Origin: a virus
Direction: 5' to 3' (one strand)
IMG/VR virus record: IMGVR_UViG_3300043499_000197
Coordinates: 1-64,000 of that record
Length of the DNA: 64,000 nucleotides
Part shown: piece after piece, positions 1 through 64,000 of the stretch
Layout: each line of letters begins with the position of its first letter
Numbering within the stretch: the stretch's first letter is position 1
Translations under genes and position numbers: made by a program
The notes under the pieces: generated by a model
What the model saw: the letters and a program-made list of their open reading frames with translations, nothing else
Database searches by the model: none
Told to the model about the DNA's origin: nothing

Positions 1-1
1 A

Positions 2-1045
2 CCCCCCACGGTGACGGGGCTGGTCGTGACGCCCGGCCTGTCCAACATCTTCTTCGAGACCGACCCGCCCACCTTCGCGATGGGGCACGGCTACTTCGTC
101 ACCAACATCTACGGCGCGCAGCAGGCGCCCGGCCAGCCGCCGCCCACCTTCGACAAGGCCGAGCAGGTGTTCAGCTTCACCGGCGATGTCGGCTCCTGGG
201 CGACGACCCCCAACACGCTGTGGTTCCTGTGGGCCAAGTGGGAGACGCGCGACGGCGTCGAGTCGATCTCGCCGGCCGGCGGCACCAACGGCCTGCAAGC
301 GATGACCGGCCAGGACGTGGACAAGCTGGTGGCGGCGATGACCGGACCCGGCGAGCCGTTCAAGATCGTGCCGGTGGCGATGTACCTGCCGGACGGCTCG
401 CTGGTGCCTGCGGGCACCTACACCGCAGACGCCTACATCCACGCGGGCTTCATCCAGAACGCGCAGATCGCCAACCTCGCGGTCAGCAACGCCAAGGTCG
501 TGAGCCTCGCGGTGGACAAGCTGCGCGCGGGCTCGCTCACGGCCGGCAACTACATCCAGAGCGCCAACTACGTGGCCAACGCGCAGGGCTGGCGCATCGA
601 TGCGAGCGGCTTCGCCGAGATGCAGAACGTGCTGGTGCGTGGCACGGGCTCGTTCCAGGGCGCGATCTACGCCGACTCGGGCTACTTCAACGGCGACCTG
701 ACTGCCGCCTATGGCCAGTTCCCCGGTGGCGTGCGCGGCGGCGCGTTCGTCGGCTGGGGCTGGCCGGCGGGCAGCGGCATGGGCTTCTTCCTCGGCTACA
801 ACGGCCTGCTGATGGGCAACCAGCCCAGCGGCGCGCCCTATGTGTACATGGATGCCAACGGCGGCGTGTTCACGATCTCGTCGGGCAACGGCAAGCCGGG
901 GCTGCACATCGACACCAACGGCTCGACCTTCACCGGCACCTTGAATGTCACGAGCGGCGGCGCGACGCGCATGGAGATCACGTCGAGCCAGATTCGCGTC
1001 TATGAAGACAACGTGCTGCGCGTTCGGATGGGGGTGGGCTTTTGA
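2..1045 (+). CDS. Tail tip / host-specificity protein, C-terminal part (5' truncated)
   Basis: The frame is open from base 2 with no convincing start (a GTG at 11 has no ribosome site), so this is the 3' end of a longer gene. The 348 codons end in the pattern seen in J-like tail-tip and central fibre proteins: a segment of short repeats (IQNAQIANLAVSNAKVVSLA, then VDKLRAGSLTAGNYIQSANY), followed by a WRIDASGFAEMQNVLVRGTG strand and a beta-rich tip. The gene at 63332-64000 may be the 5' part of the same protein, but the frames do not join directly across the window ends. A role in receptor contact is inferred. Confidence 0.75.
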   Translation, partial: PPTVTGLVVTPGLSNIFFETDPPTFAMGHGYFVTNIYGAQQAPGQPPPTFDKAEQVFSFTGDVGSWATTPNTLWFLWAKWETRDGVESISPAGGTNGLQAMTGQDVDKLVAAMTGPGEPFKIVPVAMYLPDGSLVPAGTYTADAYIHAGFIQNAQIANLAVSNAKVVSLAVDKLRAGSLTAGNYIQSANYVANAQGWRIDASGFAEMQNVLVRGTGSFQGAIYADSGYFNGDLTAAYGQFPGGVRGGAFVGWGWPAGSGMGFFLGYNGLLMGNQPSGAPYVYMDANGGVFTISSGNGKPGLHIDTNGSTFTGTLNVTSGGATRMEITSSQIRVYEDNVLRVRMGVGF

Positions 1046-1341
1046 GCACCGCAGGCCTGCAATGCTTCGACGACGGCGGCAACCTCACCTTCACGACCGG
1101 GGACGGGCTCGCGCGCATCGTGAAGACCGGCATGACCGGGGGTGCCGGCAACGGCGCCCTGTACGTGCCCGAGTGGGAGCCCGCGCTGGGCAACCGGCCC
1201 TGGTTCTGCACCGTCAACCCGGCCGGCTTCAACACGCTGTACATCCAGCCGGGCTTCAACATCGCGATGCCCAACCTTGCATGGTTCGTCGGCTACCCGG
1301 GCATCTACCCCAACATCAAAATGATCTGCGGGATTTACTGA
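1042..1341 (+). CDS. Small tail-associated protein, 99 aa
   Basis: It starts with TTG overlapping the stop of the tail-tip gene (TTGA), which implies translational coupling. The protein is rich in Gly, Asn and aromatic residues and has no recognised domain. Its position between the tail-tip gene and another small tail gene makes a virion or tail-assembly role likely. It is followed by a TGATG overlap with the next gene. Confidence 0.65.
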   Translation: MSTAGLQCFDDGGNLTFTTGDGLARIVKTGMTGGAGNGALYVPEWEPALGNRPWFCTVNPAGFNTLYIQPGFNIAMPNLAWFVGYPGIYPNIKMICGIY

Positions 1342-2006
1342 TGCCAGCCGCCTTCGAATGCTGGAACGACGCCGGCTACACCCAGATCGACTCGCAGTAT
1401 CCGAACCTGCGGCTGGCGCAGAAGGGCTCGGTCTATTGCGATCAGGCGATCCCGGGCGACCTCGCCACGGCGGGCCAGATGTTCTACCGCGACATCGCGG
1501 TCAGCGCCGCCAACCCGGTGATCGCGTTTCGCTGCGGTACACACTGTGCCTCGGTCGGCATCGGCTTCGATGGCTCGACTTATAACCATCGCTTCTATAC
1601 GCGCGGGCAGGCCTTCGTGGACTATTGGTGCTTTGCCGATGCGCCGGCGCCGATCACGGCCGGGCTGGAGGTCTACAACCAAGCCGGCCAACTGGTGTTC
1701 ACGAGCAAGGACCGGCCGGCCAAGGTGATCGGCAACTACCAAGCGCCCACGCTGCCGCGTGGCGGCTCGGTCGAGTTCGGCGTCGCGGGCGCGGCGCGGC
1801 TGGCAATCATCCAGAACTCGGCCACCTTCGGCTTGTTCCCGGCGCCGATCCGCGCGCCGATCTGGGCCTACCAATCGCGCATCACTGACGCGGCCACGCT
1901 GAGCATCGCGTTCAACATCCTTTCCCAGGCGCCGCCGGCGTACAGCGGCGCGGACATCTTCCCGACCAACAACAACTACACACTGCTCGACACCGCGGGC
2001 CAATGA
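1341..2006 (+). CDS. Tail-associated protein of unknown function, 221 aa
   Basis: The ATG overlaps the previous stop as TGATG. The sequence is beta-rich, with alternating hydrophobic and polar residues and several isolated Cys (QKGSVYCDQ, FRCGTHCASVG). I see no catalytic motif. The setting, inside the tail operon just downstream of the tail-tip gene, suggests a fibre or tip accessory protein. Confidence 0.65.
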   Translation: MPAAFECWNDAGYTQIDSQYPNLRLAQKGSVYCDQAIPGDLATAGQMFYRDIAVSAANPVIAFRCGTHCASVGIGFDGSTYNHRFYTRGQAFVDYWCFADAPAPITAGLEVYNQAGQLVFTSKDRPAKVIGNYQAPTLPRGGSVEFGVAGAARLAIIQNSATFGLFPAPIRAPIWAYQSRITDAATLSIAFNILSQAPPAYSGADIFPTNNNYTLLDTAGQ

Positions 2007-2007
2007 T

Positions 2008-2033
2008 TCAAGCCGGTCTGCGAAGACCATAAT
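2008..2033 (+). promoter_or_regulatory. Candidate late promoter
   Basis: TTCAAG at 2008-2013, a 15-nt spacer, then CATAAT at 2028-2033, in the only gap (63 bp) of this part of the operon. The CATAAT box followed by GCGGC resembles the boxes at 52317 and 57085, also in late-operon gaps. The downstream gene has a good ribosome site (GAAGGAG). The 15-nt spacer is short for sigma-70. Confidence 0.35.
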
Positions 2034-2069
2034 GCGGCATCCGCCGCACCACCCCCGAAGGAGTACTTC

Positions 2070-2771
2070 ATGCCATCTATCCACTCTCCCGCTCGCCGCG
2101 AGCGCGATGTCGCCCAAGGTGCCGCGCCCAAGTTCGAAGACTTCCCCGAGGCCGAAGTGGTCGGTGGGGCCATCATCCTGAACGGCAAGAACATGGGCAC
2201 CCTGACGGTCAACGGCGACGTCGAGCCCAGCGCGTTCGGCCGCGCCTACCTCGACACGGCCGAGCAGGATGCCGTGGAGTCGGTGCCGATCACCGAGGTG
2301 CCCGACCCGGTGCCGGTCGGCGTGATCGATCCGGCCCAGCACGAGAAGGTGCTGCCGGTGGCCAAGCAGGCGGTGCGCCAGCGCAAGCAGAACGAGATCG
2401 TGGTCGATGCGATGAACTCGCCCACCGGTGCCGAAGAAGCGGCGTTCCAGGCGGTCGATGAAGCTGTCGCGCAAGACAGCACGGCCATGCATCCGGGCGA
2501 CAGCCAGCAGGGCCGCGAGTCAGCCAACATCCGCCGCGAGCGCGACACCAAGGCGCCGGAAGGCAAGGACGCGGGCGGTCGCAACGCGAACAAGCCGGCC
2601 GACGCACGCAAGCAAGACGCCGAGCGCGACGACAAGGAAGCACGCCAGCGCGCCCGCGACTACCAGGAACAGCAGGAGCGTGAGCAGCGCGACAAGGAAG
2701 CCGCGCAGCAGCCGGCCGGCCGCCGCCCGGCACAGGCCGCTCCTGGCAGCGGCTTGCCGAACACGCGCTGA
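2070..2771 (+). CDS. Charged virion-associated protein of unknown function, 233 aa
   Basis: ATG preceded by GAAGGAG at good spacing. The N-terminal 130 residues are mixed and acidic. From about residue 135 the protein is a long, highly charged stretch rich in Arg, Glu, Asp, Lys and Gln (for example QRARDYQEQQEREQRDKEAA), likely helical or disordered, ending in a Pro-rich tail. It may be an assembly, scaffold-like or ejected protein; no family was recognised. Confidence 0.65.
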   Translation: MPSIHSPARRERDVAQGAAPKFEDFPEAEVVGGAIILNGKNMGTLTVNGDVEPSAFGRAYLDTAEQDAVESVPITEVPDPVPVGVIDPAQHEKVLPVAKQAVRQRKQNEIVVDAMNSPTGAEEAAFQAVDEAVAQDSTAMHPGDSQQGRESANIRRERDTKAPEGKDAGGRNANKPADARKQDAERDDKEARQRARDYQEQQEREQRDKEAAQQPAGRRPAQAAPGSGLPNTR

Positions 2772-2777
2772 TGGGCG

Positions 2778-3200
2778 GTGCCTTCGAAGATCGTCTTTGG
2801 CGTCGCGCGCATCCTGGCCTTCATCAACCAGCAACGGCCGATGGAGTTCATCCAGGGCATGCGCGGCATCGGACTGGAACGCGAAGGCGAGTTGGTGGCG
2901 GGGGTTCTGTTTGAAGGGTGGAACTACCAATCGATCTGGGCACACGTCGCGGCCGAGCCCGGATCGCAGTGGCTGAACAAGGAGTACCTGCGCTTCATCT
3001 GCAGTTATCCATTCGAAACCTGCGAGGTCAAGATGGTCCTGGGCTACATGGATGCCAGCAACACGCAGGCGCTGCGCTTCGCCCGCCACTTGGGTTTCAA
3101 GATCGAGACCCGGATCACGCAGGCCGCCTCCGATGGCGGTGACATCTTGATCCTCAAGCTGCGCGAGAAGGATTGCAAGTACACGAAAGCAGGGGTGTGA
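2778..3200 (+). CDS. GNAT-fold-like internal virion protein, 140 aa
   Basis: GTG start 7 nt after the previous stop. Features suggesting an acetyltransferase-like fold are a central strand followed by a region ending MDASNTQALRFARHLGFKI, which matches the common GNAT motif N-x-x-A-x-x-(Y/F)-x-x-x-G-F. GNAT-like proteins beside internal virion proteins are known in T7-like phages (gp13-type). No clear acetyl-CoA loop (Q/RxxGxG/A) is visible, so it may be structural rather than catalytic. Confidence 0.6.
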   Translation: MPSKIVFGVARILAFINQQRPMEFIQGMRGIGLEREGELVAGVLFEGWNYQSIWAHVAAEPGSQWLNKEYLRFICSYPFETCEVKMVLGYMDASNTQALRFARHLGFKIETRITQAASDGGDILILKLREKDCKYTKAGV

Positions 3201-3201
3201 C

Positions 3202-4071
3202 ATGGGCGGTTCAGTCAAGGCCACGCCACCGGATCCGGCACTCGCCGAGGCGCAGATCAAGTCCCTCAACTCGCAGGCCCACCTGGGCGAGCGGGCCATG
3301 GCCAACGCGGAAGCGATGGCGCCCACGCAGATGGAGCAGATGCGCTTCGGGCTGGACGCTTCACGCCAAGCCTATCGCCAGACCCAGGAGGATCGCGACT
3401 ATGCGTTGGGCCGGCGCGGCCAGTACGACACGGCCGTGGACGCCGTGCTCAAGGACAGCGACAAGTTCGACGAGTCGGTGCGCCGCCAGGAGTTGATGGC
3501 GCAGGCCAAGGCCGACATCTCCACCCAGTTCAGCGGCGCCCAAGACCAGATGACACGGGGCTTGAACCGCGCCGGCGTTGCGCCGGGCAGTGGCAAAGCC
3601 TTGCTCATGCAGCAGTCGGGTGAACTGGCTGAAGCGGCGGCCAAGTCCCGCGCCGGGCTCATGGTAACGGAAGCGGCGAAGAAGGAGGGGCTGCAGTTGC
3701 GTGGGTCAAACGTGGAGATGCTCAAGGGGGCACCGGCCGCAGCGGCCAGCCTGACCCCGGCCGCAGCCAACCTGGGCGTGATGGGACTGGACACTGCCAA
3801 CACCGCGCTCACCGGCATGAACCAGGGCTTCGGCGAAGCCGGCAAGCAAGTCGGCGCCTACGGCCAGATGGCCGGCGACATGTGGAGCAACCAGAACCGG
3901 CTCTACACCGCGGCCGAAGCGGCCAACGACAAAAGCCGGTCGGAGATGTACGGCGCGGCCACCGGCCTTGCGCTGGGCGGGGCCTACAAGGGCGCTTCGA
4001 ACTACAACTGGACCGGCAGCGCCATGGACAGCACGCGCAAGGGCACCTCGCAAAAGAACCTCTGGGGCTAA
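3202..4071 (+). CDS. Internal virion protein paralogue A, 289 aa
   Basis: Starts one base after the previous stop. The N-terminal 190 residues align by eye with the next gene product (PPDP, then EQMRFGLDASRQAYRQTQED, YALG, then RGLNRAGV), so the two arose by tandem duplication. The predicted protein is mostly helical and Ala, Gln and Met rich, with a Gly/Ala-rich C-terminus. It probably belongs to the ejected or internal core complex, as do its neighbours. Confidence 0.7.
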   Translation: MGGSVKATPPDPALAEAQIKSLNSQAHLGERAMANAEAMAPTQMEQMRFGLDASRQAYRQTQEDRDYALGRRGQYDTAVDAVLKDSDKFDESVRRQELMAQAKADISTQFSGAQDQMTRGLNRAGVAPGSGKALLMQQSGELAEAAAKSRAGLMVTEAAKKEGLQLRGSNVEMLKGAPAAAASLTPAAANLGVMGLDTANTALTGMNQGFGEAGKQVGAYGQMAGDMWSNQNRLYTAAEAANDKSRSEMYGAATGLALGGAYKGASNYNWTGSAMDSTRKGTSQKNLWG

Positions 4072-4074
4072 GCC

Positions 4075-5052
4075 ATGGGCAGCAAATCCTCCGCACCACC
4101 CCCGGACCCGCGCCTCGCGCAGGCCCAGACCCAGGCGCTGAACGCACAGACCCACATCGCGCAGCGCACGATGGACCTGCAAGAGCAGATGATGCCGATG
4201 CAGCAGGAGTCGCTGCGCTTCGGACTGGAGAGTTCGCGCACCGCCTTCCAGCAGTCCCAGGAAGACCGCCAGTACGCGCTCGGCCAGCGGGCTCGCCTGG
4301 ACACGGCGATGGACCCGCTGATCAAGGAAGCCACCGGCTTCAACGAGGGCACGCGGCGCGCCGAGTTGATGGGCCAGACCGATCAGGAGATCAGCCGCAA
4401 CTTCTCCGAAGCCAAGGGCCAGCAGGAGCGCGGCCTGACACGCGCCGGCACCACGGTCAACGCCGAGCAGACCGGCGCCATGCAGTCGCAGGCACAGATG
4501 GCCGAAGCCAAGGCGCGTTCCTTTGCGGGCTCGGCGGTCAGCACCGCGGCCAAGCAGGAAGGCGTGCAGGCGCGCGCCAACGCGGTCAACATGCTGGGCG
4601 GCTTCGGCCCGATGGCCTCGGGGCTGGCCACCACCGGCGCGCAGATCGGCAGTCAGGCCACCAACATCGTGAACGCGGGTGCCGCCGGCATGAACTCGGG
4701 CCTGTCGGCCGCGGGCCAGATCTTCCAGCAGATGGGCAAGCAGTCCTCCAGCCTGTGGAACGATCAGGCCCAGGCCAAGTTCGCCGCCGACAAGGCCGCC
4801 AGCGACTCGAACTCGGAGACCTGGGGCGCGGTGATCGGCGCGGTGGCGATGGTGGCCATGAGCGACCGGCGCCTGAAGCGCAACGTGACGCGCGTCGGTC
4901 GCACCGCCAAGGGCATTCCGATGTACCGCTTCCGGTACCTGGGTGGTGACAGCTACCACGTGGGTCCGATGGCCGACGAGGTGGAACAAATTGTGCCGCA
5001 AGCCGTGCGCACGATCGCCGGCTTCAAGGCCGTCGATTACAGCCAGATCTAG
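4075..5052 (+). CDS. Internal virion protein paralogue B with C-terminal S74 chaperone-like domain, 325 aa
   Basis: A paralogue of the preceding protein over residues 1-190. It differs at the C-terminus, where about 60 residues beginning MSDRRLKRNVTRVG match an intramolecular chaperone of endosialidase type (peptidase S74): Ser and Lys at the SDxxLK site, then MADEVEQIVPQAV. S74 domains normally trimerise tailspikes and cleave themselves off, so one here suggests either a fibre-like role or a domain graft onto a virion core protein. Confidence 0.7.
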   Translation: MGSKSSAPPPDPRLAQAQTQALNAQTHIAQRTMDLQEQMMPMQQESLRFGLESSRTAFQQSQEDRQYALGQRARLDTAMDPLIKEATGFNEGTRRAELMGQTDQEISRNFSEAKGQQERGLTRAGTTVNAEQTGAMQSQAQMAEAKARSFAGSAVSTAAKQEGVQARANAVNMLGGFGPMASGLATTGAQIGSQATNIVNAGAAGMNSGLSAAGQIFQQMGKQSSSLWNDQAQAKFAADKAASDSNSETWGAVIGAVAMVAMSDRRLKRNVTRVGRTAKGIPMYRFRYLGGDSYHVGPMADEVEQIVPQAVRTIAGFKAVDYSQI

Positions 5053-5061
5053 GAGACAAGC

Positions 5062-6627
5062 ATGGGCTTCGCAGCAGGACTCAAGCAAGGCAGCGGCCTC
5101 GTGCAATCGGTGCTGGACAACGAGCGCCAAGCCGTGCTCGATGCGCGCGCCGCGGAAGAGTACGACTACAAGAAGGGCGAGCGCGAGCGCGTGAATCAGG
5201 CTTGGGGTGGCGTCGGCAAATTCGGACGCGAAGGCCCGGCTTCTTCGACCGCGATCCCGGAAGATTACCTGACACCCGAAGAGCGCGCCGTGCCGAAGCC
5301 CGCTGGTGGACTGGCGCCTCCTGCGCCCGCGGGTGGAATTGCGCCTCCCGCTGCGGGCCTCGCGCCCCCGGCTGCTGGCCTTGCACCTCCTGCTGCGCCG
5401 GCTGGCGGACTCGCGCCCCCTGCTGCACCTGCTGCTGGCCTGGCACCTCCTGCTGCCCCTGCCCCCGCCGCGGCCCCTGCTGCGCCGGCAACCTCGGAAG
5501 CGATGCAGCATGCGCGCGAGATGTTCAACGTGGCTGTCGCCAGCCGGGATGCGAACGCGGTGACGCAGGCCCGTACGAACATCGAAGCGGTAGACCAGCG
5601 CGAGATCCTGGGCAAGGTCGGCAAGATGACCCCCAAGGAGATTTCCACCTACGTGCAGCAGCATGCCAACCTGACGGACGGCCTGAAGATGTCCATCGCC
5701 GAGGCCGGCCCCGGCAAGTATCGGCTCACGACCTGGGGCAAGGACGGCATCGGGAAGGAGACGCTGCTCAACGGCGCACAGGCCCAGCAGTTGGCTGCTT
5801 CGCACATGCTGATGGAGAAGTACCCCGACAAGGGCATGGCGATGGCCGCTGGCGTGCACAAAGACCTCGACGCGATGGTCAAGGAACACAACGCCGAGAT
5901 GCTGGCCCAGAACACGCAGGCCAACACCGCCGTCCACAACTTCGACACCCAGCAGGAGACCGGGCGCCACAACCGGGCGGCCGAAGGCAACGCAGCAGCC
6001 AACACGGCGATCTCGCGCGAGCGTCTCGGGCTGGAAAGGGACAAGGCCACAGACGCCAAGAAGGACAGCAAGCTGGCGAGCATGGACATCGTGGCTTCCA
6101 ACAAGGATGGCTACGTGCTGATGAACAAGCGCGGCGAGCGTGAGTTCGTGCAGTACCCCGAGGGCGTGACCCAGCAGGACTTCGTCAAGAAGTACATGCC
6201 GCAGGGCGACACGGCGCCCAAGATCAACGCGGACGGCAGCGCTACTTTCAGGGGCGATCTCTACGAGAAGGACCCGAAGACCAACAAGTGGACCAAGGCC
6301 GAAGGGTTCGGGCCGTCTGCGATCGAAACCAAGTTCGATACCCTGATCAGCGGCAAGAACAAGCCCGGCGCAGCCAAGCCCGATGCGGCCAAGACTGCAC
6401 TAGAGGCTGGGCCGCCGCGCACCGCCATGAACCCGCCGCCCAACGCCCGGCAGGAGTTGGCCGAGCGTGCACAGAAAGAAGTCCAGGCCAAGACGGACCC
6501 GGAACTCGCCGCGCTGATGCAGCAGTACAACCAAGCCAGTGGCCGGCAAGCCGTCACCATTGGCCAGCAGATCAGGCAGATGCGCATGGAGCGCTACGGA
6601 CTGGAATCGAGCCCGCTCGGCTTGTAA
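5062..6627 (+). CDS. Internal virion / ejection protein, 521 aa
   Basis: ATG after a GGAGACAAGC ribosome site. Residues about 70-145 form a low-complexity linker with repeated GLAPPA units; the rest is helical and Lys, Gln and Ala rich (for example NTQANTAVHNFDTQQETGRH), typical of podoviral core proteins. It sits between the paralogue pair and the giant ejection gene, like gp15 in the T7 order gp14-gp15-gp16. No enzymatic motif was seen. Confidence 0.65.
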   Translation: MGFAAGLKQGSGLVQSVLDNERQAVLDARAAEEYDYKKGERERVNQAWGGVGKFGREGPASSTAIPEDYLTPEERAVPKPAGGLAPPAPAGGIAPPAAGLAPPAAGLAPPAAPAGGLAPPAAPAAGLAPPAAPAPAAAPAAPATSEAMQHAREMFNVAVASRDANAVTQARTNIEAVDQREILGKVGKMTPKEISTYVQQHANLTDGLKMSIAEAGPGKYRLTTWGKDGIGKETLLNGAQAQQLAASHMLMEKYPDKGMAMAAGVHKDLDAMVKEHNAEMLAQNTQANTAVHNFDTQQETGRHNRAAEGNAAANTAISRERLGLERDKATDAKKDSKLASMDIVASNKDGYVLMNKRGEREFVQYPEGVTQQDFVKKYMPQGDTAPKINADGSATFRGDLYEKDPKTNKWTKAEGFGPSAIETKFDTLISGKNKPGAAKPDAAKTALEAGPPRTAMNPPPNARQELAERAQKEVQAKTDPELAALMQQYNQASGRQAVTIGQQIRQMRMERYGLESSPLGL

Positions 6628-6636
6628 AGGATCGAC

Positions 6637-9600
6637 ATGGCCCTGCTAGACAAGATGCGCCAGCACTATGGCGCGGACCTGTCCGACGAAGAGATCATCA
6701 CCCGCGCGTCCAAGGACCTGGACGTGCCTGTCACGGACATGGCCAAGGAGGTCGGCTACAAGACCGGCGGCAAGTGGGGCAGCGCGGCCAGCGGGGCCGT
6801 GGACACCATGCAGTCGCAGGCCTGGGATGCTGGCGAAGCGGCGGCGCAGGGGTTGGGCTGGGAGGGTGTAGCCAAGTATGCCAAGGGCAAGCGCAAGCAG
6901 AACGAAGCGTCTGCCGAGATCGCGGGCGCCGCCGCCGAAGCGCAGGGCCTCACTACCGACTGGCGTGGCATTCGAGGCGCGGGCGACGTGGGCGAGTTCG
7001 TCGGCAGCACGGCGATCGGCTCGGCGCCGCAGATGGGGGTCGGGCTGGCCGGTGCTGCGGCCGGTGCGGCCATCGGCTCGGTGGTCCCCGTCGTCGGCAC
7101 CGCCGTGGGCGGCGCGGCGGGCTACGCCCTGTCGCAGTTGCCGCTGTACTTCGGCGCCAACCGGCAGGCGCAGCGCGAGCAGACCAAGGACCTGCTGGGC
7201 GGCGAGCGGGTGGACGACACCTCCGCGCTGCTGGCGGCGGGGGGCCAGACGGCGTTGGACATGTTCGGTGGTCCGGTGGGCAGTGCTGTGCGGCGCGGCG
7301 GCACGGCGATCGGCCGCAAGCTGGGACGCGAGGTGCTCAAGGAAGAGGCCGAAGAGGTGGCCGAGACTGGCGCGAAGAAGGCAGGGCGCTCCACGTTCTC
7401 GCCTTTGGCGATGGCCAAGGACTTCGCGGTCGGCGGTATCAAGGAAGGGGCGTACTCCGAGATACCGCAGCAGGTGCTGGAAGAGTACGCGCGCGGTGCC
7501 GTGGATTCGAGTCACGACCTGCTGGGCTCGGAAGCGCAGGGACGCTACATCGGCGCGGCAGCCGGTGCGCTGGCGCTGGGCGGCCCGGTGAACGCCGTGA
7601 CCGGTGCCATGGGGCGCGCGAAAGCCAACTCGCGCAGCGACTACGATCCCACCGCTTCCAAGACCGAGGCGCCGGCGACGGTGGCGGGCTCCAAGAATGC
7701 ACCGGCCGCAGGGCTGACGCCCGAGATGGTGGGTCCGCCGCGCGAGATGGTCGGACCCACGCGCGCCATGCCCGACGATTCCATCGTGGCGGCGCAGGCT
7801 GCAGGGACGGTGAAAGAGGTGCTCGGAACTCCGTCCGAAGCCAGGATCGACGCGAACGCGCCGCCGGCACCGCCGACACCCGAGCAGACGGCGGCCGACA
7901 AACGCGCAGCCGGCATCGCGAGCGAGAAGGCAGCCCTGGCCGCGCGCAGCGAGAAGGCAGCGGCCGATGGTGTCGATCCGAAGTACGTGCTGGAACACGC
8001 GGCGCTGGAGGGTGCGCTGAGCGAAGGCTTGATCAGCGAGGCCGAGGAGCAGCGGGCCGTGGCAGCGCTGGCGACGGGCGAGCCGGCCCTGGTGGCCGAG
8101 ACCAAGAAGCTGGTGGCCGAGATCGAGAAGGAACACGCCACCCGCCAGCAAGCGCCTGTCCCGAAAGTGGCGGGCCTGTCGCCGGGCCGCAGCGCCCTGG
8201 CCGCGTTCACCCACAAGGAGACCGGCAAGCCGATGTCCGAGCAGGCGCGCGACCGTGCCTACCTGATCCTGGGCCTGGACGAAGAGGGCCACCCGGTGGG
8301 CGACCCGCTGACGCTGCAGGACGTGGCCGAGATCGAGCACCGCGTGCAAGGCAAGACGGGTCCGGTGCCCGACAACAAGAAAGCCTTGAAGGCCATCAGC
8401 AAGCAACTCAACGAGTTCGGCCTGGACGCGGAGGCTCGCCGTGCGCTGTACAAGCAGATCCACGGCGAGGACATGCCGCTCGAAGGCAACGTCACTGCCG
8501 AAGGCGACGCGGCGCTGCAGGAGGGCGAGGAGGTCGAGGTCGAGCCGGAGCACCGGGACCGTGTCACCGACAGCGACGAGTCCGAACTGCAAGGCGCCAT
8601 CGGAACGCACGACACGCGGATCGGCGCGGAGGATGTGGGCGACACCGGCTCCATGCGTCTGGTGGGCAGCGCCAACCAGAACGTGGCCGTCGAGGAAATC
8701 ACCAGCGAGCAGCGCGCCGACGTGCTCAGCAGCCTGATCGCCGGGCCGGGCTACAACGATGCGCAAAAGGAAGCCTTCAAGCAGGCACTGGGCAGCGGCA
8801 AGACGCTGGGCAGCGAAGCCGGCGCGAAGAAGCTGCTGGCCGACACGGCCAACTTCAACGAGGATGAACTCAAGGCGCTGGGGGTCCTGTTCGAGCACGG
8901 CAAGACCACCAAGGCGGCAGCCGGCCGGCGTGCCCGCGTGGAAGCCGTGGTTGCCCGGCTGACCGGCGAGATGACCGAGCACGAGCGGCAGGTGCGCGAG
9001 CGCCAACAGGCGGCGAACAATGCGCGGCTGGCCCAGGAAGAGTTGAAGCGTGCCGAACTCAAGGCCCAGCAGGAAGGCGGCCTGGAAGACCTGGATGCGC
9101 GCCTGGACGAGGACGGCCGCACGCTGCGCATGCACCTGATGCTGAAAACGGGCGAGTTCGAGACGGCCGAAGAGCGCGAAGAGCGCCGGGCTGCAGGCCG
9201 CATGTCCCGGCAAGAGCGCTTGATCGGCGAGTCGCTGGCAGATGCCAAGGCGACCTACGCGCGACTGTTCGCGGACCATGCCAAGGAGAAAGACCCGAAC
9301 GACCACCTGCCGCCGTGGGATGAACTCACGCCGCGCGAGCAGGCGGCGTTCGTACGCATGGTGGACTACCAGAACTTCGAGAGCCGGGACCCTGAGCACG
9401 TCGCGCAGGGCAAGATCGCCGGCAAGGCGTACGAAGCGCAGGAGGGCCATGCCCAGCGCACGGCCGCCGCCAAGCGCGAAGCCGAGAAGGCGGTCGCCAA
9501 AGCGATGCCTGAGTTCCAGGCCGAAGTGAAGAAGACCTACGAGGCCGAGACCCAAGCCGAGACCCAGCGCATCATCGAAGAGTCAAAGGCCCGCTCGCAG

Positions 9601-12600
9601 CAGCGCAAGGAAAAGCTCACGCTCAAGGCCAAGCCGAAGGCCGAGCCCCCGGCTGCACCCGCGCCGGCCCCCCAGGAGAAACCCAGTGGCCAACAAGCAA
9701 GTCCCGAAAGTGTCAGTCCCCCGAAGCCCGAGCCCGTCGAAGCTAAAGCCGCCCCGCGAGTCCATCGACGAGCAAGTAAGCCGGCTGTCCAAGCAGTGGT
9801 CGGAGGCGGAACTGCAACTGCTGGAAAAGAAGTATCCAAAGGCAGTGCACGCGGTGCGCCTGACGCAACTGCAAGAGCGCCACATGGACCCGGACCAGTT
9901 CGCGGTGAGGATGGCCAAGCTGCGCCAGCCGCCAGCACCGAAGGGGACCGTGCCGATGTAGCTGCAGACGACGGCTTCTGGGACCGTGCCGGCCCTACGG
10001 GGCCGACCGAAGAAGAGCAAGCGCGTGCCGTGCTGGGCGATGTGCCGATGGAGCGCGAGTACGACGAGAACACCAGTTGGTCGGCGGTCATCCCGCTGCA
10101 GAAGAAAGAGAAGCAGGCCGAAGACGACGTGATGGTCGGCGCCGGCAACAACTGGATTCCGTTCGAGAAGGCCAAGGAACTGGCGGCCAAGTACCTGAGC
10201 GCGCGCCAGTTGAAGATGCCGTTCCAGTACCAGCACATGCTGGGCATCGCGGCGCGCGACTGGGAGCGCATGATCCAGGCGATGACCGGCCTGACGACCC
10301 GGGAAGCACTGGAGGGCAAGGCGGCCGTCGCACCGGCGGCCAAGGAATCGGAGTATGCCGCTGCGGCTTCGTCGTTCATGGAAGACAACTCGTCGGTCGA
10401 GCCGGACGACTTCGCCGACCCGGTGAAGCTGGAAAACGGCAAGTACATGAACGCGCCCGATCTGGCGCAAGCGGTCGTCCTGTCGCTGCCGGCCGAGGAG
10501 CACACCGACCCTGATGCCTACGCCAAGCTGGGCATCCTGCCCGAGGGCCGCGCCGAGGTGCTGAGCGCGGTGAACGAGTTGCTGGCATCGCCGCAGTTCC
10601 AGAACGTCGAGCGGCTGAACGCGGCGCGCGACGAGTCGCCGGCCCCACTGACCGTCACGGCGTCCGCCGGCACGCAAGTCGAAGGGGGCGTTCCTCGCGC
10701 CCCTTCCGTGACGCGGGTGGTGAGGAGGGCGCGCACCGGGCTCGACGAGGGCACGCTGACGCCGGAACAGTTCGCTGCCCAGGCCACGGCCGCGCTCGAT
10801 GCGGCCGACGCGGCGCGCGAGAGCAAGCCGCGCGTGGGCAAGCTGCGCGGCGCCGACCGCATCATGGAGATGCTGCTGGCCGCGCGCCGGCGCGGCGAAC
10901 TCGATGCCGAAGGTGTCGAGATGGCGATGTGGTTCATCCGCCAGAACCCGGCCGCGGTGGACAACCTGGGCATCAGCATCCGCGCGGCCGGCGAGAACGA
11001 GGCGGGCACCTCGGGCTACTACAACCCGGTGGCCCGGATCGTCACGCTGATCAAGGGCTCGCTCAACACCGAGACCGCGGTGCACGAGATCCTGCACCAC
11101 CTCGAACGCATGATGCCGCGCAACCTGCAGAACGCCATCCGGCGCACCTGGGCCAAGAGCTTGGCCAAGGCCTACAAGGCGGCGCAGAAGGCCGGCAACG
11201 AGAACCTCACCGCTTATTACAAAGCGCTGATGGACTACCACTTCGACAACGGCCGGACTGCGCTGCTGGACAAGGCGCTGGACATGCTGCACTCGGGGGC
11301 CGTGGGCTACGAGCACTACCAGCACTTCAACCCGAGCGAGTTTTGGGCCATCAACGGCAGCCGCATCGTGGCCGGGCGCTTCGGCGTCTCGGGCTCGGTC
11401 GTCGGGCGCATCCGCCAGTACCTGGGCGAGTTCGTGCAGAAGGTGAAGTCGGTGCTGGGCCTGAAGTCGGACGCTTCGATCATCCGTGCGCTCAACTCGG
11501 TGGCCCGCGCGGACGGCACCTTCACCAGCGGCCTGATGCTGCAGGACCAGCCCGGCGTGCACTTCATGTACGCGGGCCAGAAGACCGCCGACCAGGAGCA
11601 ACTTAACCAACTGAACCGCTACCACTGGATGCGCGCGACGGGCGAGACCACGGCCGCGCAGGCGCGGGTGGCCACCGGGTGGTTCCGCAACCCGATCGAC
11701 GGCGAGATGCGCTACGAGATCGCCGACCACGATGCCGAGTTCACCACGGCGCGCCCGCCCGAGCGCATGGTGCTCACGCAGCGCGGCCAGAAGCCGGTCA
11801 CCTACCGGCTGGACGAGGTGCTGATCCATCCGGCGCTGTTCGAAGCCTACCCGGAGGCGCGCCAGATCCTGGTGTCGCGCCAGGACGATCCGAACCCGAC
11901 GGTGCAGGGCTGGTTCAACCCGGACCAGAACATGGTGGTCTTCACGCCGCGCGCGGACAACCCGCTGTCCACGCTGGTGCACGAACTGCAGCACTGGGTG
12001 CAAACCCAGGAAGGTTTCGCGGTGGGCGGCTCGCCCGAAGAGGTGACGCACGCCATGAGCCCGGAGCAGCGCGTGCGCCTGTACCTGCGCGCCAGTGCCG
12101 AGATGGCCAAGCCCGGCTACCAGTCGCACCTGGAGGAATCCGACCGCCAGCGCCTGGAGATCCTGCTGGCCGGCAACCTGGAGCCCGACCCCGATGCGCT
12201 GGCACTGTATGCGGCCGGCACCGCGGCGCTGCAGCGCGCCTACCTGCACATCGCCGGCGAGATCGAGGCGCGCGACACGCAGGCCCGCCTGCAGATGACG
12301 CCCACGCAGCGCGACGAGACCACACCGCTCACCAGCGAGAAGATCGGCCTGAAGGATGTGGTGACGATCCGGGGCGCTGCGGGGACAGCGAAGTCGGTGG
12401 AGGGTGGTGTCTCGCGGCGCAACGTGCTGCTGGGCGCGCTCGCCTCGGCGGCTGGGGTGCGGGCCAACGCGGCCACCGACACGCTCGTGCAGGGGAAAGC
12501 CCAGCCCATCAACCCCCAGTCGTGGGGTGCCAAGATCTCGCCGGCGGCGGAAAAGCTGCTGCGGGCGGGCGACCTGCGTGGCGCTATTGCGCAGATCGCC

Positions 12601-15600
12601 GAAGGGGCTCGCGACCCACGCATCGCGCAACTGGCCACCCAGATCTATCTCAAGATGGGCGAGGGCAACGGCAAGCTGAAGACGCGCGTGGACGACAAGG
12701 GCGGCAGCGCCAACCACGCGGAGGTGAAGATCACGCCGCAGGGGCCGACCGCCACCTTCTACACGGCCAAGGGAGCGCGCGGCCTGTCCACCGACACCGT
12801 GCTGCACGAGGCGCTGCACGTGGTCTCGCTGTCGGCTTACTACGACGTGACGGCCGCGGCCAAGGCCGGCAACGCGGCGGCGACCAAGGCCGTGAGCGAG
12901 ATGTACGGCTTGTGGAACGAGTTCGAGACCGCGGCGCAGAAGGCCGGCATGGGCAAGGGGCTAGACCTGGAGACGCGCAGTTCGATCCGGGAGTCGATCG
13001 AGAGCATGGACGAGTTTTTCGTGCGCGCGCTCACCGACCCGGCGCTGCAGAAGTTCATGGCCACCGTCCCCTACGAGGGCAAGACGCTGTGGGACCACTT
13101 CAAGGACTGGGTGCGCAAGACGCTCACCGGCAAAGCCGGCATCCAACCCAGTTGGCTGGACGCGGCCACGCTGGGCTCCGAGCGTTTCCTCGAAGCGCAA
13201 GGCCCGCAGATGGCTGCGTGGCACCAGCAGGCCATGGGCGGCGCCAAGCAACTCAACTCGGCCCGCGCACAGAATATCGAGGCGGTCAGGCGGGCGGCGG
13301 TGGAGCGCGTGCCGGCACGGGCGCGCCCGGCCGTGGACACCATGAGCCGCATGATCGGCAACTCCACCAAGAGCCTGATCAAGGGCCTCACCTTCACGCG
13401 CGACCTGCTGCAGATGGCCGAGCGCGGCCTGGGGCAGGCGGCTGCGGACTACCTGCGGCTGGAAGAAGGGCGCAACGCAACGAAGATCGCCCACCTGCAT
13501 GCGGCCGACGTGGTCGTGGCCGCGCACAAGAAGCTGTCGGTGGCCGAGCGTGCCGGCGTCAACGCCTACCTGAAGAAGTCCACCATGGAAGCCAAGTGGG
13601 GCTACCGGCCGGACCACTTCAGTGCCGAAGACAAGGCCAAGGTGAAGGTGGACCCGGCGCTGGAAGCGATCTGGAAAAACACGCTGAACGACGCCCAGCG
13701 CGCGGTCGTGAAAGAGGTGTTCAAGCACGGCCACGAGACGCTGACGACGATGAAGACGCTGGTGAACCTGAACGTGGCCGCCGAGTTCCAGGCCGCCATC
13801 GCGCAGGCCCGCGCGGCCAACGACGACAAGGGGGCCGACAAGCTGCAGGCCGACATGGACGACCAGTTGGCCCACTTCAAGACGCTGCTGGCGGTGGGCG
13901 AGTACCACCCGTACGCGCCGCTCAAGCGCTTCGGCAACCACGTGGTGGTCGGCAAGTCGCAGCGCTACATGGATGCCGAAGCGGCGCTCGAAGCCAACGC
14001 TGACGACAAGGCCGCGCGCAAGGCGCTGCGCGAGATGCAGTCCAACGCCGACCATTACTACGTGTCGATGCACGAGACCCAGCACGAGGCGCAGCAGGAG
14101 CGCGACCGCATCGCCGGGCAGTACGACCAAGCCGACACGATGGAGAAGGACCGCGGCTACCTGAACGAGGTGGGCGGCAACCGGGGCATGATGGGCATGT
14201 TCCACCGGCTGCGCGGGCAGGCCGAGCGCGAGGGTGGCAACTTGGACAAGAAGGCCCAGCAGGCCACCGACCGCCTGCTGACCGACCTGTACCTGTCGCT
14301 GCTGTCGGAGACCAGCGCACGCCAGTCCGAGCGCGAGCGCAAGAACGTGGCCGGCGCCGACGAGGACATGATGCGGGCCTTCCATTCCAAGGGCCGCGCG
14401 GACGCCAACTTCCTCGCCTCGCTGGCCACCGGCGGCGCGATGCAGGACGCGCTCAATGCGATGGAGAAGGAAGCCGGGCGCAACGGCATGGTGAACGGCA
14501 CCACGCGCGAAGAGCGCCATGCGCACTACAGGGAAATCCTGTCGCGCCACGTCATGGGCATGGACTACAAGCAGAGCCCGGCGGTGGATGCCGCGCTGAA
14601 AGCCTCCTCGGTCATGCAACTGCTGACCAACCCGGCCTACCACCTGACCAACCTGCTGCAGCCCTATGTCATGAGCGTGCCGACGCTGGCCGGGCGCTTC
14701 GGCATGGTGAAGTCGATGGGCGCGATGATGGCCGCGCACCGCGAACTGGGCGGGCGGCTGTTCAAGAACGGCGTCGATCATTCGTCGATCGAGGACCTGC
14801 CCAGCGATGTGCGCAAGGGCATCCAGGCGCTGATGGACAAGGGCCTGATCAACATGAGCCTGGACAGCGAGCACGGTGGCGAGTGGAACGAAGGCAAGCT
14901 GGGCAAGCCGATCGGCTGGCTGAAGCGCGTCTCCGAGCGCATCGAGGCGGTGAACCGGGTGGCCACGGGGGTGGCGGCGCTGCGGCTGGCAGACAAGGCC
15001 GGCCTGAGCGAGCAGGCGGCTGTTAACTACGCGGCCAAGATCATCTACGACACGCACGGCGACTACTCGGGCTTCAACACCCCCAGCCTGATGCGCGCTC
15101 CGGTGGCGCGCCTGATCACGCAGTACCGCAAGTTCCAGTTGATCCAGCTTCACAACTACACGCGCATGGTGCGCGACGGCTTCCTGCGTGCCGACCTGAG
15201 CAAGGAAGAGAAGTGGGTGGCCAGGAAGGCGCTGGCGTACAACCTCTCGACCATGTTCGCGCTCGGCGGGACCCTGGCGCTTCCCGGTGCGCAGGCCGTG
15301 GGTGCGATCCTGCGCGCCATCTTCGGCGATGACGACGAGCCCGACGATCCCGAACTGACGATGCGCAAGTACTTGGCCGACGCCGGGCTCGAAGGCATCT
15401 CCGACCTGCTGGTGAAAGGGGTGCCGGCGTGGCTGGGCGTGGATGTGTCGGGCCGGCTGGGTGCGGGCAACATCGCCTCGCTGTTCCCGTACGCCGACAT
15501 CAGCGACAAGGGCAAGAGCAGTCTGGTCTCGCGCAAGGCGTTCGAGGCGTACGCGCTGGCGGCCACCGGCCCCTTCATCGGCGGGCTCGCGCCCAAGCTG

Positions 15601-16116
15601 GCGGACGGCTTGCACGACTGGTCCAACGGCGATCCATACAAGGGCACCGAGAAGCTGATGCCCAGCGGCCTGGGCAACATGCTCAAGGGAGCCCGCATCG
15701 CCACCCAGGGCGTGACGATGAAGAGCGGCGACACCGTGATGGACGCCGATCAGGTCGGCTTCCTGGCCGGACTGGGACAGGCCGTGGGCCTGCCGACCAC
15801 CACCGTCACCGAGCGCGGCCAGCGCGGGCAGGCGCTGCGCAACATGGACCTGTTCTACAAGGACAAGGTGTCGCAGATCAAGCGCGAGTATGTGCAGGCG
15901 TACCGGGACGGCGACGCGGAGAAGCTGGCCGAGGCCCGTGCGGACTGGGCCGAGGTCGGCCAGCGCATGAAGGCGCACGACCTGCAGCCGCCCAAGGTGA
16001 GCGACCTCGTGAAGGCGCCGCACGCGCAGGCGAAGAAGGACAAGAGCCTGATCGAAGGGGTGCAGACCAGCAAGCGCACGGCCGGCGCAGCGCGCCAGTT
16101 GGCCGAACTCTACTAA
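6637..16116 (+). CDS. Giant polyvalent ejection protein, 3159 aa, with three zinc-metallopeptidase motifs and PLxRFG motif
   Basis: The largest gene of the window, last of the late operon. Residues about 125-175 are a Gly/Ala-rich hydrophobic segment that could insert in membranes. Three HExxH sites follow: HEILHH (1483-1488, possible third ligand in NPSEFWA), HELQHW (1782-1787, with GEIEARDTQ downstream) and HEALH (2057-2061, with SMDEFFVRAL downstream). At 1926 a Tat-like SRRNVLLGALASAA segment lies between the second and third. PLKRFG is at 2428-2433, and the C-terminal part (DTHGDYSGFNTPSLMRAPVA) resembles a large polyvalent protein-associated domain (LPD38 type). Such proteins are packaged and injected to act on the host cell; that role is inferred. 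A 91 aa gene is nested at 9686-9961. The stop overlaps the convergent primase stop. Confidence 0.85.
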   Translation: MALLDKMRQHYGADLSDEEIITRASKDLDVPVTDMAKEVGYKTGGKWGSAASGAVDTMQSQAWDAGEAAAQGLGWEGVAKYAKGKRKQNEASAEIAGAAAEAQGLTTDWRGIRGAGDVGEFVGSTAIGSAPQMGVGLAGAAAGAAIGSVVPVVGTAVGGAAGYALSQLPLYFGANRQAQREQTKDLLGGERVDDTSALLAAGGQTALDMFGGPVGSAVRRGGTAIGRKLGREVLKEEAEEVAETGAKKAGRSTFSPLAMAKDFAVGGIKEGAYSEIPQQVLEEYARGAVDSSHDLLGSEAQGRYIGAAAGALALGGPVNAVTGAMGRAKANSRSDYDPTASKTEAPATVAGSKNAPAAGLTPEMVGPPREMVGPTRAMPDDSIVAAQAAGTVKEVLGTPSEARIDANAPPAPPTPEQTAADKRAAGIASEKAALAARSEKAAADGVDPKYVLEHAALEGALSEGLISEAEEQRAVAALATGEPALVAETKKLVAEIEKEHATRQQAPVPKVAGLSPGRSALAAFTHKETGKPMSEQARDRAYLILGLDEEGHPVGDPLTLQDVAEIEHRVQGKTGPVPDNKKALKAISKQLNEFGLDAEARRALYKQIHGEDMPLEGNVTAEGDAALQEGEEVEVEPEHRDRVTDSDESELQGAIGTHDTRIGAEDVGDTGSMRLVGSANQNVAVEEITSEQRADVLSSLIAGPGYNDAQKEAFKQALGSGKTLGSEAGAKKLLADTANFNEDELKALGVLFEHGKTTKAAAGRRARVEAVVARLTGEMTEHERQVRERQQAANNARLAQEELKRAELKAQQEGGLEDLDARLDEDGRTLRMHLMLKTGEFETAEEREERRAAGRMSRQERLIGESLADAKATYARLFADHAKEKDPNDHLPPWDELTPREQAAFVRMVDYQNFESRDPEHVAQGKIAGKAYEAQEGHAQRTAAAKREAEKAVAKAMPEFQAEVKKTYEAETQAETQRIIEESKARSQQRKEKLTLKAKPKAEPPAAPAPAPQEKPSGQQASPESVSPPKPEPVEAKAAPRVHRRASKPAVQAVVGGGTATAGKEVSKGSARGAPDATARAPHGPGPVRGEDGQAAPAASTEGDRADVAADDGFWDRAGPTGPTEEEQARAVLGDVPMEREYDENTSWSAVIPLQKKEKQAEDDVMVGAGNNWIPFEKAKELAAKYLSARQLKMPFQYQHMLGIAARDWERMIQAMTGLTTREALEGKAAVAPAAKESEYAAAASSFMEDNSSVEPDDFADPVKLENGKYMNAPDLAQAVVLSLPAEEHTDPDAYAKLGILPEGRAEVLSAVNELLASPQFQNVERLNAARDESPAPLTVTASAGTQVEGGVPRAPSVTRVVRRARTGLDEGTLTPEQFAAQATAALDAADAARESKPRVGKLRGADRIMEMLLAARRRGELDAEGVEMAMWFIRQNPAAVDNLGISIRAAGENEAGTSGYYNPVARIVTLIKGSLNTETAVHEILHHLERMMPRNLQNAIRRTWAKSLAKAYKAAQKAGNENLTAYYKALMDYHFDNGRTALLDKALDMLHSGAVGYEHYQHFNPSEFWAINGSRIVAGRFGVSGSVVGRIRQYLGEFVQKVKSVLGLKSDASIIRALNSVARADGTFTSGLMLQDQPGVHFMYAGQKTADQEQLNQLNRYHWMRATGETTAAQARVATGWFRNPIDGEMRYEIADHDAEFTTARPPERMVLTQRGQKPVTYRLDEVLIHPALFEAYPEARQILVSRQDDPNPTVQGWFNPDQNMVVFTPRADNPLSTLVHELQHWVQTQEGFAVGGSPEEVTHAMSPEQRVRLYLRASAEMAKPGYQSHLEESDRQRLEILLAGNLEPDPDALALYAAGTAALQRAYLHIAGEIEARDTQARLQMTPTQRDETTPLTSEKIGLKDVVTIRGAAGTAKSVEGGVSRRNVLLGALASAAGVRANAATDTLVQGKAQPINPQSWGAKISPAAEKLLRAGDLRGAIAQIAEGARDPRIAQLATQIYLKMGEGNGKLKTRVDDKGGSANHAEVKITPQGPTATFYTAKGARGLSTDTVLHEALHVVSLSAYYDVTAAAKAGNAAATKAVSEMYGLWNEFETAAQKAGMGKGLDLETRSSIRESIESMDEFFVRALTDPALQKFMATVPYEGKTLWDHFKDWVRKTLTGKAGIQPSWLDAATLGSERFLEAQGPQMAAWHQQAMGGAKQLNSARAQNIEAVRRAAVERVPARARPAVDTMSRMIGNSTKSLIKGLTFTRDLLQMAERGLGQAAADYLRLEEGRNATKIAHLHAADVVVAAHKKLSVAERAGVNAYLKKSTMEAKWGYRPDHFSAEDKAKVKVDPALEAIWKNTLNDAQRAVVKEVFKHGHETLTTMKTLVNLNVAAEFQAAIAQARAANDDKGADKLQADMDDQLAHFKTLLAVGEYHPYAPLKRFGNHVVVGKSQRYMDAEAALEANADDKAARKALREMQSNADHYYVSMHETQHEAQQERDRIAGQYDQADTMEKDRGYLNEVGGNRGMMGMFHRLRGQAEREGGNLDKKAQQATDRLLTDLYLSLLSETSARQSERERKNVAGADEDMMRAFHSKGRADANFLASLATGGAMQDALNAMEKEAGRNGMVNGTTREERHAHYREILSRHVMGMDYKQSPAVDAALKASSVMQLLTNPAYHLTNLLQPYVMSVPTLAGRFGMVKSMGAMMAAHRELGGRLFKNGVDHSSIEDLPSDVRKGIQALMDKGLINMSLDSEHGGEWNEGKLGKPIGWLKRVSERIEAVNRVATGVAALRLADKAGLSEQAAVNYAAKIIYDTHGDYSGFNTPSLMRAPVARLITQYRKFQLIQLHNYTRMVRDGFLRADLSKEEKWVARKALAYNLSTMFALGGTLALPGAQAVGAILRAIFGDDDEPDDPELTMRKYLADAGLEGISDLLVKGVPAWLGVDVSGRLGAGNIASLFPYADISDKGKSSLVSRKAFEAYALAATGPFIGGLAPKLADGLHDWSNGDPYKGTEKLMPSGLGNMLKGARIATQGVTMKSGDTVMDADQVGFLAGLGQAVGLPTTTVTERGQRGQALRNMDLFYKDKVSQIKREYVQAYRDGDAEKLAEARADWAEVGQRMKAHDLQPPKVSDLVKAPHAQAKKDKSLIEGVQTSKRTAGAARQLAELY
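9686..9961 (+). CDS. Nested small gene inside the giant gene, 91 aa, possible Myb/SANT-like DNA-binding protein
   Basis: Out of frame with the giant gene. GTG start with AGGAG 7 nt upstream. By hand count GC-ending codons are about 81% in this frame but only about 40% in the giant frame over the same bases, so this frame looks like the selected one. The protein is basic at the N-terminus and has a helical region with WSEAELQLLEKKYPK, like the first helix of Myb/SANT or homeo-type domains. The giant protein reads as low-complexity Pro/Ala/Gly linker here, as expected for an overprinted region. Confidence 0.7.
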   Translation: MANKQVPKVSVPRSPSPSKLKPPRESIDEQVSRLSKQWSEAELQLLEKKYPKAVHAVRLTQLQERHMDPDQFAVRMAKLRQPPAPKGTVPM

Positions 16117-19100
16117 CGCAGCGGGACCACGTTGGTGGGCGGTGGTGGCGGGGTGCTGGCAGTCGGGAGACCGTCGTCTTCCGGGATGCCCAGCTTGCGC
16201 GAGAGTACGCGCTTGTCGATCGTGTAGCACATGATGAAGGTGCCGGTGCTCTGGCGCAGCCCTTTGTAGAGGTTGAACTTCTCGGAGGAGTTCTTGCGCG
16301 GCCCGCCTTCCTTGCCGAACAGCTTGAACACGCCTTCCTCGCGCCCACGCTTGACGATCTCGGTCTCGGGTATGTTGTGCTTGCGGCACCACTCGCGCGA
16401 TGCATCCACCGACAGGTGGCTGCGCCCAGTAGAGCGGATGTGGCGCACATGCACGACGTCGGGGATGCGGCCACTGCTGTTCAGGATCCTGTCTTCGATG
16501 TCCGGGCGCCCGTTGACCAGCCGTGTCTCGCCCTCGGTGACCAGCGTGTGGGGCGCCAGATCGTGCAGCATCTTGGACAGGTTCGCGAGACCGTCCGCGG
16601 AGATGATGTTCTCTGCTATGAAATCAGTAGCACTGTTGTGCGCCACCTTGAAGGCATCGATGATGCCCTTGAGCGGGAACACCTCGATGCCCAGCTTGGC
16701 CAGGGTCAGGTGCAGCGCCAGCAGCGCGCCCAGGCCCCGGTACTGGAAGCGGTCGGCCACCTTGGCGCCGGTCGCCTTGTCGGCCTTCTCGACGCAAGCC
16801 ATGGTGAGGTCGGTCACCGCGGCCAGTCCCATCCGCACGATCTCGCGGTGAATAACCGCACCCAGCGCGCCGGTGCACTCGCGGTTGATGACCGCCAAGT
16901 CCTGTGCGAAAGCGTGGCGGGACGGCAGGTCGTGGTCGGGCATGCCGTCCACGTTGATCTCCAAGAGGCGCCGCTGGATCGCGTCGCTCGACTCCTGCAC
17001 GTTGGCGATCATGTCGCGCTGGCTGGTGTTGGTGGTCATCAGGTTGATCAGCGCCCAGGGCGCCGAGATGTTCAGCCCACCCTCCTTGTTGCCGCGCTCG
17101 CGGCTGGCGCCGTTGGCCACCATGTGCACCGCGTTGGCCACCTGCTCGGGCGTGGCGCTGCCCATCTCGTCCATGATGTTGGGCAGCGTGCCGTGGATGG
17201 TGAGCCGCGAGACCCGGGCCATGTCGGTGGCGCCGAGCGCGCCGCCATCGTTGGTGAGCGCAGCCGGCTTGCCGTAGGCCAGGATCGCGGCCTGCACCGC
17301 CGCCGTCTTGCCGCGTGCGGACTCTCGCGAGAACAGCGACACCGACAGGCCCCCTCGCGGCAGCACGCTCCCGGACTGGAACTCGCCGGTCACAAACGGC
17401 ATGAAGGGACTCGCGAGCCCCATCATGATCGCCAACTGGAAGCGCTCCATGCCCGGCTGGCCGAAGTGGCACTTCAAGAATGCGACATGCCGGCGGGCGC
17501 GCTCCTCGACGTAGGGCCAGACATCGGGCTGCCACTCGCCATACACGCCCTCGTGCGGCAGCGGGACCTGGAACTGCCCGGCCACGTCTTCCAGCTTCTT
17601 CGCCAGCATCGAACGCTCGATGCGCCCGTCCTTGAAGATCGTGTGCACACCCTGGGTGGCGGCCAGATCGCCGTTGGGCAGGATGCGCAGCCCCAGGTGA
17701 TCGCCGATCTGCATGCGCTTGCCGCTGTGCGCGATGAGTTGCAGTGCGCTGCGCGCGTAGTCGTGGACTGCCATGTGAGCCTTCCGATTGTTGGTGAGGT
17801 GGATGCGCTCCCCACCCAGGACCTTGATCAGATCACGCTGCACGGCCAGCACATCCTGGCCGAGCGTGAAACTGGAAACCGAGCGGCCGTCCGGGTCCAG
17901 CTTGTAGACCTGCACGCGCGCCACGTTGTCGCCTTCGGAGTCGGCCCAGTGGCCCATCCAGAACACCGTGCTGGCGAACGCCACCAGTGTGACGGTGGGC
18001 TGGCCGGTGTCCACATCGTCGTCGCCGGGCATCTCGTGGACCATCTCGTAGCCCGGCCCCGGCGTCAGCGCGCGCACCGTGAAGCCGGGCGGCAGCCGGC
18101 CTTCCCATGGGCGCGTGGGTGGCGGTGGCGGAAGAGCGGGGGGAGGTGGGAGCGCTGCGGGTGGCGTTGCAACTGAAACCGCGGCCGGTTGTACAACCGG
18201 TGTTGGCGCAGCAAGCAGCGGTGCTTCCACCAGCAGCACCGGGGATTTTACCGTGCCCCGGTAGACGCAGGTCTCGCACGCCTTGGTGTGGTTGGCGAAC
18301 TCGGCGCAGGTGGTGGGGCCAGCCGTCCACAGGTCCAGCTTCCTCTGCGTCTGCTCTTCGTCATAGTTGGGGTGCCCCATGCTCCATTCGTGTGCCAGAT
18401 CCTCGCCTTCTATGGTGTGTTTTACGAGCCCCAGCATGGCGCGCCAGTAGGGCTCGGGCACGTCGCCACCCTTGGCTGCGGCCTCGTGCAGCGCGGCGCA
18501 CTTGGCCGCCACGGCAATGGCCGACACCGGCGGGCGCTGCACGTGCACGATCTGCACGTCCGCATTGACCGACATGTCGTACTTGCCGGCCGGCATGTCA
18601 GGCACACTGGGGATGTCGGCTGACACGAGCCGGCCACGCAGGTCGGCGACATTCCATATATGACCGGTGTCCTGCAGAATGGCGACCCGCACCGTGTCAT
18701 GGTGGATGGTCCCCGGAGGTCGCAGGATGCGCGCCGTGTCGAGGGTGCAGGTGGAATCGATCAGGAGCCCGTGGTGGACCCCCCGCTGCTGCAGGCCCTG
18801 GGCCATCGGCACCCAGTCGGCCGGCGCGCAGTCCGCATCCAGGCACCAGTAGATGTGCAGCCCCTCGCCGCTGGAGACGATGTAGCTGGGCGGCAGGTCG
18901 GCCGCCTTGCAGAAGCCGATCACCGCGGCCAGGGCGAGCTTCCGGGTGGCGTAGTTTTTGCTGGGGTCCTTGGAGAATTTCTTCGCGCCGGCATCGATGT
19001 CCAGGCGCAGTGCGCGCAAGGCACGCACATTGCTTTGCTTGCGATTGGCGATCGAGTGGTAGCTCGCGGTGCCGAAGTAAATGCCGGGCCGATTGCCGTA

Positions 19101-19223
19101 ACGTTGTGTGAAATCGATTAGCTCATCGTGAGACTCTGCCCACAGATGTTGCTTGGTCGCATGATTGAACAGGCAAAAGTAGCCCGTCCTGGGGAGCACG
19201 TCCCCATAGAATTTTGTAAGCAA
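16113..19223 (-). CDS. Primase-helicase: AEP-type primase plus DUF927-like helicase, 1036 aa
   Basis: TTG start after a G-rich ribosome site (GGGGGGTGAG); the TTG choice is uncertain. The N-terminal archaeo-eukaryotic primase signature shows RLDIDAG (Asp75 and Asp77), SSGEGLHIYW (His123) and RILRPPGT. A Cys cluster (TTCAEF, then CETC) follows near 330. The C-terminal half is a DUF927-like ATPase: RESARGKTA (Lys639), LPNIMDEMG as Walker B, LMTTNTSQ as sensor and DAIQRRLLEI as arginine finger. It should synthesise primers and unwind DNA at the phage fork with the polymerase at 25879-27846. Its stop overlaps the stop of the convergent giant gene. Confidence 0.85.
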   Translation of the reverse strand: MLTKFYGDVLPRTGYFCLFNHATKQHLWAESHDELIDFTQRYGNRPGIYFGTASYHSIANRKQSNVRALRALRLDIDAGAKKFSKDPSKNYATRKLALAAVIGFCKAADLPPSYIVSSGEGLHIYWCLDADCAPADWVPMAQGLQQRGVHHGLLIDSTCTLDTARILRPPGTIHHDTVRVAILQDTGHIWNVADLRGRLVSADIPSVPDMPAGKYDMSVNADVQIVHVQRPPVSAIAVAAKCAALHEAAAKGGDVPEPYWRAMLGLVKHTIEGEDLAHEWSMGHPNYDEEQTQRKLDLWTAGPTTCAEFANHTKACETCVYRGTVKSPVLLVEAPLLAAPTPVVQPAAVSVATPPAALPPPPALPPPPPTRPWEGRLPPGFTVRALTPGPGYEMVHEMPGDDDVDTGQPTVTLVAFASTVFWMGHWADSEGDNVARVQVYKLDPDGRSVSSFTLGQDVLAVQRDLIKVLGGERIHLTNNRKAHMAVHDYARSALQLIAHSGKRMQIGDHLGLRILPNGDLAATQGVHTIFKDGRIERSMLAKKLEDVAGQFQVPLPHEGVYGEWQPDVWPYVEERARRHVAFLKCHFGQPGMERFQLAIMMGLASPFMPFVTGEFQSGSVLPRGGLSVSLFSRESARGKTAAVQAAILAYGKPAALTNDGGALGATDMARVSRLTIHGTLPNIMDEMGSATPEQVANAVHMVANGASRERGNKEGGLNISAPWALINLMTTNTSQRDMIANVQESSDAIQRRLLEINVDGMPDHDLPSRHAFAQDLAVINRECTGALGAVIHREIVRMGLAAVTDLTMACVEKADKATGAKVADRFQYRGLGALLALHLTLAKLGIEVFPLKGIIDAFKVAHNSATDFIAENIISADGLANLSKMLHDLAPHTLVTEGETRLVNGRPDIEDRILNSSGRIPDVVHVRHIRSTGRSHLSVDASREWCRKHNIPETEIVKRGREEGVFKLFGKEGGPRKNSSEKFNLYKGLRQSTGTFIMCYTIDKRVLSRKLGIPEDDGLPTASTPPPPPTNVVPLR

Positions 19224-19241
19224 CTCACCCCCCGGTGTGCT

Positions 19242-19520
19242 CTAAAGGTTGAGTGCGCCTTGCGACGCGCTGATAACGGCTCGTATGGCGGCGGGTCGCT
19301 TGTGCTTGGGCATGCCGCTGGGCAACGGCAGCAGGTCATCCTCGATGGCTGTTTCCAGCACGTCAAGCAGTTCCGTGATGCGATTGCGGATGTACATGTG
19401 GGGAGCCATTTTGCCCACTACCCACTTGTTGGTGGTGACTCGGCTCACGCGCGCGACGTCGGCGAACTCCTGCTGTGTGAGGTGCGCGCGCTCGATCACG
19501 GTGAAGTCGAGTTTCGTCAT
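19242..19520 (-). CDS. Small HTH DNA-binding protein, 92 aa
   Basis: The start at MTKLDFTVIE was chosen over an upstream ORF extension because the extension is low-complexity. Residues 14-40 (LTQQEFADVARVSRVTTNKW) form a typical Cro/CI-type helix-turn-helix. It lies 18 nt upstream of the primase gene. It is one of two HTH candidates in the window to bind the GTAAACTAGTTTAC palindromes or repress early promoters; that link is a guess. Confidence 0.75.
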   Translation of the reverse strand: MTKLDFTVIERAHLTQQEFADVARVSRVTTNKWVVGKMAPHMYIRNRITELLDVLETAIEDDLLPLPSGMPKHKRPAAIRAVISASQGALNL

Positions 19521-19581
19521 AGGAATAGGGCCGGTTACGGTTCCGGCGACACCTTTCGGTGCCCGACCACGGGGGGTGGAT

Positions 19582-20895
19582 CTAGTCGTCGGTCGCATCG
19601 AGCAACGCATCGAGGTTGCCGAGCAGGTCGGCATGATCGGACGCGGCGGCAGCGGCGGGGGCTACCACCGGATTGGTTGCGGCAGCCACGACTGGTTGGG
19701 CCGCTGCGGCTGGCGCCACTGCAGGTTGTGCAGGGGCAACGGCAGCAGCGGCCGGCGGCTGTGGGGCGGCTGCCTGGAGCGCTGCCGCTTCGGCCGCTCG
19801 TGCCGCAGCCATCTCGGCCTGCGAGCGACGCCGACGCGGCGGGGCGGTCGGAGCCACCGGTGCCTGTGGGGTCGCCGGCGCGTCAGCCGGGGCCAGGGCG
19901 GTCGCTGGTGCAGCCGCTGGTGGGGTAGTGGCTTGGCCCCCCATCATCGCGTCCAGGCCGCTCACATCGACGGCGGTACGGGCCGCGGGCTGCGGCGGTG
20001 GCGGTGCCACGCTGGCCTGACGGGCACGCTCGGCCGCTGCCGCGGCTTCGGCCGCTGCCGCCGTCTCGGCCGCTTCGCGGGTTTGCTTCTCGGCCAGCAG
20101 CCGGGCCACGTCGGCGTCGGCTTCGGTGGGCGGCGCTTCGAGGGCCTGCGGGCGGTAGCCCAGCATATCTTCGACCGTCTGGTCGCTGTACGCTGCCTCG
20201 ACGGCAGCGTACACCGAGTCGCTCAGCAAGCCAACCAGCTTGAAGGTCAGCTTCGGGGCGGGCGCCTCGTTGTCGAAGCCCACCTTGAGCACCAGTGCGT
20301 TGTACGGGATGTTGCGCTGCTCGGCGGCCTTCACCACGTCCGAGAAGTTGGTGCGCGAGCCCGCCGGGATGCGCAGCAGGTAGGGCTCCAGCTTCTCGCC
20401 GGGCTGCACGGTGTCGGGGTCGAGCACGGCCGCGCGCGTGTTGACGCTGCAGGCGGTGCCCTTGCCCTCCATGTTGGCGCGCGAGCCCCACACGGCATGC
20501 GGGCAGATCGCGCACTTGGGGGCCTGCCGGTCCTGGGCATCGGCAGCCGGCACGATGCCGTCCACCGAATAGCAATCGGGGCGGGCTTCCACGCCCTCGC
20601 TGCCTTCCACATACGCCTTGGCAAAGAACACGCGGCTCTTCACGTTGGCGCGAACGACCGACAGGTTGACGAACTGTAGCGCGGCTTCCGGGTCGTCGGC
20701 GCGCGTCAGCACCTTCTTGTCGTTGCCCTTGATCAGGGTGAACACCTTGCCCTTGATCGAGAGCACCGGGTAGGTCGGGCCGGTGATGACATCGGCGTTG
20801 AGTTCCGAAGCGCGCGCCTTGAGCGCGGCACGGTCGGACGTGATGTAGCTGGGCAGCGCGGCATTCGGCGTGCCGAAGAGAACGATGTTGGCCAT
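19582..20895 (-). CDS. Probable ssDNA-binding / replication accessory protein, 437 aa
   Basis: ATG preceded by AAGGA. The N-terminal 240 residues look like a folded beta-rich domain with a Cys motif CAICPHAVWGS and a later Cys in GTACSVNT, perhaps a zinc site. The C-terminal half is a low-complexity Ala, Pro and Glu tail ending in an acidic tip (LLGNLDALLDATDD), which is the usual arrangement of phage single-strand binding proteins. It sits between the primase and recombination genes. The function is inferred from context and shape, not a known signature. Confidence 0.55.
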   Translation of the reverse strand: MANIVLFGTPNAALPSYITSDRAALKARASELNADVITGPTYPVLSIKGKVFTLIKGNDKKVLTRADDPEAALQFVNLSVVRANVKSRVFFAKAYVEGSEGVEARPDCYSVDGIVPAADAQDRQAPKCAICPHAVWGSRANMEGKGTACSVNTRAAVLDPDTVQPGEKLEPYLLRIPAGSRTNFSDVVKAAEQRNIPYNALVLKVGFDNEAPAPKLTFKLVGLLSDSVYAAVEAAYSDQTVEDMLGYRPQALEAPPTEADADVARLLAEKQTREAAETAAAAEAAAAAERARQASVAPPPPQPAARTAVDVSGLDAMMGGQATTPPAAAPATALAPADAPATPQAPVAPTAPPRRRRSQAEMAAARAAEAAALQAAAPQPPAAAAVAPAQPAVAPAAAAQPVVAAATNPVVAPAAAAASDHADLLGNLDALLDATDD

Positions 20896-20921
20896 ATGTT
20901 TATTTCCTTACAGGTGCGGGT

Positions 20922-21305
20922 TTATGTGGATGCGCGGCGAATGCGGACGACCGCTTCCTCGCGCCAGTTGACGCCCGGGGGCAGGTCGCTGTGGGCGTCC
21001 TTGTATTCGATCACGGCGGTCTTGTTGACCCGGTGATCCAGCAGGTTCCAGGCTTGATCACGTTTGATGTAATCGAGCAGCGCATCCCAGTCCTTGACGG
21101 TGGCACTGGTGACGGTGGACTTGAAGGCGGTGCCGGCGGGCGAGCCCACCGAGTCCACGCCGTTGGCATTCAGGTGGCCGAGGATGAAGTTCTCGACCTT
21201 CTCCATGGCTTCGTCGATCTTGGCGACGCTTGCCTCGTACTCGGCCTTCATCACGGCCTTCTTGTCTCGCAGCTTTACATAGCGATCTATCAATTGTTCG
21301 ATCAT
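20922..21305 (-). CDS. Conserved phage protein of unknown function, 127 aa
   Basis: A helical N-terminus (MIEQLIDRYVKLRDKKAVMK) is followed by a beta-rich part with FKSTVTSATVKDWDALLDYI. Similar small proteins occur beside single-strand binding and recombination genes in many phages; no biochemical function is known to me. The gene heads its string and carries the early leader element (AAGGA 7 nt from the ATG) and an upstream operator-like palindrome. Confidence 0.7.
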   Translation of the reverse strand: MIEQLIDRYVKLRDKKAVMKAEYEASVAKIDEAMEKVENFILGHLNANGVDSVGSPAGTAFKSTVTSATVKDWDALLDYIKRDQAWNLLDHRVNKTAVIEYKDAHSDLPPGVNWREEAVVRIRRAST

Positions 21306-21312
21306 GGGCAGT

Positions 21313-21325
21313 TCCTTTGGTGAGG
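21313..21325 (-). promoter_or_regulatory. Early leader element, exact copy (gene 20922-21305)
   Basis: Minus-sense CCTCACCAAAGGA, 7 nt before the ATG. CCT and AGG can pair around the loop CACCAA, hiding part of the Shine-Dalgarno sequence. It is one of four copies identical over 13 nt. Confidence 0.7.
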
Positions 21326-21334
21326 TGAGAAAGT

Positions 21335-21348
21335 ATAAACTGGTTTAC
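21335..21348 (-). promoter_or_regulatory. Operator-like palindrome copy 1, with a nearby -10 box
   Basis: ATAAACTGGTTTAC on the plus strand, one of four near-copies of GTAAACTAGTTTAC. On the minus strand it runs into TATACT, a good -10 match, about 30 nt before the gene at 20922-21305. Likely a repressor or activator site over an early promoter. Confidence 0.5.
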
Positions 21349-21713
21349 TAGTTGGGTCGCGGGTCATGAGCCCCTTTCAAGTGAGTGACTTCACGGGTGA
21401 CGATCTGCTGGGTGGAAGGGCCGACCGCGGCCAGGATCCAGGGGCCGATGTGCAGCAGCGGCACGCCGTCCATCACCAGGATCTCCGAGCCGTCCAGGAA
21501 CAGCGTGCGGTGCAGGCGCCCGGTCAGTTGCATTGGGGTCCAGCCGGTGCCGATGCGCATCTGGATCGCCTTGGTGATCTCGTCGTCCACCCACTGGGCG
21601 CAGCGCTGGGCGGCCTCGTCGGCCACCTGCTGGGTGCGCTCCCACTGGGCGCGCAACTCCTCGGGCACGTCGTCGTCCGACAGGTCGGGCATCGGGAAGC
21701 GGAGCTTCTTCAT
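21348..21713 (-). CDS. Early protein of unknown function, 121 aa
   Basis: ATGA overlap with the helicase gene upstream. The acidic N-terminus (DLSDDDVPEEL) is followed by helical and beta segments; no motif was recognised. The tight coupling suggests that it is made together with the SNF2-like helicase and may be a partner. Confidence 0.6.
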   Translation of the reverse strand: MKKLRFPMPDLSDDDVPEELRAQWERTQQVADEAAQRCAQWVDDEITKAIQMRIGTGWTPMQLTGRLHRTLFLDGSEILVMDGVPLLHIGPWILAAVGPSTQQIVTREVTHLKGAHDPRPN

Positions 21714-23290
21714 TTGTAATCCTTCACTGCGTCCAGCAGCACGGTTTGAAGGGATTGGCGATTGCGCAGTGCGGTGTACACGGCGCGCTCGATGGCGGTG
21801 GCCTCGATGTTGGCGATCAGCGTGGTGCGCTGCTGGCCGGGACGCACTGTACGTCCGTTGGCCTGCTGGTAGATGTCGTTGCTGTGGATCGGCGCGTACC
21901 AGATCGTGGTCGAGGCCTCGGTCAGCGTGAGCCCGTGGGACAGGGTGCCGGGGTTGGCCACGATGACGCGCGGGTTCTCGGTGCGCTGGAAGTTGCCGAA
22001 GATGACGTCGCGCTGGTGCTTGGTGACGTCGCCGTAGACCACCTCCACCTCCTCCTGGCCGTACTCGGTGCGCAACTCCTCGGCCACCCACAGGAGGGGT
22101 GCCGTGAGCGGCACGAACACCAGCACCTTGCCCTCGGACTCCTCGATCAGTTCCTTCACCAGCGCCACGCGCGGGTGCGCCGGGATGTGCACCTCGCCCT
22201 CGGTGCCGTAGGCCACGCCGCAGCAGATCTGCAGCAGCTTGGACAGTTTGATGGCGGCGTTGGCGGCGGTGATAGTACCGTTCGCGGCCTCGGTCTTGAA
22301 GTTGCGCATCATCTCGTCGAATGCTTTCTTCTGCTCGGCGGTGAGCGAGGTCTCGCGCGTGACGAACGTGGTCGGCGGCAGGTCGATGCAGTCGCGCGTG
22401 GCGAACCGGATCGCCGGCTGCATGACGCGCGCCACGGTCTGCGCAGCGCCCGCGCGCGGCACCCACCGGTAGGGGCCGACCTGATGCAGCACCTCGTCGC
22501 GGAAAGCCGTGAAGGCGCGCGGCACGTTGCGCGGCATGATGAGTTTCACCTGCGCATGGGCGTCGGTGGGCGAGTTGGGCGTCGGCGTGCCCGACATGCC
22601 CCAGACCCAGATCTTCGGCGGGCGCTGCTTCTGCGGGTTGCCGTTCACCAGCGCGTTGAGGAACCGGAAGCGGTCGGTCTGGGCGTTGCGAAAGCTGGCG
22701 ATCTCGTCGATCAGCACGATGTCGATCTCGGGCTTCATGCACAGTTGGGCGATGGTCTCGTTGTGCTTGAAGCCGTCGTGGTTGATCAGGTAGATGTCCG
22801 CGCTGGTGGCCAGCAGCTTGTGGCGGCGCTCGCGCGTGCCATGCAGGACAGCGAAGTTCAGGTGCGGGAAGTTCATGTAGATCTCGTCGCCCCAGGCCCG
22901 CTCCAGCGTGGACAGCGGCGAGATCACCAGCATCTTCCTCACCAGCTTCATCTTCTTCAGGTAGTCGTAGGCCCAGAGCGCCGACAAGGTCTTGCCCGAG
23001 CCCAGGCCGTTGAGCACGAACGCTCTCGGGTTCTGCACCATGAACTCGCTGGTGATCTTCTGGTGCGCGAACGGCTTGTGCCGGCCCGGCCAGTCGTAGT
23101 AATAGGCCATCGGGCTGGGCGCGTCCAGGCCGAGGTTGCGCAAGACGCGCACCTCGTCCAGGCGGTGCGGCACCGACACCAGTGTGTGGCCCTTGTACTG
23201 GAAGCCGCGGGCCGAGGGGATCAGGTTGAGGATTCGTTCGTGGTCGCGCAGGTTGAGGATCAGTTTTTGGTGCTGCGTGGATACCAGCAT
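21710..23290 (-). CDS. SNF2-like DNA helicase, 526 aa
   Basis: Superfamily 2 helicase with GLGSGKT (Lys100), LIDEIASFRN (Asp195 and Glu196), MSGTPTPNSP (motif III) and QANGRTVRPGQQ (motif VI), the last typical of SNF2 proteins. Phage SNF2 enzymes act on duplex DNA in replication, repair or recombination. The start carries an exact leader element (CCTCACCAAAGGA, 6 nt before ATG). It is coupled to the 121 aa gene downstream. Confidence 0.9.
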   Translation of the reverse strand: MLVSTQHQKLILNLRDHERILNLIPSARGFQYKGHTLVSVPHRLDEVRVLRNLGLDAPSPMAYYYDWPGRHKPFAHQKITSEFMVQNPRAFVLNGLGSGKTLSALWAYDYLKKMKLVRKMLVISPLSTLERAWGDEIYMNFPHLNFAVLHGTRERRHKLLATSADIYLINHDGFKHNETIAQLCMKPEIDIVLIDEIASFRNAQTDRFRFLNALVNGNPQKQRPPKIWVWGMSGTPTPNSPTDAHAQVKLIMPRNVPRAFTAFRDEVLHQVGPYRWVPRAGAAQTVARVMQPAIRFATRDCIDLPPTTFVTRETSLTAEQKKAFDEMMRNFKTEAANGTITAANAAIKLSKLLQICCGVAYGTEGEVHIPAHPRVALVKELIEESEGKVLVFVPLTAPLLWVAEELRTEYGQEEVEVVYGDVTKHQRDVIFGNFQRTENPRVIVANPGTLSHGLTLTEASTTIWYAPIHSNDIYQQANGRTVRPGQQRTTLIANIEATAIERAVYTALRNRQSLQTVLLDAVKDYK

Positions 23291-23295
23291 GAGGG

Positions 23296-23308
23296 TCCTT
23301 TGGTGAGG
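23296..23308 (-). promoter_or_regulatory. Early leader element, exact copy (SNF2 gene)
   Basis: Minus-sense CCTCACCAAAGGA just before the helicase ATG. Here TCCT and AGGA can form a 4-bp stem around CACCAA. Confidence 0.7.
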
Positions 23309-23314
23309 AGAGGA

Positions 23315-24211
23315 TCAAACGGGGAGGTCGTCGGACTTGGGGACCGCATCGGGCCAGACCCGCACCGCCATGCCGGCGGCCGTCGCGTGGCCGCCGCCAC
23401 CGTACTTGGCCGCCAGTACCGAGACATCGAACTGGTCGTCGCGCGAGCGCAGCGAGAACACGATCGCCTCGTCGCCGCGCAGATACCACGCCGCGACGAA
23501 CGGCACATTGGGGTAGCGCTCCAGCATGATGGCGCAGGCATCCGAGGCGAGCGTGTAGGGCAGGTTGACGCACGGCACGCGCTGGCCGTCCAGGTCTTCC
23601 CACTGCATGCACAGGTCCAGCAGTTCGTGGATGTCCTTCAGGTGCTTGCGGTCGATGGCGATGCCGTCCGCCACTTCGCCTTTGATGTTGCGGCTGGCGC
23701 TGTTCCACTCGCCGATCTTGTAAGGCCGGCTGAACAAGCTGGCGTGGAAGGGGCGCGTGTCGGGATAGTGGAACACCCAGCGGTCACGGTCGTCCACCAG
23801 CTTGACCATCTCGCTGGGCTCCCGGTCGGGCCACATGTACTGGGCGGCTAGGTACGCGCCGCAGCGGCTGTCGTCCAGCACGGTCTCCAGGCGCGGGTGC
23901 TTGAAGTCCTTGAGCGCGCGGATGTTACTGATGTGATGGTCGATCATCAGCACGCTGTACGCCTCGTCGCAGATCACCTGCAGCACCTCGGGCGGGTAGC
24001 TGAAGTCCAGGATCACCACCTTGCGCCCACTGACGTCGGGCGGTGGCTTGCCATAGATGGCGGCGTGGTGGTCCACGCACCAGTCGTCGGGCAGCTTGCC
24101 GGGGTTGTCCAGGCCCTCTTGCCAGTACCAGATGTTGTAGAGCCACGCAGCGGTGAAGCCGTCCGCGCAGTTGCCGTGATAGATGCACAGGGGTTTGGTC
24201 AGGTCATTCAT
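23315..24211 (-). CDS. DHH-family phosphoesterase, 298 aa
   Basis: The DHH motif (MIDHHIS, Asp91-His93) follows earlier Asp motifs (NCADGFTAA, VDHH, VVILDFSY), and the C-terminal DHHA1 signature GGGGHATAAG begins at 271. These enzymes cleave short RNA or DNA oligonucleotides or cyclic dinucleotides with Mn ions. In this module it could recycle nanoRNA or nucleotides, or degrade a signalling nucleotide such as c-di-AMP or pGpG; the substrate is not visible from sequence. ATGA overlap with the HNH gene. Confidence 0.85.
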   Translation of the reverse strand: MNDLTKPLCIYHGNCADGFTAAWLYNIWYWQEGLDNPGKLPDDWCVDHHAAIYGKPPPDVSGRKVVILDFSYPPEVLQVICDEAYSVLMIDHHISNIRALKDFKHPRLETVLDDSRCGAYLAAQYMWPDREPSEMVKLVDDRDRWVFHYPDTRPFHASLFSRPYKIGEWNSASRNIKGEVADGIAIDRKHLKDIHELLDLCMQWEDLDGQRVPCVNLPYTLASDACAIMLERYPNVPFVAAWYLRGDEAIVFSLRSRDDQFDVSVLAAKYGGGGHATAAGMAVRVWPDAVPKSDDLPV

Positions 24212-24477
24212 GCTCTTCCTATTTGATTGCCGCCGGGTCCGTCGCGATTGAAGGACTCGTTTTGTTTCTTGCTGATCAGCCGCAGGTTGCCGGGGGCGTT
24301 GGTGCCGCCGGCGCTCAGGGCACGGGTGTGGTCCAACTGCATGTTGGTCGGCTGGTTGCCGTGTTTCTTTTCATATGCGTAGCGTGCGCGCTGCCGCATG
24401 CGCCGCTCCTCGCGCCGCCTGGGGCTCTCCATGGCTCCCTCGCGCTGGTAATTTCTCTCGGATGCTTTGGTGGGCAT
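24208..24477 (-). CDS. Small HNH endonuclease, 89 aa
   Basis: MPTKASERNYQRE at the N-terminus is a recurring beginning of small phage HNH proteins, so I keep this ATG although it overlaps the VRR-NUC gene by 107 nt. MQLDHTRALSAGGTN supplies Asp49 and His50; NLRLISKKQN gives the final Asn. A DNA nicking or cleavage enzyme, perhaps for recombination or host DNA breakdown. Confidence 0.8.
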   Translation of the reverse strand: MPTKASERNYQREGAMESPRRREERRMRQRARYAYEKKHGNQPTNMQLDHTRALSAGGTNAPGNLRLISKKQNESFNRDGPGGNQIGRA

Positions 24478-24754
24478 AGCAGTAGTCCTTCAGTTGTTCG
24501 AGACTCGTGCACACGAGCCACGAGCCGCCGCAGTTGGCGATGCCCGCTAACTCGTCCTGTTGGCGCTGGGTCACGCCGCCTTCGTTGCCGGGCCGCTTGG
24601 TCTCCACGGCCAGGAAGGTGCCGCCGGCGCAGATGATGAAGTCGGGCACGCCCACGCGCCCGTGGCGTTCCTTCACCGGCATCAGATACCACCAGTCGAG
24701 CCACTTCAACCACGCCTTGACGTCGTGCTTGACCCAGCCCTCCGGGGTGGTCAT
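24371..24754 (-). CDS. VRR-NUC domain nuclease, 127 aa
   Basis: Start at MTTPEGWVKH through an ATGA overlap. GVPDFIICAGGTFLAVETKR gives the PD-(D/E)xK core (Asp38, Glu51, Lys53), followed by TQRQQDELAGIANCGGSWLV, which is typical of VRR-NUC Holliday-junction or flap nucleases. The last 30 residues lie in the overlap with the HNH gene and are Ala/Arg-rich, so that tail is probably the overprinted part. Confidence 0.85.
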   Translation of the reverse strand: MTTPEGWVKHDVKAWLKWLDWWYLMPVKERHGRVGVPDFIICAGGTFLAVETKRPGNEGGVTQRQQDELAGIANCGGSWLVCTSLEQLKDYCYAHQSIREKLPARGSHGEPQAARGAAHAAARTLRI

Positions 24755-24855
24755 AGCATCGCTTGCACGATGATCACGATCACGATCACCACGATGGCGA
24801 TCGTGATCCACGGGACATAAGGCGCGTAGTCCCAGTTGTCCTTCTCGTCCTTCAT
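24751..24855 (-). CDS. Single-span membrane microprotein, 34 aa
   Basis: Starts by an ATGA overlap and ends inside the ATGA of the next gene. After 16 polar residues comes an 18-residue hydrophobic helix made mainly of Ile and Val. Function unknown. Coupling to two nuclease genes hints at a membrane-anchored partner or a small toxin-like helper. Confidence 0.7.
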   Translation of the reverse strand: MKDEKDNWDYAPYVPWITIAIVVIVIVIIVQAML

Positions 24856-25532
24856 CGCCGGTGCTCGCCGTGGTAGCCCTGCCAGTGGTCGCACTTGTCG
24901 CGCCCGACCGGGCACCAGCCGCACAGCCCGCTCGGCTTGACCGGCCAGTCGTTCCTTTCCTGCGCGATCTCCATGCGCTTCACGCGCGGCACGAACTCCT
25001 GCCAGATGACGGGCACGTCTTCCTTCAGGTAGGTCTCGGTGTCGATCCGGTTGTATTCCAGCCAGACGTAGCCGGCCTTGATCTTCTCCAGGAACGGATA
25101 CATGCCGAAGCCTGCAGCGCTGAACAGTTTCAACTGGTCGCTGTCCACCTTCGGCTTGCCGCTCTTCCAGTCCAGCACGACGCCGGTCTTGGGGCCGACG
25201 ATGGCCACGTCCAGCACGCCGCGGCACCAGACATCCTTGTCCCAGAAGCCGGTGCGGTTCAGGCTGGGCGTGATGCCGAACTTGATCTCGGCATGCTTCT
25301 GGCCGGTGGCCGCGCGCACGCGCTGCACGATCGGCTCGTACTTCTTGTAGAAGCCCACCATGGGCTCGCCGTTGACGCCGTTCTCCAGCGCCTTGTGGGT
25401 GGCCCGGCCTTCGGCCAGTGCCGGGGTGGTGGGCTCCACGACTTGCTTGCTGACCTTGGTCAGGTAGTGGCGCCACGGGCAGGTCTCGAAGGACTGCAGC
25501 GACGACCACGACCAGGGAATGACACTGGGCAT
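24852..25532 (-). CDS. RecB/Cas4-like PD-(D/E)xK nuclease, 226 aa
   Basis: SSLQSFETCPWRHYL near residue 11 and a C-terminal CGWCPVGRDKC supply four Cys, the pattern of the iron-sulphur cluster in Cas4 and AddB. The catalytic region has LDVAIVGPKTGVVLDWKSGK (Asp108, Asp121, Lys123). Probably a 5'-3' exonuclease for recombination-dependent replication or host DNA recycling. The ATG lies behind CTCACACCACCGGA, a distant relative of the leader element, and behind an operator-like site. Confidence 0.85.
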   Translation of the reverse strand: MPSVIPWSWSSLQSFETCPWRHYLTKVSKQVVEPTTPALAEGRATHKALENGVNGEPMVGFYKKYEPIVQRVRAATGQKHAEIKFGITPSLNRTGFWDKDVWCRGVLDVAIVGPKTGVVLDWKSGKPKVDSDQLKLFSAAGFGMYPFLEKIKAGYVWLEYNRIDTETYLKEDVPVIWQEFVPRVKRMEIAQERNDWPVKPSGLCGWCPVGRDKCDHWQGYHGEHRR

Positions 25533-25555
25533 GGGGTGGGTTTCCGGTGGTGTGA

Positions 25556-25585
25556 GTAAACTATTTTACCGCGCATCTATGTCAA
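25556..25585 (-). promoter_or_regulatory. Promoter with operator-like palindrome copy 2
   Basis: On the minus strand a perfect -35 TTGACA (25580-25585), 16 nt, then TAGTTT as -10 (25558-25563), lying inside the palindrome GTAAACTATTTTAC (25556-25569). A protein bound there would cover the -10 region. It should drive the nuclease gene at 24852-25532 and those after it. Confidence 0.55.
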
Positions 25586-25846
25586 AATGGCAGCCGTTGA
25601 AGTGGTTGCCATTTCAGCATCCCTTTGGTGAGGGATTGAAGCCCCCCGATCGTCCGCAGCGGCCGGGGGGTTTTCTTTTGTCGCCCAGTAGGTTTCGTTC
25701 CACAGCTTGAACTCCAGCGAGCCGGACGGCCAGCGGTTGGCCACGAGCCCGTCGCCACTGCGCACGGCCAGCTTGGCTTCGTAGTCGATGAACGCCATGC
25801 GCACCGGCCGGTCCAGCAGTTCTTCCAGCTTCAGGCTGCATGTCAT
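25577..25846 (-). CDS. Small protein of unknown function, 89 aa
   Basis: The start is set by GGAGGCGGAA directly before the ATG, 33 nt after the polymerase stop. Residues about 20-55 look folded (MAFIDYEAKLAVRSGDGLVA). The last 11 codons have their own leader element and ATG at 25612 (MATTSTAAILT), so an 11 aa leader peptide could be made separately. The 3' third also holds hairpins described below. Confidence 0.6.
   Translation of the reverse strand: MTCSLKLEELLDRPVRMAFIDYEAKLAVRSGDGLVANRWPSGSLEFKLWNETYWATKENPPAAADDRGASIPHQRDAEMATTSTAAILT
25585..25679 (+). ncRNA. Candidate antisense RNA: three hairpins and an intrinsic terminator
   Basis: On the plus strand, opposite the annotated gene: hairpin 1 at 25585-25614 (11-bp stem with one mismatch), hairpin 2 at 25619-25636 (ATCCCT, loop TTGGTG, AGGGAT), and a terminator at 25642-25679 (CCCCCCG to CGGGGGG, then TTTTCTTTT). 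The loop UUGGUG is complementary to the CACCAA core of the early leader element. No good plus-strand promoter was found, and every hairpin also exists on the minus strand, so the call is tentative. Confidence 0.35.
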
Positions 25847-25878
25847 TTCCGCCTCCGGGATGTGACTTGCATAGTCAC

Positions 25879-27846
25879 TTATTTCGCACTCCCGTATCTG
25901 TGCGCTACCGCCCCTTCGGACCATGTGATCAGTTGTGGCCACCACTTGGGTGCCTTTCTTAGTATGAGTTGAAGATGCGAGAGCAAAGGTTCTGCCTCGC
26001 GCTCGGGCACCACGTAGGCGAGTTCATCGTGCACGCGCAACTTGGGACGCCAGCCGGTGTCCTGGAAATATTCCAGGCTGGCGTCGAACAGTGAGTCTCG
26101 CCCCAATGCCTGGACGATATTCTCGTCGGCTTTGGGGCCGTGGATGCGGGCACGATGGCGCCCGGTGCCATAGAACCAGGAGGTCTTGGGCATGCCATCG
26201 GGCCACGTGCCATCGGGCTCCTCGTGCAGGCCCGGGTAGCGGATCAGCCGCCCCGAGGGCAGCACGAATCCGTCCGAGCAGGTGGACACCAGCCCCCACG
26301 GATCGACTTGGCGCTCGACGCCGCGGTGGATCCAGCCGAGCGCGTCGCTCAGGATGCGCCAGCCGCCGCGCTTGCCGGCGATCTCGGGGTGGTCGGCGCG
26401 CCAGTCGTCCACGTGGGTCTGTGACTCATCGAGCGTGATGTCCAGCCCGCCGAGGGTCTTGGCCACGCGGATGAACGCCTCGGCGCCGGCGCCGAACCCC
26501 AGCCCCAGATTCTTCAGCTTCTCGATCTGGCGCTGGAACTTGCTCACCTGATCCATCGTGATGCCGTGCGCCAGGGCGCCGCTCGCGCGGTACAGGTCGG
26601 CCTTGGCGTCGGCGCGGAAGATCGCCATCGTGCGCGCCACCATCCACAGGAAGTGGTTGATGCGCACCTCGATGCCGGACTGGTCGGCCACGATGACCAC
26701 GTAGCCGGGCGGTGCCTGCAAGCACAGCCGCAGCGCGTCGCTCACCTTGGGGTGGTCGGGGTCGATGCGCGGCATGTTCTGCGCGTTCATGTTGTCGGTG
26801 CCCGAGTCGCGCCCGCTGGTGACCGCGCCGCAGTACAGCAGCGGCACCGGCAGCAGCCCCCCAGTGGCGCGCGCCACCTGCTGGAAGGTCGCGAGCCGCG
26901 TCTCCAGTTGCGTGCTCTTCACATCCAGCCGCACGCGCGCCGCGGTCGCCACGATCGGGTTGTCATGCTCCTGCAAGTCGATGAACGCCTGATCGGTTTT
27001 CGCCAGCGCCGGGATCAGCACGCCGTAGCTGGTGTTGGACGGCTTCATCGGCACCTGCACGCCAAGGCTTTGCAGCAGCTTGGCGAAGCGTGCGCTGCTG
27101 GCCAACTCGGAGCGCACGTGCTCGGCCAGCACGCGCTCGGCAGCCTCTTCATCGGCTGAGCCCCACACGATGTCGTCGGGGATGGCCAGCATCTCGCCCA
27201 GCGCGATCAGGTTGTCGTGCTTGCGGGCGCGCTCCATCTCGGCCGCGCGCTCCAGCATCGGCAGGTCCACCACGAACGCCGGCTCCACGCGCATGCGGAT
27301 CAGCAGGTCGATCTGCCACAGTTCCCGGCTGTCGTAGCAGGGCAGCAGGTGGTAGAAGATCTCGCGGCACTGCAGCGTGTCGTCCTCGTTGTAGACGCGC
27401 ATGCGCGCGATCTCGTCGGGCGTGAAGTCCACGAGGCGGCGGCCACGGGTCTGGATCAAGATCGTGTTGTCCTTGATACCCAGCCGCAGGTAGGCCACCA
27501 GCTTGCCCAGGCCCAGGCCCACCGTGCGCTTGTAGATCGGGCGCGCCATGGCCATCGAGCAGCCCCACATCTTGGGCCGGATGCCGCAGCGCCACGCCGC
27601 GACGTAACTGTCGAAGCCCTCACAGTTGTGGGCGATGACGTAGGCGTCGGACCAGTCGATGCTGGCCACCAGGGCGTCGATCTCCTGCTGGCCGATGGCG
27701 GTGCGCGCCTCGCCCTTGCGGCCGATGGCCACGGTGAGCGACTGCAACTCCCAGCGCGGGTCCAGGACGTACGCGGCGGGCGGCATCTTCGACAGGCTGT
27801 ACTCGGTGGACCAGTAGGTTTCGAAGTCGATGAACACCAGCTTCAT
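25879..27846 (-). CDS. Family A DNA polymerase with 3'-5' exonuclease, 655 aa
   Basis: The proofreading domain has FIDFETYW (Asp7, Glu9), VIAHNCEGFDSY and RVYNEDDTL. Polymerase motif A is VIVADQSGIEVR (Asp388), motif B RQIEKLKNLGLGFG (Arg439, Lys443) and motif C HDE at 606-608. Aligned with E. coli Pol I motif B, the position of Phe762 is Leu447 and that of Tyr766 is Phe451, an uncommon combination. No 5'-3' exonuclease domain. It should be the replicative polymerase with the primase-helicase. Overlaps the 34 aa membrane gene by ATGA. Confidence 0.95.
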   Translation of the reverse strand: MKLVFIDFETYWSTEYSLSKMPPAAYVLDPRWELQSLTVAIGRKGEARTAIGQQEIDALVASIDWSDAYVIAHNCEGFDSYVAAWRCGIRPKMWGCSMAMARPIYKRTVGLGLGKLVAYLRLGIKDNTILIQTRGRRLVDFTPDEIARMRVYNEDDTLQCREIFYHLLPCYDSRELWQIDLLIRMRVEPAFVVDLPMLERAAEMERARKHDNLIALGEMLAIPDDIVWGSADEEAAERVLAEHVRSELASSARFAKLLQSLGVQVPMKPSNTSYGVLIPALAKTDQAFIDLQEHDNPIVATAARVRLDVKSTQLETRLATFQQVARATGGLLPVPLLYCGAVTSGRDSGTDNMNAQNMPRIDPDHPKVSDALRLCLQAPPGYVVIVADQSGIEVRINHFLWMVARTMAIFRADAKADLYRASGALAHGITMDQVSKFQRQIEKLKNLGLGFGAGAEAFIRVAKTLGGLDITLDESQTHVDDWRADHPEIAGKRGGWRILSDALGWIHRGVERQVDPWGLVSTCSDGFVLPSGRLIRYPGLHEEPDGTWPDGMPKTSWFYGTGRHRARIHGPKADENIVQALGRDSLFDASLEYFQDTGWRPKLRVHDELAYVVPEREAEPLLSHLQLILRKAPKWWPQLITWSEGAVAHRYGSAK

Positions 27847-27947
27847 GAATAGAGCCAGAGGTAGAGGTGCTTGACGATGGCCCAGATCGCGACGCCGATC
27901 AGGATGCCGCGCCAGAAGGGCCAGCTACCGATGTTCGGCAACCGCAC
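27843..27947 (-). CDS. Single-span membrane microprotein, 34 aa
   Basis: GTG start chosen because AAGGA lies 6 nt upstream; it overlaps the end of the 70 aa gene and ends in the ATGA of the polymerase gene. Hydrophobic span GILIGVAIWAIVKHLYLWLY. Function unknown; it is one of several tiny membrane proteins in the early arm. Confidence 0.6.
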   Translation of the reverse strand: MRLPNIGSWPFWRGILIGVAIWAIVKHLYLWLYS

Positions 27948-28137
27948 GGCCAATCCTTCGTTCGAGCACGGCAGCGTACTGGCGCATGTGGAACAACTGG
28001 TCGCGCATGTCCTGCTTCTCGTACGCATCCAGCGTGTTGAAACTTTCCTTGCGGCCGACCCACGCATCCAACGCATCGATCTTGATCTCCAACAGGTGCA
28101 ACTCGTCCTCCATGCGGATCACCTGGGGCTGGGTCAT
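27925..28137 (-). CDS. Small helical phage protein, 70 aa (crAss001_48-like pattern)
   Basis: Almost entirely amphipathic helix with heptad-like spacing (MEDELHLLEIKIDALDAWVG, then KQDMRDQLFHMRQYAAVLER). This matches a widespread small phage family annotated as crAss001_48-related, of unknown function. ATGA overlap upstream. Confidence 0.65.
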   Translation of the reverse strand: MTQPQVIRMEDELHLLEIKIDALDAWVGRKESFNTLDAYEKQDMRDQLFHMRQYAAVLERRIGRAVAEHR

Positions 28138-28307
28138 GGCTTGTCCTTCTTCGCTTCGACATACTGCTCGTGCTGGTCGATGGCCCGGATCCAGCGTGCG
28201 ATGTAGTCCTTCAGTTCCTTGCGGTCCTCGTCGTCGTACAGCACGTCGCCGCTGAAGATCGCCGCGTCGATGCCCTCGCAGTCTTCGTGCAGGAAGTTGC
28301 GCTTCAT
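28134..28307 (-). CDS. Early small protein, 57 aa
   Basis: ATGA overlaps at both ends. Acidic, with a helical second half (RKELKDYIARWIRAIDQHEQ). The C-terminal DQHEQYVEAKKDK recalls DQREQYEEGRKK in the 58 aa protein at 28785, so the two may be distant relatives. Function unknown. Confidence 0.6.
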   Translation of the reverse strand: MKRNFLHEDCEGIDAAIFSGDVLYDDEDRKELKDYIARWIRAIDQHEQYVEAKKDKP

Positions 28308-28525
28308 GGCTTGGCTACCTGCTGCATGTCGTCGCGGTTCAGGTTCACCTCGATGCCGCAGTGCACGCAGACCGCCAGTTCGGGGGAGGTCTCGTTGGTG
28401 AGCGGGTCGTACTTCCACTGCCACTTGTGGTCGCGCTTCTTCAGGCGGCAGTCCTTGTTGATGTCCCAAGCCTCGGGAGTCATGGCGGCTTGTTCGGACT
28501 TGAGCATGGCGGGTTCGATGGTCAT
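28304..28525 (-). CDS. Early small protein, 73 aa, with a CxxC motif
   Basis: ATGA-coupled. The C-terminal CVHCGIEVNLNRDD gives one Cys pair; with the earlier Cys in DINKDCRLKKRDHKW it may form a zinc site. Two Trp residues in HKWQWKY. Function unknown. Confidence 0.6.
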   Translation of the reverse strand: MTIEPAMLKSEQAAMTPEAWDINKDCRLKKRDHKWQWKYDPLTNETSPELAVCVHCGIEVNLNRDDMQQVAKP

Positions 28526-28788
28526 GGGGGTTCCTGTTCGGTAAGCCAATGGGGTTTCTTGAATCGGTCGGTGAAGACATAGCTCTCGGCCTCGTCGGCG
28601 TCGATGCGCTCGGCATCGGGCCACAGCCGCTGGATCTCTTCGATGTTGTCGGCGTAGGCCACGATCACCGCCTTCTGCAGGTCGGTGTTCGTGTCGAACG
28701 AGTAGCCGGTGCACCAGTACGGATGCTTGACCGGCCACTCGACGGGCCGGTAGTCCTGTGCGTTGCAGTAAAAGCGGGCGCGGATCAT
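28522..28788 (-). CDS. Early small protein, 88 aa
   Basis: ATGA-coupled. A mixed alpha/beta pattern with a conserved-looking centre (YWCTGYSFDTNTDLQKAVIV) and an acidic helix after it. No motif recognised; function unknown. Confidence 0.6.
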   Translation of the reverse strand: MIRARFYCNAQDYRPVEWPVKHPYWCTGYSFDTNTDLQKAVIVAYADNIEEIQRLWPDAERIDADEAESYVFTDRFKKPHWLTEQEPP

Positions 28789-28961
28789 GATTTCTTTCTT
28801 CCTTCCTCGTACTGTTCGCGTTGGTCCATCGCGTTGTGCACGCAGACGTCGTCGCACTCGGTGTCGGGCCGCGGCTGGCACCAGCAGGTCCAACTCAGGT
28901 CGTGCTCGCGCAGGTCGTCGATCGGCACCACGTGGTAGGGCGTGTTGGGGCGGCGGGTCAA
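28785..28961 (-). CDS. Early small protein, 58 aa
   Basis: TTG start chosen because a perfect GGAGG lies 6 nt upstream; an ATG 15 nt further up (28976) has no ribosome site but is close to the previous stop. Four Cys in WTCWCQPRPDTECDDVC may bind a metal. Charged helical tail. Function unknown. Confidence 0.5.
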   Translation of the reverse strand: MTRRPNTPYHVVPIDDLREHDLSWTCWCQPRPDTECDDVCVHNAMDQREQYEEGRKKS

Positions 28962-28977
28962 GGCGCACCTCCACATA

Positions 28978-29184
28978 TCAGAGCCAGCACTCCACGATCA
29001 CCGGGTCATCGGCCGGCGCGCGCGGCACGCAGGTCAGGCCCTCGGGAAGGGTGTCGCGCACCGCATCCAGCGTGTTGCCGAGGATCACCTCGCCGGTGGG
29101 CTGGTCCAGGTCGAACTTGCGCGCGACCCAGAACTCCGGGAAGTCCTTGGGGTGGTCGTAGATGGTCCAGATCGGCAGGCTCAT
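28978..29184 (-). CDS. Early small protein, 68 aa
   Basis: ATGA overlap with the upstream gene. A beta-rich sequence with WTIYDHPKDFPEFWVARKF, a common pattern in small phage and bacterial proteins of unknown function. No catalytic motif. Confidence 0.6.
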   Translation of the reverse strand: MSLPIWTIYDHPKDFPEFWVARKFDLDQPTGEVILGNTLDAVRDTLPEGLTCVPRAPADDPVIVECWL

Positions 29185-29396
29185 GCTTCGCTCGCGGCCG
29201 GCAGCTTGGGCGGCGTCGGGTCGCCGTTGGAGGTGAACTGGTCCAGGCCCGCGTGCAGGCCGTTGACGATCACCATCTGGAAGGGCACGAGTTCCTCTTG
29301 CCGCAGGCACAGCGTGCCGGTCAGCACGCCGTCGATGCTCACGCCCACGCAGCAGTGCGTGCGCGTCGGGTCGCGGAAGTTGAGGTGGATTTTCAT
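29181..29396 (-). CDS. Early small protein, 71 aa
   Basis: ATGA-coupled on both sides. A short beta-rich protein beginning MKIHLNFRDPTRTHCCVGVS with a Pro/Ala tail. Function unknown. Confidence 0.6.
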   Translation of the reverse strand: MKIHLNFRDPTRTHCCVGVSIDGVLTGTLCLRQEELVPFQMVIVNGLHAGLDQFTSNGDPTPPKLPAASEA

Positions 29397-29644
29397 GGGT
29401 TTCTTTCCTTCTCGTCGTAAATAAGTTTGGCCATCTTGTACTGTCCCATGCCCAGCAAAAGATAGGCCTCGGGTCCGGCCTCGCCTTCGCCCATGAAGTG
29501 CACCTCCAGCTTGAGGGCATCCAGCACGATGCAGGCGGCGCGCACCTCGCCGTGCACGTTGTTGTCGATGTCGTCGCAGAGCTTGCGCAGCGTGGCCGAG
29601 ACATTCTTCAGGTTGGTCTCGCGCAGCACATGCAGGTCAGCCAT
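29393..29644 (-). CDS. Early small helical protein, 83 aa
   Basis: Start at MADLHVLRET, 8-nt overlap with the gene before it, with GGGAGGGACCCAGG as ribosome site. Mostly helical (NVSATLRKLCDDIDNNVHGE). No known family; function unknown. Confidence 0.6.
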   Translation of the reverse strand: MADLHVLRETNLKNVSATLRKLCDDIDNNVHGEVRAACIVLDALKLEVHFMGEGEAGPEAYLLLGMGQYKMAKLIYDEKERNP

Positions 29645-29798
29645 CCTGGGTCCCTCCCACCACCAGCTTCTGGTAGTCGGTGAGCGCCTGCTGCGCATCG
29701 GCCTTGGCTTGCAGCGATGTCTTGCCTGAACGGATGGCGGCGATGTAGATCTCTTGCCAGAAGCGGGTCGGCGAGAGCGGTTTGTTTTTCTCGTGCAT
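29637..29798 (-). CDS. Early small protein, 53 aa
   Basis: TGATG overlap with the upstream gene. One helix-rich domain (RFWQEIYIAAIRSGKTSLQA). The pattern resembles small phage proteins starting with a short polar segment and a WQxxxxAA helix. Function unknown. Confidence 0.6.
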   Translation of the reverse strand: MHEKNKPLSPTRFWQEIYIAAIRSGKTSLQAKADAQQALTDYQKLVVGGTQDG

Positions 29799-29980
29799 CA
29801 GTCCACCTCGCTCACGACGGACCACCGCTTGCCGCAGGCGCGGCAGTGGTAGTGATAGCGGTCGTAGGCACCATCGAAGGTTTCGTCCGTGGTGAACCAG
29901 ACCTGCCCCTTGCCGCAGGACTTGCAGGGCCACGGGTTGCCGGCCGGGCCGTGCGCGTGTTGTTCCTGGTCGTTCGCCAT
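29798..29980 (-). CDS. Zinc-ribbon small protein, 60 aa
   Basis: Two Cys pairs, CKSCGKGQ and CRACGKRW, separated by about 24 residues, form a clear zinc-ribbon. Such small proteins may bind nucleic acid or RNA polymerase. TGATG overlap with the upstream gene; no further clue to its target. Confidence 0.7.
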   Translation of the reverse strand: MANDQEQHAHGPAGNPWPCKSCGKGQVWFTTDETFDGAYDRYHYHCRACGKRWSVVSEVD

Positions 29981-30420
29981 CAGTACCCCTTCGCGGGGCA
30001 CTGCCCCATCTTGTCGTGCGAGCGCATGTCTTGCCCGCAGGCTTGGCACTTGAGCCACTGGTGCTCGGGCTGCGGGTTGGCCGCGAAGTGCAGCGCCACC
30101 TCGCGCCCGGCGTCCACCATGCAGTCGATGATGGCGCGCTGCAGCCGGTTGCGATGCCCGATGGGCACGTGGTCGGCCGCGACCCGGGCGGCCATGTCCA
30201 CCATCCACTGCGGGGTCTGTTCGGGCGCTTGCGTGGCTCGTTTTTCCCATTCATCGTACTGACGGCGCAGGTCGGCAATTTGTTCCGCGCTCGGCTCGCT
30301 CGGGGCGGCGAGTGCTGCGTCCACGATAGCGCGTGCTGTGGGCATGTCTACGATGAAGACTTCAGTTAGGTGGCGCGCAATCGCGCCTCGCCGTGCATCG
30401 TCGATCTGGTCGTTGCTCAT
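29980..30420 (-). CDS. Early protein, 146 aa, with C-terminal Cys motif
   Basis: Start by ATGA; it also carries an exact leader element whose AGGA lies 7 nt before the ATG, inside the previous gene. N-terminal helical part with many Ala and Glu; C-terminal CQACGQDMRSHDKMGQCP forms a possible zinc knuckle. Function unknown. Confidence 0.65.
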   Translation of the reverse strand: MSNDQIDDARRGAIARHLTEVFIVDMPTARAIVDAALAAPSEPSAEQIADLRRQYDEWEKRATQAPEQTPQWMVDMAARVAADHVPIGHRNRLQRAIIDCMVDAGREVALHFAANPQPEHQWLKCQACGQDMRSHDKMGQCPAKGY

Positions 30421-30857
30421 GATCTCTTCCTTTGGTGAGGCTTGAGGGTCTTGACGGTGGTGATGAAGTCGATGTCCTTCAGGCGCGCCAGCCGTTCGTA
30501 CTTCTCTTCGGTGGTGTGGCCATCCCACGTGCCCCAGTAGGGCAGCAGGTCCATGAACGCCATGGCCTGCGAGTCGTGGTAGTGCCAGGACATCTGGCCC
30601 ACCGGCGTCTCGATGAACACGCAGTTGTGCCACTCGGCGTCCCAGCCTTCGATCGTGGTCTTCGCAATGCCGGCCGGGAAGATGTGCGCCAGCGCTGCCA
30701 CCAGCCGGTTGCGCTCGATGTAGGCATCGCTCTTGGCCTGGAGCAAGTCCTGGCAGTGGGCGCGTCGGCGCTCGATCTCGGCCTCCAAGGCTTCCACCTT
30801 CTGGTGCAACATCTCGATCTCGACCTTCAAGGCTTCGAGTTCGTACTCATCTTTCAC
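30417..30857 (-). CDS. Early protein with coiled coil, 146 aa
   Basis: GTG start chosen: GGAGG lies 5 nt upstream and GTGA overlaps the previous stop; the ATG 12 nt upstream is an alternative. Residues 1-45 form a coiled coil (EALKVEIEMLHQKVEALEAE). The C-terminal half has an aromatic-rich pattern WHYHDSQAMAFMDLLPYWGT. Function unknown. Confidence 0.6.
   Translation of the reverse strand: MKDEYELEALKVEIEMLHQKVEALEAEIERRRAHCQDLLQAKSDAYIERNRLVAALAHIFPAGIAKTTIEGWDAEWHNCVFIETPVGQMSWHYHDSQAMAFMDLLPYWGTWDGHTTEEKYERLARLKDIDFITTVKTLKPHQRKRS
30428..30440 (-). promoter_or_regulatory. Early leader element, exact copy (gene 29980-30420)
   Basis: Minus-sense CCTCACCAAAGGA inside the end of the preceding gene, 7 nt before the next ATG. 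Its presence within coding sequence shows that the element is kept at this spacing even where the bases also code for protein. Confidence 0.7.
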
Positions 30858-31177
30858 ATGGACCTCCATTCCTGCATCTGGTCGTACTTCTTCCTGGTCC
30901 GCGTCGCGATGGCCTGGGTGTCGAGGTGGAAGTGCTCGACCAGGATCGCCAACTGGGTTTGCACGTCGGCGATCTCCTGCTCCAGCCACAGGCGGTTCGG
31001 CTTGCGGCTGATCGGCTCAACCTCGTTCACGCCCTGGATCAGGCAGCGCGCGACGGCGCTCGTGAGTTCGCCGAGTTCCTCCAGCGTCTTGCCCAGCGCG
31101 CGCAGGCTGTTGACATCGCGCTCGGGATACCACGGGTTCATCAGCGGGTTGATGTTGTCTTCTGCGGGAGTGATCAT
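30854..31177 (-). CDS. MazG-like nucleotide pyrophosphohydrolase, 107 aa
   Basis: The ExxE (LEELGELTSAV) and downstream ExxxD (LEQEIADVQTQLAIL) spacing fits the all-alpha NTP pyrophosphatase superfamily. Phage MazG-like enzymes hydrolyse non-canonical or excess dNTPs or (p)ppGpp, helping to keep host metabolism active. Not confirmed here. ATGA overlap with the upstream gene. Confidence 0.7.
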   Translation of the reverse strand: MITPAEDNINPLMNPWYPERDVNSLRALGKTLEELGELTSAVARCLIQGVNEVEPISRKPNRLWLEQEIADVQTQLAILVEHFHLDTQAIATRTRKKYDQMQEWRSM

Positions 31178-31386
31178 GGTCTGGTGTCCTTTCGTTCGGG
31201 CCTCGTAGGCAGTAGGGCTTCCACGACAAGGAAGCTGGCCAGCATGCGCTGGCGCTCGTCGATGGCTTCCTGGTCCTTTTCATCCCATTCGGTCAGCCGG
31301 TACTCGTACTCTTCGATGGCCGTGCGCACGGCATCGCGCAGGTCGCCCAGGCACGACACGGGCAGGGAGAATGTCGGCCGGGTCAT
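31174..31386 (-). CDS. Early small helical protein, 70 aa
   Basis: ATGA overlap at both ends. A helix-rich acidic protein (DAVRTAIEEYEYRLTEWDEK) without motifs. Function unknown. Confidence 0.6.
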   Translation of the reverse strand: MTRPTFSLPVSCLGDLRDAVRTAIEEYEYRLTEWDEKDQEAIDERQRMLASFLVVEALLPTRPERKDTRP

Positions 31387-31589
31387 GGCGCACGCTCCAG
31401 TTCGCCGATCAGGTACAGCACCTGCGACTCGGCCGCGATCACTTCCTCGTCGCGGCCCTTGGGGGCCTTGGCGATCAGGTCACCGAAGTAGGTGGCCGCT
31501 TTCTTCAAGCCGAACGCGGTGCAGTTGTCCAGGTAGCTGCCCAAGGTGGAAGGCTGGCCGGTGGAGAGCTTGCGGATCTCGTCGGTCAC
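31383..31589 (-). CDS. Early small protein, 68 aa
   Basis: GTG start inside the GTGA overlap with the previous stop. Mostly helical (CTAFGLKKAATYFGDLIAKA). Function unknown. Confidence 0.6.
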   Translation of the reverse strand: MTDEIRKLSTGQPSTLGSYLDNCTAFGLKKAATYFGDLIAKAPKGRDEEVIAAESQVLYLIGELERAP

Positions 31590-31816
31590 TTCGCACCTTC
31601 CTTCTTCAGCCGCTCGCGGTGGTCGCGGATCAGGCGCGCGATCCACTTGCCCGCGCACTGCAGGTGCAGGTGCGCCTCCAGTTCGTGGCCCTCCTCGAAG
31701 TACTGCACGCGGTAGCGCGCAACACCGGGGTAGGTGGGGTCAGGGCACTCGATGCAGGGTTTGAGCGTGCGGGGCTTGCGCGCGACGCTCAGGTTGCGGA
31801 TCAGGATGTCCGTCAT
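31586..31816 (-). CDS. Early small protein, 76 aa, possible zinc site
   Basis: Heads a coupled string that runs to 30417 and carries an exact leader element. CIECPDP and HLHLQCAG give Cys/His pairs for a possible zinc site. Basic C-terminus (ARLIRDHRERLKKEG). Function unknown. Confidence 0.65.
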   Translation of the reverse strand: MTDILIRNLSVARKPRTLKPCIECPDPTYPGVARYRVQYFEEGHELEAHLHLQCAGKWIARLIRDHRERLKKEGAK

Positions 31817-31820
31817 ATCG

Positions 31821-31833
31821 TCCTTTGGTGAGG
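31821..31833 (-). promoter_or_regulatory. Early leader element, exact copy (gene 31586-31816)
   Basis: Minus-sense CCTCACCAAAGGA followed by CGAT and the ATG. It marks the head of the string of coupled genes 31816 to 30417. Confidence 0.7.
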
Positions 31834-31840
31834 TGGAGAA

Positions 31841-32263
31841 TCATTGGGAGGGGGCCGTGCCTGCACGTTCGATGACGGCTTGCATCAGTGGCACCATGTC
31901 CATGTATTGTTTGCCCGACTCCAGTTGCAGCATCATCGCGAAGGCGTCCAGCACCTTGCCCTGGTTGGTGATGATCTCGTCGCGCATGGCCAGCCCCTGC
32001 ACGGCAGCGTTGGCATGCTCGATCGCGTTGCGCAGCGTGTCCATCGCAGAGAAGATCTGCGTCGTGGCCTGCGAGGGCGTCTCGGGCACCCCCAGGTCCA
32101 GGCGCTGGAGGATCTGCTGCACCGTTCCCTTCCAGTCTCCCGCGATCGGCGGCGGCTCCTGGGCACGGGTCATCCAGGCATGGGTGATGCGGTCTGCGAC
32201 GGCATCGTTGGGGTCGATGCCCTGCTGCGCGAAGTAGACGCGGAGTTTTTCTTGTTCAGTCAT
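31841..32263 (-). CDS. Early protein, 140 aa
   Basis: ATGA overlap with the gene upstream; 24 nt before the next leader element. Predominantly helical (ATTQIFSAMDTLRNAIEHAN), no motif. Function unknown. Confidence 0.6.
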   Translation of the reverse strand: MTEQEKLRVYFAQQGIDPNDAVADRITHAWMTRAQEPPPIAGDWKGTVQQILQRLDLGVPETPSQATTQIFSAMDTLRNAIEHANAAVQGLAMRDEIITNQGKVLDAFAMMLQLESGKQYMDMVPLMQAVIERAGTAPSQ

Positions 32264-32493
32264 GGTGGGGGTGGTGGTTGGGCAACGATGGTGTAGGTGG
32301 TGTAGTAGCTGTCCACTTTCTTCTCCACGATCAGCACGCCGGACGTCAGGTTGGCCGGGTGCTTGATCGAGTGCGGCACGGTGGCCGTGGTCTTGCCGGT
32401 GGACAGGATCAGCGCAATGAATTGCGCATAGAGTTCGTCGTAGTCCGCACGACTGGGCGGCTGGTTGTTGGGCACGAGGTAGCGAGCCGTCAT
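32260..32493 (-). CDS. Early small protein, 77 aa
   Basis: ATGA overlap with the vWA gene and with the gene after it. Alpha/beta with a Pro tail (TYTIVAQPPPPP). Coupling suggests a link with the vWA protein; function unknown. Confidence 0.6.
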   Translation of the reverse strand: MTARYLVPNNQPPSRADYDELYAQFIALILSTGKTTATVPHSIKHPANLTSGVLIVEKKVDSYYTTYTIVAQPPPPP

Positions 32494-33176
32494 TTTTTCA
32501 GGCCGGTGCGCAGGTCGCGCGCCACGTTGCTGGCATACGCATAGCTCTCGCGCGTGCCCTTGCTGGTAGCGTCGTGGGTGCGCGTGAACTGGCCGGTCGA
32601 GCCCATCTTCTGCGCCTGCTCGAAGGCGTCCTGGTTGGACATCAGGTAGACGAACTTCCAGCCGGTCTGCTCGGCCATCTGGGTCATGGTCTTGATCGTG
32701 TCCAGCTTGAATTCCTTGCTGGCATTCTCGTGCCCGTCCGTCAGGATGGCCACGATCACCAGTTCGGCCCAGCCTTCGGCCTCGATGCGCGGGCGCTGCT
32801 CGTTGAGCGTGTTGCCGATGGCATCGTAGAGGGCCGTGTTGCCGCTGGGCTGCAGGTTCAGGCGCATCGGCTGCTGGATGTCCTGCGCTTCGAGCGAGCG
32901 GCTGGTGGCGTCGGAGAACTTGACCAGCGTCAAGCGTGCTTCGCCGGGCACCTTGCGCTGCTCTTCGATGAAGGTGTCGAACGAGCCGTTGGCGTCGTCC
33001 TTGAGCGGGGCCATCGAGCCGGACTGGTCGGCGATGAAGAGGATTTCGGTTTTCAATTGGAGTGGTCCTGTAGTGAGGTTGGGATAGGTTTTCTGCATCT
33101 CTTGCCACACTGCGTTGTCACGCGCAGTGGGGAAGTAGTCGATGGGCGGCGGGTCACGCCGGCGGCGCCGACGCAT
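32490..33176 (-). CDS. von Willebrand factor A (vWA) domain protein, 228 aa
   Basis: MIDAS motif IADQSGSMAP (Asp50, Ser52, Ser54), with GNTALYDAIG and LTDGHENAS further on, is a complete vWA metal site. vWA proteins bind partners through a divalent metal, often in complexes with AAA ATPases; phage roles are poorly known. The ATG start has no ribosome site, while a leader element (CCTCACTACAGGA) precedes a TTG at 33056, so the shorter 188 aa form may be the true one. Confidence 0.75.
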   Translation of the reverse strand: MRRRRRRDPPPIDYFPTARDNAVWQEMQKTYPNLTTGPLQLKTEILFIADQSGSMAPLKDDANGSFDTFIEEQRKVPGEARLTLVKFSDATSRSLEAQDIQQPMRLNLQPSGNTALYDAIGNTLNEQRPRIEAEGWAELVIVAILTDGHENASKEFKLDTIKTMTQMAEQTGWKFVYLMSNQDAFEQAQKMGSTGQFTRTHDATSKGTRESYAYASNVARDLRTGLKK

Positions 33177-33182
33177 CGTGGG

Positions 33183-33389
33183 TCAGGGATTCAGGATCCG
33201 AACCGGTGGCTGGTGGGCCAGCAGCGCAACCTGCAGCACCCCGGCCGCGGCATCCATCTTCGGCAGCACTTCGAAGTAGGTGCCATCCGAGTCGCGGTGC
33301 AGCTTGTGCACGCCGTGCCAGCGCGCGCCGATGCGCACCTTGGGCCTGGGGCCGGGGTCGATGGGCTCGCGCACGGTGTCGTAGATCAC
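33183..33389 (-). CDS. Early small protein, 68 aa
   Basis: GTG start by GTGA overlap, with the leader element CCTCACCACAAGGA lying inside the preceding gene. A short beta-rich protein (RPKVRIGARWHGVHKLHRDS). Function unknown. Confidence 0.6.
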   Translation of the reverse strand: MIYDTVREPIDPGPRPKVRIGARWHGVHKLHRDSDGTYFEVLPKMDAAAGVLQVALLAHQPPVRILNP

Positions 33390-33643
33390 GGGGAGTTCCT
33401 TGTGGTGAGGGTGTTTACATTTTGCACTGGGCGGAAGACGCATTGGAGTTCGAACAGCTTCTTTATCAGCACGTCGTACTGTTCGTGGCGCATGCCGTGC
33501 GAGCGCGTCAGCAGGCTGTGGATTTGCTGGAACACCTTGAACGCATGCTCCATGCGCTGGTCCAGCGCGTCGCGTTCGAGCACTGTGCGCTGCAGTTTGT
33601 CCTGCGTGTCGAGGATCTGTTGCGCGAACTCCACCGGGCTCAC
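33386..33643 (-). CDS. Early small helical protein, 85 aa
   Basis: GTG start by GTGA overlap. Helical with coiled-coil character (TQDKLQRTVLERDALDQRME). Its last codons also encode the leader element of the next gene. Function unknown. Confidence 0.6.
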   Translation of the reverse strand: MSPVEFAQQILDTQDKLQRTVLERDALDQRMEHAFKVFQQIHSLLTRSHGMRHEQYDVLIKKLFELQCVFRPVQNVNTLTTRNSP

Positions 33644-34551
33644 TCGATCTCTCCGCAGATCGCGCGCAGTTCCTCGGGCACCGGCTCGGACAGCTTGATC
33701 AGCAGCGCGGTCAGCGTCCTGGCGATCACCTGCTCGACCGGCGTCGCCTTCAGCGGCACCGCGGCCTTGTCGAGTTGCTTGCCGGTCACTTCCAGCACCG
33801 CTTCGATCGAGGACACCGAGAGCGGGAAGGGGAACAGCGGGGCCAGCTTGGCATGCAGCTTGGGCCGGCTGCTGATGCCCTTCATGTCCATCGCCATCAC
33901 AGCTTGGCAGACCTTGAAGAAGTTGGCCTGACCCAGCTTGGTCTTGTTGTGCTGGGTTCCTGCCAGCTTGGACTTGGCTGGCGCTTCGGTGCTGGCCGTG
34001 CCGACATCGGGGGGAGTGGTGGTCTTTGGCATCGTCTTGGGTGAGGAGGTTTTGGCGAGGGTGAGTTTGGTGGCGGGCATCTTTGCTTTCCTGGTGATTA
34101 ACTTCTCGAGAACTTCAAGCGGGACAGGGATGTCGATCTCCTGTTGTTGCGGCCTACTGGCGCCGTTGATGACGGCGTGCTCCAGGTTGAGCGGGGTGGC
34201 GTCATTCCCCACACGCTGCACGATCTTCTTCATGAGCCGTGGGTTGTGCTCATTGACGACGGCCATGCTGGCCATCTCAACGTTGGACATGCGCTTGGGC
34301 GTGACGTCCAGCAGTTCCATCTCCATGAAGCCGGGCAGCGTGTGGCTGGCCTGATGCCCGCGCGCGAAGTGGCGCATCTGGTTGATGTTCTGCCGGTCGC
34401 TATGCGGGTCGTCGGTGCGGCTGACCATGAAGCGGCCCTCGGTGCCGTCCGGGGCCTTGAGCATGACGTTGGTGCCATTGCCCGAACCGTTCTCAACGTG
34501 CATGAGTTCGAGATTCAGGGAATCAAGGGTTCGTTTTAGCTGTTTCCTGTT
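33640..34551 (-). CDS. Early protein of unknown function, 303 aa
   Basis: The start is fixed at GTG 34551 by AAGGAG 8 nt upstream; a TTG further up is unlikely. Residues about 5-60 (LKRTLDSLNLELMHVENGSG, then GRFMVSRTDDPH) have a beta-alpha pattern a little like HicA-type RNA-binding folds, but the catalytic His position is not clear. The middle is a Thr/Pro/Lys linker and the C-terminal part is helical. No function assigned. Confidence 0.6.
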   Translation of the reverse strand, partial: NRKQLKRTLDSLNLELMHVENGSGNGTNVMLKAPDGTEGRFMVSRTDDPHSDRQNINQMRHFARGHQASHTLPGFMEMELLDVTPKRMSNVEMASMAVVNEHNPRLMKKIVQRVGNDATPLNLEHAVINGASRPQQQEIDIPVPLEVLEKLITRKAKMPATKLTLAKTSSPKTMPKTTTPPDVGTASTEAPAKSKLAGTQHNKTKLGQANFFKVCQAVMAMDMKGISSRPKLHAKLAPLFPFPLSVSSIEAVLEVTGKQLDKAAVPLKATPVEQVIARTLTALLIKLSEPVPEELRAICGEIE

Positions 34552-34584
34552 CACGGGGGGGTGCTCCTTCAAAGTTGATGTTAA

Positions 34585-35118
34585 CTAGGATACTAACACC
34601 GCTTCGGGCTGGTGCTGCAAGTGGACGATGAACTCTTCGAGCGTCGCCACGTCGGCGGTGATCGGCACCGCGGGCTCGACGCCGAAGAAGCGCGCGTAGA
34701 GCGCCGCCTCGGTCAGGCGCTTCCTGGCCCGCTCGTAGTGGCTCTTCTTGTACTCGCGCGCCCGCACCGCCTTGCGCAGGCTGGCCAGCGCATCCTCGGC
34801 GATGCCCAAGAGGTTCCTCTGGTGGTCCAGCGGCGCATCGAGCGAGGCCACGGCGATCGAGGTCAGGCCGGCTTGGCGGGCCGCGGTTCGGGCCGCGGCG
34901 ATGTGCCCGCTGGTGGTCGCGGAGTAGCGCCGGTAGGTGGTCAGGCAGACCTGCCGCGGCGCGGCGGCCTCGACCGTGCGCGTCAGGATCGCCGCCACGC
35001 AGGTCTGGTAGCTGAACAGGCGCTCGCCGACGAACCAGACGTTGTTGTTCCGCCCTTCCGGGCGGTCTTGTGCGGCCCAGGCGTCGAACACCTGGGAGGA
35101 GTTGGTGAGGGGTTTCAT
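34585..35118 (-). CDS. Early protein, 177 aa
   Basis: ATGA overlap with the previous gene, and a weak leader element (TCACCAAGGA) just upstream. The N-terminal part has FVGERLFSYQTCVAAILTRT, the rest is helical with basic stretches. No domain recognised; function unknown. Confidence 0.6.
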   Translation of the reverse strand: MKPLTNSSQVFDAWAAQDRPEGRNNNVWFVGERLFSYQTCVAAILTRTVEAAAPRQVCLTTYRRYSATTSGHIAAARTAARQAGLTSIAVASLDAPLDHQRNLLGIAEDALASLRKAVRAREYKKSHYERARKRLTEAALYARFFGVEPAVPITADVATLEEFIVHLQHQPEAVLVS

Positions 35119-35372
35119 GCTTTCTTCCTTGGTGATCGGCGACCACTGACTTTCTCGATGTTGAAGGTGCGTTCCTTGACGCCGAACGAGCTTCCGCCTT
35201 CCAGCTTGGTCCAATGGCCGCCGTGCTCGGTGCTGCCCTGGCAGAACTGCTCTTCGAGGAACTCCTGCACCGCGTCCGGGTCGTCCAGGTCCAGGTCGTC
35301 GGGGATCTTCATCTGCATGTGGGTGATCTCCTCGATCTCCTCATAGCACTTGACGTTGAGGGTGCGGGTCAT
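35115..35372 (-). CDS. Early small protein, 85 aa
   Basis: ATGA overlap at both ends. Acidic centre (IPDDLDLDDPDAVQEFLEEQ) and basic tail. The ribosome site lies in the last codons of the preceding DUF2591-like gene (AAGGAACTCCA before ATG). Function unknown. Confidence 0.6.
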   Translation of the reverse strand: MTRTLNVKCYEEIEEITHMQMKIPDDLDLDDPDAVQEFLEEQFCQGSTEHGGHWTKLEGGSSFGVKERTFNIEKVSGRRSPRKKA

Positions 35373-35737
35373 TGGAGTTCCTTCGGGATGTCGATCTCTT
35401 CGCCCAGGCGGCTCGCGACGTAGCAGCGGTAGACGGCGACCATGGCGGTGGGGCCGTCGATAAAGGGATGCTTGCGGCTGGGATCGGACAACCAACCTGG
35501 GTACTGTGCTGACCAATGACCCGCGTCGGATTGAAATACGCTGATGCGCTTGTGCTCGATCAGCGTCATGCAGGCATGCTGGCTGGTTTGGTAGTTGGCC
35601 CGGCACCAGTAGCTGTGGTTCGGGGTCCGGTAGAAGATCACGGTCTCTTCGCCCTGGTGGCAAACCTTGGGCTCCCAGCCATGGGCCTTGACCACCGCCC
35701 ATTCGAGTGCAAGGCCGTCGAGGTTGGCGGTCTTCAT
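35369..35737 (-). CDS. DUF2591/NinX-like protein, copy 2, 122 aa
   Basis: Begins MKTANLDGLALEWAV, the typical start of DUF2591 phage proteins (LxGxALDWAVAK), and ends with EEIDIPKELQ, the same C-terminus as its neighbour. It is a paralogue of the next gene, joined by ATGA. DUF2591 members (such as lambda-type NinX) have no established function. Confidence 0.7.
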   Translation of the reverse strand: MKTANLDGLALEWAVVKAHGWEPKVCHQGEETVIFYRTPNHSYWCRANYQTSQHACMTLIEHKRISVFQSDAGHWSAQYPGWLSDPSRKHPFIDGPTAMVAVYRCYVASRLGEEIDIPKELQ

Positions 35738-36099
35738 TGGAGTTCCTTCGGGATGTCGATCTCGTCGCCCAGCCTGTGGTAGACGTGGCAGCGCATAGCG
35801 GCGATGAGGGGGGTGGGTCCGCACACCTTAAACATCTCCATTGGCCGTAGAAACGAGTTCCATGCAGCCTCGCCGCTGTCGTGCCAAGGGTAGACCACGA
35901 TCCTTTCGCGCTCGATGATCGGGCCGCCCCAACCCCAGTTGGTGGAGGGATCGAAGTAGTCGATCACGTCGCTGACGTGGATGCCGTTGAACCGGCGGCG
36001 GATGGCGATGATCCCAGATGGGCTCACCGCCACCTCATGCCCTTCGGCCAAGCCCGCTGCCCAATCCAGGGCGGGGCCAATGAGGTCGGCGGCTTTCAT
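35734..36099 (-). CDS. DUF2591/NinX-like protein, copy 1, 121 aa
   Basis: Starts MKAADLIGPALDWAAGLAEG and contains DPSTNWGWGGPIIERERI, a close match to the DUF2591 consensus. Tandem paralogue of the preceding entry with identical DNA over the last codons, which also hold the ribosome site of the next gene. TGATG overlap with the M20 peptidase gene. Function unknown. Confidence 0.75.
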   Translation of the reverse strand: MKAADLIGPALDWAAGLAEGHEVAVSPSGIIAIRRRFNGIHVSDVIDYFDPSTNWGWGGPIIERERIVVYPWHDSGEAAWNSFLRPMEMFKVCGPTPLIAAMRCHVYHRLGDEIDIPKELQ

Positions 36100-37517
36100 C
36101 ACAGCCCCATCAGCTTGGCGAGCATCTCGTTGTCGGCCTGCAGCCGCGCGTTCTCGCGCATCAGCCAGACGATGCCCTCGACCGCCCACACCGAGTCGCT
36201 GTACGTGGCATCCTCGATCTCGGCGAACGTCATGCCGTGGAAGGGGTTGTCGAAGCCGAGCAGCGTGGCCGTCTTCTCGCCCGGCTTGGCCGTAGGCTTG
36301 GCCGCGGGTTTCGCACCGTTCGCCTTCTTCTGCTTGCCCCACTGGCGCTTCAGGTCGTCGTCATCGAACAGGTCGTCCATGCCGGCGAAGCGGCTGCCCT
36401 TGAAGGCCGCGCCCTTGTAGCTGGGCACCGGGTCCTTGGCGGCCGGGTCGCGGTCGATCGGCAGCGCCTCCCACTCGATCTTGGGCAGCGCCTGCGACAT
36501 CGCGAACAGGTGCGCATAGTCGAGCGTCTCGCCGCGCGTGTGCGCCATGTCATAGCCGCACGACAGGTTGACCACCTCGGGGATCAGCTTGCGGTAATCC
36601 TTGACGTCGGTGTAGGTGCCGGTCGTCGATTCCTTGTAGTCGAAGCCGTGCTTGGCCAGCATGTCACCCAGCCGGTGGGTGAACTTCGACGACGCGCAGC
36701 GCATGCCGCCCTGCACCGTCACGATGTCGCCGGTGTCCTTGCGGTCGAACGCCACCGCGCACTGGAACTGGCGCAGCCAGCCCGCGATCTTGTCGGCGTT
36801 GGCCTTGGCACTCACGCCCCCGCACTCCTCGCCGCGGTGGAACAGGTAGGTGCCGGGGCAGCCAGCCTCGATCATTTTCAGCATCAGCCAGATGCCCGCC
36901 GTGTCGTCTGCGCCCAGGCAGTTGCCGACGCCACTGCTGTCCAGCGCGATGGTGCCGAACACTGGATCGTAGGTCAGCTTCTTGCGGCTGGCCGGGTCCA
37001 GCATCTTGCCGTCCACGGTGTCCACGTGGCAGGAGAACAGCGTGGTCGAGTAGATCGTCGGGGTGTTGGCCACGGTGTCGCATTCCGCCAGCGGGATCGT
37101 GACCGAGAACGAGCCGGCCTCGCGCTCGGTGATCACGTGCTTCAGGTCCTTCACGATGTAGGTCTGCAGCCATCCCGTGAACGCCTTCTCCTCGGGCGAG
37201 TCGTGGCAGCGCGGCGTGCACAGCATGCCCACCAGCAGCGGATCGACTTCTACGGGCACCTCGTGCTGGGGCAGCATCACGCCCTTGGCCTCGACGGTCT
37301 TGGACCCGGTGCCATGCGGGTAGATCCACTTGGCCGGGCTCGGATCGGGGGTTGGCGCGGGGGCGGGTGCCGGGGCCTTGCCGAAGGTCTGCTCCAGGTG
37401 CGCGGTCAGCTTGTCCACCGGGCCGGTGGCCAGGATCGTCGCCGGCAGGTTGGCTTGGGGCGTGGCGCTGTCCACAGTCTTATCCACAGTGTTGGGCTTG
37501 GTGGTGTCGTCGGTCAT
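36099..37517 (-). CDS. M20-type zinc peptidase, 472 aa
   Basis: The dizinc site pattern is complete: SCHVDTVDG (His164, Asp166), GADDTAG (Asp204, Asp205), HRGEECGG (Glu230, Glu231), and later AFDRKD and DMAHTRGE. It is closest in style to PepT/M20 aminopeptidases. The MTDD start was chosen because a leader element (CCTCACCAACCCGAAAG) precedes it; an ATG at 37553, overlapping the previous stop, is possible. The C-terminal 100 residues are a linker and a helix. A peptidase in an early arm suggests peptide recycling or host-protein processing. Confidence 0.75.
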   Translation of the reverse strand: MTDDTTKPNTVDKTVDSATPQANLPATILATGPVDKLTAHLEQTFGKAPAPAPAPTPDPSPAKWIYPHGTGSKTVEAKGVMLPQHEVPVEVDPLLVGMLCTPRCHDSPEEKAFTGWLQTYIVKDLKHVITEREAGSFSVTIPLAECDTVANTPTIYSTTLFSCHVDTVDGKMLDPASRKKLTYDPVFGTIALDSSGVGNCLGADDTAGIWLMLKMIEAGCPGTYLFHRGEECGGVSAKANADKIAGWLRQFQCAVAFDRKDTGDIVTVQGGMRCASSKFTHRLGDMLAKHGFDYKESTTGTYTDVKDYRKLIPEVVNLSCGYDMAHTRGETLDYAHLFAMSQALPKIEWEALPIDRDPAAKDPVPSYKGAAFKGSRFAGMDDLFDDDDLKRQWGKQKKANGAKPAAKPTAKPGEKTATLLGFDNPFHGMTFAEIEDATYSDSVWAVEGIVWLMRENARLQADNEMLAKLMGL

Positions 37518-37549
37518 CTTGGTCTTTCGGGTTGGTGAGGGGTTGCGGC

Positions 37550-40444
37550 TCATTCTTGTCTCTCGGTGTTCAGGTTCGGCAGGTCACTGAAGCTGGTGCT
37601 TTCGTCGATCACGATGGGTGCGAGGCCGGCGCGGCGCAGTTCCACCAGCAGGGCGTCATCCTCCTGGGCTTGCTGGGCACGGACACGCGCGACGTTCTCT
37701 TCCAGCGAGAGCGCCGAACTGGCGGGCTGCAGGTGCGACAGCAGGTTGGCGGTATCGAGGCTGGCCGGGGGCACGATCACGAAGTTGGGCGCGGGCAGCG
37801 AGGCCTCGACCGCGGCCATCGCGGGCTCGATCCAGCTTTCATCGGGCACCCCCGTGATGGGCGCCGGCGCGTGGGGCCACGTGTTCGGGTCCCTGCCGGT
37901 GGTGGGCACCGGCCACGCGGCGGCCGGGTTCAACACCCGGCCCTCCACATAGGCTTCCACCTGCGCGGGTGTCACCACCGTGCCGAGCGCGGGATCGGGG
38001 TTGGGCTCGGCCACGGGGGCGAAGGGCCAGCCTAGCTCGCTCACCGTCCCATCGGCGTTGCGCACCGTTCGCACTGGCGTGTCGGCCGTCACGGCCTGCG
38101 GCCCCATCCCATCGGGCGAGCCCATCACCTGCTCCATGCGATCCAGCGCCTGCGCCACGTGGGTGGGCACCTCCTCGATCGGGCGGTTCATCATGCCGGC
38201 GGCCATCAGCCGCGGCCAGCGACGCACCACGGCCGTGGCCAGCGTGTCGTCCACCTCGGCGATCAGGCGGTCCATCTCGGAGTCGCCCAGCGTGTTCAGC
38301 GTGGCGATCACGGCGGCCGTGGTCGGCGCGGCTTCCACCGCATTGGCCTCGGCCATCGCCATCCCACGCTCGTGGTCGAACGCCTGCATGCCTTCGAAGG
38401 CATCCTTCACCACGCGCGCCCACGGCGGGCCGTTGGCATGCTGGTAGCCCAGCGTGCGCTGCATCCACTCGCTGTCCTTCTGCATCAGGAGGATGCCCAG
38501 CGCGGCCTCGTAAAGCTGGCGCGGCTCGGTCGGCTTGTTGTAGTGGGTCAGGGCGACGATGTTGTCGCCCGACTTGAACCACGTGCTGGCGCTCTGGAAC
38601 CCGTTGCTGAACGCACGCAGCATGCGCTGGTCGCGCAGGCGCCGATCGACATTGGAGTCCGGGTCGATGCTGCGGTAGGCCAGCTTGTAGGTCGGTTCGA
38701 ACAACTCGCGCACCTTCTCGGCCGAGATCACAATGTCGCGCGCGACGTCGGTCTTGGACATCCTGAAGGCATGGCCGCAGATGGTGATCGGCACCACGTT
38801 GCGTTCGTACTCCCAGGTGCCGTCCACCAACTGGTTCACCTCGTGGGTGTCGGTGATCACGCGCTTGCCGCCGCGCGTCACGGCCAGCCTCGGGTGGTCC
38901 CGGTGCGCCAGCCCGCGATAGCTGTTGTACACGGCCACCGGCAGGTAGCCCTCGGACTTGAGCGGCTTCACCATCGAGACGTGGGTGAAGCTGTTGCCGC
39001 CCTCCTTGTACAGCATCAGCGCGTCTTCCTTCTTGATAAAGGTGTGCACGCCACCCGCACCTTCGAGGTACACGCAATCGACACGCGCGTGGTAGGTCGC
39101 CCCGCCCGGATAGAACACGCTGTCCAGCAGGCAGACGCCGGCGGCTTGGCGCGTGGGCGCGTCGTTGAACCAACTGTCCATGCCGGGGATCGCCACCTTG
39201 TCGCGCACGGGGATCGTGCTGTAGATGTACTGCAGCTTGCCCTCGCGATGGATGCGCATCATCACGCGATCCTCGATCTCTTCCACCGCGGCCTCGATGG
39301 CCGAGCCGACCGTGCCGTCCTCGGTCACCCACAGCACCGTGGACACCTCCATCCGGTTGGCTTGCTTGCCGGTCAGCAGGCAGGTGTAGTGGAAGGTCGA
39401 GAGGTCGATCTCGGGCACCTCGACGTGCCCGTCCTGGGTCTGCACGCCCTTGGCCATGATGCCGGCCTTGGCGTAGGCGCGCTGCTGCTCGCCGGTCACC
39501 AGGGTGAAGAAGTCCTCGCCCTTGAAGCGCACCGCGTGCTCGGAGTCGAACGCGCGGTCCACGTTGGTGGCGTGGATGCCGCCGGCCGGATCGATCCACG
39601 GCATCACGATCATGGCGTCGTTGTTTTCGTCGAACGACGGGTCGCGCAGGATGCGCAGCTTGGCGCCGGCCAGCCCGCGCATGCGGTAGCCGTTGGCCTC
39701 CAGCTTCTTCCTCAGGATGGGGTCGCCATAGATGCGCACGTAGCGCTTGTCGTCGGGGTCGGCCGGGTTGATCCAGACCACGCTGCGCGATTTCACCGTA
39801 CCGTTCACGTCGGTGGTGTAGGCCACCCCCATGTTCGGGCTCGCATAGACCGCACTCGGGTGGTACTCCTCGTGGCCGAAGTGCTCCTCGTCGTAGCGCA
39901 TGCAGCCGGTGTCGCCGTCCATTTCGCGATAGACCTGGTAGATCGCTTCCACGGTCTCGGCCAGCTTGAAGCTGGTATCGAGTTCGCTGCGATGCTGCTG
40001 TTCCAGCCGCTGGATCTCGCGGTCGGGTGCCCACAGCAGGAACTTGCGCAGGAACCGCCCGATCGTCATGCGCTGCTTGCGGTCGGCCCGGCCTTGCACC
40101 GGGTCGGGCGTGAACGCGATCTCGGTCCTGTCGATCGGGCTCACGTGCGGCCACATCTGGCCGACACCGGTGTTGGAGGCCACCGTGCGCAGCCAGCGGA
40201 TCACGCTGGTCGGCTCGGGGTAGAACCCGACCGTCTCGCGGATTATGTCGCGCTGCAGCGGCCAGAGGTCGCCGCTCACGTGCTGCAGGTCGTGCACGTA
40301 CTGGTGGTCGGCCATCGGCAGGTGGTTCCCGGCCTGCACCCAGGCGCGCCCGATGTGGCTGCGGGTGCGGTTGAACACGTCATCGAACTGTTCTCGAGAC
40401 GTGATGTTTTGAGCCCATAAGGCTTTGGTTTCTTCGTTCGTCAT
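37550..40444 (-). CDS. Large early protein of unknown function, 964 aa
   Basis: Start at MTNEETKALW; the ORF extension upstream crosses a terminator and is not protein-like. The region about 180-280 (GDTGCMRYDEEHFG, NMGVAYTTDVNGTVKSRSVV, RYVRIYGDP) resembles a module in many large-phage hypothetical proteins (SCMRxx, GRALVW, RIY pattern). The C-terminal 200 residues are Pro/Ala-rich linker. No catalytic motif is clear. It follows an intrinsic terminator, so it may have its own promoter. It is the largest early gene and is followed by the M20 peptidase. Confidence 0.75.
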   Translation of the reverse strand: MTNEETKALWAQNITSREQFDDVFNRTRSHIGRAWVQAGNHLPMADHQYVHDLQHVSGDLWPLQRDIIRETVGFYPEPTSVIRWLRTVASNTGVGQMWPHVSPIDRTEIAFTPDPVQGRADRKQRMTIGRFLRKFLLWAPDREIQRLEQQHRSELDTSFKLAETVEAIYQVYREMDGDTGCMRYDEEHFGHEEYHPSAVYASPNMGVAYTTDVNGTVKSRSVVWINPADPDDKRYVRIYGDPILRKKLEANGYRMRGLAGAKLRILRDPSFDENNDAMIVMPWIDPAGGIHATNVDRAFDSEHAVRFKGEDFFTLVTGEQQRAYAKAGIMAKGVQTQDGHVEVPEIDLSTFHYTCLLTGKQANRMEVSTVLWVTEDGTVGSAIEAAVEEIEDRVMMRIHREGKLQYIYSTIPVRDKVAIPGMDSWFNDAPTRQAAGVCLLDSVFYPGGATYHARVDCVYLEGAGGVHTFIKKEDALMLYKEGGNSFTHVSMVKPLKSEGYLPVAVYNSYRGLAHRDHPRLAVTRGGKRVITDTHEVNQLVDGTWEYERNVVPITICGHAFRMSKTDVARDIVISAEKVRELFEPTYKLAYRSIDPDSNVDRRLRDQRMLRAFSNGFQSASTWFKSGDNIVALTHYNKPTEPRQLYEAALGILLMQKDSEWMQRTLGYQHANGPPWARVVKDAFEGMQAFDHERGMAMAEANAVEAAPTTAAVIATLNTLGDSEMDRLIAEVDDTLATAVVRRWPRLMAAGMMNRPIEEVPTHVAQALDRMEQVMGSPDGMGPQAVTADTPVRTVRNADGTVSELGWPFAPVAEPNPDPALGTVVTPAQVEAYVEGRVLNPAAAWPVPTTGRDPNTWPHAPAPITGVPDESWIEPAMAAVEASLPAPNFVIVPPASLDTANLLSHLQPASSALSLEENVARVRAQQAQEDDALLVELRRAGLAPIVIDESTSFSDLPNLNTERQE

Positions 40445-40460
40445 GGTTTGACTGGAACTT

Positions 40461-40473
40461 TTCTTTGGTGAGG
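40461..40473 (-). promoter_or_regulatory. Early leader element, variant (964 aa gene)
   Basis: Minus-sense CCTCACCAAAGAA, inside a larger hairpin CTTTTC, loop CTCACCAAA, GAAAAG that overlaps the T-tract of the terminator just upstream. No classical Shine-Dalgarno sequence is visible here, so the element is kept without a matching AGGA. Confidence 0.6.
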
Positions 40474-40509
40474 AAAAGAAAAACCCCGGCAGTTTGCACC
40501 GCCGGGGTT
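40474..40509 (-). terminator. Rho-independent terminator on the minus strand
   Basis: Minus-sense 9-bp stem AACCCCGGC / GCCGGGGTT (plus coordinates 40482-40490 and 40501-40509) with a 10-nt loop, then TTTTTCTTTT. It ends transcription of the 173 aa gene at 40577-41098 or attenuates reading into the 964 aa gene. Confidence 0.8.
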
Positions 40510-40576
40510 GGAAGGCGTGCCTTGCGCACACCGGGGGAGGGGAGCTAACCCTGAAAGTATCTTAGCTTACATCCTT

Positions 40577-41098
40577 TCAGTAAGGAAGGTCGTCGTCGCC
40601 TTCGATCTCGTAGGCATCCTTGGAGGCCAGCACCCAGGCGTTGCCCATCACGTCGATGATCATCTGCTCGCCCTCGATGGCGATCGTGGTGGCCGCGTTG
40701 GGCGCGCTCTCGCTGGCCACGATGTCGTCGTTGCCGGCGGCGTCCATGTTGTCCAGCATGTCGATCAGCGCCTCGTGCAGGCGCTCGACCGGCACCTGAT
40801 ACCAGCGCTTGGCAGCCGCAGCGCCGGCCGCTCCGGTGGCCGCCGCGTGGATCCACTTGCCCTGGTCGTCCAGGGTGTACGCCTCGCGCGTGGATTTGTT
40901 CTTCAGCACGCCGGCGTTGTCGGCACCCGAGTCCACATCGACTTCCGCCACCAGCTTGTGGTTGGCGGGGATGCCGAACTGGACCTTGGCACGCGCGAAG
41001 ACTTCGCGCTTCATCGCCCGGCGGGCGTCGGTCGGCGCATAGTCGCGCGCGATTTTGATGGCGTGGCATTCAGCAGTTGACAGTTTGGCGTAGGCCAT
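40577..41098 (-). CDS. Early protein of unknown function, 173 aa
   Basis: Start at MAYAKLSTAECHAIKIAR; leader-like CTCACCAATTGGAG upstream. Helical N-terminus, an acidic beta part in the middle (AEVDVDSGADNAG) and an acidic C-terminus (EIEGDDDLPY). Terminator downstream. Function unknown. Confidence 0.65.
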   Translation of the reverse strand: MAYAKLSTAECHAIKIARDYAPTDARRAMKREVFARAKVQFGIPANHKLVAEVDVDSGADNAGVLKNKSTREAYTLDDQGKWIHAAATGAAGAAAAKRWYQVPVERLHEALIDMLDNMDAAGNDDIVASESAPNAATTIAIEGEQMIIDVMGNAWVLASKDAYEIEGDDDLPY

Positions 41099-41142
41099 TT
41101 TTCGATACTCCAATTGGTGAGAGATCCGGGGACACAAGGAAA

Positions 41143-41212
41143 CGCACACGGGGGATCAGTCCGTGTGCGCATGACCAAAGCTGGTCAGTATGCGCATGAA
41201 TCACGCGCATAC
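41143..41212. other. Three consecutive hairpins in an intergenic region
   Basis: Stems CGCACACGG/CCGTGTGCG (41143-41151, 41161-41169), TGACCA/TGGTCA (41172-41177, 41182-41187) and GTATGCGC/GCGCATAC (41188-41195, 41205-41212), all perfect. On the plus strand the last is followed by GGTTTTACTTT. They occupy the gap of 118 bp before a leader element. Terminator, attenuator or small RNA are all possible. Confidence 0.6.
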
Positions 41213-41216
41213 GGTT

Positions 41217-41657
41217 TTACTTTGATCGACGTTGCTTGTCGTACTCACTGCGGCACGTTTTGCAGATGTAGCCGCGTGTTGTGAACTCGGCCAGCAGCTT
41301 GACAGCGCAGCACTTGAAGCACCGCCTATGACCTTCGGGCGGCACATCTTCGCTGTGTGTCATGCGTGCATTGCACGACTGGCATATCAGGGAAACCGTG
41401 CCGTCTTTCCAGTGCTGCAGGCTAACGACCGCTGACATGCCAGCGACGTTACTGCGCCAGAACATCTCCAGGTCACATTCAGAGCACACGAGCGGGTCGG
41501 GCACCAGCGCTTCAAGTTCAGCTATGCCGGGCACGAATTTCCCGCCGGCTTTCGCACTTCTGCGCATTCTGCTCAACCGATAGTGTGCCTCGCAGTACAG
41601 CGTGCCGCGCCCGTTGACGTCGCGCACGCCTTCCTGGTCGCAATGGATGCAGTTCAC
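41217..41657 (-). CDS. Multi-Cys zinc-binding protein, 146 aa
   Basis: GTG start by GTGA overlap. Six Cys pairs or clusters (CIHC, CEAH, CSEC, CQSC, CFKCC, CKTC) indicate two or three zinc ribbons; the C-terminal CFKCCAVKLLAEFTTRGYIC is a pattern seen in recombination-endonuclease VII-like zinc modules, but no HNH catalytic core is clear. Last gene of a coupled string; probably nucleic-acid binding. Confidence 0.65.
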   Translation of the reverse strand: MNCIHCDQEGVRDVNGRGTLYCEAHYRLSRMRRSAKAGGKFVPGIAELEALVPDPLVCSECDLEMFWRSNVAGMSAVVSLQHWKDGTVSLICQSCNARMTHSEDVPPEGHRRCFKCCAVKLLAEFTTRGYICKTCRSEYDKQRRSK

Positions 41658-41761
41658 CGTCGTGGCTTGGTGCAGTGGTACACCAGCCAGCCGATGGCCA
41701 CGCTCAGCCAGATCGGACAGGCCACCCGGTTGCGGTAGCCCTGGCCCTGCCATTTCCTCAT
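41654..41761 (-). CDS. Membrane microprotein, 35 aa
   Basis: ATGA overlap with the gene before and GTGA with the gene after. The hydrophobic segment VACPIWLSVAIGWLVYH suggests one membrane span, flanked by basic residues. Function unknown. Confidence 0.55.
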   Translation of the reverse strand: MRKWQGQGYRNRVACPIWLSVAIGWLVYHCTKPRR

Positions 41762-41931
41762 GGCTGGGGTCCCTGGCCGGAATGCGCGTTGGCCTCGTTC
41801 TGCGCCACGAGGTCGGCCTCGCCGGCAGGCGCGTGGCGGGGCTCGTCCTTGAGGGCGATCCAGACGCCGATGAGCACCAGCGTGCTGGCCACCAGCGTCA
41901 GGGCACCGATGGGTGCAAGGATGGCGCACAT
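41758..41931 (-). CDS. Membrane microprotein, 57 aa
   Basis: TGATG overlap with the gene upstream. Hydrophobic N-terminal span ILAPIGALTLVASTLVLIGV followed by a polar tail (KDEPRHAPAGEADLVAQ). Too short for the usual ORF cut-off but tightly coupled. Function unknown. Confidence 0.6.
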   Translation of the reverse strand: MCAILAPIGALTLVASTLVLIGVWIALKDEPRHAPAGEADLVAQNEANAHSGQGPQP

Positions 41932-42083
41932 CACAGCGGCCGGCCCTTGTCATCGAAGCCGCCCTGGCCCGGCGGGGGCGGCAGGATGGGGTCGATCAGC
42001 ACGACGTAGCCGACGAAACCCAGCAGCACCAGCGCGATGATGGCGAACACCGGCGCGACGATGTAGAGGAGGAAGTCGATCAC
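41931..42083 (-). CDS. Membrane microprotein, 50 aa
   Basis: GTG start by GTGA overlap with the 133 aa gene. Hydrophobic span LLYIVAPVFAIIALVLLGFV, then a Pro-rich tail (DPILPPPPGQGGFDDKG). Function unknown; one of three consecutive tiny membrane genes, which could include lysis helpers, but nothing proves it. Confidence 0.6.
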   Translation of the reverse strand: MIDFLLYIVAPVFAIIALVLLGFVGYVVLIDPILPPPPGQGGFDDKGRPL

Positions 42084-42481
42084 GATGCGGCCTTGGGCGC
42101 GGCCCCGCTCGCACCGTTCGCCTTGGCTCTGATCGCCTGCTCGATGTCGGCGATCACGTCCAGCGCGGCCTCGATCGGGGTCTCGGCGGGCGGGGGCATG
42201 CCCTGATCGACGTAGACCCGGCGCCGCTCGCGCATCACGTGGCTGGCCAGTTCGAGTTCGGACCAGCCCATCTTCTTGCCCAGGTTGACCATCACGATCG
42301 GCCCGATGGCATCGAACAGCTTGACCGCGACCAGGGGCACGTCCAGGCCCAGCTTGTGGTGGAGTTCGACGCCGACCACGATCATCTCCAGGCGAGACAT
42401 GAAGGCGTCGTAGGTGCTGGGTTGCTGGGCGTTGGTAGGCGCTTCTTCAGCGCCGGGGCAGGGTTGACCGGGTTTGCACAT
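42080..42481 (-). CDS. Early protein, 133 aa
   Basis: Start at MCKPGQPCPG after the leader element CCTCACCAAAAAGGA (42489-42504). The middle part (LEMIVVGVELHHKLGLDVPL, AVKLFDAIGPIVMVNLGKKM) is helical and hydrophobic. It heads the string 42481 to 41217. Function unknown. Confidence 0.65.
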   Translation of the reverse strand: MCKPGQPCPGAEEAPTNAQQPSTYDAFMSRLEMIVVGVELHHKLGLDVPLVAVKLFDAIGPIVMVNLGKKMGWSELELASHVMRERRRVYVDQGMPPPAETPIEAALDVIADIEQAIRAKANGASGAAPKAAS

Positions 42482-42525
42482 TTTCAATTTCCTTTTTGGT
42501 GAGGTTGAAGGAGAGGGACAGGGAA

Positions 42526-42789
42526 TCAGTTGTTGCTGTCGGGCCAGTCGGCTGGCAGGTTGGCGATGGTCTCTCCAGGTTGGGGAATCGGCCAGCCGAT
42601 GATAGCTTCGCCGATCGTGAACACCTGCTGCAAATAGGCCGGCTCGATGGCGCGCAGCGCATGCAGGGCAGCCGAATACTCCAGGTAGAAGCACCCGCTG
42701 CGGGCTTTCTCGAAGCCACGCTTGAAGCCGCGCTTGTCCTTGGCCACGATAACGAACACCGTAGTTGGTTGGCTCAGTTTGATCTTCAT
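42526..42789 (-). CDS. Early small protein, 87 aa
   Basis: ATGA overlap with the previous gene. A beta start (MKIKLSQPTTVFVIVAKDKR) then helices and a Pro-rich C-terminus. No motif; function unknown. Confidence 0.6.
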   Translation of the reverse strand: MKIKLSQPTTVFVIVAKDKRGFKRGFEKARSGCFYLEYSAALHALRAIEPAYLQQVFTIGEAIIGWPIPQPGETIANLPADWPDSNN

Positions 42790-43019
42790 GATTTCGAAAA
42801 GAAGGTGGTGACGACCAGCGAGTAGCCCTGCCACCAGCAATACAGGCTCAGGAACACGTACGACAGCCACTCCAGCGGCAGTTCGCCCAGCGTTTTCACG
42901 TGGGGCGCACCGGGCCAGAGATACCAGCCTAATGCCATGCAGACGAGGGCCAGCAGGACCAGCAGCACGTTGGCTCGCTTCTGGTGCGCGCGGGTCAGGT
43001 TGAACAGGTCGAGTTTCAT
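42786..43019 (-). CDS. Two-span membrane protein, 77 aa
   Basis: Two hydrophobic segments, ANVLLVLLALVCMALGWYLW (17-36) and EWLSYVFLSLYCWWQGYSLV (50-69), with a basic N-terminus. Size and shape are compatible with a holin but also with many other phage membrane proteins; no endolysin is present in the window to support the lysis idea. ATGA overlaps both sides. Confidence 0.65.
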   Translation of the reverse strand: MKLDLFNLTRAHQKRANVLLVLLALVCMALGWYLWPGAPHVKTLGELPLEWLSYVFLSLYCWWQGYSLVVTTFFSKS

Positions 43020-43198
43020 CCGCGCCTCCACACGTCGTTGAACTGGATCACCGCTTCGTCGGCCATCATCCGAGCGTTCGCAGAAGCCTTTTCGACATCG
43101 AGGTGTCGAGCCATGCAGATGGGCAGCGCGTGGGCGTACGCAGCCGTCCAGAGCAGCACCTGCTCGGCGCGATCTTCGCGGTACTCTTCGTCGGTCAT
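43016..43198 (-). CDS. Early small protein, 60 aa
   Basis: ATGA overlaps with both neighbours; start at MTDEEYREDR. Mostly helical, with residues AYAHALPICMARHLDVEKAS. Function unknown. Confidence 0.6.
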   Translation of the reverse strand: MTDEEYREDRAEQVLLWTAAYAHALPICMARHLDVEKASANARMMADEAVIQFNDVWRRG

Positions 43199-43383
43199 AC
43201 CCGGCTCTCCAGGTACTCGACGAGGTAGCGCGCGTAGTTGGGCACGAACACGTGGCCCTCGAACTCGAAGGTGGCGTCGCGCACGGGACGCGCATCGGCT
43301 ACCTTCAGCGCGGCCTTGAAGCGTTCGAGCTTCGGGCGGGTCCAGGTCACGCCGCCCCTGGGGCGGGGGGTGTGGTTGGTCAC
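43195..43383 (-). CDS. Early small protein, 62 aa
   Basis: GTG start within the GTGA overlap with the HTH gene stop; AAAGGAACCAA precedes it. Ends FEFEGHVFVPNYARYLVEYL, a recurring pattern in small phage proteins. Function unknown. Confidence 0.6.
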   Translation of the reverse strand: MTNHTPRPRGGVTWTRPKLERFKAALKVADARPVRDATFEFEGHVFVPNYARYLVEYLESRV

Positions 43384-43670
43384 TTGGTTCCTTTCTTGAA
43401 TCGATACTGGATGCGGCGCTCGACACCCATGCGGGCCAGCGTCTCGTCGCTCGGGGCATCCTTGGACCCGCTGGTGAGCCGGCACCAGTAGGTCTTGTCC
43501 ACCCCGCACTGGCGCGCAGCTTCGGCCTGCGTGCCGTGGATGGCGTTGAGCTTCGTCACGATCTCGGTGATGGTGGTCCAGTCGCCAGCGTTGCGAGCCT
43601 TGAGTTGCTCGGCAAGCAGCCGGCCCATGTTGCGTGCGCTGCGCTTGGCGAGTTCCTGTGGGGTCAGCAT
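43380..43670 (-). CDS. HTH DNA-binding protein, 96 aa
   Basis: Start at MLTPQELAKR; the ribosome site is AAAAGGAACGGGACGAAAC, a sequence repeated at two other places. TQAEAARQCGVDKTYWCRLT is a Cro/CI-type helix-turn-helix. It ends with GTGA overlap into the next gene. A candidate early regulator. The longer ORF in frame was rejected as a shadow. Confidence 0.7.
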   Translation of the reverse strand: MLTPQELAKRSARNMGRLLAEQLKARNAGDWTTITEIVTKLNAIHGTQAEAARQCGVDKTYWCRLTSGSKDAPSDETLARMGVERRIQYRFKKGTK

Positions 43671-43690
43671 GTTTCGTCCCGTTCCTTTTA
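43671..43690 (-). repeat. 20-nt repeat, copy 1 (ribosome site of the HTH gene)
   Basis: Plus-sense GTTTCGTCCCGTTCCTTTTA, identical to 44583-44602; 16 nt of it recur at 45704-45719. On the minus strand it reads AAAAGGAACGGGACGAAAC, an AAAGGA ribosome site and linker. Confidence 0.8.
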
Positions 43691-44041
43691 CAGGGCGTTG
43701 CGGGCTTGCGTGGTGGCGCGGTAGCCCTGGTTGATGCCGTACTGCGTGCGGTAGAACTCGGAGGCCGGGTAGGCGTAGGTGGTGTCGTCTTGCCAGCGCA
43801 CCTCGATCTCGGTGCCCGACTCGACGAAGTGCCAGCAGCCCGCGCCCACGATGCGCCCGCTGGCGGCCTGGATGTAGGCGTGCTTCTCGCCGCGCTGGCA
43901 GGTGGGCACGATGTCGTCGGTGACGGCGATGCGCCCGCCCACCTTGTTGGGCAGGTAGCCGATGGTGTCGGCCTTGGCTGCATGCATGGCAGCCATCGAG
44001 AAGCCGACAGCCAGGGCGATGGTGATAAGGGATTTTTTCAT
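43688..44041 (-). CDS. Secreted protein, 117 aa
   Basis: Signal peptide MKKSLITIALAVGFSMAAMH, with cleavage likely after AAKA near residue 24. The mature part is beta-rich with two Cys (DIVPTCQRG and GAGCWHF) that could form a disulphide. It has its own structured leader (44050-44104). A periplasmic or secreted early protein: possible superinfection exclusion or envelope modification, but this is a guess. Confidence 0.75.
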   Translation of the reverse strand: MKKSLITIALAVGFSMAAMHAAKADTIGYLPNKVGGRIAVTDDIVPTCQRGEKHAYIQAASGRIVGAGCWHFVESGTEIEVRWQDDTTYAYPASEFYRTQYGINQGYRATTQARNAL

Positions 44042-44049
44042 GATGATCC

Positions 44050-44104
44050 TGTTGGTGAGTTGAGGTAGTGGGATAGTCCCGCGATGCGCGCTGCGACACG
44101 CATC
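44050..44104 (-). promoter_or_regulatory. Structured leader of the secreted-protein gene
   Basis: In minus sense: hairpin I (stem GATGCG/CGCATC, loop TGTCGCAGCG, 44083-44104), a 2-nt gap, hairpin II (GGGA, CTA, TCCC, 44070-44080), then CTCACCAACAGGA and the ATG. The same order and the same loop occur at 44484-44532 with a different stem sequence. Confidence 0.7.
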
Positions 44105-44113
44105 AGGTGAGTA

Positions 44114-44470
44114 TCAGATTGCCTTGCCCAGCAGGGACTCGACGTGCAGGATCGCTGCGCGCTCGGCCGCGTTGCGGACGTCGGCCAGCTTGGCCATCTC
44201 CTCGTCGGCCCGGCGCGCGGCGTGCATGGCGTCCACTGCCTGCAGCACCGAGGCGGCGAACTGATTGAGCAGGCTCACGCACACTTCATCGTGCGGCTTG
44301 CCCGTGGCATAGGCGAACGCATGCGTGGCGCGCAGGAACACGGCCGGCAGTTCGACCGCCTTGCGCTCGATCTTGGGTGCCTGCACAGGCTCGTTCTTGT
44401 CCAGGCCGAGCTTCTCGCGCAGCAGGGCTTGCAGGCGGGTGACGTTGGCAGGGGGTTGGTTGGTGGTCAT
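44114..44470 (-). CDS. Early protein, 118 aa
   Basis: Start at MTTNQPPANV, 10 nt after the leader element CCTCACCAACCAAAAGGA. Mostly helical (ATGKPHDEVCVSLLNQFAAS). It resembles the 111 aa protein next to it only in general helical character. Function unknown. Confidence 0.65.
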   Translation of the reverse strand: MTTNQPPANVTRLQALLREKLGLDKNEPVQAPKIERKAVELPAVFLRATHAFAYATGKPHDEVCVSLLNQFAASVLQAVDAMHAARRADEEMAKLADVRNAAERAAILHVESLLGKAI

Positions 44471-44483
44471 CTGACATCCTTTT

Positions 44484-44569
44484 GGTTGGTGAGGTTTGGG
44501 ACATTCCCACTGAGCACGCTGCGACATGCTCAAGGTGAAAGTCGGGTTCAGCGCATGTAGGATGCGCTG
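44484..44569 (-). promoter_or_regulatory. Structured leader of the 118 aa gene
   Basis: In minus sense, from far to near: hairpin 0 (CAGCGCAT, CCTAC, ATGCGCTG, 44549-44569), hairpin I (TGAGCA, loop TGTCGCAGCG, TGCTCA, 44511-44532), hairpin II (GGGA, ATG, TCCC, 44498-44508), then CCTCACCAACC and AAAAGGA. All stems are perfect. Confidence 0.7.
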
Positions 44570-44582
44570 GTTGCCGGTCGGG

Positions 44583-44602
44583 GTTTCGTCCCGTTCCTTT
44601 TA
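44583..44602 (-). repeat. 20-nt repeat, copy 2
   Basis: Plus-sense GTTTCGTCCCGTTCCTTTTA overlapping the stop of the 111 aa gene. It is a ribosome-site-like sequence (AAAAGGAACGGGACGAAAC) but no gene starts behind it, so it may be a remnant or a protein-binding site. Confidence 0.8.
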
Positions 44603-44935
44603 TGCGCGCGCAGCGTTCTCTTGTTCGGCGAACTCGGCCATGCGCTTCTCGGCATCCGCTTCCTGGCCAGCGACCAATGCAGCGTAGCGTTGCGGGTGGA
44701 GTTGTTCGGCCAGCAGGTTGGCCAGCGTGGCCATGTTGCAGGCGCTGGTGTTCTCCAGCTTCTCGAAGGCACGCTCGCCCTCGGCACTCCAGTCGGGGAA
44801 CATGCGCTCCAATGCGAGGCGCTGTTCGAGTTGTTCCATGTGGTCGGACACGCACTTGCGGACAGCGATCTCGGCCAGCTTGCGTGGGGTGAGGTCGTTC
44901 AAGGCTTCGAAGGCCTGGATGGGGGTGATCTGCAT
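44600..44935 (-). CDS. Early helical protein, 111 aa
   Basis: ATG after AAAGGATAGTC. Helical and acidic (KLAEIAVRKCVSDHMEQLEQ, then KLENTSACNMATLANLLAEQ). No motif; function unknown. Confidence 0.65.
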   Translation of the reverse strand: MQITPIQAFEALNDLTPRKLAEIAVRKCVSDHMEQLEQRLALERMFPDWSAEGERAFEKLENTSACNMATLANLLAEQLHPQRYAALVAGQEADAEKRMAEFAEQENAARA

Positions 44936-44960
44936 GACTATCCTTTAAGTTGCAGTTAGG

Positions 44961-45257
44961 TTAAGCGCGGCGGTTGTCGCGCGGCTGGACATAGGTGCTG
45001 AAGTTGGTAGCTTGTTTGCCGGGTTGTGTCTCCCACTTGTTGGACTTGGCTCTCCATCCGGCCGGGATGACGGTCGAGTTATCAGGCTCGTGTGCGCTGG
45101 CTTCGCCTTTACGATCCACTAACAAGAAGGTGTGACCCTTCGGAATGCGGTTAGTGTTGCTGTTCATCCATGTTCGGGCTTGCGCCTTAGTGCTGCAAGC
45201 GTGGATTTGGTAGACAGACTTGCCGTTAAAGGCTACGTGCACTTGAGTTAAGGCCAT
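44961..45257 (-). CDS. Early protein, 98 aa
   Basis: The ORF is longer, but the start at MALTQVHVAFNG is fixed by TAAGGAG 6 nt upstream; the extension would run into the repeat region and is not protein-like. Alpha/beta pattern with a basic C-terminus (KWETQPGKQATNFSTYVQPR). Codon use is less GC-rich than elsewhere. Function unknown. Confidence 0.65.
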   Translation of the reverse strand: MALTQVHVAFNGKSVYQIHACSTKAQARTWMNSNTNRIPKGHTFLLVDRKGEASAHEPDNSTVIPAGWRAKSNKWETQPGKQATNFSTYVQPRDNRRA

Positions 45258-45450
45258 TAAGGGCTCCTTAGTGTAGGGGTTAACCCCCATGATTTCTGAC
45301 ATGAGGGGGGGTTGGTGCCGACATTTCCGACTGTTGGCAGAAATCGACACACAGCTTAATGTGGTTGATTTCATTGAAGATTTCACTGTGACAGTTTGTA
45401 CCTTCCGACATTTCTGACATGTTTCGAAACTCACTGTCCCCCGTTTCATG

Positions 45451-45468
45451 ACGTTAAGGGCTTAACGT
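45451..45468. repeat. 18-nt inverted repeat
   Basis: ACGTTAAGGGCTTAACGT is ACGTTAAG, two loop bases and CTTAACGT. Its inner part (TTAAGGGCTTAA) is complementary to TTAAGCCCTTA at 45482-45492, so an alternative fold is possible. Confidence 0.8.
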
Positions 45469-45703
45469 GAGTACACTGACATTAAGCCCTTAGCTAATTA
45501 GCGCTTCAGAAAATTCTTATGCGCGAGGGGTAGGGTTTTATGTAAGAAATCTCAGAAGTGTCAGAAATGTACAGGAAGAACACTTTCTGACATAGGCCGA
45601 CCGATTTCTGACAGTCAGAAGTCACTAAGGCTTAATAGGCCCCAAATGTCGCCCAAACCGTAGATGGCCGACACTTCAAGCCCAAAATGGCCGTTAATAT
45701 AAA

Positions 45704-45719
45704 TCGTCCCGTTCCTTTT
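45704..45719 (-). repeat. 16-nt repeat, copy 3
   Basis: Plus-sense TCGTCCCGTTCCTTTT, shared with 43671-43690 and 44583-44602. It lies in the non-coding region and is not followed by a normal start codon. Confidence 0.75.
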
Positions 45720-45749
45720 TCGCACTAAGCGGCCCTTAAGACCGCTTAG

Positions 45750-45801
45750 TTAGCTAACTTAAGGCCCTTAACAGCTAGTTAAGCGGCCTTAAGTTAGCTA
45801 A
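45750..45801. repeat. Long near-perfect hairpin
   Basis: A 17-bp stem TTAGCTAACTTAAGGCC / GGCCTTAAGTTAGCTAA, one unpaired base, then CTTAAC / GTTAAG and a 5-nt loop AGCTA. Flanking GCACTAAGCGGCC occurs as a direct repeat (45722-45734 and 45805-45817). It sits just after the stop of the 160 aa gene; without a T-tract it is not a standard terminator and may be a cruciform or protein site. Confidence 0.85.
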
Positions 45802-45832
45802 GCCGCACTAAGCGGCCTAGTTAAGAGGCTAA

Positions 45833-46315
45833 TTAGCCTTCGATGGTGCGTGCTGCGTCGTCCTTAGCAGTGTCGTCCTTGCCGATCAGCGCGCTAAGTT
45901 CAGCCACCATGCTGATAAGAACCATCTTCTTGCCCTTAGGCGCCTTGCCGTTAGACACAGCCAGTGCATGCAGGCCTTCGATGATCATGCAGAACGAGCG
46001 AGCCGTAGCCTTAGACGGGCGGCGCGCTTGTCCGAGCATCATGTCGATAACTAAGCGCTGTGCCTTAGGCACGATGCCTTCGTTAAGGACCTCGCGCATC
46101 AGGTTGCCGTAGTTGCCGTCCATGCACTGCTTAGCGAAGATTTCCATCATGAGGCGCTGACGTTCGTCCTTCGATGCGAAGCTGATCGACATCTCGAAGC
46201 AGCGCGGGTTGCCCTTCTTGTCGAAGGTGACCATGTGGCTGGTGGCGTTGCTCAGTGCGTCGGACACGGTGATCTCGCCGACGATGGAGGGTGCAGTGTT
46301 GGTGATCGAGTACAT
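45833..46315 (-). CDS. Early protein, 160 aa, first gene of the minus arm
   Basis: First gene read from the divergent region, with leader element CCTCACTAAGGA. Helical centre (ERQRLMMEIFAKQCMDGNYG) and a basic patch (MLGQARRPSKATARSFCMII). Lower GC than neighbours. No family recognised; an early host-takeover protein is plausible. Confidence 0.7.
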   Translation of the reverse strand: MYSITNTAPSIVGEITVSDALSNATSHMVTFDKKGNPRCFEMSISFASKDERQRLMMEIFAKQCMDGNYGNLMREVLNEGIVPKAQRLVIDMMLGQARRPSKATARSFCMIIEGLHALAVSNGKAPKGKKMVLISMVAELSALIGKDDTAKDDAARTIEG

Positions 46316-46424
46316 AAAAATTCCTTAGTGAGGTGAAACGTTGTAGCTATGCGGTCGCATGCCAGTTAACCCATAGTTCATAACGCTATGGGCTAACGGA
46401 CGTGTTGTCCTTCGGGTTGGTCTA

Positions 46425-46477
46425 GATACTTTGCGCGCCTCTCTAACTACTGGCGCTAACCGATACTTTGCGCGCCT
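46425..46477. repeat. 16-nt direct repeat
   Basis: GATACTTTGCGCGCCT at 46425-46440 and again at 46462-46477, 37 bases apart start to start. Exact. The meaning is unknown: a promoter-like or protein-binding repeat. Confidence 0.8.
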
Positions 46478-47090
46478 ACGTAAACCGGGCGCCGCTGTTT
46501 GTTCATCAGGTGACATCGCTACCTTTAGTCCTGCTTTCGGACGCCGCGGCTTGGCCACGGTAGTGCTAAGTAATCGTCGCCCACGCTCCGCATACGTTCC
46601 CCGTGCGACTCCGTGCCTTCTCATGCTGGCCTAGTTCGCTGTCCAATACCGTATGGTTCTGCGTGCTTTGATTCCGCTCACGAGCTATAAGCTTTCCTCG
46701 GCCTTTCAACCGGATTCCCCGTTAGGGCGCCTATGTCGCAATTCGCACATGCACATCAGTCAATCACGCGCTGATGGCGCGGACACGCTAACCCCTGCAC
46801 TCGCAACCCCGGTTTGTTTCCCGTCCGGGCGCCGCGCCATGCTTGGCCGCAACTGTGTCGTTCGCATGGCCTCGATACTCGCGTCTTGCGACGCGCGGAT
46901 TCCATGCTCTGAATTTTTAATGACCGCGACGTTTCGCTGCATCGCTAGGCTTAGGCGCGGGACGGAAGGCCTTTACAGGGGAATCCGTTGGCGCGCCGGC
47001 CGGTGCCGATGCTGCTAGAGCTTGGAGGCTCAGCCTGTAGGGACTGCGATCAGCCCCTACACACTAGGCGACGGGTCTACCTGCCCCCCT

Positions 47091-47119
47091 GGGGGCTGGG
47101 GGGCGAGGGAGGGGAGGGG
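47091..47119 (+). other. G-quadruplex-forming stretch
   Basis: Five G-runs of 3 to 6 bases separated by CT, CGA, A and A. This meets the usual pattern for a stable quadruplex on the plus strand, about 55 bases before the first operator-like palindrome of the late side. Confidence 0.7.
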
Positions 47120-47170
47120 TGGCCAGCCCTTATGTCCTGCACACAGTCCCCAGATCCTCTTCAGCACCTA

Positions 47171-47184
47171 GTAAACTACTTTAC
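47171..47184. promoter_or_regulatory. Operator-like palindrome copy 3
   Basis: GTAAACTACTTTAC, one mismatch to the perfect palindrome. 105 bases from copy 4 (start to start), about ten helical turns, so one protein could bridge the two. Confidence 0.5.
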
Positions 47185-47275
47185 ACACGGCAATCGTGCA
47201 AGCACGCTTCCGTGGCGCGCTCAGCGCCATAGCAAACGTGACGGCCCCAGCACCCAGCCCACACAGCCACACTAA

Positions 47276-47292
47276 GTAAACTAGTTTATATT
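47276..47292 (+). promoter_or_regulatory. Operator-like palindrome copy 4 with -10 box
   Basis: GTAAACTAGTTTAT contains the perfect 12-bp palindrome TAAACTAGTTTA, running into TATATT (47287-47292), a good -10. The same arrangement (palindrome then TATAYT) occurs at 21335 on the minus strand. It is about 110 bases before the first late gene. No clear -35 was found. Confidence 0.5.
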
Positions 47293-47403
47293 GGGCCCCC
47301 CGTGCAAACCCTGCCTTTTATGCACGTCACACTGCGCTATTAGAAAAGCGTGCCTGATAATCGCGTGCATCCCCGCGCCCGCTCACATCACCAGGAGATG
47401 CCC

Positions 47404-47547
47404 ATGGCCAGCGACGTCCCGCCCTTCGACAAGAAGAAGAAACCCGCCAAGGGGAAGATGCCGTTCCCGCCGGCCTCCAAGGCGGGAGGCCCGGCCCCCG
47501 ACAAGGGCGGCAAGAAGCCCAACCCGTTTGCCAAGAAAGGAGCCTGA
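47404..47547 (+). CDS. Small basic late protein, 47 aa
   Basis: Start at MASDVPPFDK after AGGAGATGCCC. Rich in Lys, Pro and Gly (KKKKPAKGKMPFPPASKAGG); probably disordered. First gene of the late arm, right before packaging genes. The function is unknown; it could bind DNA or act in packaging. Confidence 0.65.
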   Translation: MASDVPPFDKKKKPAKGKMPFPPASKAGGPAPDKGGKKPNPFAKKGA

Positions 47548-47549
47548 CC

Positions 47550-47714
47550 ATGGCCCGCAAATCAGGAACCCTCTCGATCCAGAAGAAGCCTTCCGTCCCT
47601 TCGGGCGGGCGCATGAACCCGACCATGGACCAGAAGACGATGCCCAAGGTGCCGTTGCCGGCCAAGGGCAAGAGCAGCAAGGAATCGAGCACCCGGATGC
47701 CCGGGCCGAAGTGA
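47550..47714 (+). CDS. Small basic late protein, 54 aa
   Basis: ATG after AAAGGAGCCTGACC. Basic and low-complexity (PKVPLPAKGKSSKESS), similar in style to the previous gene. Followed by a GCGCGC/GAA/GCGCGC hairpin (47727-47741) without T-tract. Function unknown. Confidence 0.65.
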   Translation: MARKSGTLSIQKKPSVPSGGRMNPTMDQKTMPKVPLPAKGKSSKESSTRMPGPK

Positions 47715-47755
47715 CGCTGCGCTAACGCGCGCGAAGCGCGCTCCCCGGATCGCAG

Positions 47756-48502
47756 ATGTCCGACTACGGCCTCGTCCTCCCCGACCATGACCTGACCGCG
47801 GCCGACTTCAAGGAGTTGGCGCGCCGTGTCGGGCGTGCCGCCTTCATGCCGCTGTTCCTGCGCTACTACGAGCGGGTGGTGACGAGCGAGGCGACGATCG
47901 AGGAGCAGCGCCGCGGGCTGGTGGACATCGCCCGGTGGACGGGTGTCGAGGAAGAGAAGAAGAGCGACCCGAACGCCAACCTGCCGGTTTTCCAGATCAT
48001 CTTCGGGCAGGCAGGCACCAGCGCGGCCAGCATCGAGGCGGTGGAGGTCATACAGCCGCCCACCCACGAGCCCTTGCCCACCCCTGACCCACGCGCACCT
48101 GACGCGCTATTAGACAGTGCGGCGGAACTGATTCCAGCGGACATGCTGAAATCGTTTGCTCACGACCTGGAAGAAGTGGCCCGGTCGGCGCAGCCGGCCG
48201 GATCACGCATGAAGGAAATAGCCGATGCCCAACCCCACGCCGCCCCATCCGCCGCTGCAGCACATGCAGACCCTCCCGCGCCTGTCGAACCCGGCCGATC
48301 CGCAGATCCACCGCCTGAGCCCGTTCGATCAGGCCCACCGGATTCCGGGCCACGGCTCGCAGCACACCGAGCGGGAATTGACTACGAGCGACCCCAAGGC
48401 TTACAACTTGCCCCCGCCGCCCCTGCCGAAACACGCGACGAGCCGGTAAGCCCCACCTTCACCCAGGCGCTGGCCGACCTGGACAGCCTGCTGGACATCT
48501 AA
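47756..48502 (+). CDS. Probable terminase small subunit, 248 aa
   Basis: It lies directly before the large terminase. The N-terminal 110 residues look folded and helical (TAADFKELARRVGRAAFMPL, then RGLVDIARWTGVEEEKKS), fitting a DNA-binding small subunit. The C-terminal half is Pro/Ala-rich and overlaps a nested gene (48225-48449), then ends with a regular helix (TFTQALADLDSLLDI). The small-terminase role is inferred mainly from position. Confidence 0.6.
   Translation: MSDYGLVLPDHDLTAADFKELARRVGRAAFMPLFLRYYERVVTSEATIEEQRRGLVDIARWTGVEEEKKSDPNANLPVFQIIFGQAGTSAASIEAVEVIQPPTHEPLPTPDPRAPDALLDSAAELIPADMLKSFAHDLEEVARSAQPAGSRMKEIADAQPHAAPSAAAAHADPPAPVEPGRSADPPPEPVRSGPPDSGPRLAAHRAGIDYERPQGLQLAPAAPAETRDEPVSPTFTQALADLDSLLDI
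48225..48449 (+). CDS. Nested small gene in the terminase small subunit gene, 74 aa
   Basis: Out of frame with the host gene, ATG with AAGGA 8 nt upstream. By hand count about 89% GC-ending codons in this frame against about 52% in the host frame over the same bases. Pro/His-rich protein (PNPTPPHPPLQHMQTLPRLS) ending in a basic tail. Function unknown; a small packaging or head protein is possible. Confidence 0.6.
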   Translation: MPNPTPPHPPLQHMQTLPRLSNPADPQIHRLSPFDQAHRIPGHGSQHTERELTTSDPKAYNLPPPPLPKHATSR

Positions 48503-49945
48503 GTGCTCCGATATGACGCCAGCCCCACCGGCCAGCGCATGCTGGACTCCCGCAAGTTCGGCCAGTTGATCTGCGGGCCAGTCGGCGGCGGCAAGAGCAC
48601 GGTGGCGCTCATGAACATGTTTCGCCGAAGTATCCGGCAGGCGGCGTTCGGCGGCATCCGGCACACCAAGCATCTGGTGCTGCGCAACACCATGGCGCAG
48701 TTGAAGAGCACCGTGAAGCCGATGATGACCACGTGGTTCGACACCCTGGTGCTGCGCCGCATGGGCCAGTGGAAGCTCACCGACCAGATCTTCGAGGCCC
48801 GGTTCCGGCTGCCGGACAACACGGTCGTGCTGTCGGAATACCTGCTGATGGCCGCCGACACGCCGGACGACGTGCGCCGGCTCCTGTCCCTGGAAGTCTC
48901 CGATGCCTGGATCGAGGAGGGGCGCGAAGTCGAGGCCGATGTCGCCGAAGGCGTGTCGGGCCGGGTGAACCGGTTCCCGGCACGGGTAGCGGGGGGTGTC
49001 ACGCAGCCCGGGGTGATCGTCAGCACCAACGCGCCGCCGATCGGCGGCTATTGGCACGGGCTGATGACCAAGCCGCCCCACACCTGGGAGATTTTCATGC
49101 AGCCGCCGGCGCTGCTGGACGACGACACCTTGAACCCGAACGCCGAGAATCTCGAGAACCTCGCGCCCGATTACTACGAGAACATCGTGCAGGGCAAGAG
49201 CGACGAGTGGATCAACGTCTACCTGAAGAACAAGTTCGGCCAGGGCGACAGCGGCAAGCCCGTGTATCGGCAGAGCTTCAAGAAGAGCTTCCACGCCAGG
49301 AAGGGCCTGCGGCCCGTCATGCAGTCGGCGCCGATGGTGATCGGCATGGACAACGGGCTCACGGCCGCGGCGGCCTTCATGCAGCAGGACCCGAGAGGCC
49401 GGGTGAACGTGCTCAACGAATGCTACGTGCCGGACGGCCAGACCATGGGCGTCGAGTCGTTCCTGGACCGGCTGCTGATCCCGAAACTGGCGGCCGAGTA
49501 CCCGGGCTTCCGGCGCGAGAACATCATCTTCGCGATCGACCCGGCCTGCTTCCAGCGCTCGCAGATCGACGAGAAGACCATCAACGCGGCGATCCTGCAG
49601 CGCGGCTTCAAGACCTGGAAGCCGCCCACCAACGATCCCGAGCGGCGCATCCAGGCGGTCGAAGGCCTGCTGACGCGCGCCGTCGATGGCGGGCCGGGCT
49701 TCCAGTTCGACGAAGAGCGCTGCGGGCACGCGATCGCCACCCATGAATGGGGCTACCGCTGGCGTCGCAGCCCGGAAGGCATCGTCTCGACGCTGGTGGA
49801 GAAGAACTTCTGGAGCCACATGGGCGACGCGGTCCAGTACGGCGCGCTGTTCTACAACACCCATGGCGCGCTCACGGCCGGCACCCAGTTCACCGGGCGG
49901 GCGCCCTTGCGCAAGATAATCCCCGCACCCTACGCCTACACATAG
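48503..49945 (+). CDS. terL: Terminase large subunit, 480 aa
   Basis: GTG start just after the previous stop. ATPase: GPVGGGKST (Lys31) as Walker A, and a DAWIEEGREV region fitting the Walker B/catalytic Glu. Nuclease: MVIGMDNG and IIFAIDPA give the Asp residues of the RNase H-like domain. It cuts and translocates phage DNA into the capsid with the small subunit and portal. Confidence 0.9.
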   Translation: MLRYDASPTGQRMLDSRKFGQLICGPVGGGKSTVALMNMFRRSIRQAAFGGIRHTKHLVLRNTMAQLKSTVKPMMTTWFDTLVLRRMGQWKLTDQIFEARFRLPDNTVVLSEYLLMAADTPDDVRRLLSLEVSDAWIEEGREVEADVAEGVSGRVNRFPARVAGGVTQPGVIVSTNAPPIGGYWHGLMTKPPHTWEIFMQPPALLDDDTLNPNAENLENLAPDYYENIVQGKSDEWINVYLKNKFGQGDSGKPVYRQSFKKSFHARKGLRPVMQSAPMVIGMDNGLTAAAAFMQQDPRGRVNVLNECYVPDGQTMGVESFLDRLLIPKLAAEYPGFRRENIIFAIDPACFQRSQIDEKTINAAILQRGFKTWKPPTNDPERRIQAVEGLLTRAVDGGPGFQFDEERCGHAIATHEWGYRWRRSPEGIVSTLVEKNFWSHMGDAVQYGALFYNTHGALTAGTQFTGRAPLRKIIPAPYAYT

Positions 49946-49955
49946 AGGAGCCTTC

Positions 49956-52307
49956 ATGGCCACCGCAATCGGACTGCCCGCACCCCCCAACCGATTCGGA
50001 ACGCCCGACATGCTGCGCTCCGGGGCGCCGGTGAGTGCCGGGATGCCAAGCACCGCGCGCTTCGGTTCCGGCCAGATGGGACCGGGCGGGCCGGTCGGCG
50101 GCGGCCAGATCTCCTCCGGCGGCGGGCCGGTGGCGCCGGTCGCCGGTCCCAATCCGTTCGGGCCGAATGTGCGCATCGGCCAGCCGGCCTACTCGGGCAC
50201 CGTGAACGGATTGATCCCGGTCAGGAACCTGACGGCGATCCTGGACGGCGAGAAGAAGGCGGCGGCCGACCGCGCCTATGCGGCCAACAACACCACCACG
50301 GTCTTGAGTCTGGTGCAACTGATCAGGAAGCACTGGCAGATGGCGAAAGACGCCAAGCAGGTGGTCGAGCGCAAGATGATCGACGCCATGCGCGCCAAGA
50401 GCGGCGAGTACTCGCCGGGCAAGCTGCAGCAGTTGCGCCAGCAAGGGTCCTCCGAGATCTACATGATGGTGTTCTCGACCAAGGCCCGGCAGGCCAAGGC
50501 CCTGATCGGCGACGTCATGCTGGGCACCGCCGACGACAAGCCCTGGACCATCCAGCCGACGCCCGACCCGGAGATCCCGCAGGACGTGGTCGAGGTGATC
50601 CTGAAAGCCACCACCGATGTCGTGGCGCAAGCCGAGATGGCCGGCGTGCCGATGACGCCCGACGAGATCCGCCTGGGCCTAAGAGAGGTGAAGGACGCAA
50701 CCAAGGCAATGGTGCTGGAGGAGGCGCGCCAGCGGTGTGAACGTGCCGAGGTCAAGATCGAGGACCTGCTGGCCGAGGGCGGCTTCATAGGGGCACTGGA
50801 CAACTTCATCGACGACCTGACCACCTTCAAGACGGCGTTCCTGAAGGGGCCGATCGTCAGGAAGCGCGGCGCGCTGAAGTGGGAGGCCCAGCCGGACGGC
50901 ACCTCGATTCCCGTCGCCACCTTCCAGAACCTGCCGGACTGGGAGCGCGCCGACCCGCTCATGATGTACCCGGCACCCTGGGCCAGGAACGTGCAGGACG
51001 GCTTTCTGATTGAACGCCACCGGCTGTCTCCTTCGGCGCTGAGCGACATGATCGGGGTCGAAGGATACAACGAGGACGCGATCCGGCAGGTGCTGGACCA
51101 GTACGCGCAGAACGGCTTGCGCGAGTGGCTGCAGGTGGACATGGACCGTCTCGCGGCCGAGAACCGCATGTACTCCAGCATGCAGAACCAGTCCGACCTG
51201 ATCGACGCGCTGCAGTACTGGGGGCAGGTGACGGGGAAGCTGTTGCGGGAATGGGGCATGACGCCCGAGCAGGTGCCCGACGAAGCGAAGGTCTACGACG
51301 TCGAGTGCTGGCTGATCGGCAGTTGGGTGATCAAGGCGGTGATCAACGCCGACCCGCTCGCGCGCCGGCCTTACTTCGCCCAGTCCTTCGAGCCGATCCC
51401 GGGCGCCTTCTGGGGCAACAGCCTGTACGACAAGATGCGCGATGTCGAGGACATGTGCAACGCCGCGGCACGCGCGCTCAGCAACAACATGGGGATCGCC
51501 TCCGGGCCGCAGGTGTGGGTGAACAATGACCGCTTGCCGCCGGGGGAGGACATCACGACTCTCTACCCGTGGAAGATCTGGCAGACCACCTCCGATCCCA
51601 TGGGCGTGGCGCAGCCCCCGGTGGGCTTCTTCCAGCCGAACTCCAACGCCAACGAACTGATGGCGGTGTTCGACAAATTCTCGATCCTGGCTGACGAGTA
51701 CACCGGCATCCCGCGCTACATGGCCGGCGTCGGCGGCGGTGCCGGCGAGGCCGGGCGAACAGCTTCGGGGATGTCGATGATGATCGGCAACGCCAACAAG
51801 ACGATCAAGAGCGTGATCTCCAACATCGACAAGACGGTGATCGCGCCGCTGGTGACCAATGCGTATCAATATGTCATGCGTTACGTGGGCGATAAAGACT
51901 GCAAGGGCGATCTGCAAGTTGTGGCTCGTGGCGCCCTCTCGCTGGTGACCAAGGATGCGGCGCAGGTGCGCAGGAACGAGTTCCTGCAAGCCACGGCCAA
52001 TCCGATCGACATGCAGATCATCGGCCTCGACGGCCGAGCCTCGCTGCTGCGCGAGAGCGCCAAGGCGCTGGATATGAACACTGACAAGATCGTGCCGAGC
52101 CCAACCACACTGGCCATGAAGGCGAAGGTGCAGGCGATGCAGGCACAAATGGCCCAAGGCGCCACCGGCCCGGGTGGCGGCATGGGTCCGGCCGCAGCGC
52201 CGCAAGGCCCTCCAGTGGTGGGCCGGCCCGCGCCCGCGGCGCCCGGAGGCGGCCGCCAACTCGATCATGCGCAAGGTCCGGTGACCGAATCCTTTCAAAA
52301 TTCATAG
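49956..52307 (+). CDS. Portal protein, 783 aa
   Basis: ATG after AGAGGAGCCTTC, right after the terminase. Long portal of podovirus size; the N-terminal 80 residues are Gly/Pro-rich, the core includes FEPIPGAFWGNSLYDKMRDV and EYTGIPRYMAGVGGGAGEAG, typical of portals with a long wing and stem, and the C-terminus is Pro/Ala/Gly-rich. Forms the dodecameric DNA entry ring. Confidence 0.85.
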   Translation: MATAIGLPAPPNRFGTPDMLRSGAPVSAGMPSTARFGSGQMGPGGPVGGGQISSGGGPVAPVAGPNPFGPNVRIGQPAYSGTVNGLIPVRNLTAILDGEKKAAADRAYAANNTTTVLSLVQLIRKHWQMAKDAKQVVERKMIDAMRAKSGEYSPGKLQQLRQQGSSEIYMMVFSTKARQAKALIGDVMLGTADDKPWTIQPTPDPEIPQDVVEVILKATTDVVAQAEMAGVPMTPDEIRLGLREVKDATKAMVLEEARQRCERAEVKIEDLLAEGGFIGALDNFIDDLTTFKTAFLKGPIVRKRGALKWEAQPDGTSIPVATFQNLPDWERADPLMMYPAPWARNVQDGFLIERHRLSPSALSDMIGVEGYNEDAIRQVLDQYAQNGLREWLQVDMDRLAAENRMYSSMQNQSDLIDALQYWGQVTGKLLREWGMTPEQVPDEAKVYDVECWLIGSWVIKAVINADPLARRPYFAQSFEPIPGAFWGNSLYDKMRDVEDMCNAAARALSNNMGIASGPQVWVNNDRLPPGEDITTLYPWKIWQTTSDPMGVAQPPVGFFQPNSNANELMAVFDKFSILADEYTGIPRYMAGVGGGAGEAGRTASGMSMMIGNANKTIKSVISNIDKTVIAPLVTNAYQYVMRYVGDKDCKGDLQVVARGALSLVTKDAAQVRRNEFLQATANPIDMQIIGLDGRASLLRESAKALDMNTDKIVPSPTTLAMKAKVQAMQAQMAQGATGPGGGMGPAAAPQGPPVVGRPAPAAPGGGRQLDHAQGPVTESFQNS

Positions 52308-52322
52308 CACACGCTGCATAAT
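52294..52322 (+). promoter_or_regulatory. Candidate late promoter
   Basis: TTCAAA (52294-52299), 17 nt, CATAAT (52317-52322), followed by CCGGC, in the gap after the portal gene. The ATG of the next gene is 15 bases behind the box, leaving a very short leader. Confidence 0.45.
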
Positions 52323-52336
52323 CCGGCCACGCCCAA

Positions 52337-52540
52337 ATGCTTAGTCCGCAAGAGCGTCTCCTGTTCGAGTCCTTGGCGCGCAACACGCGCTTGAGAGACT
52401 GGCTGGTGACCCAGAAGGGCAAGCAGATGGAAATTTTGGTCCAGGCCATCGAAGAGACGCAGATACGACGCGCGCAAGGGAATGCCGCCGCGTTGCAGCA
52501 GATCATCGACAACCTGGACGCAGCCCTGATCAGCCGTTGA
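52337..52540 (+). CDS. Small helical late protein, 67 aa
   Basis: Nearly all helical (SPQERLLFESLARNTRLRDW, then NAAALQQIIDNLDAALISR), between portal and scaffold genes, no strong ribosome site. Likely an assembly factor or minor head protein. Confidence 0.65.
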   Translation: MLSPQERLLFESLARNTRLRDWLVTQKGKQMEILVQAIEETQIRRAQGNAAALQQIIDNLDAALISR

Positions 52541-52557
52541 GGCACAGGAGTAGTTGA

Positions 52558-53514
52558 TTGGCCCTGCCAGCTAGGATTCAGCGCGACCTCGATGCCGCCA
52601 ATGCGCTTCTCGCCCCTCCACAGCAAGACCCGCAAGTGGCGCTACCGAACCCCGCCGAGCCCTTAGCAGAGGTCACGCAGGTTCAGTCCCCGGCCGCGAC
52701 GCCGGCAGCACCGCCCGTTGCGCCCCCACCGCCTCCTCCACAGGAGGACTGGGAGCACAAGTACAAGACCCTGCAAGGGGTCCACAACCGACACGTCGGT
52801 GACTTGAAGCAACGGGTGGCGGAACTGGAAGCGCACCTGGACCGGGTGCGCGCCCAGCCCGCCGCTGCCCCGGCGACACCGCAGGCGCCGGTGCTGAACC
52901 CGCAGGACGCTGAGACATTCGGATCGGACTTGGTGGAGATGGTGCGGCGCACGGCCGAAGGCATTGCGGGCAACACCATCGAGTCGCTGAACACCCGGAT
53001 TGCCCAGCTTGAGCAGCAGTTGGCTGGCGCCACCGCTGTCGCTTCGAAGACCGCCGACGAGGTGTTCTACGAGCGGCTCGATGCGCTGGTGCCCGATTGG
53101 GCGACGGTGAACGCCGACGAGGGCTTCCTCGTGTGGCTGGCCGAAATCGACCCGATGTACGGCACGCCGCGCCAGACGGCACTGACTCAAGCGGGCAATG
53201 TGCGCGATGTGAATCGCGTGGCCCATGTATTCAATTTGTACAAGGGCACGGTGCCAGCCAAGCCGAAGCCAGCGTTACGGCAGGAACCCACCGTCACACC
53301 GCGAACGTCAGGCAACGGCGCGGCCCAAGCGGTGCCCGCAGGCGGCAACCAGCAGGTCATCACTGTCCAGCAGGTCGAAGCGTTCTACAAGGACGTGCAG
53401 CGCGGGCTCTACCGGGGCCGGGACACCGAGATGTTGCAGCAGGAGGCGATCATCAACGCTGCGCTGGCTGAAAACCGAATCGTGGACGCAAGGCACGTTC
53501 CCCGCTCGATGTAA
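52558..53514 (+). CDS. Probable scaffolding protein, 318 aa
   Basis: TTG start behind AGGAG at 8 nt. Pro/Ala-rich N-terminus, then a coiled coil (HVGDLKQRVAELEAHLDRVR), then helical C-terminal half; immediately upstream of the major capsid gene, the standard place for a podoviral scaffold. No protease motif was seen. Confidence 0.7.
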   Translation: MALPARIQRDLDAANALLAPPQQDPQVALPNPAEPLAEVTQVQSPAATPAAPPVAPPPPPPQEDWEHKYKTLQGVHNRHVGDLKQRVAELEAHLDRVRAQPAAAPATPQAPVLNPQDAETFGSDLVEMVRRTAEGIAGNTIESLNTRIAQLEQQLAGATAVASKTADEVFYERLDALVPDWATVNADEGFLVWLAEIDPMYGTPRQTALTQAGNVRDVNRVAHVFNLYKGTVPAKPKPALRQEPTVTPRTSGNGAAQAVPAGGNQQVITVQQVEAFYKDVQRGLYRGRDTEMLQQEAIINAALAENRIVDARHVPRSM

Positions 53515-53541
53515 GGCCGGCGCGCTCGCTAGGAGCGCTTC

Positions 53542-54537
53542 ATGGCCACCATCACCCCTGCTGCCGTCTTTCCGGTAGCCGCACCCTACAACACCACGCC
53601 CCCGTACTCGGGCACGTTCATCCCGACCATCTGGTCGGCCAAGATGAACGCGAAGTTCTACGCCGCCTCGATCTATGGCGACATTTCCAACAACGATTGG
53701 GAAGGCGAGATCGCCAACATGGGCGACAAGGTGATCATCAACACCGCGCCCACCATCACGATCAGGAACTACGTGGTCGGCGCGGGCCTGACCTACGAGG
53801 TGCCGGCACCCCAGACGCAGGAACTGGTGGTGGACAAGGGCAAGTACTTTGCCTTCCAGGTCAACGACGTGCTGGCCTATCAGGCGCAGCCCAACCTGAT
53901 CGACGTCTTCAGCGAGGACGCGGCGCAGCAGATGCGCATCTCGATCGACTCGGCGGTCACCTACGGCGTCTTCAACAAGGCCGACGCGGCCAACATGGGC
54001 GCCACCGCCGGTGCCAAGAGCGGCCTCTACAACCTGGGCACCGACGCCGTGCCGGTCACGCTGACAGCGGCCAACGTGCTGCAGAAGATCCTGGAACTGG
54101 CCAGCGTGCTGGACGAGCAGAACATCCCGGACAGCGGGCGCTGGGTCGTGATCGACCCCTTCACGCGCCAGTTGCTGCTGCAGTCGCCGATCGCGCAGGC
54201 CTACTTCACGGGCGACGCCACTTCGCCGGTGCGCAACGGCCTGATCGGCATGATCGACCGCTTCAAGGTCTACGTGACGAACCAGTTGCCCAAGGGCGCC
54301 GCGGCCTCGCCGTGGGTCTCGGGCGATGGCACCGAGAACTCGATCGCCAGTCCCACGGGCGTCAAGCGCCGCGCGATCATGGCCGGCCACATGAGTGCGC
54401 TGACCTTCGCCGCTTCGATCACCAAGCTGGAAACGATCCGCAACCCCACGGACTTCGGCGACTACATCCGCGGCCTGAACGTGTACGGCTTCGGCGCCCC
54501 GGCACCCAAAGGGCTGGCCCTCCTGGTGGCGGCCTGA
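53542..54537 (+). CDS. Major capsid protein, 331 aa
   Basis: ATG after AGGAGCGCTTC. HK97-fold-like features: N-terminal arm, E-loop region (MGDKVIINTAPTITIRNYVV), spine and P-domain with RWVVIDPFTRQLLLQ, and a C-terminal segment IRGLNVYGFGAPAPKGLALL typical of phage coat proteins. Very GC-rich regular codon use, as expected for a highly expressed gene. A strong hairpin follows it. Confidence 0.9.
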   Translation: MATITPAAVFPVAAPYNTTPPYSGTFIPTIWSAKMNAKFYAASIYGDISNNDWEGEIANMGDKVIINTAPTITIRNYVVGAGLTYEVPAPQTQELVVDKGKYFAFQVNDVLAYQAQPNLIDVFSEDAAQQMRISIDSAVTYGVFNKADAANMGATAGAKSGLYNLGTDAVPVTLTAANVLQKILELASVLDEQNIPDSGRWVVIDPFTRQLLLQSPIAQAYFTGDATSPVRNGLIGMIDRFKVYVTNQLPKGAAASPWVSGDGTENSIASPTGVKRRAIMAGHMSALTFAASITKLETIRNPTDFGDYIRGLNVYGFGAPAPKGLALLVAA

Positions 54538-54543
54538 TACTGG

Positions 54544-54566
54544 GGTCCGCGACGCCCTCGCGGACC
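54544..54566 (+). terminator. Strong hairpin after the capsid gene, no T-tract
   Basis: GGTCCGCGA, loop CGCCC, TCGCGGACC: a perfect 9-bp stem six bases after the capsid stop and just before the ribosome site of the next gene. It may stabilise or partly terminate the abundant capsid mRNA. Confidence 0.6.
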
Positions 54567-54580
54567 TTGGAGGCTCCACC

Positions 54581-55177
54581 ATGAAGAAGCTCGAGTTTTT
54601 TCTGCCACGGATCCTTCCGTGGTGCCTGGGGGCTCCCGAGCCCCTGGTCTATCAGGCCCTGGTCGATTCGGCCTCGCAGTTCTGCGAGGAATCGACCTGC
54701 GTGCGCTACACCACCGACCCGATCACGATCATCAAAGACGTGCCGGACTACGACATCGACCTGCCGGCGGGGATGGACCTCGCGCGCGTGATGCGGGTCT
54801 GGTACGGGCCGGACCCGTGGGCCGCGCCGCAGGGCAACCCGGTCAACTGGCAGGTGACCGGACTGGACACGCTGACCATCTACCCGACGCCCACGGATGC
54901 GCTGGAGCCGGGCCGCTGGATGTTCATCGAGGTGGCGACCAAGCCCAGCCGCAACGCCTCCTCGCTGGACGACCGCCTGTACAGCGACTGGATCGAAGGG
55001 GTGGTGGGCGGCGCGGTGTACCGCCTGTGCTCGACGCCTGACCAGCCCTACACCAACCCGAACAACGCGGCGATGGGCCTGCGGGCCTTCAACGTCTGGC
55101 GCGGCAAGGCCCAGTACGAAGGCACCAAGAACCGCGTCAGGCGCGACACTGTGGTGCGGGCGCGCCCGTTCGCATGA
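54581..55177 (+). CDS. Head-tail adaptor-like protein, 198 aa
   Basis: ATG after TTGGAGG. The start FFLPRILPWCLGAPEPLVYQ, followed by ALVDSASQFCEES, matches a common pattern of podoviral adaptor or tubular proteins (P-x(5)-P-x(6)-A-x-x-x-F-C-E). The position right after the capsid gene supports a head-tail joining role. Confidence 0.65.
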   Translation: MKKLEFFLPRILPWCLGAPEPLVYQALVDSASQFCEESTCVRYTTDPITIIKDVPDYDIDLPAGMDLARVMRVWYGPDPWAAPQGNPVNWQVTGLDTLTIYPTPTDALEPGRWMFIEVATKPSRNASSLDDRLYSDWIEGVVGGAVYRLCSTPDQPYTNPNNAAMGLRAFNVWRGKAQYEGTKNRVRRDTVVRARPFA

Positions 55178-55187
55178 AAGGCCCGCC

Positions 55188-55898
55188 ATGACGACCCCCG
55201 CCAAGGATGTGCTGCAGCGCGTGGTCTGGCTGCTGCAGGACGAAGACAGCAAGCGTTGGACCGCGGCCGAACTCACGCAGTGGCTGAACGACGCCCAGAC
55301 CGCCGCGCAGACGCTGCGCCCGGACGTGACCGAGGTCGTGACCAGCGTCACGCTGGCGCCGGGCGCCATGCAGAACCTGTATGACATGGTCTCCGACCTG
55401 CCGCAGCCGCCGGTGAAACTGATGAAGGTGTCGCGCAACACCTCGGTCGAGGGGCGCTTCCGCGCCGTCCGGCTGGTGTCGCGCGAGATCATGGACGTGG
55501 TGCGCCCGAGTTGGCAGAGCGACTCGCCGGCCACCGACTGCGTGAACTACATGGTGGACGTGAACCTGCCCGCCGCCTTCTGGGTCTGGCCGCCGGCGCC
55601 GGTGCCTTCGGCCCAGGTGCCCGCGATGATGGTGGAGATCCACTACTCGGCGATGCCGCTCAAGCTGGACCTGCCTGCGGCCGACAAGACCTGGAAGGAC
55701 GTGGTCGGCGACTTGAGCGTGCGCGACCGCTTCGCGATGGTGCTGGTGGACTATGTGATGTATCGCGCCTTCATGAAGGACGCCGAGTTCGGCGCCAACG
55801 GGGCGCGCGCCAAGACCCACTTCGACATCTTCCAGTCCGCGCTGATGGCCGACGTGCAGGGCACGATGGTGGCGCAACCCACGGCCAAGGCCGCTTGA
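55188..55898 (+). CDS. DUF6682-like phage adaptor protein, 236 aa
   Basis: Starts MTTPAKDVLQRVVWLLQDED, followed by KRWTAAELTQWLNDAQTAA, matching a family of phage adaptor proteins. It probably forms a ring of the connector or tail between the portal and the tail machine. Start at the ATG after GAAAGGCCCGCC. Confidence 0.7.
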   Translation: MTTPAKDVLQRVVWLLQDEDSKRWTAAELTQWLNDAQTAAQTLRPDVTEVVTSVTLAPGAMQNLYDMVSDLPQPPVKLMKVSRNTSVEGRFRAVRLVSREIMDVVRPSWQSDSPATDCVNYMVDVNLPAAFWVWPPAPVPSAQVPAMMVEIHYSAMPLKLDLPAADKTWKDVVGDLSVRDRFAMVLVDYVMYRAFMKDAEFGANGARAKTHFDIFQSALMADVQGTMVAQPTAKAA

Positions 55899-55909
55899 GG
55901 AGCAACGCG

Positions 55910-56320
55910 ATGGCCGTCAAGCAGAAATTCAAGCTGGTGCAGAACGACCAGATGCCCGAGGTCTGGCTCTCGCTCACCGACAACATCACGGGCGATCCGA
56001 TCGATGTCAGCGACGTCGGCACCGCCGTCTACGCGCACCTGCGCGAAGTGGGCTCCAAGGTGGTGAAGGAATCGCTGGTCTGCGACAAGCTGGCCGGCGT
56101 CGTGATCGCCACCAACGAGGAGACCGGCGCCCAGACCATCAGCGTGGCGCCGCCCTACGACACGCCGGGGCGCGGCGGCCGGGCGGCGATCGTCTGGAAC
56201 GAGGACACGCTGGACAAGGCCGGCACCTTCCAGGCCGAGATCGAGGTGGTGTTCGCCGACGCCAAGCCCATGACGTGGTACGACCTGTTGCAGTTCCAAG
56301 TCCGCGAGCAGTTCGCCTGA
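55910..56320 (+). CDS. Tail-associated protein, 136 aa
   Basis: ATG after GAGGAGCAACGCG. The beginning (KQKFKLVQNDQMPEVWLSLT, then PIDVSDVGTAVYAHLR) resembles the N-terminal module of baseplate or fibre upper proteins (BppU-like). A structural protein of the tail hub is likely. Confidence 0.6.
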   Translation: MAVKQKFKLVQNDQMPEVWLSLTDNITGDPIDVSDVGTAVYAHLREVGSKVVKESLVCDKLAGVVIATNEETGAQTISVAPPYDTPGRGGRAAIVWNEDTLDKAGTFQAEIEVVFADAKPMTWYDLLQFQVREQFA

Positions 56321-56331
56321 AAGAGCCGTGC

Positions 56332-57081
56332 GTGTTCAAGACCTTCGACACCCCAGCGCCCACCGGCGAGACGATCAGCGCCAGCGTGCGCCGGCTCTCG
56401 GTGGCGTCGCAGGCGATCGAGGTCCGGGTCGATGCGACCATGGTCCAGTTCGAGGTCGATGCGCTGCTGGTGGCCTCGAACTCGAACGCGCTGCGCCGCT
56501 TCCACTTCTACTTCGATGTCTGGTTCACGGACGCGCTGGCGATGGAAGCGGGCTTCCAGTGGCCCGAGGAAGTGGTGGTGTTCACCGACGACGGCCTGGA
56601 GGTGGCGATCCCGGTCCACTGGGGCGACGACGAGGTGGTGCTGTTCGCCGAGCAAGTGCTGGGCGCGGACTTCGCCATCGAGGCGGCCGAGTTCGTGGCG
56701 CTGGCCGACTACTCGATCCAGTATGTGCTGGACTTCGCCGCCGGCGAGACGCTGCGCTTTTCCGACATGTCGGTCGCCTGGGATGGCGTCCATGCCTGGG
56801 CCGAGACAGTCGTGGCGCTCGATGCGCTGTCGGTGATCGGCGGCAACACGGTGGCGCTGCAGGAACTGGTCAGCCTGTCCGAGGTGATGATCGGCGGCCC
56901 GATCGTGACCTTCGGCGATGCCGTGCGCTGGAGCGAACTGGTTTTCTACGTGATGGACTTTGCGCTGCAGCCCGAGTCCGTGACCTGGGTCGAGGTGCTC
57001 ACGGTCTCGCTGGTCGCGAACACCGATGCGCGTCCTGGCGCCTTCATTCCTGGCTCGGCTTTGCTGGGCAGTCCGACCTGA
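56332..57081 (+). CDS. Tail-associated protein, 249 aa
   Basis: GTG start chosen after the short gap following the previous gene; ATG/GTG alternatives exist nearby. Strongly beta, acidic and with repeated short patterns (VVFTDDGLEVAIPVHWGDDE, VVLFAEQVLG, VALADYSI), suggesting a repeat-built structural protein. No known family; position implies tail or fibre attachment. Confidence 0.6.
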   Translation: MFKTFDTPAPTGETISASVRRLSVASQAIEVRVDATMVQFEVDALLVASNSNALRRFHFYFDVWFTDALAMEAGFQWPEEVVVFTDDGLEVAIPVHWGDDEVVLFAEQVLGADFAIEAAEFVALADYSIQYVLDFAAGETLRFSDMSVAWDGVHAWAETVVALDALSVIGGNTVALQELVSLSEVMIGGPIVTFGDAVRWSELVFYVMDFALQPESVTWVEVLTVSLVANTDARPGAFIPGSALLGSPT

Positions 57082-57090
57082 ACTCATAAT
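57061..57090 (+). promoter_or_regulatory. Candidate late promoter
   Basis: TTGCTG (57061-57066), 18 nt, CATAAT (57085-57090), followed by TCGCC. It is in the gap before a fibre-type gene with a good ribosome site (GAAGGA). Third CATAAT box of the late arm. Confidence 0.4.
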
Positions 57091-57116
57091 TCGCCACCCT
57101 TCGAAGGACCACTACC

Positions 57117-57614
57117 ATGCGACTCCGTACTCTTGTGAGCGACCTGCTCCACACGCTCGGGCTCGTGTCCCTGCGTCGCGACGAAGTAACGATCAGCGGC
57201 GAGTTCCGCTACTGGTTCATCAACCCGGAGGGCATGCGGGTCAGCGAGGACCACGTGGTGCGTAACCTCGTGGTCGATTCGGGCAAGGCGTTCCTGGCCA
57301 ACCGCTCGATCTCCGCAGCCAAGAACCCGATCAGCCACGTGGCGATCGGCAGCGGCGTGACGCCGCCGGCGGTGGGCCAGACCCAACTGGTGACCGAGAC
57401 CGCGCGCGTGGCGCTGTCCACGGCGACTTCGACCGGCAACGTGGTGAACTGCGCCGGCACGGTCCCCGCGGGTACGGGCACTGGCACGGTGGAAGAGGTG
57501 GCCCTCTTCAACGCGGGCACGGCCGGCGACATGATCTCGCGCACGCTGACCGGCACCATCACCAAGCCGGCGGGCCTGGGCCTGCAGTTCTCCTGGACGC
57601 TGACGGTCAACTGA
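57117..57614 (+). CDS. Phage structural protein, 165 aa
   Basis: ATG after GAAGGACCACTACC. The segment HVAIGSGVTPPAVGQTQLVT, followed by ETARVALST, matches a common module of phage fibre and tail proteins (xGxG...TxLxxExxR). Beta-rich with a C-terminal LQFSWTLTVN. Probably a fibre accessory. Confidence 0.65.
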   Translation: MRLRTLVSDLLHTLGLVSLRRDEVTISGEFRYWFINPEGMRVSEDHVVRNLVVDSGKAFLANRSISAAKNPISHVAIGSGVTPPAVGQTQLVTETARVALSTATSTGNVVNCAGTVPAGTGTGTVEEVALFNAGTAGDMISRTLTGTITKPAGLGLQFSWTLTVN

Positions 57615-57615
57615 A

Positions 57616-59241
57616 GTGACCACGCTGAACCTGTTCTCCAACCGCGCCACCGCGAAACTCGCGGCGGACGTGATCGCGGGCGACACCGCGCTCACGCTGG
57701 TGACCGGCGAAGGCGCGCGCTTCCCGGCGTTGGCGGCGGGCCAGTACTTCCGGCTCGTGCTGCAGAAGGGCACCGGCCCGACCGACCAGCGCGAGTACAT
57801 GGTCTGCACCGCGCGCGCCGGCGACGTGCTCACGGTCACGCGGGCGCAGGAGGGCACACCGGCCGCCGCGTTCGCGACCAACGACGAGGTCTCGCTGGTG
57901 GCCACCGCGCTCAGCATGACCTCGTTCGTGCAGCGCAGTGGCGTCACGCTGCAGGGCGCGCTCGAAGTCGAAGCGGTGCCGAGCACGCCGCTGGGCATCG
58001 CCACCAAGAGCTACGTCGATACCGGCACGCTGGCCGACGCGCCTTCGGACGGCGTCTACTATGTCCGCCGCAACGCGGGCTGGGTCGATGGCGATGGCGT
58101 CTTTGCCACCGACGCGGCGCTGGGTGGCAAAGTCGCAAAAGCTGGCGACACGATGACCGGCGCGCTTGGGGTGGCCGATGGCATCGTCTCGGCGCCGGGG
58201 CTCAGCTTTGCATCGGAAGCGTCGCTGGGCATGTACCGGCCCTCCACCAGCAACATCGGCTGGGTCGCTGCGGGCGCACTCGTGAAGACGTTGGGCGCAG
58301 CGACATCGACCAGCACCTACATCTCGCTGAACCCCCGTGCGGTAGGTGGCGCATTCCTCCAACTGGTCAATGCACCCGCTGCGTCGGTCAACTACAACGT
58401 GTTGAGCGTGGGGGTGGATCAGGCGCACGGCTATATCGGTTTGGGTAAGAACGGATCGGCCACGGACAAGCCGTTGGATTTCACCGGGGCGGCCGGCTAT
58501 AGCTTCGATGCCGACCCCTATGTCTTCCCGCGCGTGGCGACCGGCAACGCCAATATATATTTAATCAACCAACCGGCCGGGGTGAGCCCCTATCAGCGGC
58601 TGGTGATGGGCATGTCGGGAATCAATGCCGTCATTGCAGCGTCAGGTGTCGGCGCGGCCAAGCCGCAGATGTTTTTCGATGCCGCGAACTTCACCTTCTC
58701 TGGCTCGGCGCTCGTGGTCCCCTCTCCGGGCTATATCTCTTCCTATGGTGACGTTCTCAGCGGATCGAATCTTGCGCTGATGCAGGGCAACTCGGCCAAC
58801 CCCTATGTGCGCTTCACATCGGATGGCTGGAAGTTGGTCTATGCGGCGGGGTCGCTGGTCTGGCAGAGCCCAACCTCCGTGAACCTGCTGACGATTACCG
58901 GGGGTGGCGACTTGACGATCTTCGGCGCAGTGGCGGTCAAGGCCAGCGGTACGACCTGGGCGGTTTCTTCAAGCCGCGACATCAAACACAACATCCGGGA
59001 CTACACGCCGGGGCTGGCAGAACTGCTGCGTGTGCGCCCGCGTTCCTACCAACTCAACGACGACGAGACCCGCGGGACTTACCAGGGCATCGTGGCCGAT
59101 GAGGTGGAGGGGCCGTTCCCGCGCTCGATCACCTGCGGTCCCGATGGCAAGGCGCTGTTCAATGCCGACCCGCTGTTCTGGGCCATGGTCAACGCACTCA
59201 AGACGCTGCACCACCGCATCGACGAACTGGAGCACCAGTGA
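57616..59241 (+). CDS. Tail fibre with C-terminal S74 chaperone domain, 541 aa
   Basis: GTG start one base after the previous stop. Gly/Ser/Thr-rich beta structure in the middle. The last 100 residues contain SSRDIKHNIRDYTPGLAELL, then GTYQGIVADEV, the intramolecular chaperone (peptidase S74) with its Ser and Lys site, which trimerises the fibre and cuts itself off. Receptor binding is the likely role. Followed by GTGA overlap. Confidence 0.8.
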   Translation: MTTLNLFSNRATAKLAADVIAGDTALTLVTGEGARFPALAAGQYFRLVLQKGTGPTDQREYMVCTARAGDVLTVTRAQEGTPAAAFATNDEVSLVATALSMTSFVQRSGVTLQGALEVEAVPSTPLGIATKSYVDTGTLADAPSDGVYYVRRNAGWVDGDGVFATDAALGGKVAKAGDTMTGALGVADGIVSAPGLSFASEASLGMYRPSTSNIGWVAAGALVKTLGAATSTSTYISLNPRAVGGAFLQLVNAPAASVNYNVLSVGVDQAHGYIGLGKNGSATDKPLDFTGAAGYSFDADPYVFPRVATGNANIYLINQPAGVSPYQRLVMGMSGINAVIAASGVGAAKPQMFFDAANFTFSGSALVVPSPGYISSYGDVLSGSNLALMQGNSANPYVRFTSDGWKLVYAAGSLVWQSPTSVNLLTITGGGDLTIFGAVAVKASGTTWAVSSSRDIKHNIRDYTPGLAELLRVRPRSYQLNDDETRGTYQGIVADEVEGPFPRSITCGPDGKALFNADPLFWAMVNALKTLHHRIDELEHQ

Positions 59242-59423
59242 ACCAATTTACCCTTCGCTTCACCGCTCAAGAGGTGGACCAGATCGCCAACATCCTGGCG
59301 CAGCGTCCGTTCGTCGAAGTCCATGCCTTGCTGGCCAATATCAAGCAGCAGGTCGATCAGGCGCAGCAGGCTCCGCAGCAGCGGCCACAAGACGTACTCA
59401 CAACCGACCAACCAGGAGCCTAA
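59238..59423 (+). CDS. Small fibre-associated protein, 61 aa
   Basis: GTG start by GTGA overlap. One helical domain (AQEVDQIANILAQRPFVEVH) and a Gln-rich tail (QQVDQAQQAPQQRPQ). Resembles small phage proteins placed after fibre genes, possibly an assembly chaperone. Function unknown. Confidence 0.6.
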   Translation: MNQFTLRFTAQEVDQIANILAQRPFVEVHALLANIKQQVDQAQQAPQQRPQDVLTTDQPGA

Positions 59424-59426
59424 GCC

Positions 59427-60368
59427 ATGCATCTCATGCTGACCAACAAGGGGCCGACGCCCATGCCCATCGGCTCGCCGGACGCTGGGGGTTATGAAGA
59501 CCTGCTGCCGCCGGGCCTGGAGATCGCCTTCGCGCGCGACGACATCGCCACGCTGATCTTCGGCGAGCAACCCGAGCCCGCCGGCCGCAGCAAGCTGGAT
59601 GCGCTGGCGGTGGACCCGGCCTCGCCGCTGGCCATCGAGTACGGGACCAACATCGACCAGTGGAAAGGCCGCAGCGATGCCATCGCCGAAGAGGCTGAGA
59701 TGGTGTTCAACCTGTTCGTGCGCAACGTCGGGCGCGACGACGTCACGATCACGACCACCGATGGCGACGTGACGATCAAGGGCGGCGACGGCGCCTTCAT
59801 CGAGACCCTGTCGGGCTCCAAGCTGGTGGGCGCGCCGGGCGCCGGCCCGGACCCCGACGAGGCCGGCCAGATGGAAGCCACCGGCTTCACGGCCGAGCAG
59901 GACCCGCAGGTGACGGTGGACGACGCCACGGGCCTGAACAACGGCAACACCGTGGCGCTTGTGGCCACCGGCGGCACGCCCGAGGCGCAAGCGGCGATCA
60001 ACGGCAAGAGCGGCGCGATCTACGACTTGCTGCTCAACACCTTCCGCTTCCCCAACGTGGACCTGACCGGGGTCGATGTGACGGGCCTGACCGCGACGGC
60101 CACCTTCACGCCGGACCAGGACAACACCGGCACCATCAGCGCGTTCACGGCCGCCAACCCGACCGAGGTGACGATGGACGCCGAGGACGAGTCGCTGATC
60201 TCGGTCGGCGGCCTGATCACGCTGGAAGCGCTGGAGGGCGACCCGGCTGCGATGGCGCTGATCAACGGCGCTTCGGTGGAGGTGCTGTCCAAGGCGCCGG
60301 TGACGCTGGACTTGGACCTCTCGGGTGGCGACGTGACGGGGCTTCGGGCCGACTTCGTGGTGCTGTAG
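59427..60368 (+). CDS. Structural protein with tandem beta repeats, 313 aa
   Basis: After a globular N-terminal 130 residues come two alignable repeats: one has VTVDDATGLNNGNTVALVAT with DLTGVDVTGLTATATF, the other VTMDAEDESLISVGGLITLE with DLSGGDVTGLRADFVV. Such Ig-like or repeat modules often decorate capsids or tails. No enzyme motif. Confidence 0.65.
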   Translation: MHLMLTNKGPTPMPIGSPDAGGYEDLLPPGLEIAFARDDIATLIFGEQPEPAGRSKLDALAVDPASPLAIEYGTNIDQWKGRSDAIAEEAEMVFNLFVRNVGRDDVTITTTDGDVTIKGGDGAFIETLSGSKLVGAPGAGPDPDEAGQMEATGFTAEQDPQVTVDDATGLNNGNTVALVATGGTPEAQAAINGKSGAIYDLLLNTFRFPNVDLTGVDVTGLTATATFTPDQDNTGTISAFTAANPTEVTMDAEDESLISVGGLITLEALEGDPAAMALINGASVEVLSKAPVTLDLDLSGGDVTGLRADFVVL

Positions 60369-60370
60369 CC

Positions 60371-60571
60371 ATGGCCAAGCTGAACGCCAAGAAGCGCAAC
60401 GCCCTGGCGGACTCCACGTTCGCCGGGCCGGATCGCAGCTATCCGGTGCCGGACAAGTCGCATGCGGCCAATGCGAAAGCACGTGCCACGCAGCAGGTGA
60501 AGGCCGGCCACCTGAGCCCGGCCACCGCGGCCAAGATCAAGGCCAAGGCCAACCGTGTCTTAGGAAAGTAA
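60371..60571 (+). CDS. Small basic protein, 66 aa (DUF6582-like)
   Basis: Starts MAKLNAKKRNALADSTFAGP, then RSYPVPDKSHAANAKARAT: the same beginning as a family of small phage and prophage structural-gene proteins. Very Lys/Ala-rich. Function unknown; perhaps a decoration or tail component. Confidence 0.75.
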   Translation: MAKLNAKKRNALADSTFAGPDRSYPVPDKSHAANAKARATQQVKAGHLSPATAAKIKAKANRVLGK

Positions 60572-60573
60572 CC

Positions 60574-63120
60574 ATGCCTACCAAAGAAGAAAACGACGCC
60601 GCCCTGGCCACCTTCAACGAAGCCTCGAAGGCGTTCGTGGACGCGATCTATCCCGAGAACGCGGCCCCGCCCGTCGAGCCGCCAGTCGAGCCTCCGATCG
60701 ATCCCCCGCCCAGTCCGCCGGTGAAGCTGGCCGACGAGTACGGGGTGTTCACGCTGACCGAAGAGGCCATGGTGCGCTTCGGCAACGAGACCCAGTATGT
60801 GGAGAAGCTGATCCCGGCCAATGAAGAGACGTCGTGCAGCATCATGACCTTCGGCAGCGACCCGGTGCCGGGCGGCAACAAGTCCTGCTACACCGCGGGG
60901 GGCTCCAGTGGAGGGGGAACACCGCCTTCCCCTTCGCCGGCTCCCTCACCTTCGCCCTCGCCGCCACCCTCGCCGTCTCCAAGCCCGCCAGCGGGCGGTC
61001 GCGTCGCCTACTACGGCAACCCGCGCTTCTACTACCCACCCGACGCCATCCGCATCCCGCCCTCGAACAAGAGCGAGATCCAGGCCCTGGTGGACCAGGG
61101 CAAGAAGATCCGGCTTGACGTGGGCGACTACACCGGCATCCCGGATCTGGTGCTGAAGACCGGCGCGGAGATTTACTGCTGCCCGAAGCGCACGCGCCTG
61201 GGCAAGGTCCACCTCGCGGCCGGGAGCGACAAGGCGTTGCTGAAGGGCGCTGCGACGGACGGCATCATCTACGACGCTGGCACGCCGATCACCGAGACCG
61301 TGCTGGGCATGGTCTACGGCGACATCTCCTCGACCGGCGCCAAGATCGAGCGCGGCATGCTGGCCTCGATTGGCGGACGCATCGACTGGGATGCAGGTGC
61401 GGATGGCTGGCACCGCAACAACCGCGTGATCCGGCAGCGCACGCACAACGCCGGCTTCAACGGCGATTTCCCCCACTTCCGGCTGAAGGGCGCGCCGGGC
61501 CGGACCAGTTGGGGCAACGTGGCGCTCGACGGCAACGTCCTGGGGACGTGGTACGCGGGCTATGACGTGTCGGGCCAGAAGGACTTCACGCTGTCCGGGC
61601 TCGACGAGGAAGACTACCAGCCGCACAACCATGCGAGCGGACATGCGGCGGTCTATGTGCGCGATGTCGGCACCTTCAACCTGATGGCCGCCAACGGCAC
61701 GCTGGACGGCTGCGCCGACGCCGTGGACTCAGGCGCGGACAACAACAACTTCATCTTCAGCGACCTGAAGCAGAACGGCCAGGGGCCGACGCGCCGAGCC
61801 TTGCGCTTCGTCGAGCCGATGAAGCGGGCGGCGCTGTGGAAGTGGCGCACAGACGGCGGCATCGACAACCAAGTCCCGGCCTCGCTGGTGCTGATCGACC
61901 CGCGGCAAGTGACCGCCGTCAATGAAGCGATCCAACTGCTGTGCAGCGACATCGCCAACTCCACGGCCTGGGGCTTCCCGGACCTGAGCCATCCGATCGA
62001 CGACCCGGTCGGTGACCTCGATCCGGCCAGCCAGCCCGACATGGCCAATGAACTGCAGGCCATCGTGGACGGCGCGCTGGAGTGCGATGTGGAGGGCAAG
62101 GTCTACTGGCTGGAGCGGCCGGTCAGGATCAAGCGCGAGGCGGTAGTGACTGGCGTCGCCGGCAGGACCGCCTTCGTTTCCAAGAATCCCGGCATGGCTT
62201 GTTTCGAGACCGACTTCGAGGCCAACGGCCAGACCATCACGGCCAGCTTCCTGTTCATCGACGTCTTGTTCCAGGGCGGGCTCGTGGGCTACGGCCAGAA
62301 CGAACCCGGCGTGCAGGCCAACGAGTTCGGCTTCATCAACGTCACCTTCCGCGACATCGGCAGCGGCGGCACGGACGTAGGAGACACCTACGCCTGGGAC
62401 AACGGCTGGTCGGAGCACTGCACCTTCTATCGCTGCGGTAGCGGCATGCGCCAGCGCGGGCTCCAAGGTGGCTCGACGCAGAACAACATCGGCTATATCG
62501 ACAAGAACAACTGCCTGCGCAACCGCTACATCGAATGCGACTACGGCATCGACTGGTGGTGCGGCCGAGCCAACAACCTGAACGGCTTCACCGAGTGCGA
62601 CTTCTACAAGTGCCGGCTGGGCGCCTTCCTGCTGCAGGGCGGGCACAACGTCACCAAGTTCAACAACTGCCGCTTCTACATGTGCGGTGGCGAAGTGATG
62701 TGCGAGGCTGGATCGAACATCGTGACCTATGTCCATTGCCACTGGGTGGCGGCACCGGAGACCAAGTACTTTGTCTCGATGCAGTCCTATGTCGAAGGCG
62801 GGGACGCGGACCCGAACGGCACCGAGGCCGTGCTGTTTGGCCCCAACGTGGACGGCACGCAAGGCTGGGGCTTGAATGCCATGGTCCACAACATGGAGTC
62901 CAAGGCCAAGATCGGCGTGCCCGAGGAAAGCTGGCTGTCGGTGTTCGCCGTCAACTCGACGTTCAAGGACCAGCCCGAGTGGAGCAAGCCGATTGCCTAT
63001 CGGCACTATGACTCCAAGAGTTCGCACGACACCGGTGACGACACCTGGGAGCCGGTCACCACGATCCTGGATGGCGAGTGCAAGCCGGGGACGCGGTTCC
63101 TCAGAGAGTGGCCCGAGTGA
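60574..63120 (+). CDS. Tailspike-like protein, 848 aa
   Basis: ATG directly after the previous stop. Residues about 115-145 form a Ser/Pro linker, before a long right-handed parallel beta-helix-like region (NNHASGHAAVYV, CADAVDSGADNNNF, FRDIGSGGTD, FTECDFYKCR) with regularly spaced Asn, Gly and Cys. Likely binds or depolymerises a host surface polysaccharide; no catalytic residues can be named. Confidence 0.75.
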   Translation: MPTKEENDAALATFNEASKAFVDAIYPENAAPPVEPPVEPPIDPPPSPPVKLADEYGVFTLTEEAMVRFGNETQYVEKLIPANEETSCSIMTFGSDPVPGGNKSCYTAGGSSGGGTPPSPSPAPSPSPSPPPSPSPSPPAGGRVAYYGNPRFYYPPDAIRIPPSNKSEIQALVDQGKKIRLDVGDYTGIPDLVLKTGAEIYCCPKRTRLGKVHLAAGSDKALLKGAATDGIIYDAGTPITETVLGMVYGDISSTGAKIERGMLASIGGRIDWDAGADGWHRNNRVIRQRTHNAGFNGDFPHFRLKGAPGRTSWGNVALDGNVLGTWYAGYDVSGQKDFTLSGLDEEDYQPHNHASGHAAVYVRDVGTFNLMAANGTLDGCADAVDSGADNNNFIFSDLKQNGQGPTRRALRFVEPMKRAALWKWRTDGGIDNQVPASLVLIDPRQVTAVNEAIQLLCSDIANSTAWGFPDLSHPIDDPVGDLDPASQPDMANELQAIVDGALECDVEGKVYWLERPVRIKREAVVTGVAGRTAFVSKNPGMACFETDFEANGQTITASFLFIDVLFQGGLVGYGQNEPGVQANEFGFINVTFRDIGSGGTDVGDTYAWDNGWSEHCTFYRCGSGMRQRGLQGGSTQNNIGYIDKNNCLRNRYIECDYGIDWWCGRANNLNGFTECDFYKCRLGAFLLQGGHNVTKFNNCRFYMCGGEVMCEAGSNIVTYVHCHWVAAPETKYFVSMQSYVEGGDADPNGTEAVLFGPNVDGTQGWGLNAMVHNMESKAKIGVPEESWLSVFAVNSTFKDQPEWSKPIAYRHYDSKSSHDTGDDTWEPVTTILDGECKPGTRFLREWPE

Positions 63121-63335
63121 AAGTCATCATCTTGTCTTTGCTGCTGTACGCGCTGATCCCCACGGGGCACACGCTGGCGCGTGAGACCCAGGAGCAGCCG
63201 CGCGGCGATCTCAAGTGCAAGCAGTACACATGGCTGGATTACCGGCGCGGCTTGCGCATGTGCAAGCACGACTGGGAATGCCGCAACCGGGTCTCGCGCC
63301 GCGCCGAGCAGTGCAAGCTGAGGAAGAAGTCATGA
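63117..63335 (+). CDS. Small secreted Cys-rich protein, 72 aa
   Basis: GTG start by GTGA overlap. Signal peptide KVIILSLLLYALIPTGHTLA, then a basic part with four Cys (DLKCKQYTW, MCKHDWECRNR, EQCKL). Possibly periplasmic, but it sits in the tail operon, so it could be an assembly factor or a lysis helper. ATGA overlap with the next gene. Confidence 0.65.
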   Translation: MKVIILSLLLYALIPTGHTLARETQEQPRGDLKCKQYTWLDYRRGLRMCKHDWECRNRVSRRAEQCKLRKKS

Positions 63336-64000
63336 CGGTCATGCGCCTGACCCAGTTCCTGGGAGCCAACAAACAGATCCACCCGAAGCTGCTGGCTCCG
63401 GGGCTGGGGGTGCACTCATGGAATCAAAAGCCGGGCCGGGGCGACTTCCGCCCCTGGCGCCTGCCCAACGGACAAGCGCCGATCCCGCCGGGCGCCAAGA
63501 CGATCTACCGCATGGGGCGCGACGTGCGCGACATGTCCCGATACTGGCTGTCCTGGCCCTCAGTGGTTTATGCGGTTCGTGGCTTCGACGCCAGCGACAC
63601 GACTGAGCGGACCTACTTCGCGGGCGAGGAGATCACGCCGCAGGTGACCGACAACACGATGGCGCTGATCGGCTATCCGTACCCGTCCTCCAGCCGGCCG
63701 ATGAAGATCCCGCCGCCGGCCAGCGGCCCGCTGATCGAGAGCGCGACGCCGGGCACCGACGCGGCACTGATGGAGACCTACTTCTACGTCTACACCTATG
63801 TGAACGACTGGGGCTGGGAGAGCGCGCCGAGCCCGGTCTCCAACCAGTTGGACCAGTACGCCAACGGCACGATCAAGGTGAGCGGCTTCACCAATCCGCC
63901 GGCGGGCAACTACCACATCAACCGCCTGCGCATCTACCGCACGCAGGCCTCGACGGGCGGGGCGGACTTCTTCTACGTGACCGAGCAGCCGATCGGCGTC
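63332..64000 (+). CDS. Large tail protein, N-terminal part (3' truncated)
   Basis: Begins MTVMRLTQFLGANKQIHPKL and is open to the window end (223 codons). GVHSWNQKPGRGDFRPWR and YVYTYVNDWGWESAPSPVSN fit podoviral or J-like tail-tip proteins with fibronectin-like modules after a globular N-terminus. Likely the front of the same protein whose end occupies 2-1045. Confidence 0.75.
   Translation, partial: MTVMRLTQFLGANKQIHPKLLAPGLGVHSWNQKPGRGDFRPWRLPNGQAPIPPGAKTIYRMGRDVRDMSRYWLSWPSVVYAVRGFDASDTTERTYFAGEEITPQVTDNTMALIGYPYPSSSRPMKIPPPASGPLIESATPGTDAALMETYFYVYTYVNDWGWESAPSPVSNQLDQYANGTIKVSGFTNPPAGNYHINRLRIYRTQASTGGADFFYVTEQPIGV

Follow-up and report, generated by a model that had tools for sequence, protein, structure and literature searches.

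Two adjacent leaders in a leftward operon, probably an early one, from an uncultured bacterial virus are predicted to fold into the same bulged 18-pair hairpin, the stem of which differs in sequence between the copies with its pairing intact, while its tip is invariant. The pair is of the broad kind of phage leader hairpins. As the most likely of the explanations weighed here, if a tentative one, we propose that a duplicated, cis-acting leader hairpin acts on the gene downstream of it via its conserved tip, in the control of translation or decay.

The window analysed comprises positions 1-64,000 of the 65,423-bp virus record IMGVR_UViG_3300043499_000197, with a GC content of 65%. Head genes, namely those for the terminase (48503), a portal-like protein (49956) and the major head protein (53542), run rightward. 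A leftward set from about 46315 includes helicase, DNA polymerase A and primase-like genes, with a polymerase-like gene at 25879-27846, and both leaders belong to this set, on the minus strand. Leader 2 (region 44549-44466) sits in the gap between the end of the upstream gene at 44600 and the start, at 44470, of a 118-aa ORF (44114-44470). Leader 1 (region 44121-44037) follows the stop at 44114 and precedes the start, at 44041, of a 117-aa ORF (43688-44041), whose N-terminus, judged by eye, resembles a signal peptide. Searches for relatives of the 117-aa and 118-aa proteins found none, and the two gave no match when compared with each other.

The earlier note had described the same elements in the same order in both leaders, and every piece that it named is indeed present, on the minus strand. 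The succession of TGTCGCAGCG and GGGANNNTCCC occurs twice in the entire record, with no occurrence of a reversed control pattern. In an ungapped alignment the leaders are identical at 36 of 56 positions (blastn E 1.3e-6), and leader 1 is the top match to leader 2 on either strand of the window, about 6.6 standard deviations above the background mean (14.5, sd 3.2). Because this block is alike, but the 60 nt farther upstream agree at only 15 of 60 positions and the downstream proteins are unmatched, the sequences suggest that the leader was probably duplicated in one piece and that its gene was not included.

What structure do the leaders adopt? When upstream nucleotides are included in the folding, each copy is predicted to prefer a single 18-pair hairpin, in which the bulged A and the 1-nt bulge are common to the two. 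The GGGA previously assigned to a separate hairpin II pairs with UC(A)CC just 5' of hairpin I, and adjoining bases extend the stem. The common plan thus reads GA(C/U), a variable 2-nt step, UC, the bulged A, CC, hairpin I, a 1-nt bulge, GGGA and the returning strand. In leader 2 (44500-44543, minus strand) this minimum-energy fold consists of GAC, a U-U mismatch, UUC, the bulged A (44536), CC, hairpin I, the 1-nt bulge, GG, GAA and GUC. In leader 1 (44072-44115, minus strand) it consists of GAUA, a C-C mismatch, UC, the bulged A (44108), CC, hairpin I, the 1-nt bulge, GG, GA and UAUC, the 5' G and A of the hairpin being the final two bases of the upstream stop codon. Hairpin I forms a core of 10 pairs (44510-44533 in leader 2, 44082-44105 in leader 1, minus strand), and the tip TGTCGCAGCG (44517-44526 and 44089-44098, minus strand) is an exact match in both. 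The 10-nt loop of the earlier note is constant, as claimed, but it is predicted to be mostly paired, with U-G, G-C and U-G pairs that close a CGCA tetraloop.

Hairpin II (GGGAATGTCCC at 44498-44508 in leader 2, GGGACTATCCC at 44070-44080 in leader 1, minus strand) is predicted as a minor alternative to the longer stem, at 6-15% probability; in the longer context its pair probability is about 0.06 in leader 2 and about 0.11-0.15 in leader 1. The extended stem has an energy of -21.9 kcal/mol in leader 2, versus -17.5 kcal/mol for hairpins I and II together, and of -21.0 versus -18.6 kcal/mol in leader 1. The consensus fold likewise picks the long stem; 17 pairs are common to both leaders, and five of these are compensated. 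In growing-transcript folding the long stem is already present when the last CC of hairpin II has yet to be transcribed. As the extended stem and hairpin II exclude each other in these models, a switch between them is conceivable. The long stem ends 29 or 30 nt upstream of the ATG. It is followed by a start cassette, CTCACCAA-CC-AAAAGGA (44477-44493) in leader 2 and CTCACCAA-C-AGGA (44047-44059) in leader 1, both on the minus strand, and both genes have comparatively accessible start regions, which rank 4 and 16 among 80. The CTCACCAA-AGGA cassette is in general use at the starts of this phage and not specific to the two leaders: of the 53 minus-strand starts called, 11 have TCAC[CT]AA no more than 35 nt upstream, as against none of the 28 called on the plus strand.

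The stem of hairpin I, which had been noted to change and yet to remain paired, bears this out: four of its ten pairs differ on both sides, all of them Watson-Crick, no position differs on a single side, and pairing is perfect in both leaders. A fifth compensated pair lies in the outer part of the longer stem in the consensus fold. Under a null model of unconstrained change, in which eight stem positions were altered at random, the stem stayed fully paired in 231-232 of 500,000 trials (about 0.05%, or 5e-4), which makes a recent duplication without pairing, the refutation considered at the outset, unlikely. In a shuffle control the observed values were reached by 32 of 500 sequences for the two-hairpin structure and by 7 to 13 of 500 for the longer stem. 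These numbers compare two sequences from one genome, as no third copy was found, and are not a phylogenetic covariation test. Eight stem bases changed, but the bulged A and the ten bases of the tip, with its two U-G wobbles, stayed as they were, the wobbles being kept in both copies although Watson-Crick pairs would be more stable; the constancy of the tip may merely reflect a young duplication. On the whole, the notion of a structured RNA leader that stays paired through sequence change is supported by the five compensated pairs of the longer stem, the two-hairpin layout is not the favoured fold, and a riboregulator read by protein or RNA, the guess of the earlier note, is possible.

A third copy was sought in the phage itself, in terminase-related viral loci, in collections of viral and bacterial genomes and in Rfam, and none was found. 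At gathering scores no Rfam 15 family matched anywhere in the window, and 43980-44640 gave none up to an E value of 10. In the viral contig collection, the exact tip plus hairpin II pattern was absent, and a looser pattern yielded 36 stretches with chance-like stems, the best of which outside the window had 5 pairs, versus 8 in the window copies. The pattern of hairpin II plus CTCACCAA was reported in 94 stretches of viral contigs; among those in loci L114-L193, which our script examined, no other combined a comparable hairpin I directly upstream with a start cassette. The same kind of pattern in genome contigs gave 47 matches, where by a rough estimate about 40 are expected by chance, none with more than 3 outer pairs. 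The covariance search that had been proposed for homologues returned nothing beyond the two window copies: the models R1 and R2, run against 28 and 31 sources, gave only weak matches outside the window, and none was obtained in 399, 381 and 378 bacterial genomes of three orders, which may not include that of the host, searched without a positive control. The weak matches in L020/L021, L008 and L005 were rejected, having the start cassette or an unrelated hairpin in common with the leaders and not the tip. Short blastn searches against phages gave chance-level matches only, the terminase had no match at 1e-60 in the 399 genomes of one order, and the 964-aa protein as a query brought up no new relative. 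The nearest kin, with a terminase 98% identical, aligns solely from 45684 rightward and lacks the leaders.

How could such a hairpin act? We infer that the leaders are transcribed as part of the operon, that the tip is recognised and that recognition has a regulatory effect. In the scheme we favour, a cis-acting mRNA hairpin of the leftward operon would have been duplicated to give the two leaders, each presenting the invariant tip UGU-CGCA-GCG on its bulged 18-pair stem and leaving the ribosome-binding site largely open. A putative RNA-binding protein of phage or host would read the tip, and its binding would set the translation or decay of both small downstream genes together. Consistent with this are the compensation of all stem changes next to an unchanged tip and bulged A, the duplication of the unit without its gene and the accessible start regions; to be weighed against it are that there are two copies in a single genome and that the viral, bacterial and Rfam sets searched gave no relative. 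A more far-reaching version, rather doubtful in our view, takes the pair as a twin operator or a two-state switch between extended stem and hairpin II, through which one RNA-binding factor would control two adjacent early genes with the UGU-CGCA-GCG tip as its recognition site, and which would define a new class of phage leader RNA.

A quite possible alternative to reading of the tip is a generic intercistronic hairpin, which would protect the polycistronic mRNA, mark it for processing or prevent base-pairing between upstream sequence and the ribosome-binding site; any stable stem would then suffice, and the tip would be the same through duplication. Terminase-related phages have similar cassettes, often with a strong hairpin before early leftward genes. 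Such hairpins, of unrelated sequence, precede leftward genes in L005, L008, L010, L012, L020, L022, L024 and L028, and hairpins of at least 9 pairs occur at 25 of 222 starts in this group, against 10.8 expected from shuffles, the 222 being starts with free upstream sequence, which may include those of non-real genes. The tip TGTCGCAGCG is absent from all listed hairpins outside the window in this group. That different strong hairpins stand at comparable places in related phages fits a role independent of the tip sequence, as do the open start regions. What a generic hairpin leaves unexplained is the constancy of the ten tip bases, the bulged A and the two U-G wobbles while eight stem bases changed. 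Rather unlikely, in turn, is that the pairing is maintained by template switching between the arms of the inverted repeat, with one arm recopied from its partner, in which case the hairpin may do little or nothing as an RNA. The mechanism is known to create multibase compensatory changes in hairpins (PMC8794818) and can give the same pattern, and the four adjacent or near-adjacent pairs of hairpin I that changed together fit one or two such events; however, bulges separate these four from the fifth compensated pair, in the outer stem, and the mechanism leaves unexplained why the copies are placed 29 and 30 nt before start codons.

Control at the level of transcription or of DNA appears less likely than any of these. 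The leaders might form an intrinsic terminator, an attenuator or a put-like antiterminator RNA, and an operon-internal terminator downstream, at 40509-40482, would make read-through control useful. An intrinsic terminator combines a GC-rich stem with a U run, but no U run trails either hairpin, and neither leader hairpin is among the terminator-like sites found. The put RNA of phage HK022 contacts RNA polymerase at its zinc-binding domain and suppresses termination (PMC9378689), and putL and putR, like our leaders, are two similar structured copies in one phage. However, put RNAs are about 70 nt in length, with two long stem-loops near early promoters (PMC9378689), whereas here one bulged stem of 44 nt is favoured, the second hairpin has only 4-5 pairs at 6-15% probability, and both sites lie between genes; the leader model also gave no match in HK022, and we consider this assignment, like a transcription element in general, improbable. 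Least credible of all is a DNA site. The inverted repeats adjoin a gene for a 96-aa protein (43380-43670) with a weak helix-turn-helix match, below the cut-off of the family, and could be operators for it as a phage repressor. Here, however, it is the arms that vary and the centre that is kept, opposite to what a dimeric repressor site would show, and a search for sigma-70-like promoters in 40000-48500 found none.

If tip-mediated control is the correct reading, are there precedents? In RNA phages, the coat protein operator of MS2 and R17 likewise has one stem, from which an A bulges and which ends in a tetraloop, near the start codon. It differs from the leaders in sequence and in holding the start codon inside the hairpin, and the virus studied here is a DNA phage. 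A closer parallel in layout, with a constant tip, a changed stem and a hairpin upstream of the ribosome-binding site, is the gene 43 operator of T4 and RB69, in which the top ten bases are identical, the size of the hairpin differs between the two phages and the hairpin lies about 40 nt upstream of the start (PMC3014915). In that operator, translation is repressed by protein bound to the hairpin. Its loop is of the UAAC type (UAAA in RB49; PMC3014915), whereas ours is CGCA; it precedes the DNA polymerase gene, whereas the leaders precede genes for small proteins without found relatives, in two copies in one genome. With the loop CGCA, and a polymerase-like gene located elsewhere (25879-27846), membership in the gene 43 operator family is rejected.

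The leader hairpin is probably an mRNA control or protection element; two copies are known, and its function is a guess. It is nevertheless a defined and testable element, 44 nt in length, in which the tip is fixed and the stem has changed without losing its pairing, and the ordinary leaders of the same operon provide built-in controls. If a protein reads the tip, the leaders would constitute a translational operator outside the T4-like phages that controls two genes at once; if none does, they would offer a clean case of hairpin maintenance in intergenic phage RNA.

Several further features were observed. On the minus strand, strong hairpins that differ in sequence among the phages precede early leftward genes at L005 4981, L010 404, L022 570 and L024 1218, and some of these genes are relatives of the 160-aa gene at 45833-46315 of the window. 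Locus L115 holds, at 11970-12022, a perfect GAGGCCGGGA-CAA-TCCCGGCCTC hairpin (GGGA-CAA-TCCC) directly before CTCACCAAAGGA and an ATG; tblastn of the window ORFs gave no relative in that locus, and the layout of hairpin plus cassette may, given this case, be wider than the present phage. The sequence AAAAGGAACGGGACGA occurs three times within 2 kb on the minus strand (45715, 44597 and 43685); one copy, unlike the other two, stands directly before an ATG and resembles a ribosome-binding site. At 45293-45613, TTTCTGACA is present in five exact copies that run in both orientations, all in an AT-rich gap (GC about 0.46), possibly as origin iterons or an operator cluster. Beside them, at 45725-45835, is a cluster of the palindromic words TTAAGGCC, CTTAAG and AAGCGGCC, which holds all three CTTAAG sites of the window. 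The terminator-like hairpin at 40482-40509 (minus strand) is strong and has a U run; it is internal to the leftward operon, with the start cassette of the 964-aa gene following immediately, which suggests attenuation or a need for read-through. A selenocysteine tRNA called by ARAGORN at 43270-43360 (plus strand), inside a called minus-strand gene, is probably spurious. Finally, a 3159-aa protein is encoded at 6637-16116 on the plus strand, the C-terminal part of which has matches to DarB-like antirestriction proteins and to related families of giant phage proteins.

Follow-up and report, generated by a model that had tools for sequence, protein, structure and literature searches.

Where does an uncultivated podovirus-like phage begin to copy its DNA? 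We asked this of the first 64,000 b (hereafter the window) of record IMGVR_UViG_3300043499_000197, a 65,423-b sequence. Its two ends share 135 b, with 3 differences near the end, so that the record probably spans the whole genome, of about 65.3 kb. Its genes form two divergent blocks. Early and replication genes run leftward from about 46.6 kb to 16.1 kb, and the terminase, portal and virion genes run rightward from about 46.6 kb through the end of the record to 16.1 kb. The replication genes include a DHH phosphoesterase and the following:

25879-27846: family-A DNA polymerase (PF00476)
24852-25532: RecB-like exonuclease
21710-23290: SNF2-type helicase

The nearest named phages, Pseudomonas phage Rollin and the Rhizobium phages RHph_TM, are distant (33% in TerL and about 30% in part of the primase-helicase). 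Three other items were seen in passing: a peptidase-like protein inside the early block (36099-37553, minus strand; phrog_4191, with a weak PepT-like NCBIfam match), one open reading frame of 3159 aa among the virion genes (6637-16116, plus strand), a candidate for a giant virion protein, and a selenocysteine tRNA called by ARAGORN antisense to early genes (43270-43360, plus strand), likely a false call.

Repeats and palindromes in the intergenic region

The initial annotation proposed an AT-rich noncoding region as a candidate replication origin with an initiator-binding array, or else as a regulatory array. The region and its neighbors contain the following features:

45833-46315, minus strand: first early gene, 160 aa, beside the array
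45258-45832, no strand: the full candidate origin, intergenic, 575 b with 46% G+C, flanked by two early genes of the same direction
44961-45257, minus strand: next early gene downstream of the array
45293-45301, plus strand: outlying exact iteron TTTCTGACA
45324-45343, both strands: outlying near-iterons TTTCCGACT (plus, 45324) and TTTCTGCCA (minus, 45335)
45357-45370, minus strand: IHF-like site AATCAACCACATTA; the consensus WATCAANNNNTTR, exact in many relatives, is one base shorter
45402-45419, plus strand: left iteron array, two 9-bp tandem units, CTTCCGACA and TTTCTGACA
45420-45540, no strand: core between the inverted arrays, 121 b, 45% G+C, counterpart of the core of about 100-120 b in relatives
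45541-45567, minus strand: right iteron array in inverted orientation, with three tandem units of 9 bp, TTTCTGACA, CTTCTGAGA and TTTCTTACA (read on the minus strand)
45584-45592, plus strand: outlying exact iteron TTTCTGACA
45605-45621, both strands: exact iteron (plus, 45605) overlapping an inverted CTTCTGACT (minus, 45613), which creates the palindrome TTCTGACAGTCAGAA at 45606-45620
45641-45832, no strand: module of YTAR words (TTAAG, CTAAG, TTAGC) and palindromes
45750-45801, no strand: long hairpin, 17-bp perfect arms, 18 b between the arms

The repeats and the composition that had been described were all recovered. The G+C fraction of the region is 0.459 versus 0.654 for the genome. The five exact copies of TTTCTGACA, in both orientations as claimed, lie at 45293, 45411, 45584 and 45605 on the plus strand and at 45559 on the minus strand, and there is no sixth in the window or in the full 65,423-b record; shuffles of the window held 0.21 copies on average, and 0 of 100 reached five. 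With up to one mismatch allowed, 7 sites were found in the region and 2 elsewhere, and with up to two mismatches 12 and 42, respectively. Repeated 9-mers formed 56 pairs within the 575 b, whereas 1000 shuffles gave 1.4 on average and never more than 8, and the iteron part and the TTAAG part each exceeded all 1000 dinucleotide shuffles in this measure. The palindromes were also confirmed: TTCTGACAGTCAGAA is perfect around its central base, and ACGTTAAGGGCTTAACGT (45451-45468) has perfect 8-bp arms with GG in the center. To this description we add a 9-bp tandem register and an inverted layout. The units at 45402 and 45411 are exactly 9 b apart, those at 45541, 45550 and 45559 on the opposite strand are spaced by exactly 9 b, and the tandem pair thus faces an inverted tandem triple over the core. 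The region gave no DNA match to named phages and no match to an Rfam family; the near-identical strain L009 covers it from 45684 onward.

The long hairpin had also been noted in the initial annotation. It is formed by the TTAAG/CTAAG/TTAGC words, is lengthened by folding (z -5.4) and is identical in L009. TTAAG was indeed concentrated (16 in 45200-45832 versus 5 in the rest), but TTAAG/CTAAG words are not limited to the noncoding bases and continue into the coding part of 45833-46315. At 44900-46640, 45 YTAR words were counted in 1.2 kb versus 10.6 expected and 4 for the reversed words, and positions 1-1000 of the Rollin locus held 44, with 1 reversed word. The words may be a second family of binding sites, priming sites or a terminator. 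We considered whether the initiator reads stem-loops rather than iterons, as was proposed for pRN1 and phage BIP-1, whose proteins carry an archaeo-eukaryotic primase, an SF3 helicase and a winged helix (PMC4234260). The strength of the hairpin suits this idea. In origins of that type a large stem-loop lies downstream (3') of the replication gene; the hairpin here is at the array, 26 kb away. Against the idea, the YTAR words were enriched only in the window and Rollin and not in the other 19 of 21 phages tested, whereas iteron arrays recur. We therefore dropped these words as a family-wide feature, and we regard stem-loop reading as highly improbable.

Within the early operon, the array separates the first gene from the second. 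An open frame (44961-45449, minus strand) reaches into the region, and its likely start is the ATG at 45257, just downstream of an AGGAG-like site. This placement, together with palindromic and inverted sites that suit a dimeric regulator, would fit a transcriptional operator array, at which a regulator of the phage would bind the iterons and act together with IHF to switch the early operon. Phage operators are also known for motif turnover, so the change of repeat word between relatives described below fits as well. On the other hand, no sigma-70-type promoter was found at 44900-47800 (1.1 expected), no regulator gene was recognized among the proteins searched, the flanking gene varies among phages that share one word, and the combination of inverted arrays, core and IHF site looks more like an origin. 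We consider the operator reading unlikely.

The variable flanking gene also bears on the identity of the iteron reader. Loci L028, L030 and L032 share TAATCCA/TTATCCA-type words, and the genes beside their arrays look non-homologous by eye. Because the gene differs between phages sharing one word, the first early gene (45833-46315) is probably not the reader. When it was compared with its counterparts in L011, L016, L027, L028, L030, L032, L035 and L041, this gene seemed to be swapped among several apparently unrelated families at one fixed place. In some relatives, GC hairpins with T runs, terminator-like by eye, follow the first early gene and precede the array (L016 2180-2220, L019 8375-8410, L041 8110-8145 and L014 19130-19160) and would shield the array from transcription of that gene; no clear hairpin of this kind was seen between the two in the window.

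Recurrence of the array and of IHF sites in relatives

A terminase profile gave 80 loci, of which 45 had enough upstream sequence to be scanned, a few short contigs being omitted; in each, we took the 600-b segment richest in repeated 8-mers. In 24 of the 45 relatives the strongest segment lay 1.7-3.4 kb upstream of TerL and beat the best downstream segment, and in 20 of these 24 its G+C was at least 5 points below that of the locus. In five larger relatives, each contig has the array at a single position, which is 1.9-2.2 kb upstream of TerL. The repeated word of 8-10 b changes between lineages, nearly every one having its own (ATTATCCA, AATTAGACA, AACAATCTA, ACTATCTA, CTTTACAC, CTTAACAC, TTTGTCCA, AAAGTGTCA, TATACCACG in L011, and others), while the plan recurs. 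A scan with a single word found three tandem TTGGATAA-type units (8-bp period) in 35 contigs, most of which showed a left unit, a core of about 100 b, a right triple, 7-8 b and then TAANNNNTTGAT. The pattern of the window's own tandem units had a single match in viral contigs (L132). Rollin has its own repeat words, AAAAGGTAGTAAC and CTTTGCATA, its array being at about 0-0.9 kb; the RHph phages have an AT dip with two exact IHF sites, where iterons are not clear; neither the low-G+C terminase relatives nor BcepC6B showed such an array. Outside the iteron arrays, second dispersed repeat families were seen near small genes in L027 (7080-7960) and L032 (6400-7400), with the palindrome-like words ACACTAGCGGGTAGTGTG and GTGTGTATG, respectively.

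The sequence that follows the array in relatives is the exact IHF consensus, WATCAANNNNTTR, and it stands exactly 7-8 b after the array in 18 of 22 distinct cores of the contigs with TTGGATAA-type triples (near copies removed). In all, 30 array regions contained 31 exact consensus sites versus 1.57 expected from shuffles, and 19 of the 30 had at least one. The remaining 571 kb or so of the loci held 12, so that the density was 1.15 per kb versus 0.021 per kb, a difference of about 55-fold. An iteron plasmid-like origin would have iterons, an AT-rich unwinding region and an IHF site; the intergenic region here has the iterons and the low G+C, with a near-match to this site. Because AATCAACCACATTA is one base too long, a role for IHF is less well supported in this phage.

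In most relatives the terminase genes begin 2-3 kb downstream of the array, which could instead be a packaging site whose repeats are bound by the small terminase; lambda cosB is a site of this kind and likewise contains an IHF site. Symmetric arrays that flank an AT-rich core, however, are unlike cos. Furthermore, the AT-rich IHF region of RHph_TM3_14A (19.4-20.1 kb) adjoins early genes, whereas TerL (11.4-12.7 kb) is about 7 kb away. A packaging function thus seems very improbable to us.

The primase-helicase as candidate initiator

The initial annotation named HTH proteins and the primase-helicase as candidate ligands of the repeats. The latter proved to be a good candidate, whereas none of the proteins searched qualified as a separate HTH ligand.

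16113-19223, minus strand: candidate initiator, 1036 aa, with a primase-like N-terminus, a DUF927 helicase and a C-terminal winged helix
16191-16469, minus strand: its C-terminal domain (residues about 919-1011), the predicted origin-reading winged helix

The helicase region matched PF06048 (E 4.9e-9, 36.7 bits over a cutoff of 22.6). By sequence, the nearest solved structure was SCCmec Cch (5dgk, E 4e-4); NF047345 was matched with E 4e-4, far below that model's cutoff. No TOPRIM family match was found in Pfam, and an invariant DxD and SGxGxHxYW in the alignment point to a primase of the archaeo-eukaryotic type. The C-terminal 90 residues were modeled as a winged helix. The model, which covers the last 240 residues and was built from 9 sequences, had a mean pLDDT of 70.6, with the C-terminal domain mostly at 75-93 except for one weak loop. 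Its best structural match was SaPIBov1 Rep (8tch; Foldseek E 9e-3, probability 0.99; Z 10.1, rmsd 2.9, 109 residues aligned), and it also matched TcpK (5vfx, Z 9.3), whose structure entry includes a complex with oriT DNA, and Cch (5dgk, Z 7.7). When a relative that uses a different word was modeled, likewise from only 9 sequences and with a pLDDT of about 70, Cch (5dgk, Z 9.4) and SaPIBov1 Rep (8tch, Z 8.2) were the best matches, and 5vfx had Z 7.6; the rmsd of this second model is high because two domains were aligned at once. These predicted folds make the primase-helicase the likely reader of the iterons.

All 7 larger contigs with arrays (G001-G007) encode the protein, as do two further relatives, Rollin and RHph. 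The partial contigs behind L019, L027, L032 and L105 did not yield it, and arrays are present in the L032, L027 and L019 fragments. A profile search with the divergent primase alignment gave nothing, the conserved stretches being too few. A "putative integrase" of RHph_TM3_14A (L096 18240-21323; MN988472.1 42239-45322) matched the primase-helicase of the window and is probably misannotated.

A proposed origin and its comparison with known systems

With the recurring plan in relatives, the density of IHF sites and the predicted SaPI-Rep/Cch-type winged helix, the origin proposed in the initial annotation gains support, and we consider it quite likely that 45258-45832 is a replication origin whose iterons are bound by the winged helix of the primase-helicase and which is opened by inverted helicase rings. 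We infer the following course of events. Copies of the C-terminal winged helix would bind the TTTCTGACA iterons, and two self-loading helicase rings, positioned by the inverted arrays, would come to lie face to face on either side of the core; DNA bending at the IHF-like site would aid their assembly. The rings would then open the core, the primase part would make primers, and the family-A DNA polymerase would extend them, probably bidirectionally along the two divergent gene blocks. GC skew had been suggested as a check. In the window genome and in Rollin its turning points do coincide with the array, and in RHph they lie close to it, but these are also the positions where transcription diverges; skew is therefore consistent with an origin and supports it weakly, and we rejected it as proof.

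The best reading, by analogy, is an iteron origin that would work like that of SaPI but at a distance from its initiator gene. The SaPI replicon of Staphylococcus aureus (SaPIBov1 Rep) shares with the phage a DUF927-type AAA+ helicase, multiple short iterons and the C-terminal winged helix, the last as a predicted fold. Unlike in SaPI, a primase-like part is fused at the N-terminus, the group has IHF-type sites, and the genome is that of a phage rather than a satellite. SaPI and SCC origins adjoin their own initiator genes, on the downstream side in replicons of the SaPI/Cch type, whereas here the array (45.3-45.6 kb) is about 26 kb from the gene (16.1-19.2 kb), near which no TTTCTGACA occurs. 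Because this defining adjacency is absent, we do not class the window as a SaPI replicon. SCCmec Cch resembles the phage protein in DUF927 and in the C-terminal fold (5dgk, with NF047345 weak), and the C-terminal domain of Cch2 binds direct repeats with 5-nt iterons; however, Cch has no primase fusion, and its putative origin is beside the gene, with replication in vivo not shown for it. In P4 alpha, a primase, a helicase and a winged helix are joined in one protein that binds repeats at the origin (PMC4234260), but that primase is of the TOPRIM type (PMC4234260) rather than archaeo-eukaryotic-looking, and the iteron words differ. Rollin and RHph_TM have the same kind of primase-helicase, an AT-rich region at the start of the early block and IHF sites; the repeat words of Rollin are different, and the database records examined carry no origin annotation in this region of either.

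No mapped origin for this podovirus group was found in the literature searched. If our reading is true, the whole group would gain a location, a layout and a protein for the initiation of replication, and initiators of the SaPI-Rep type would occur not just in staphylococcal islands but also in phages with Gram-negative hosts.

The most interesting part is the turnover of iteron words in a fixed frame. In the PLE satellites, iteron words and origin-binding domains of RepA are replaced in an arms race with the origin-cutting nuclease Odn of ICP1, which may select for the turnover (PMC8263062), although PLE has a RepA_N-type initiator and iterons of about 30 bp. We suggest, tentatively and as less than an even chance, that this mostly uncultivated podovirus group keeps one origin, with one place and plan (inverted arrays, core, IHF site), in which each lineage's change of iteron word is accompanied by a change in the surface with which the initiator's winged helix reads it; the pressure could come from satellites, from superinfecting relatives or from nucleases that cut the origin. 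Such a natural series of words could show how a winged helix shifts its DNA specificity, and whether parasites drive the change. The C-terminal domain did not prove to diverge faster than the remainder of the primase-helicase, its divergence being no greater than that of the helicase part. In contig L171, where, as in eight others, neither such an iteron array nor TerL was found, the primase-helicase (3516-6518) is an apparent natural recombinant: its first 200 residues are 89% like G002, and its helicase and C-terminal domain are 95% and 89% like G003, respectively.
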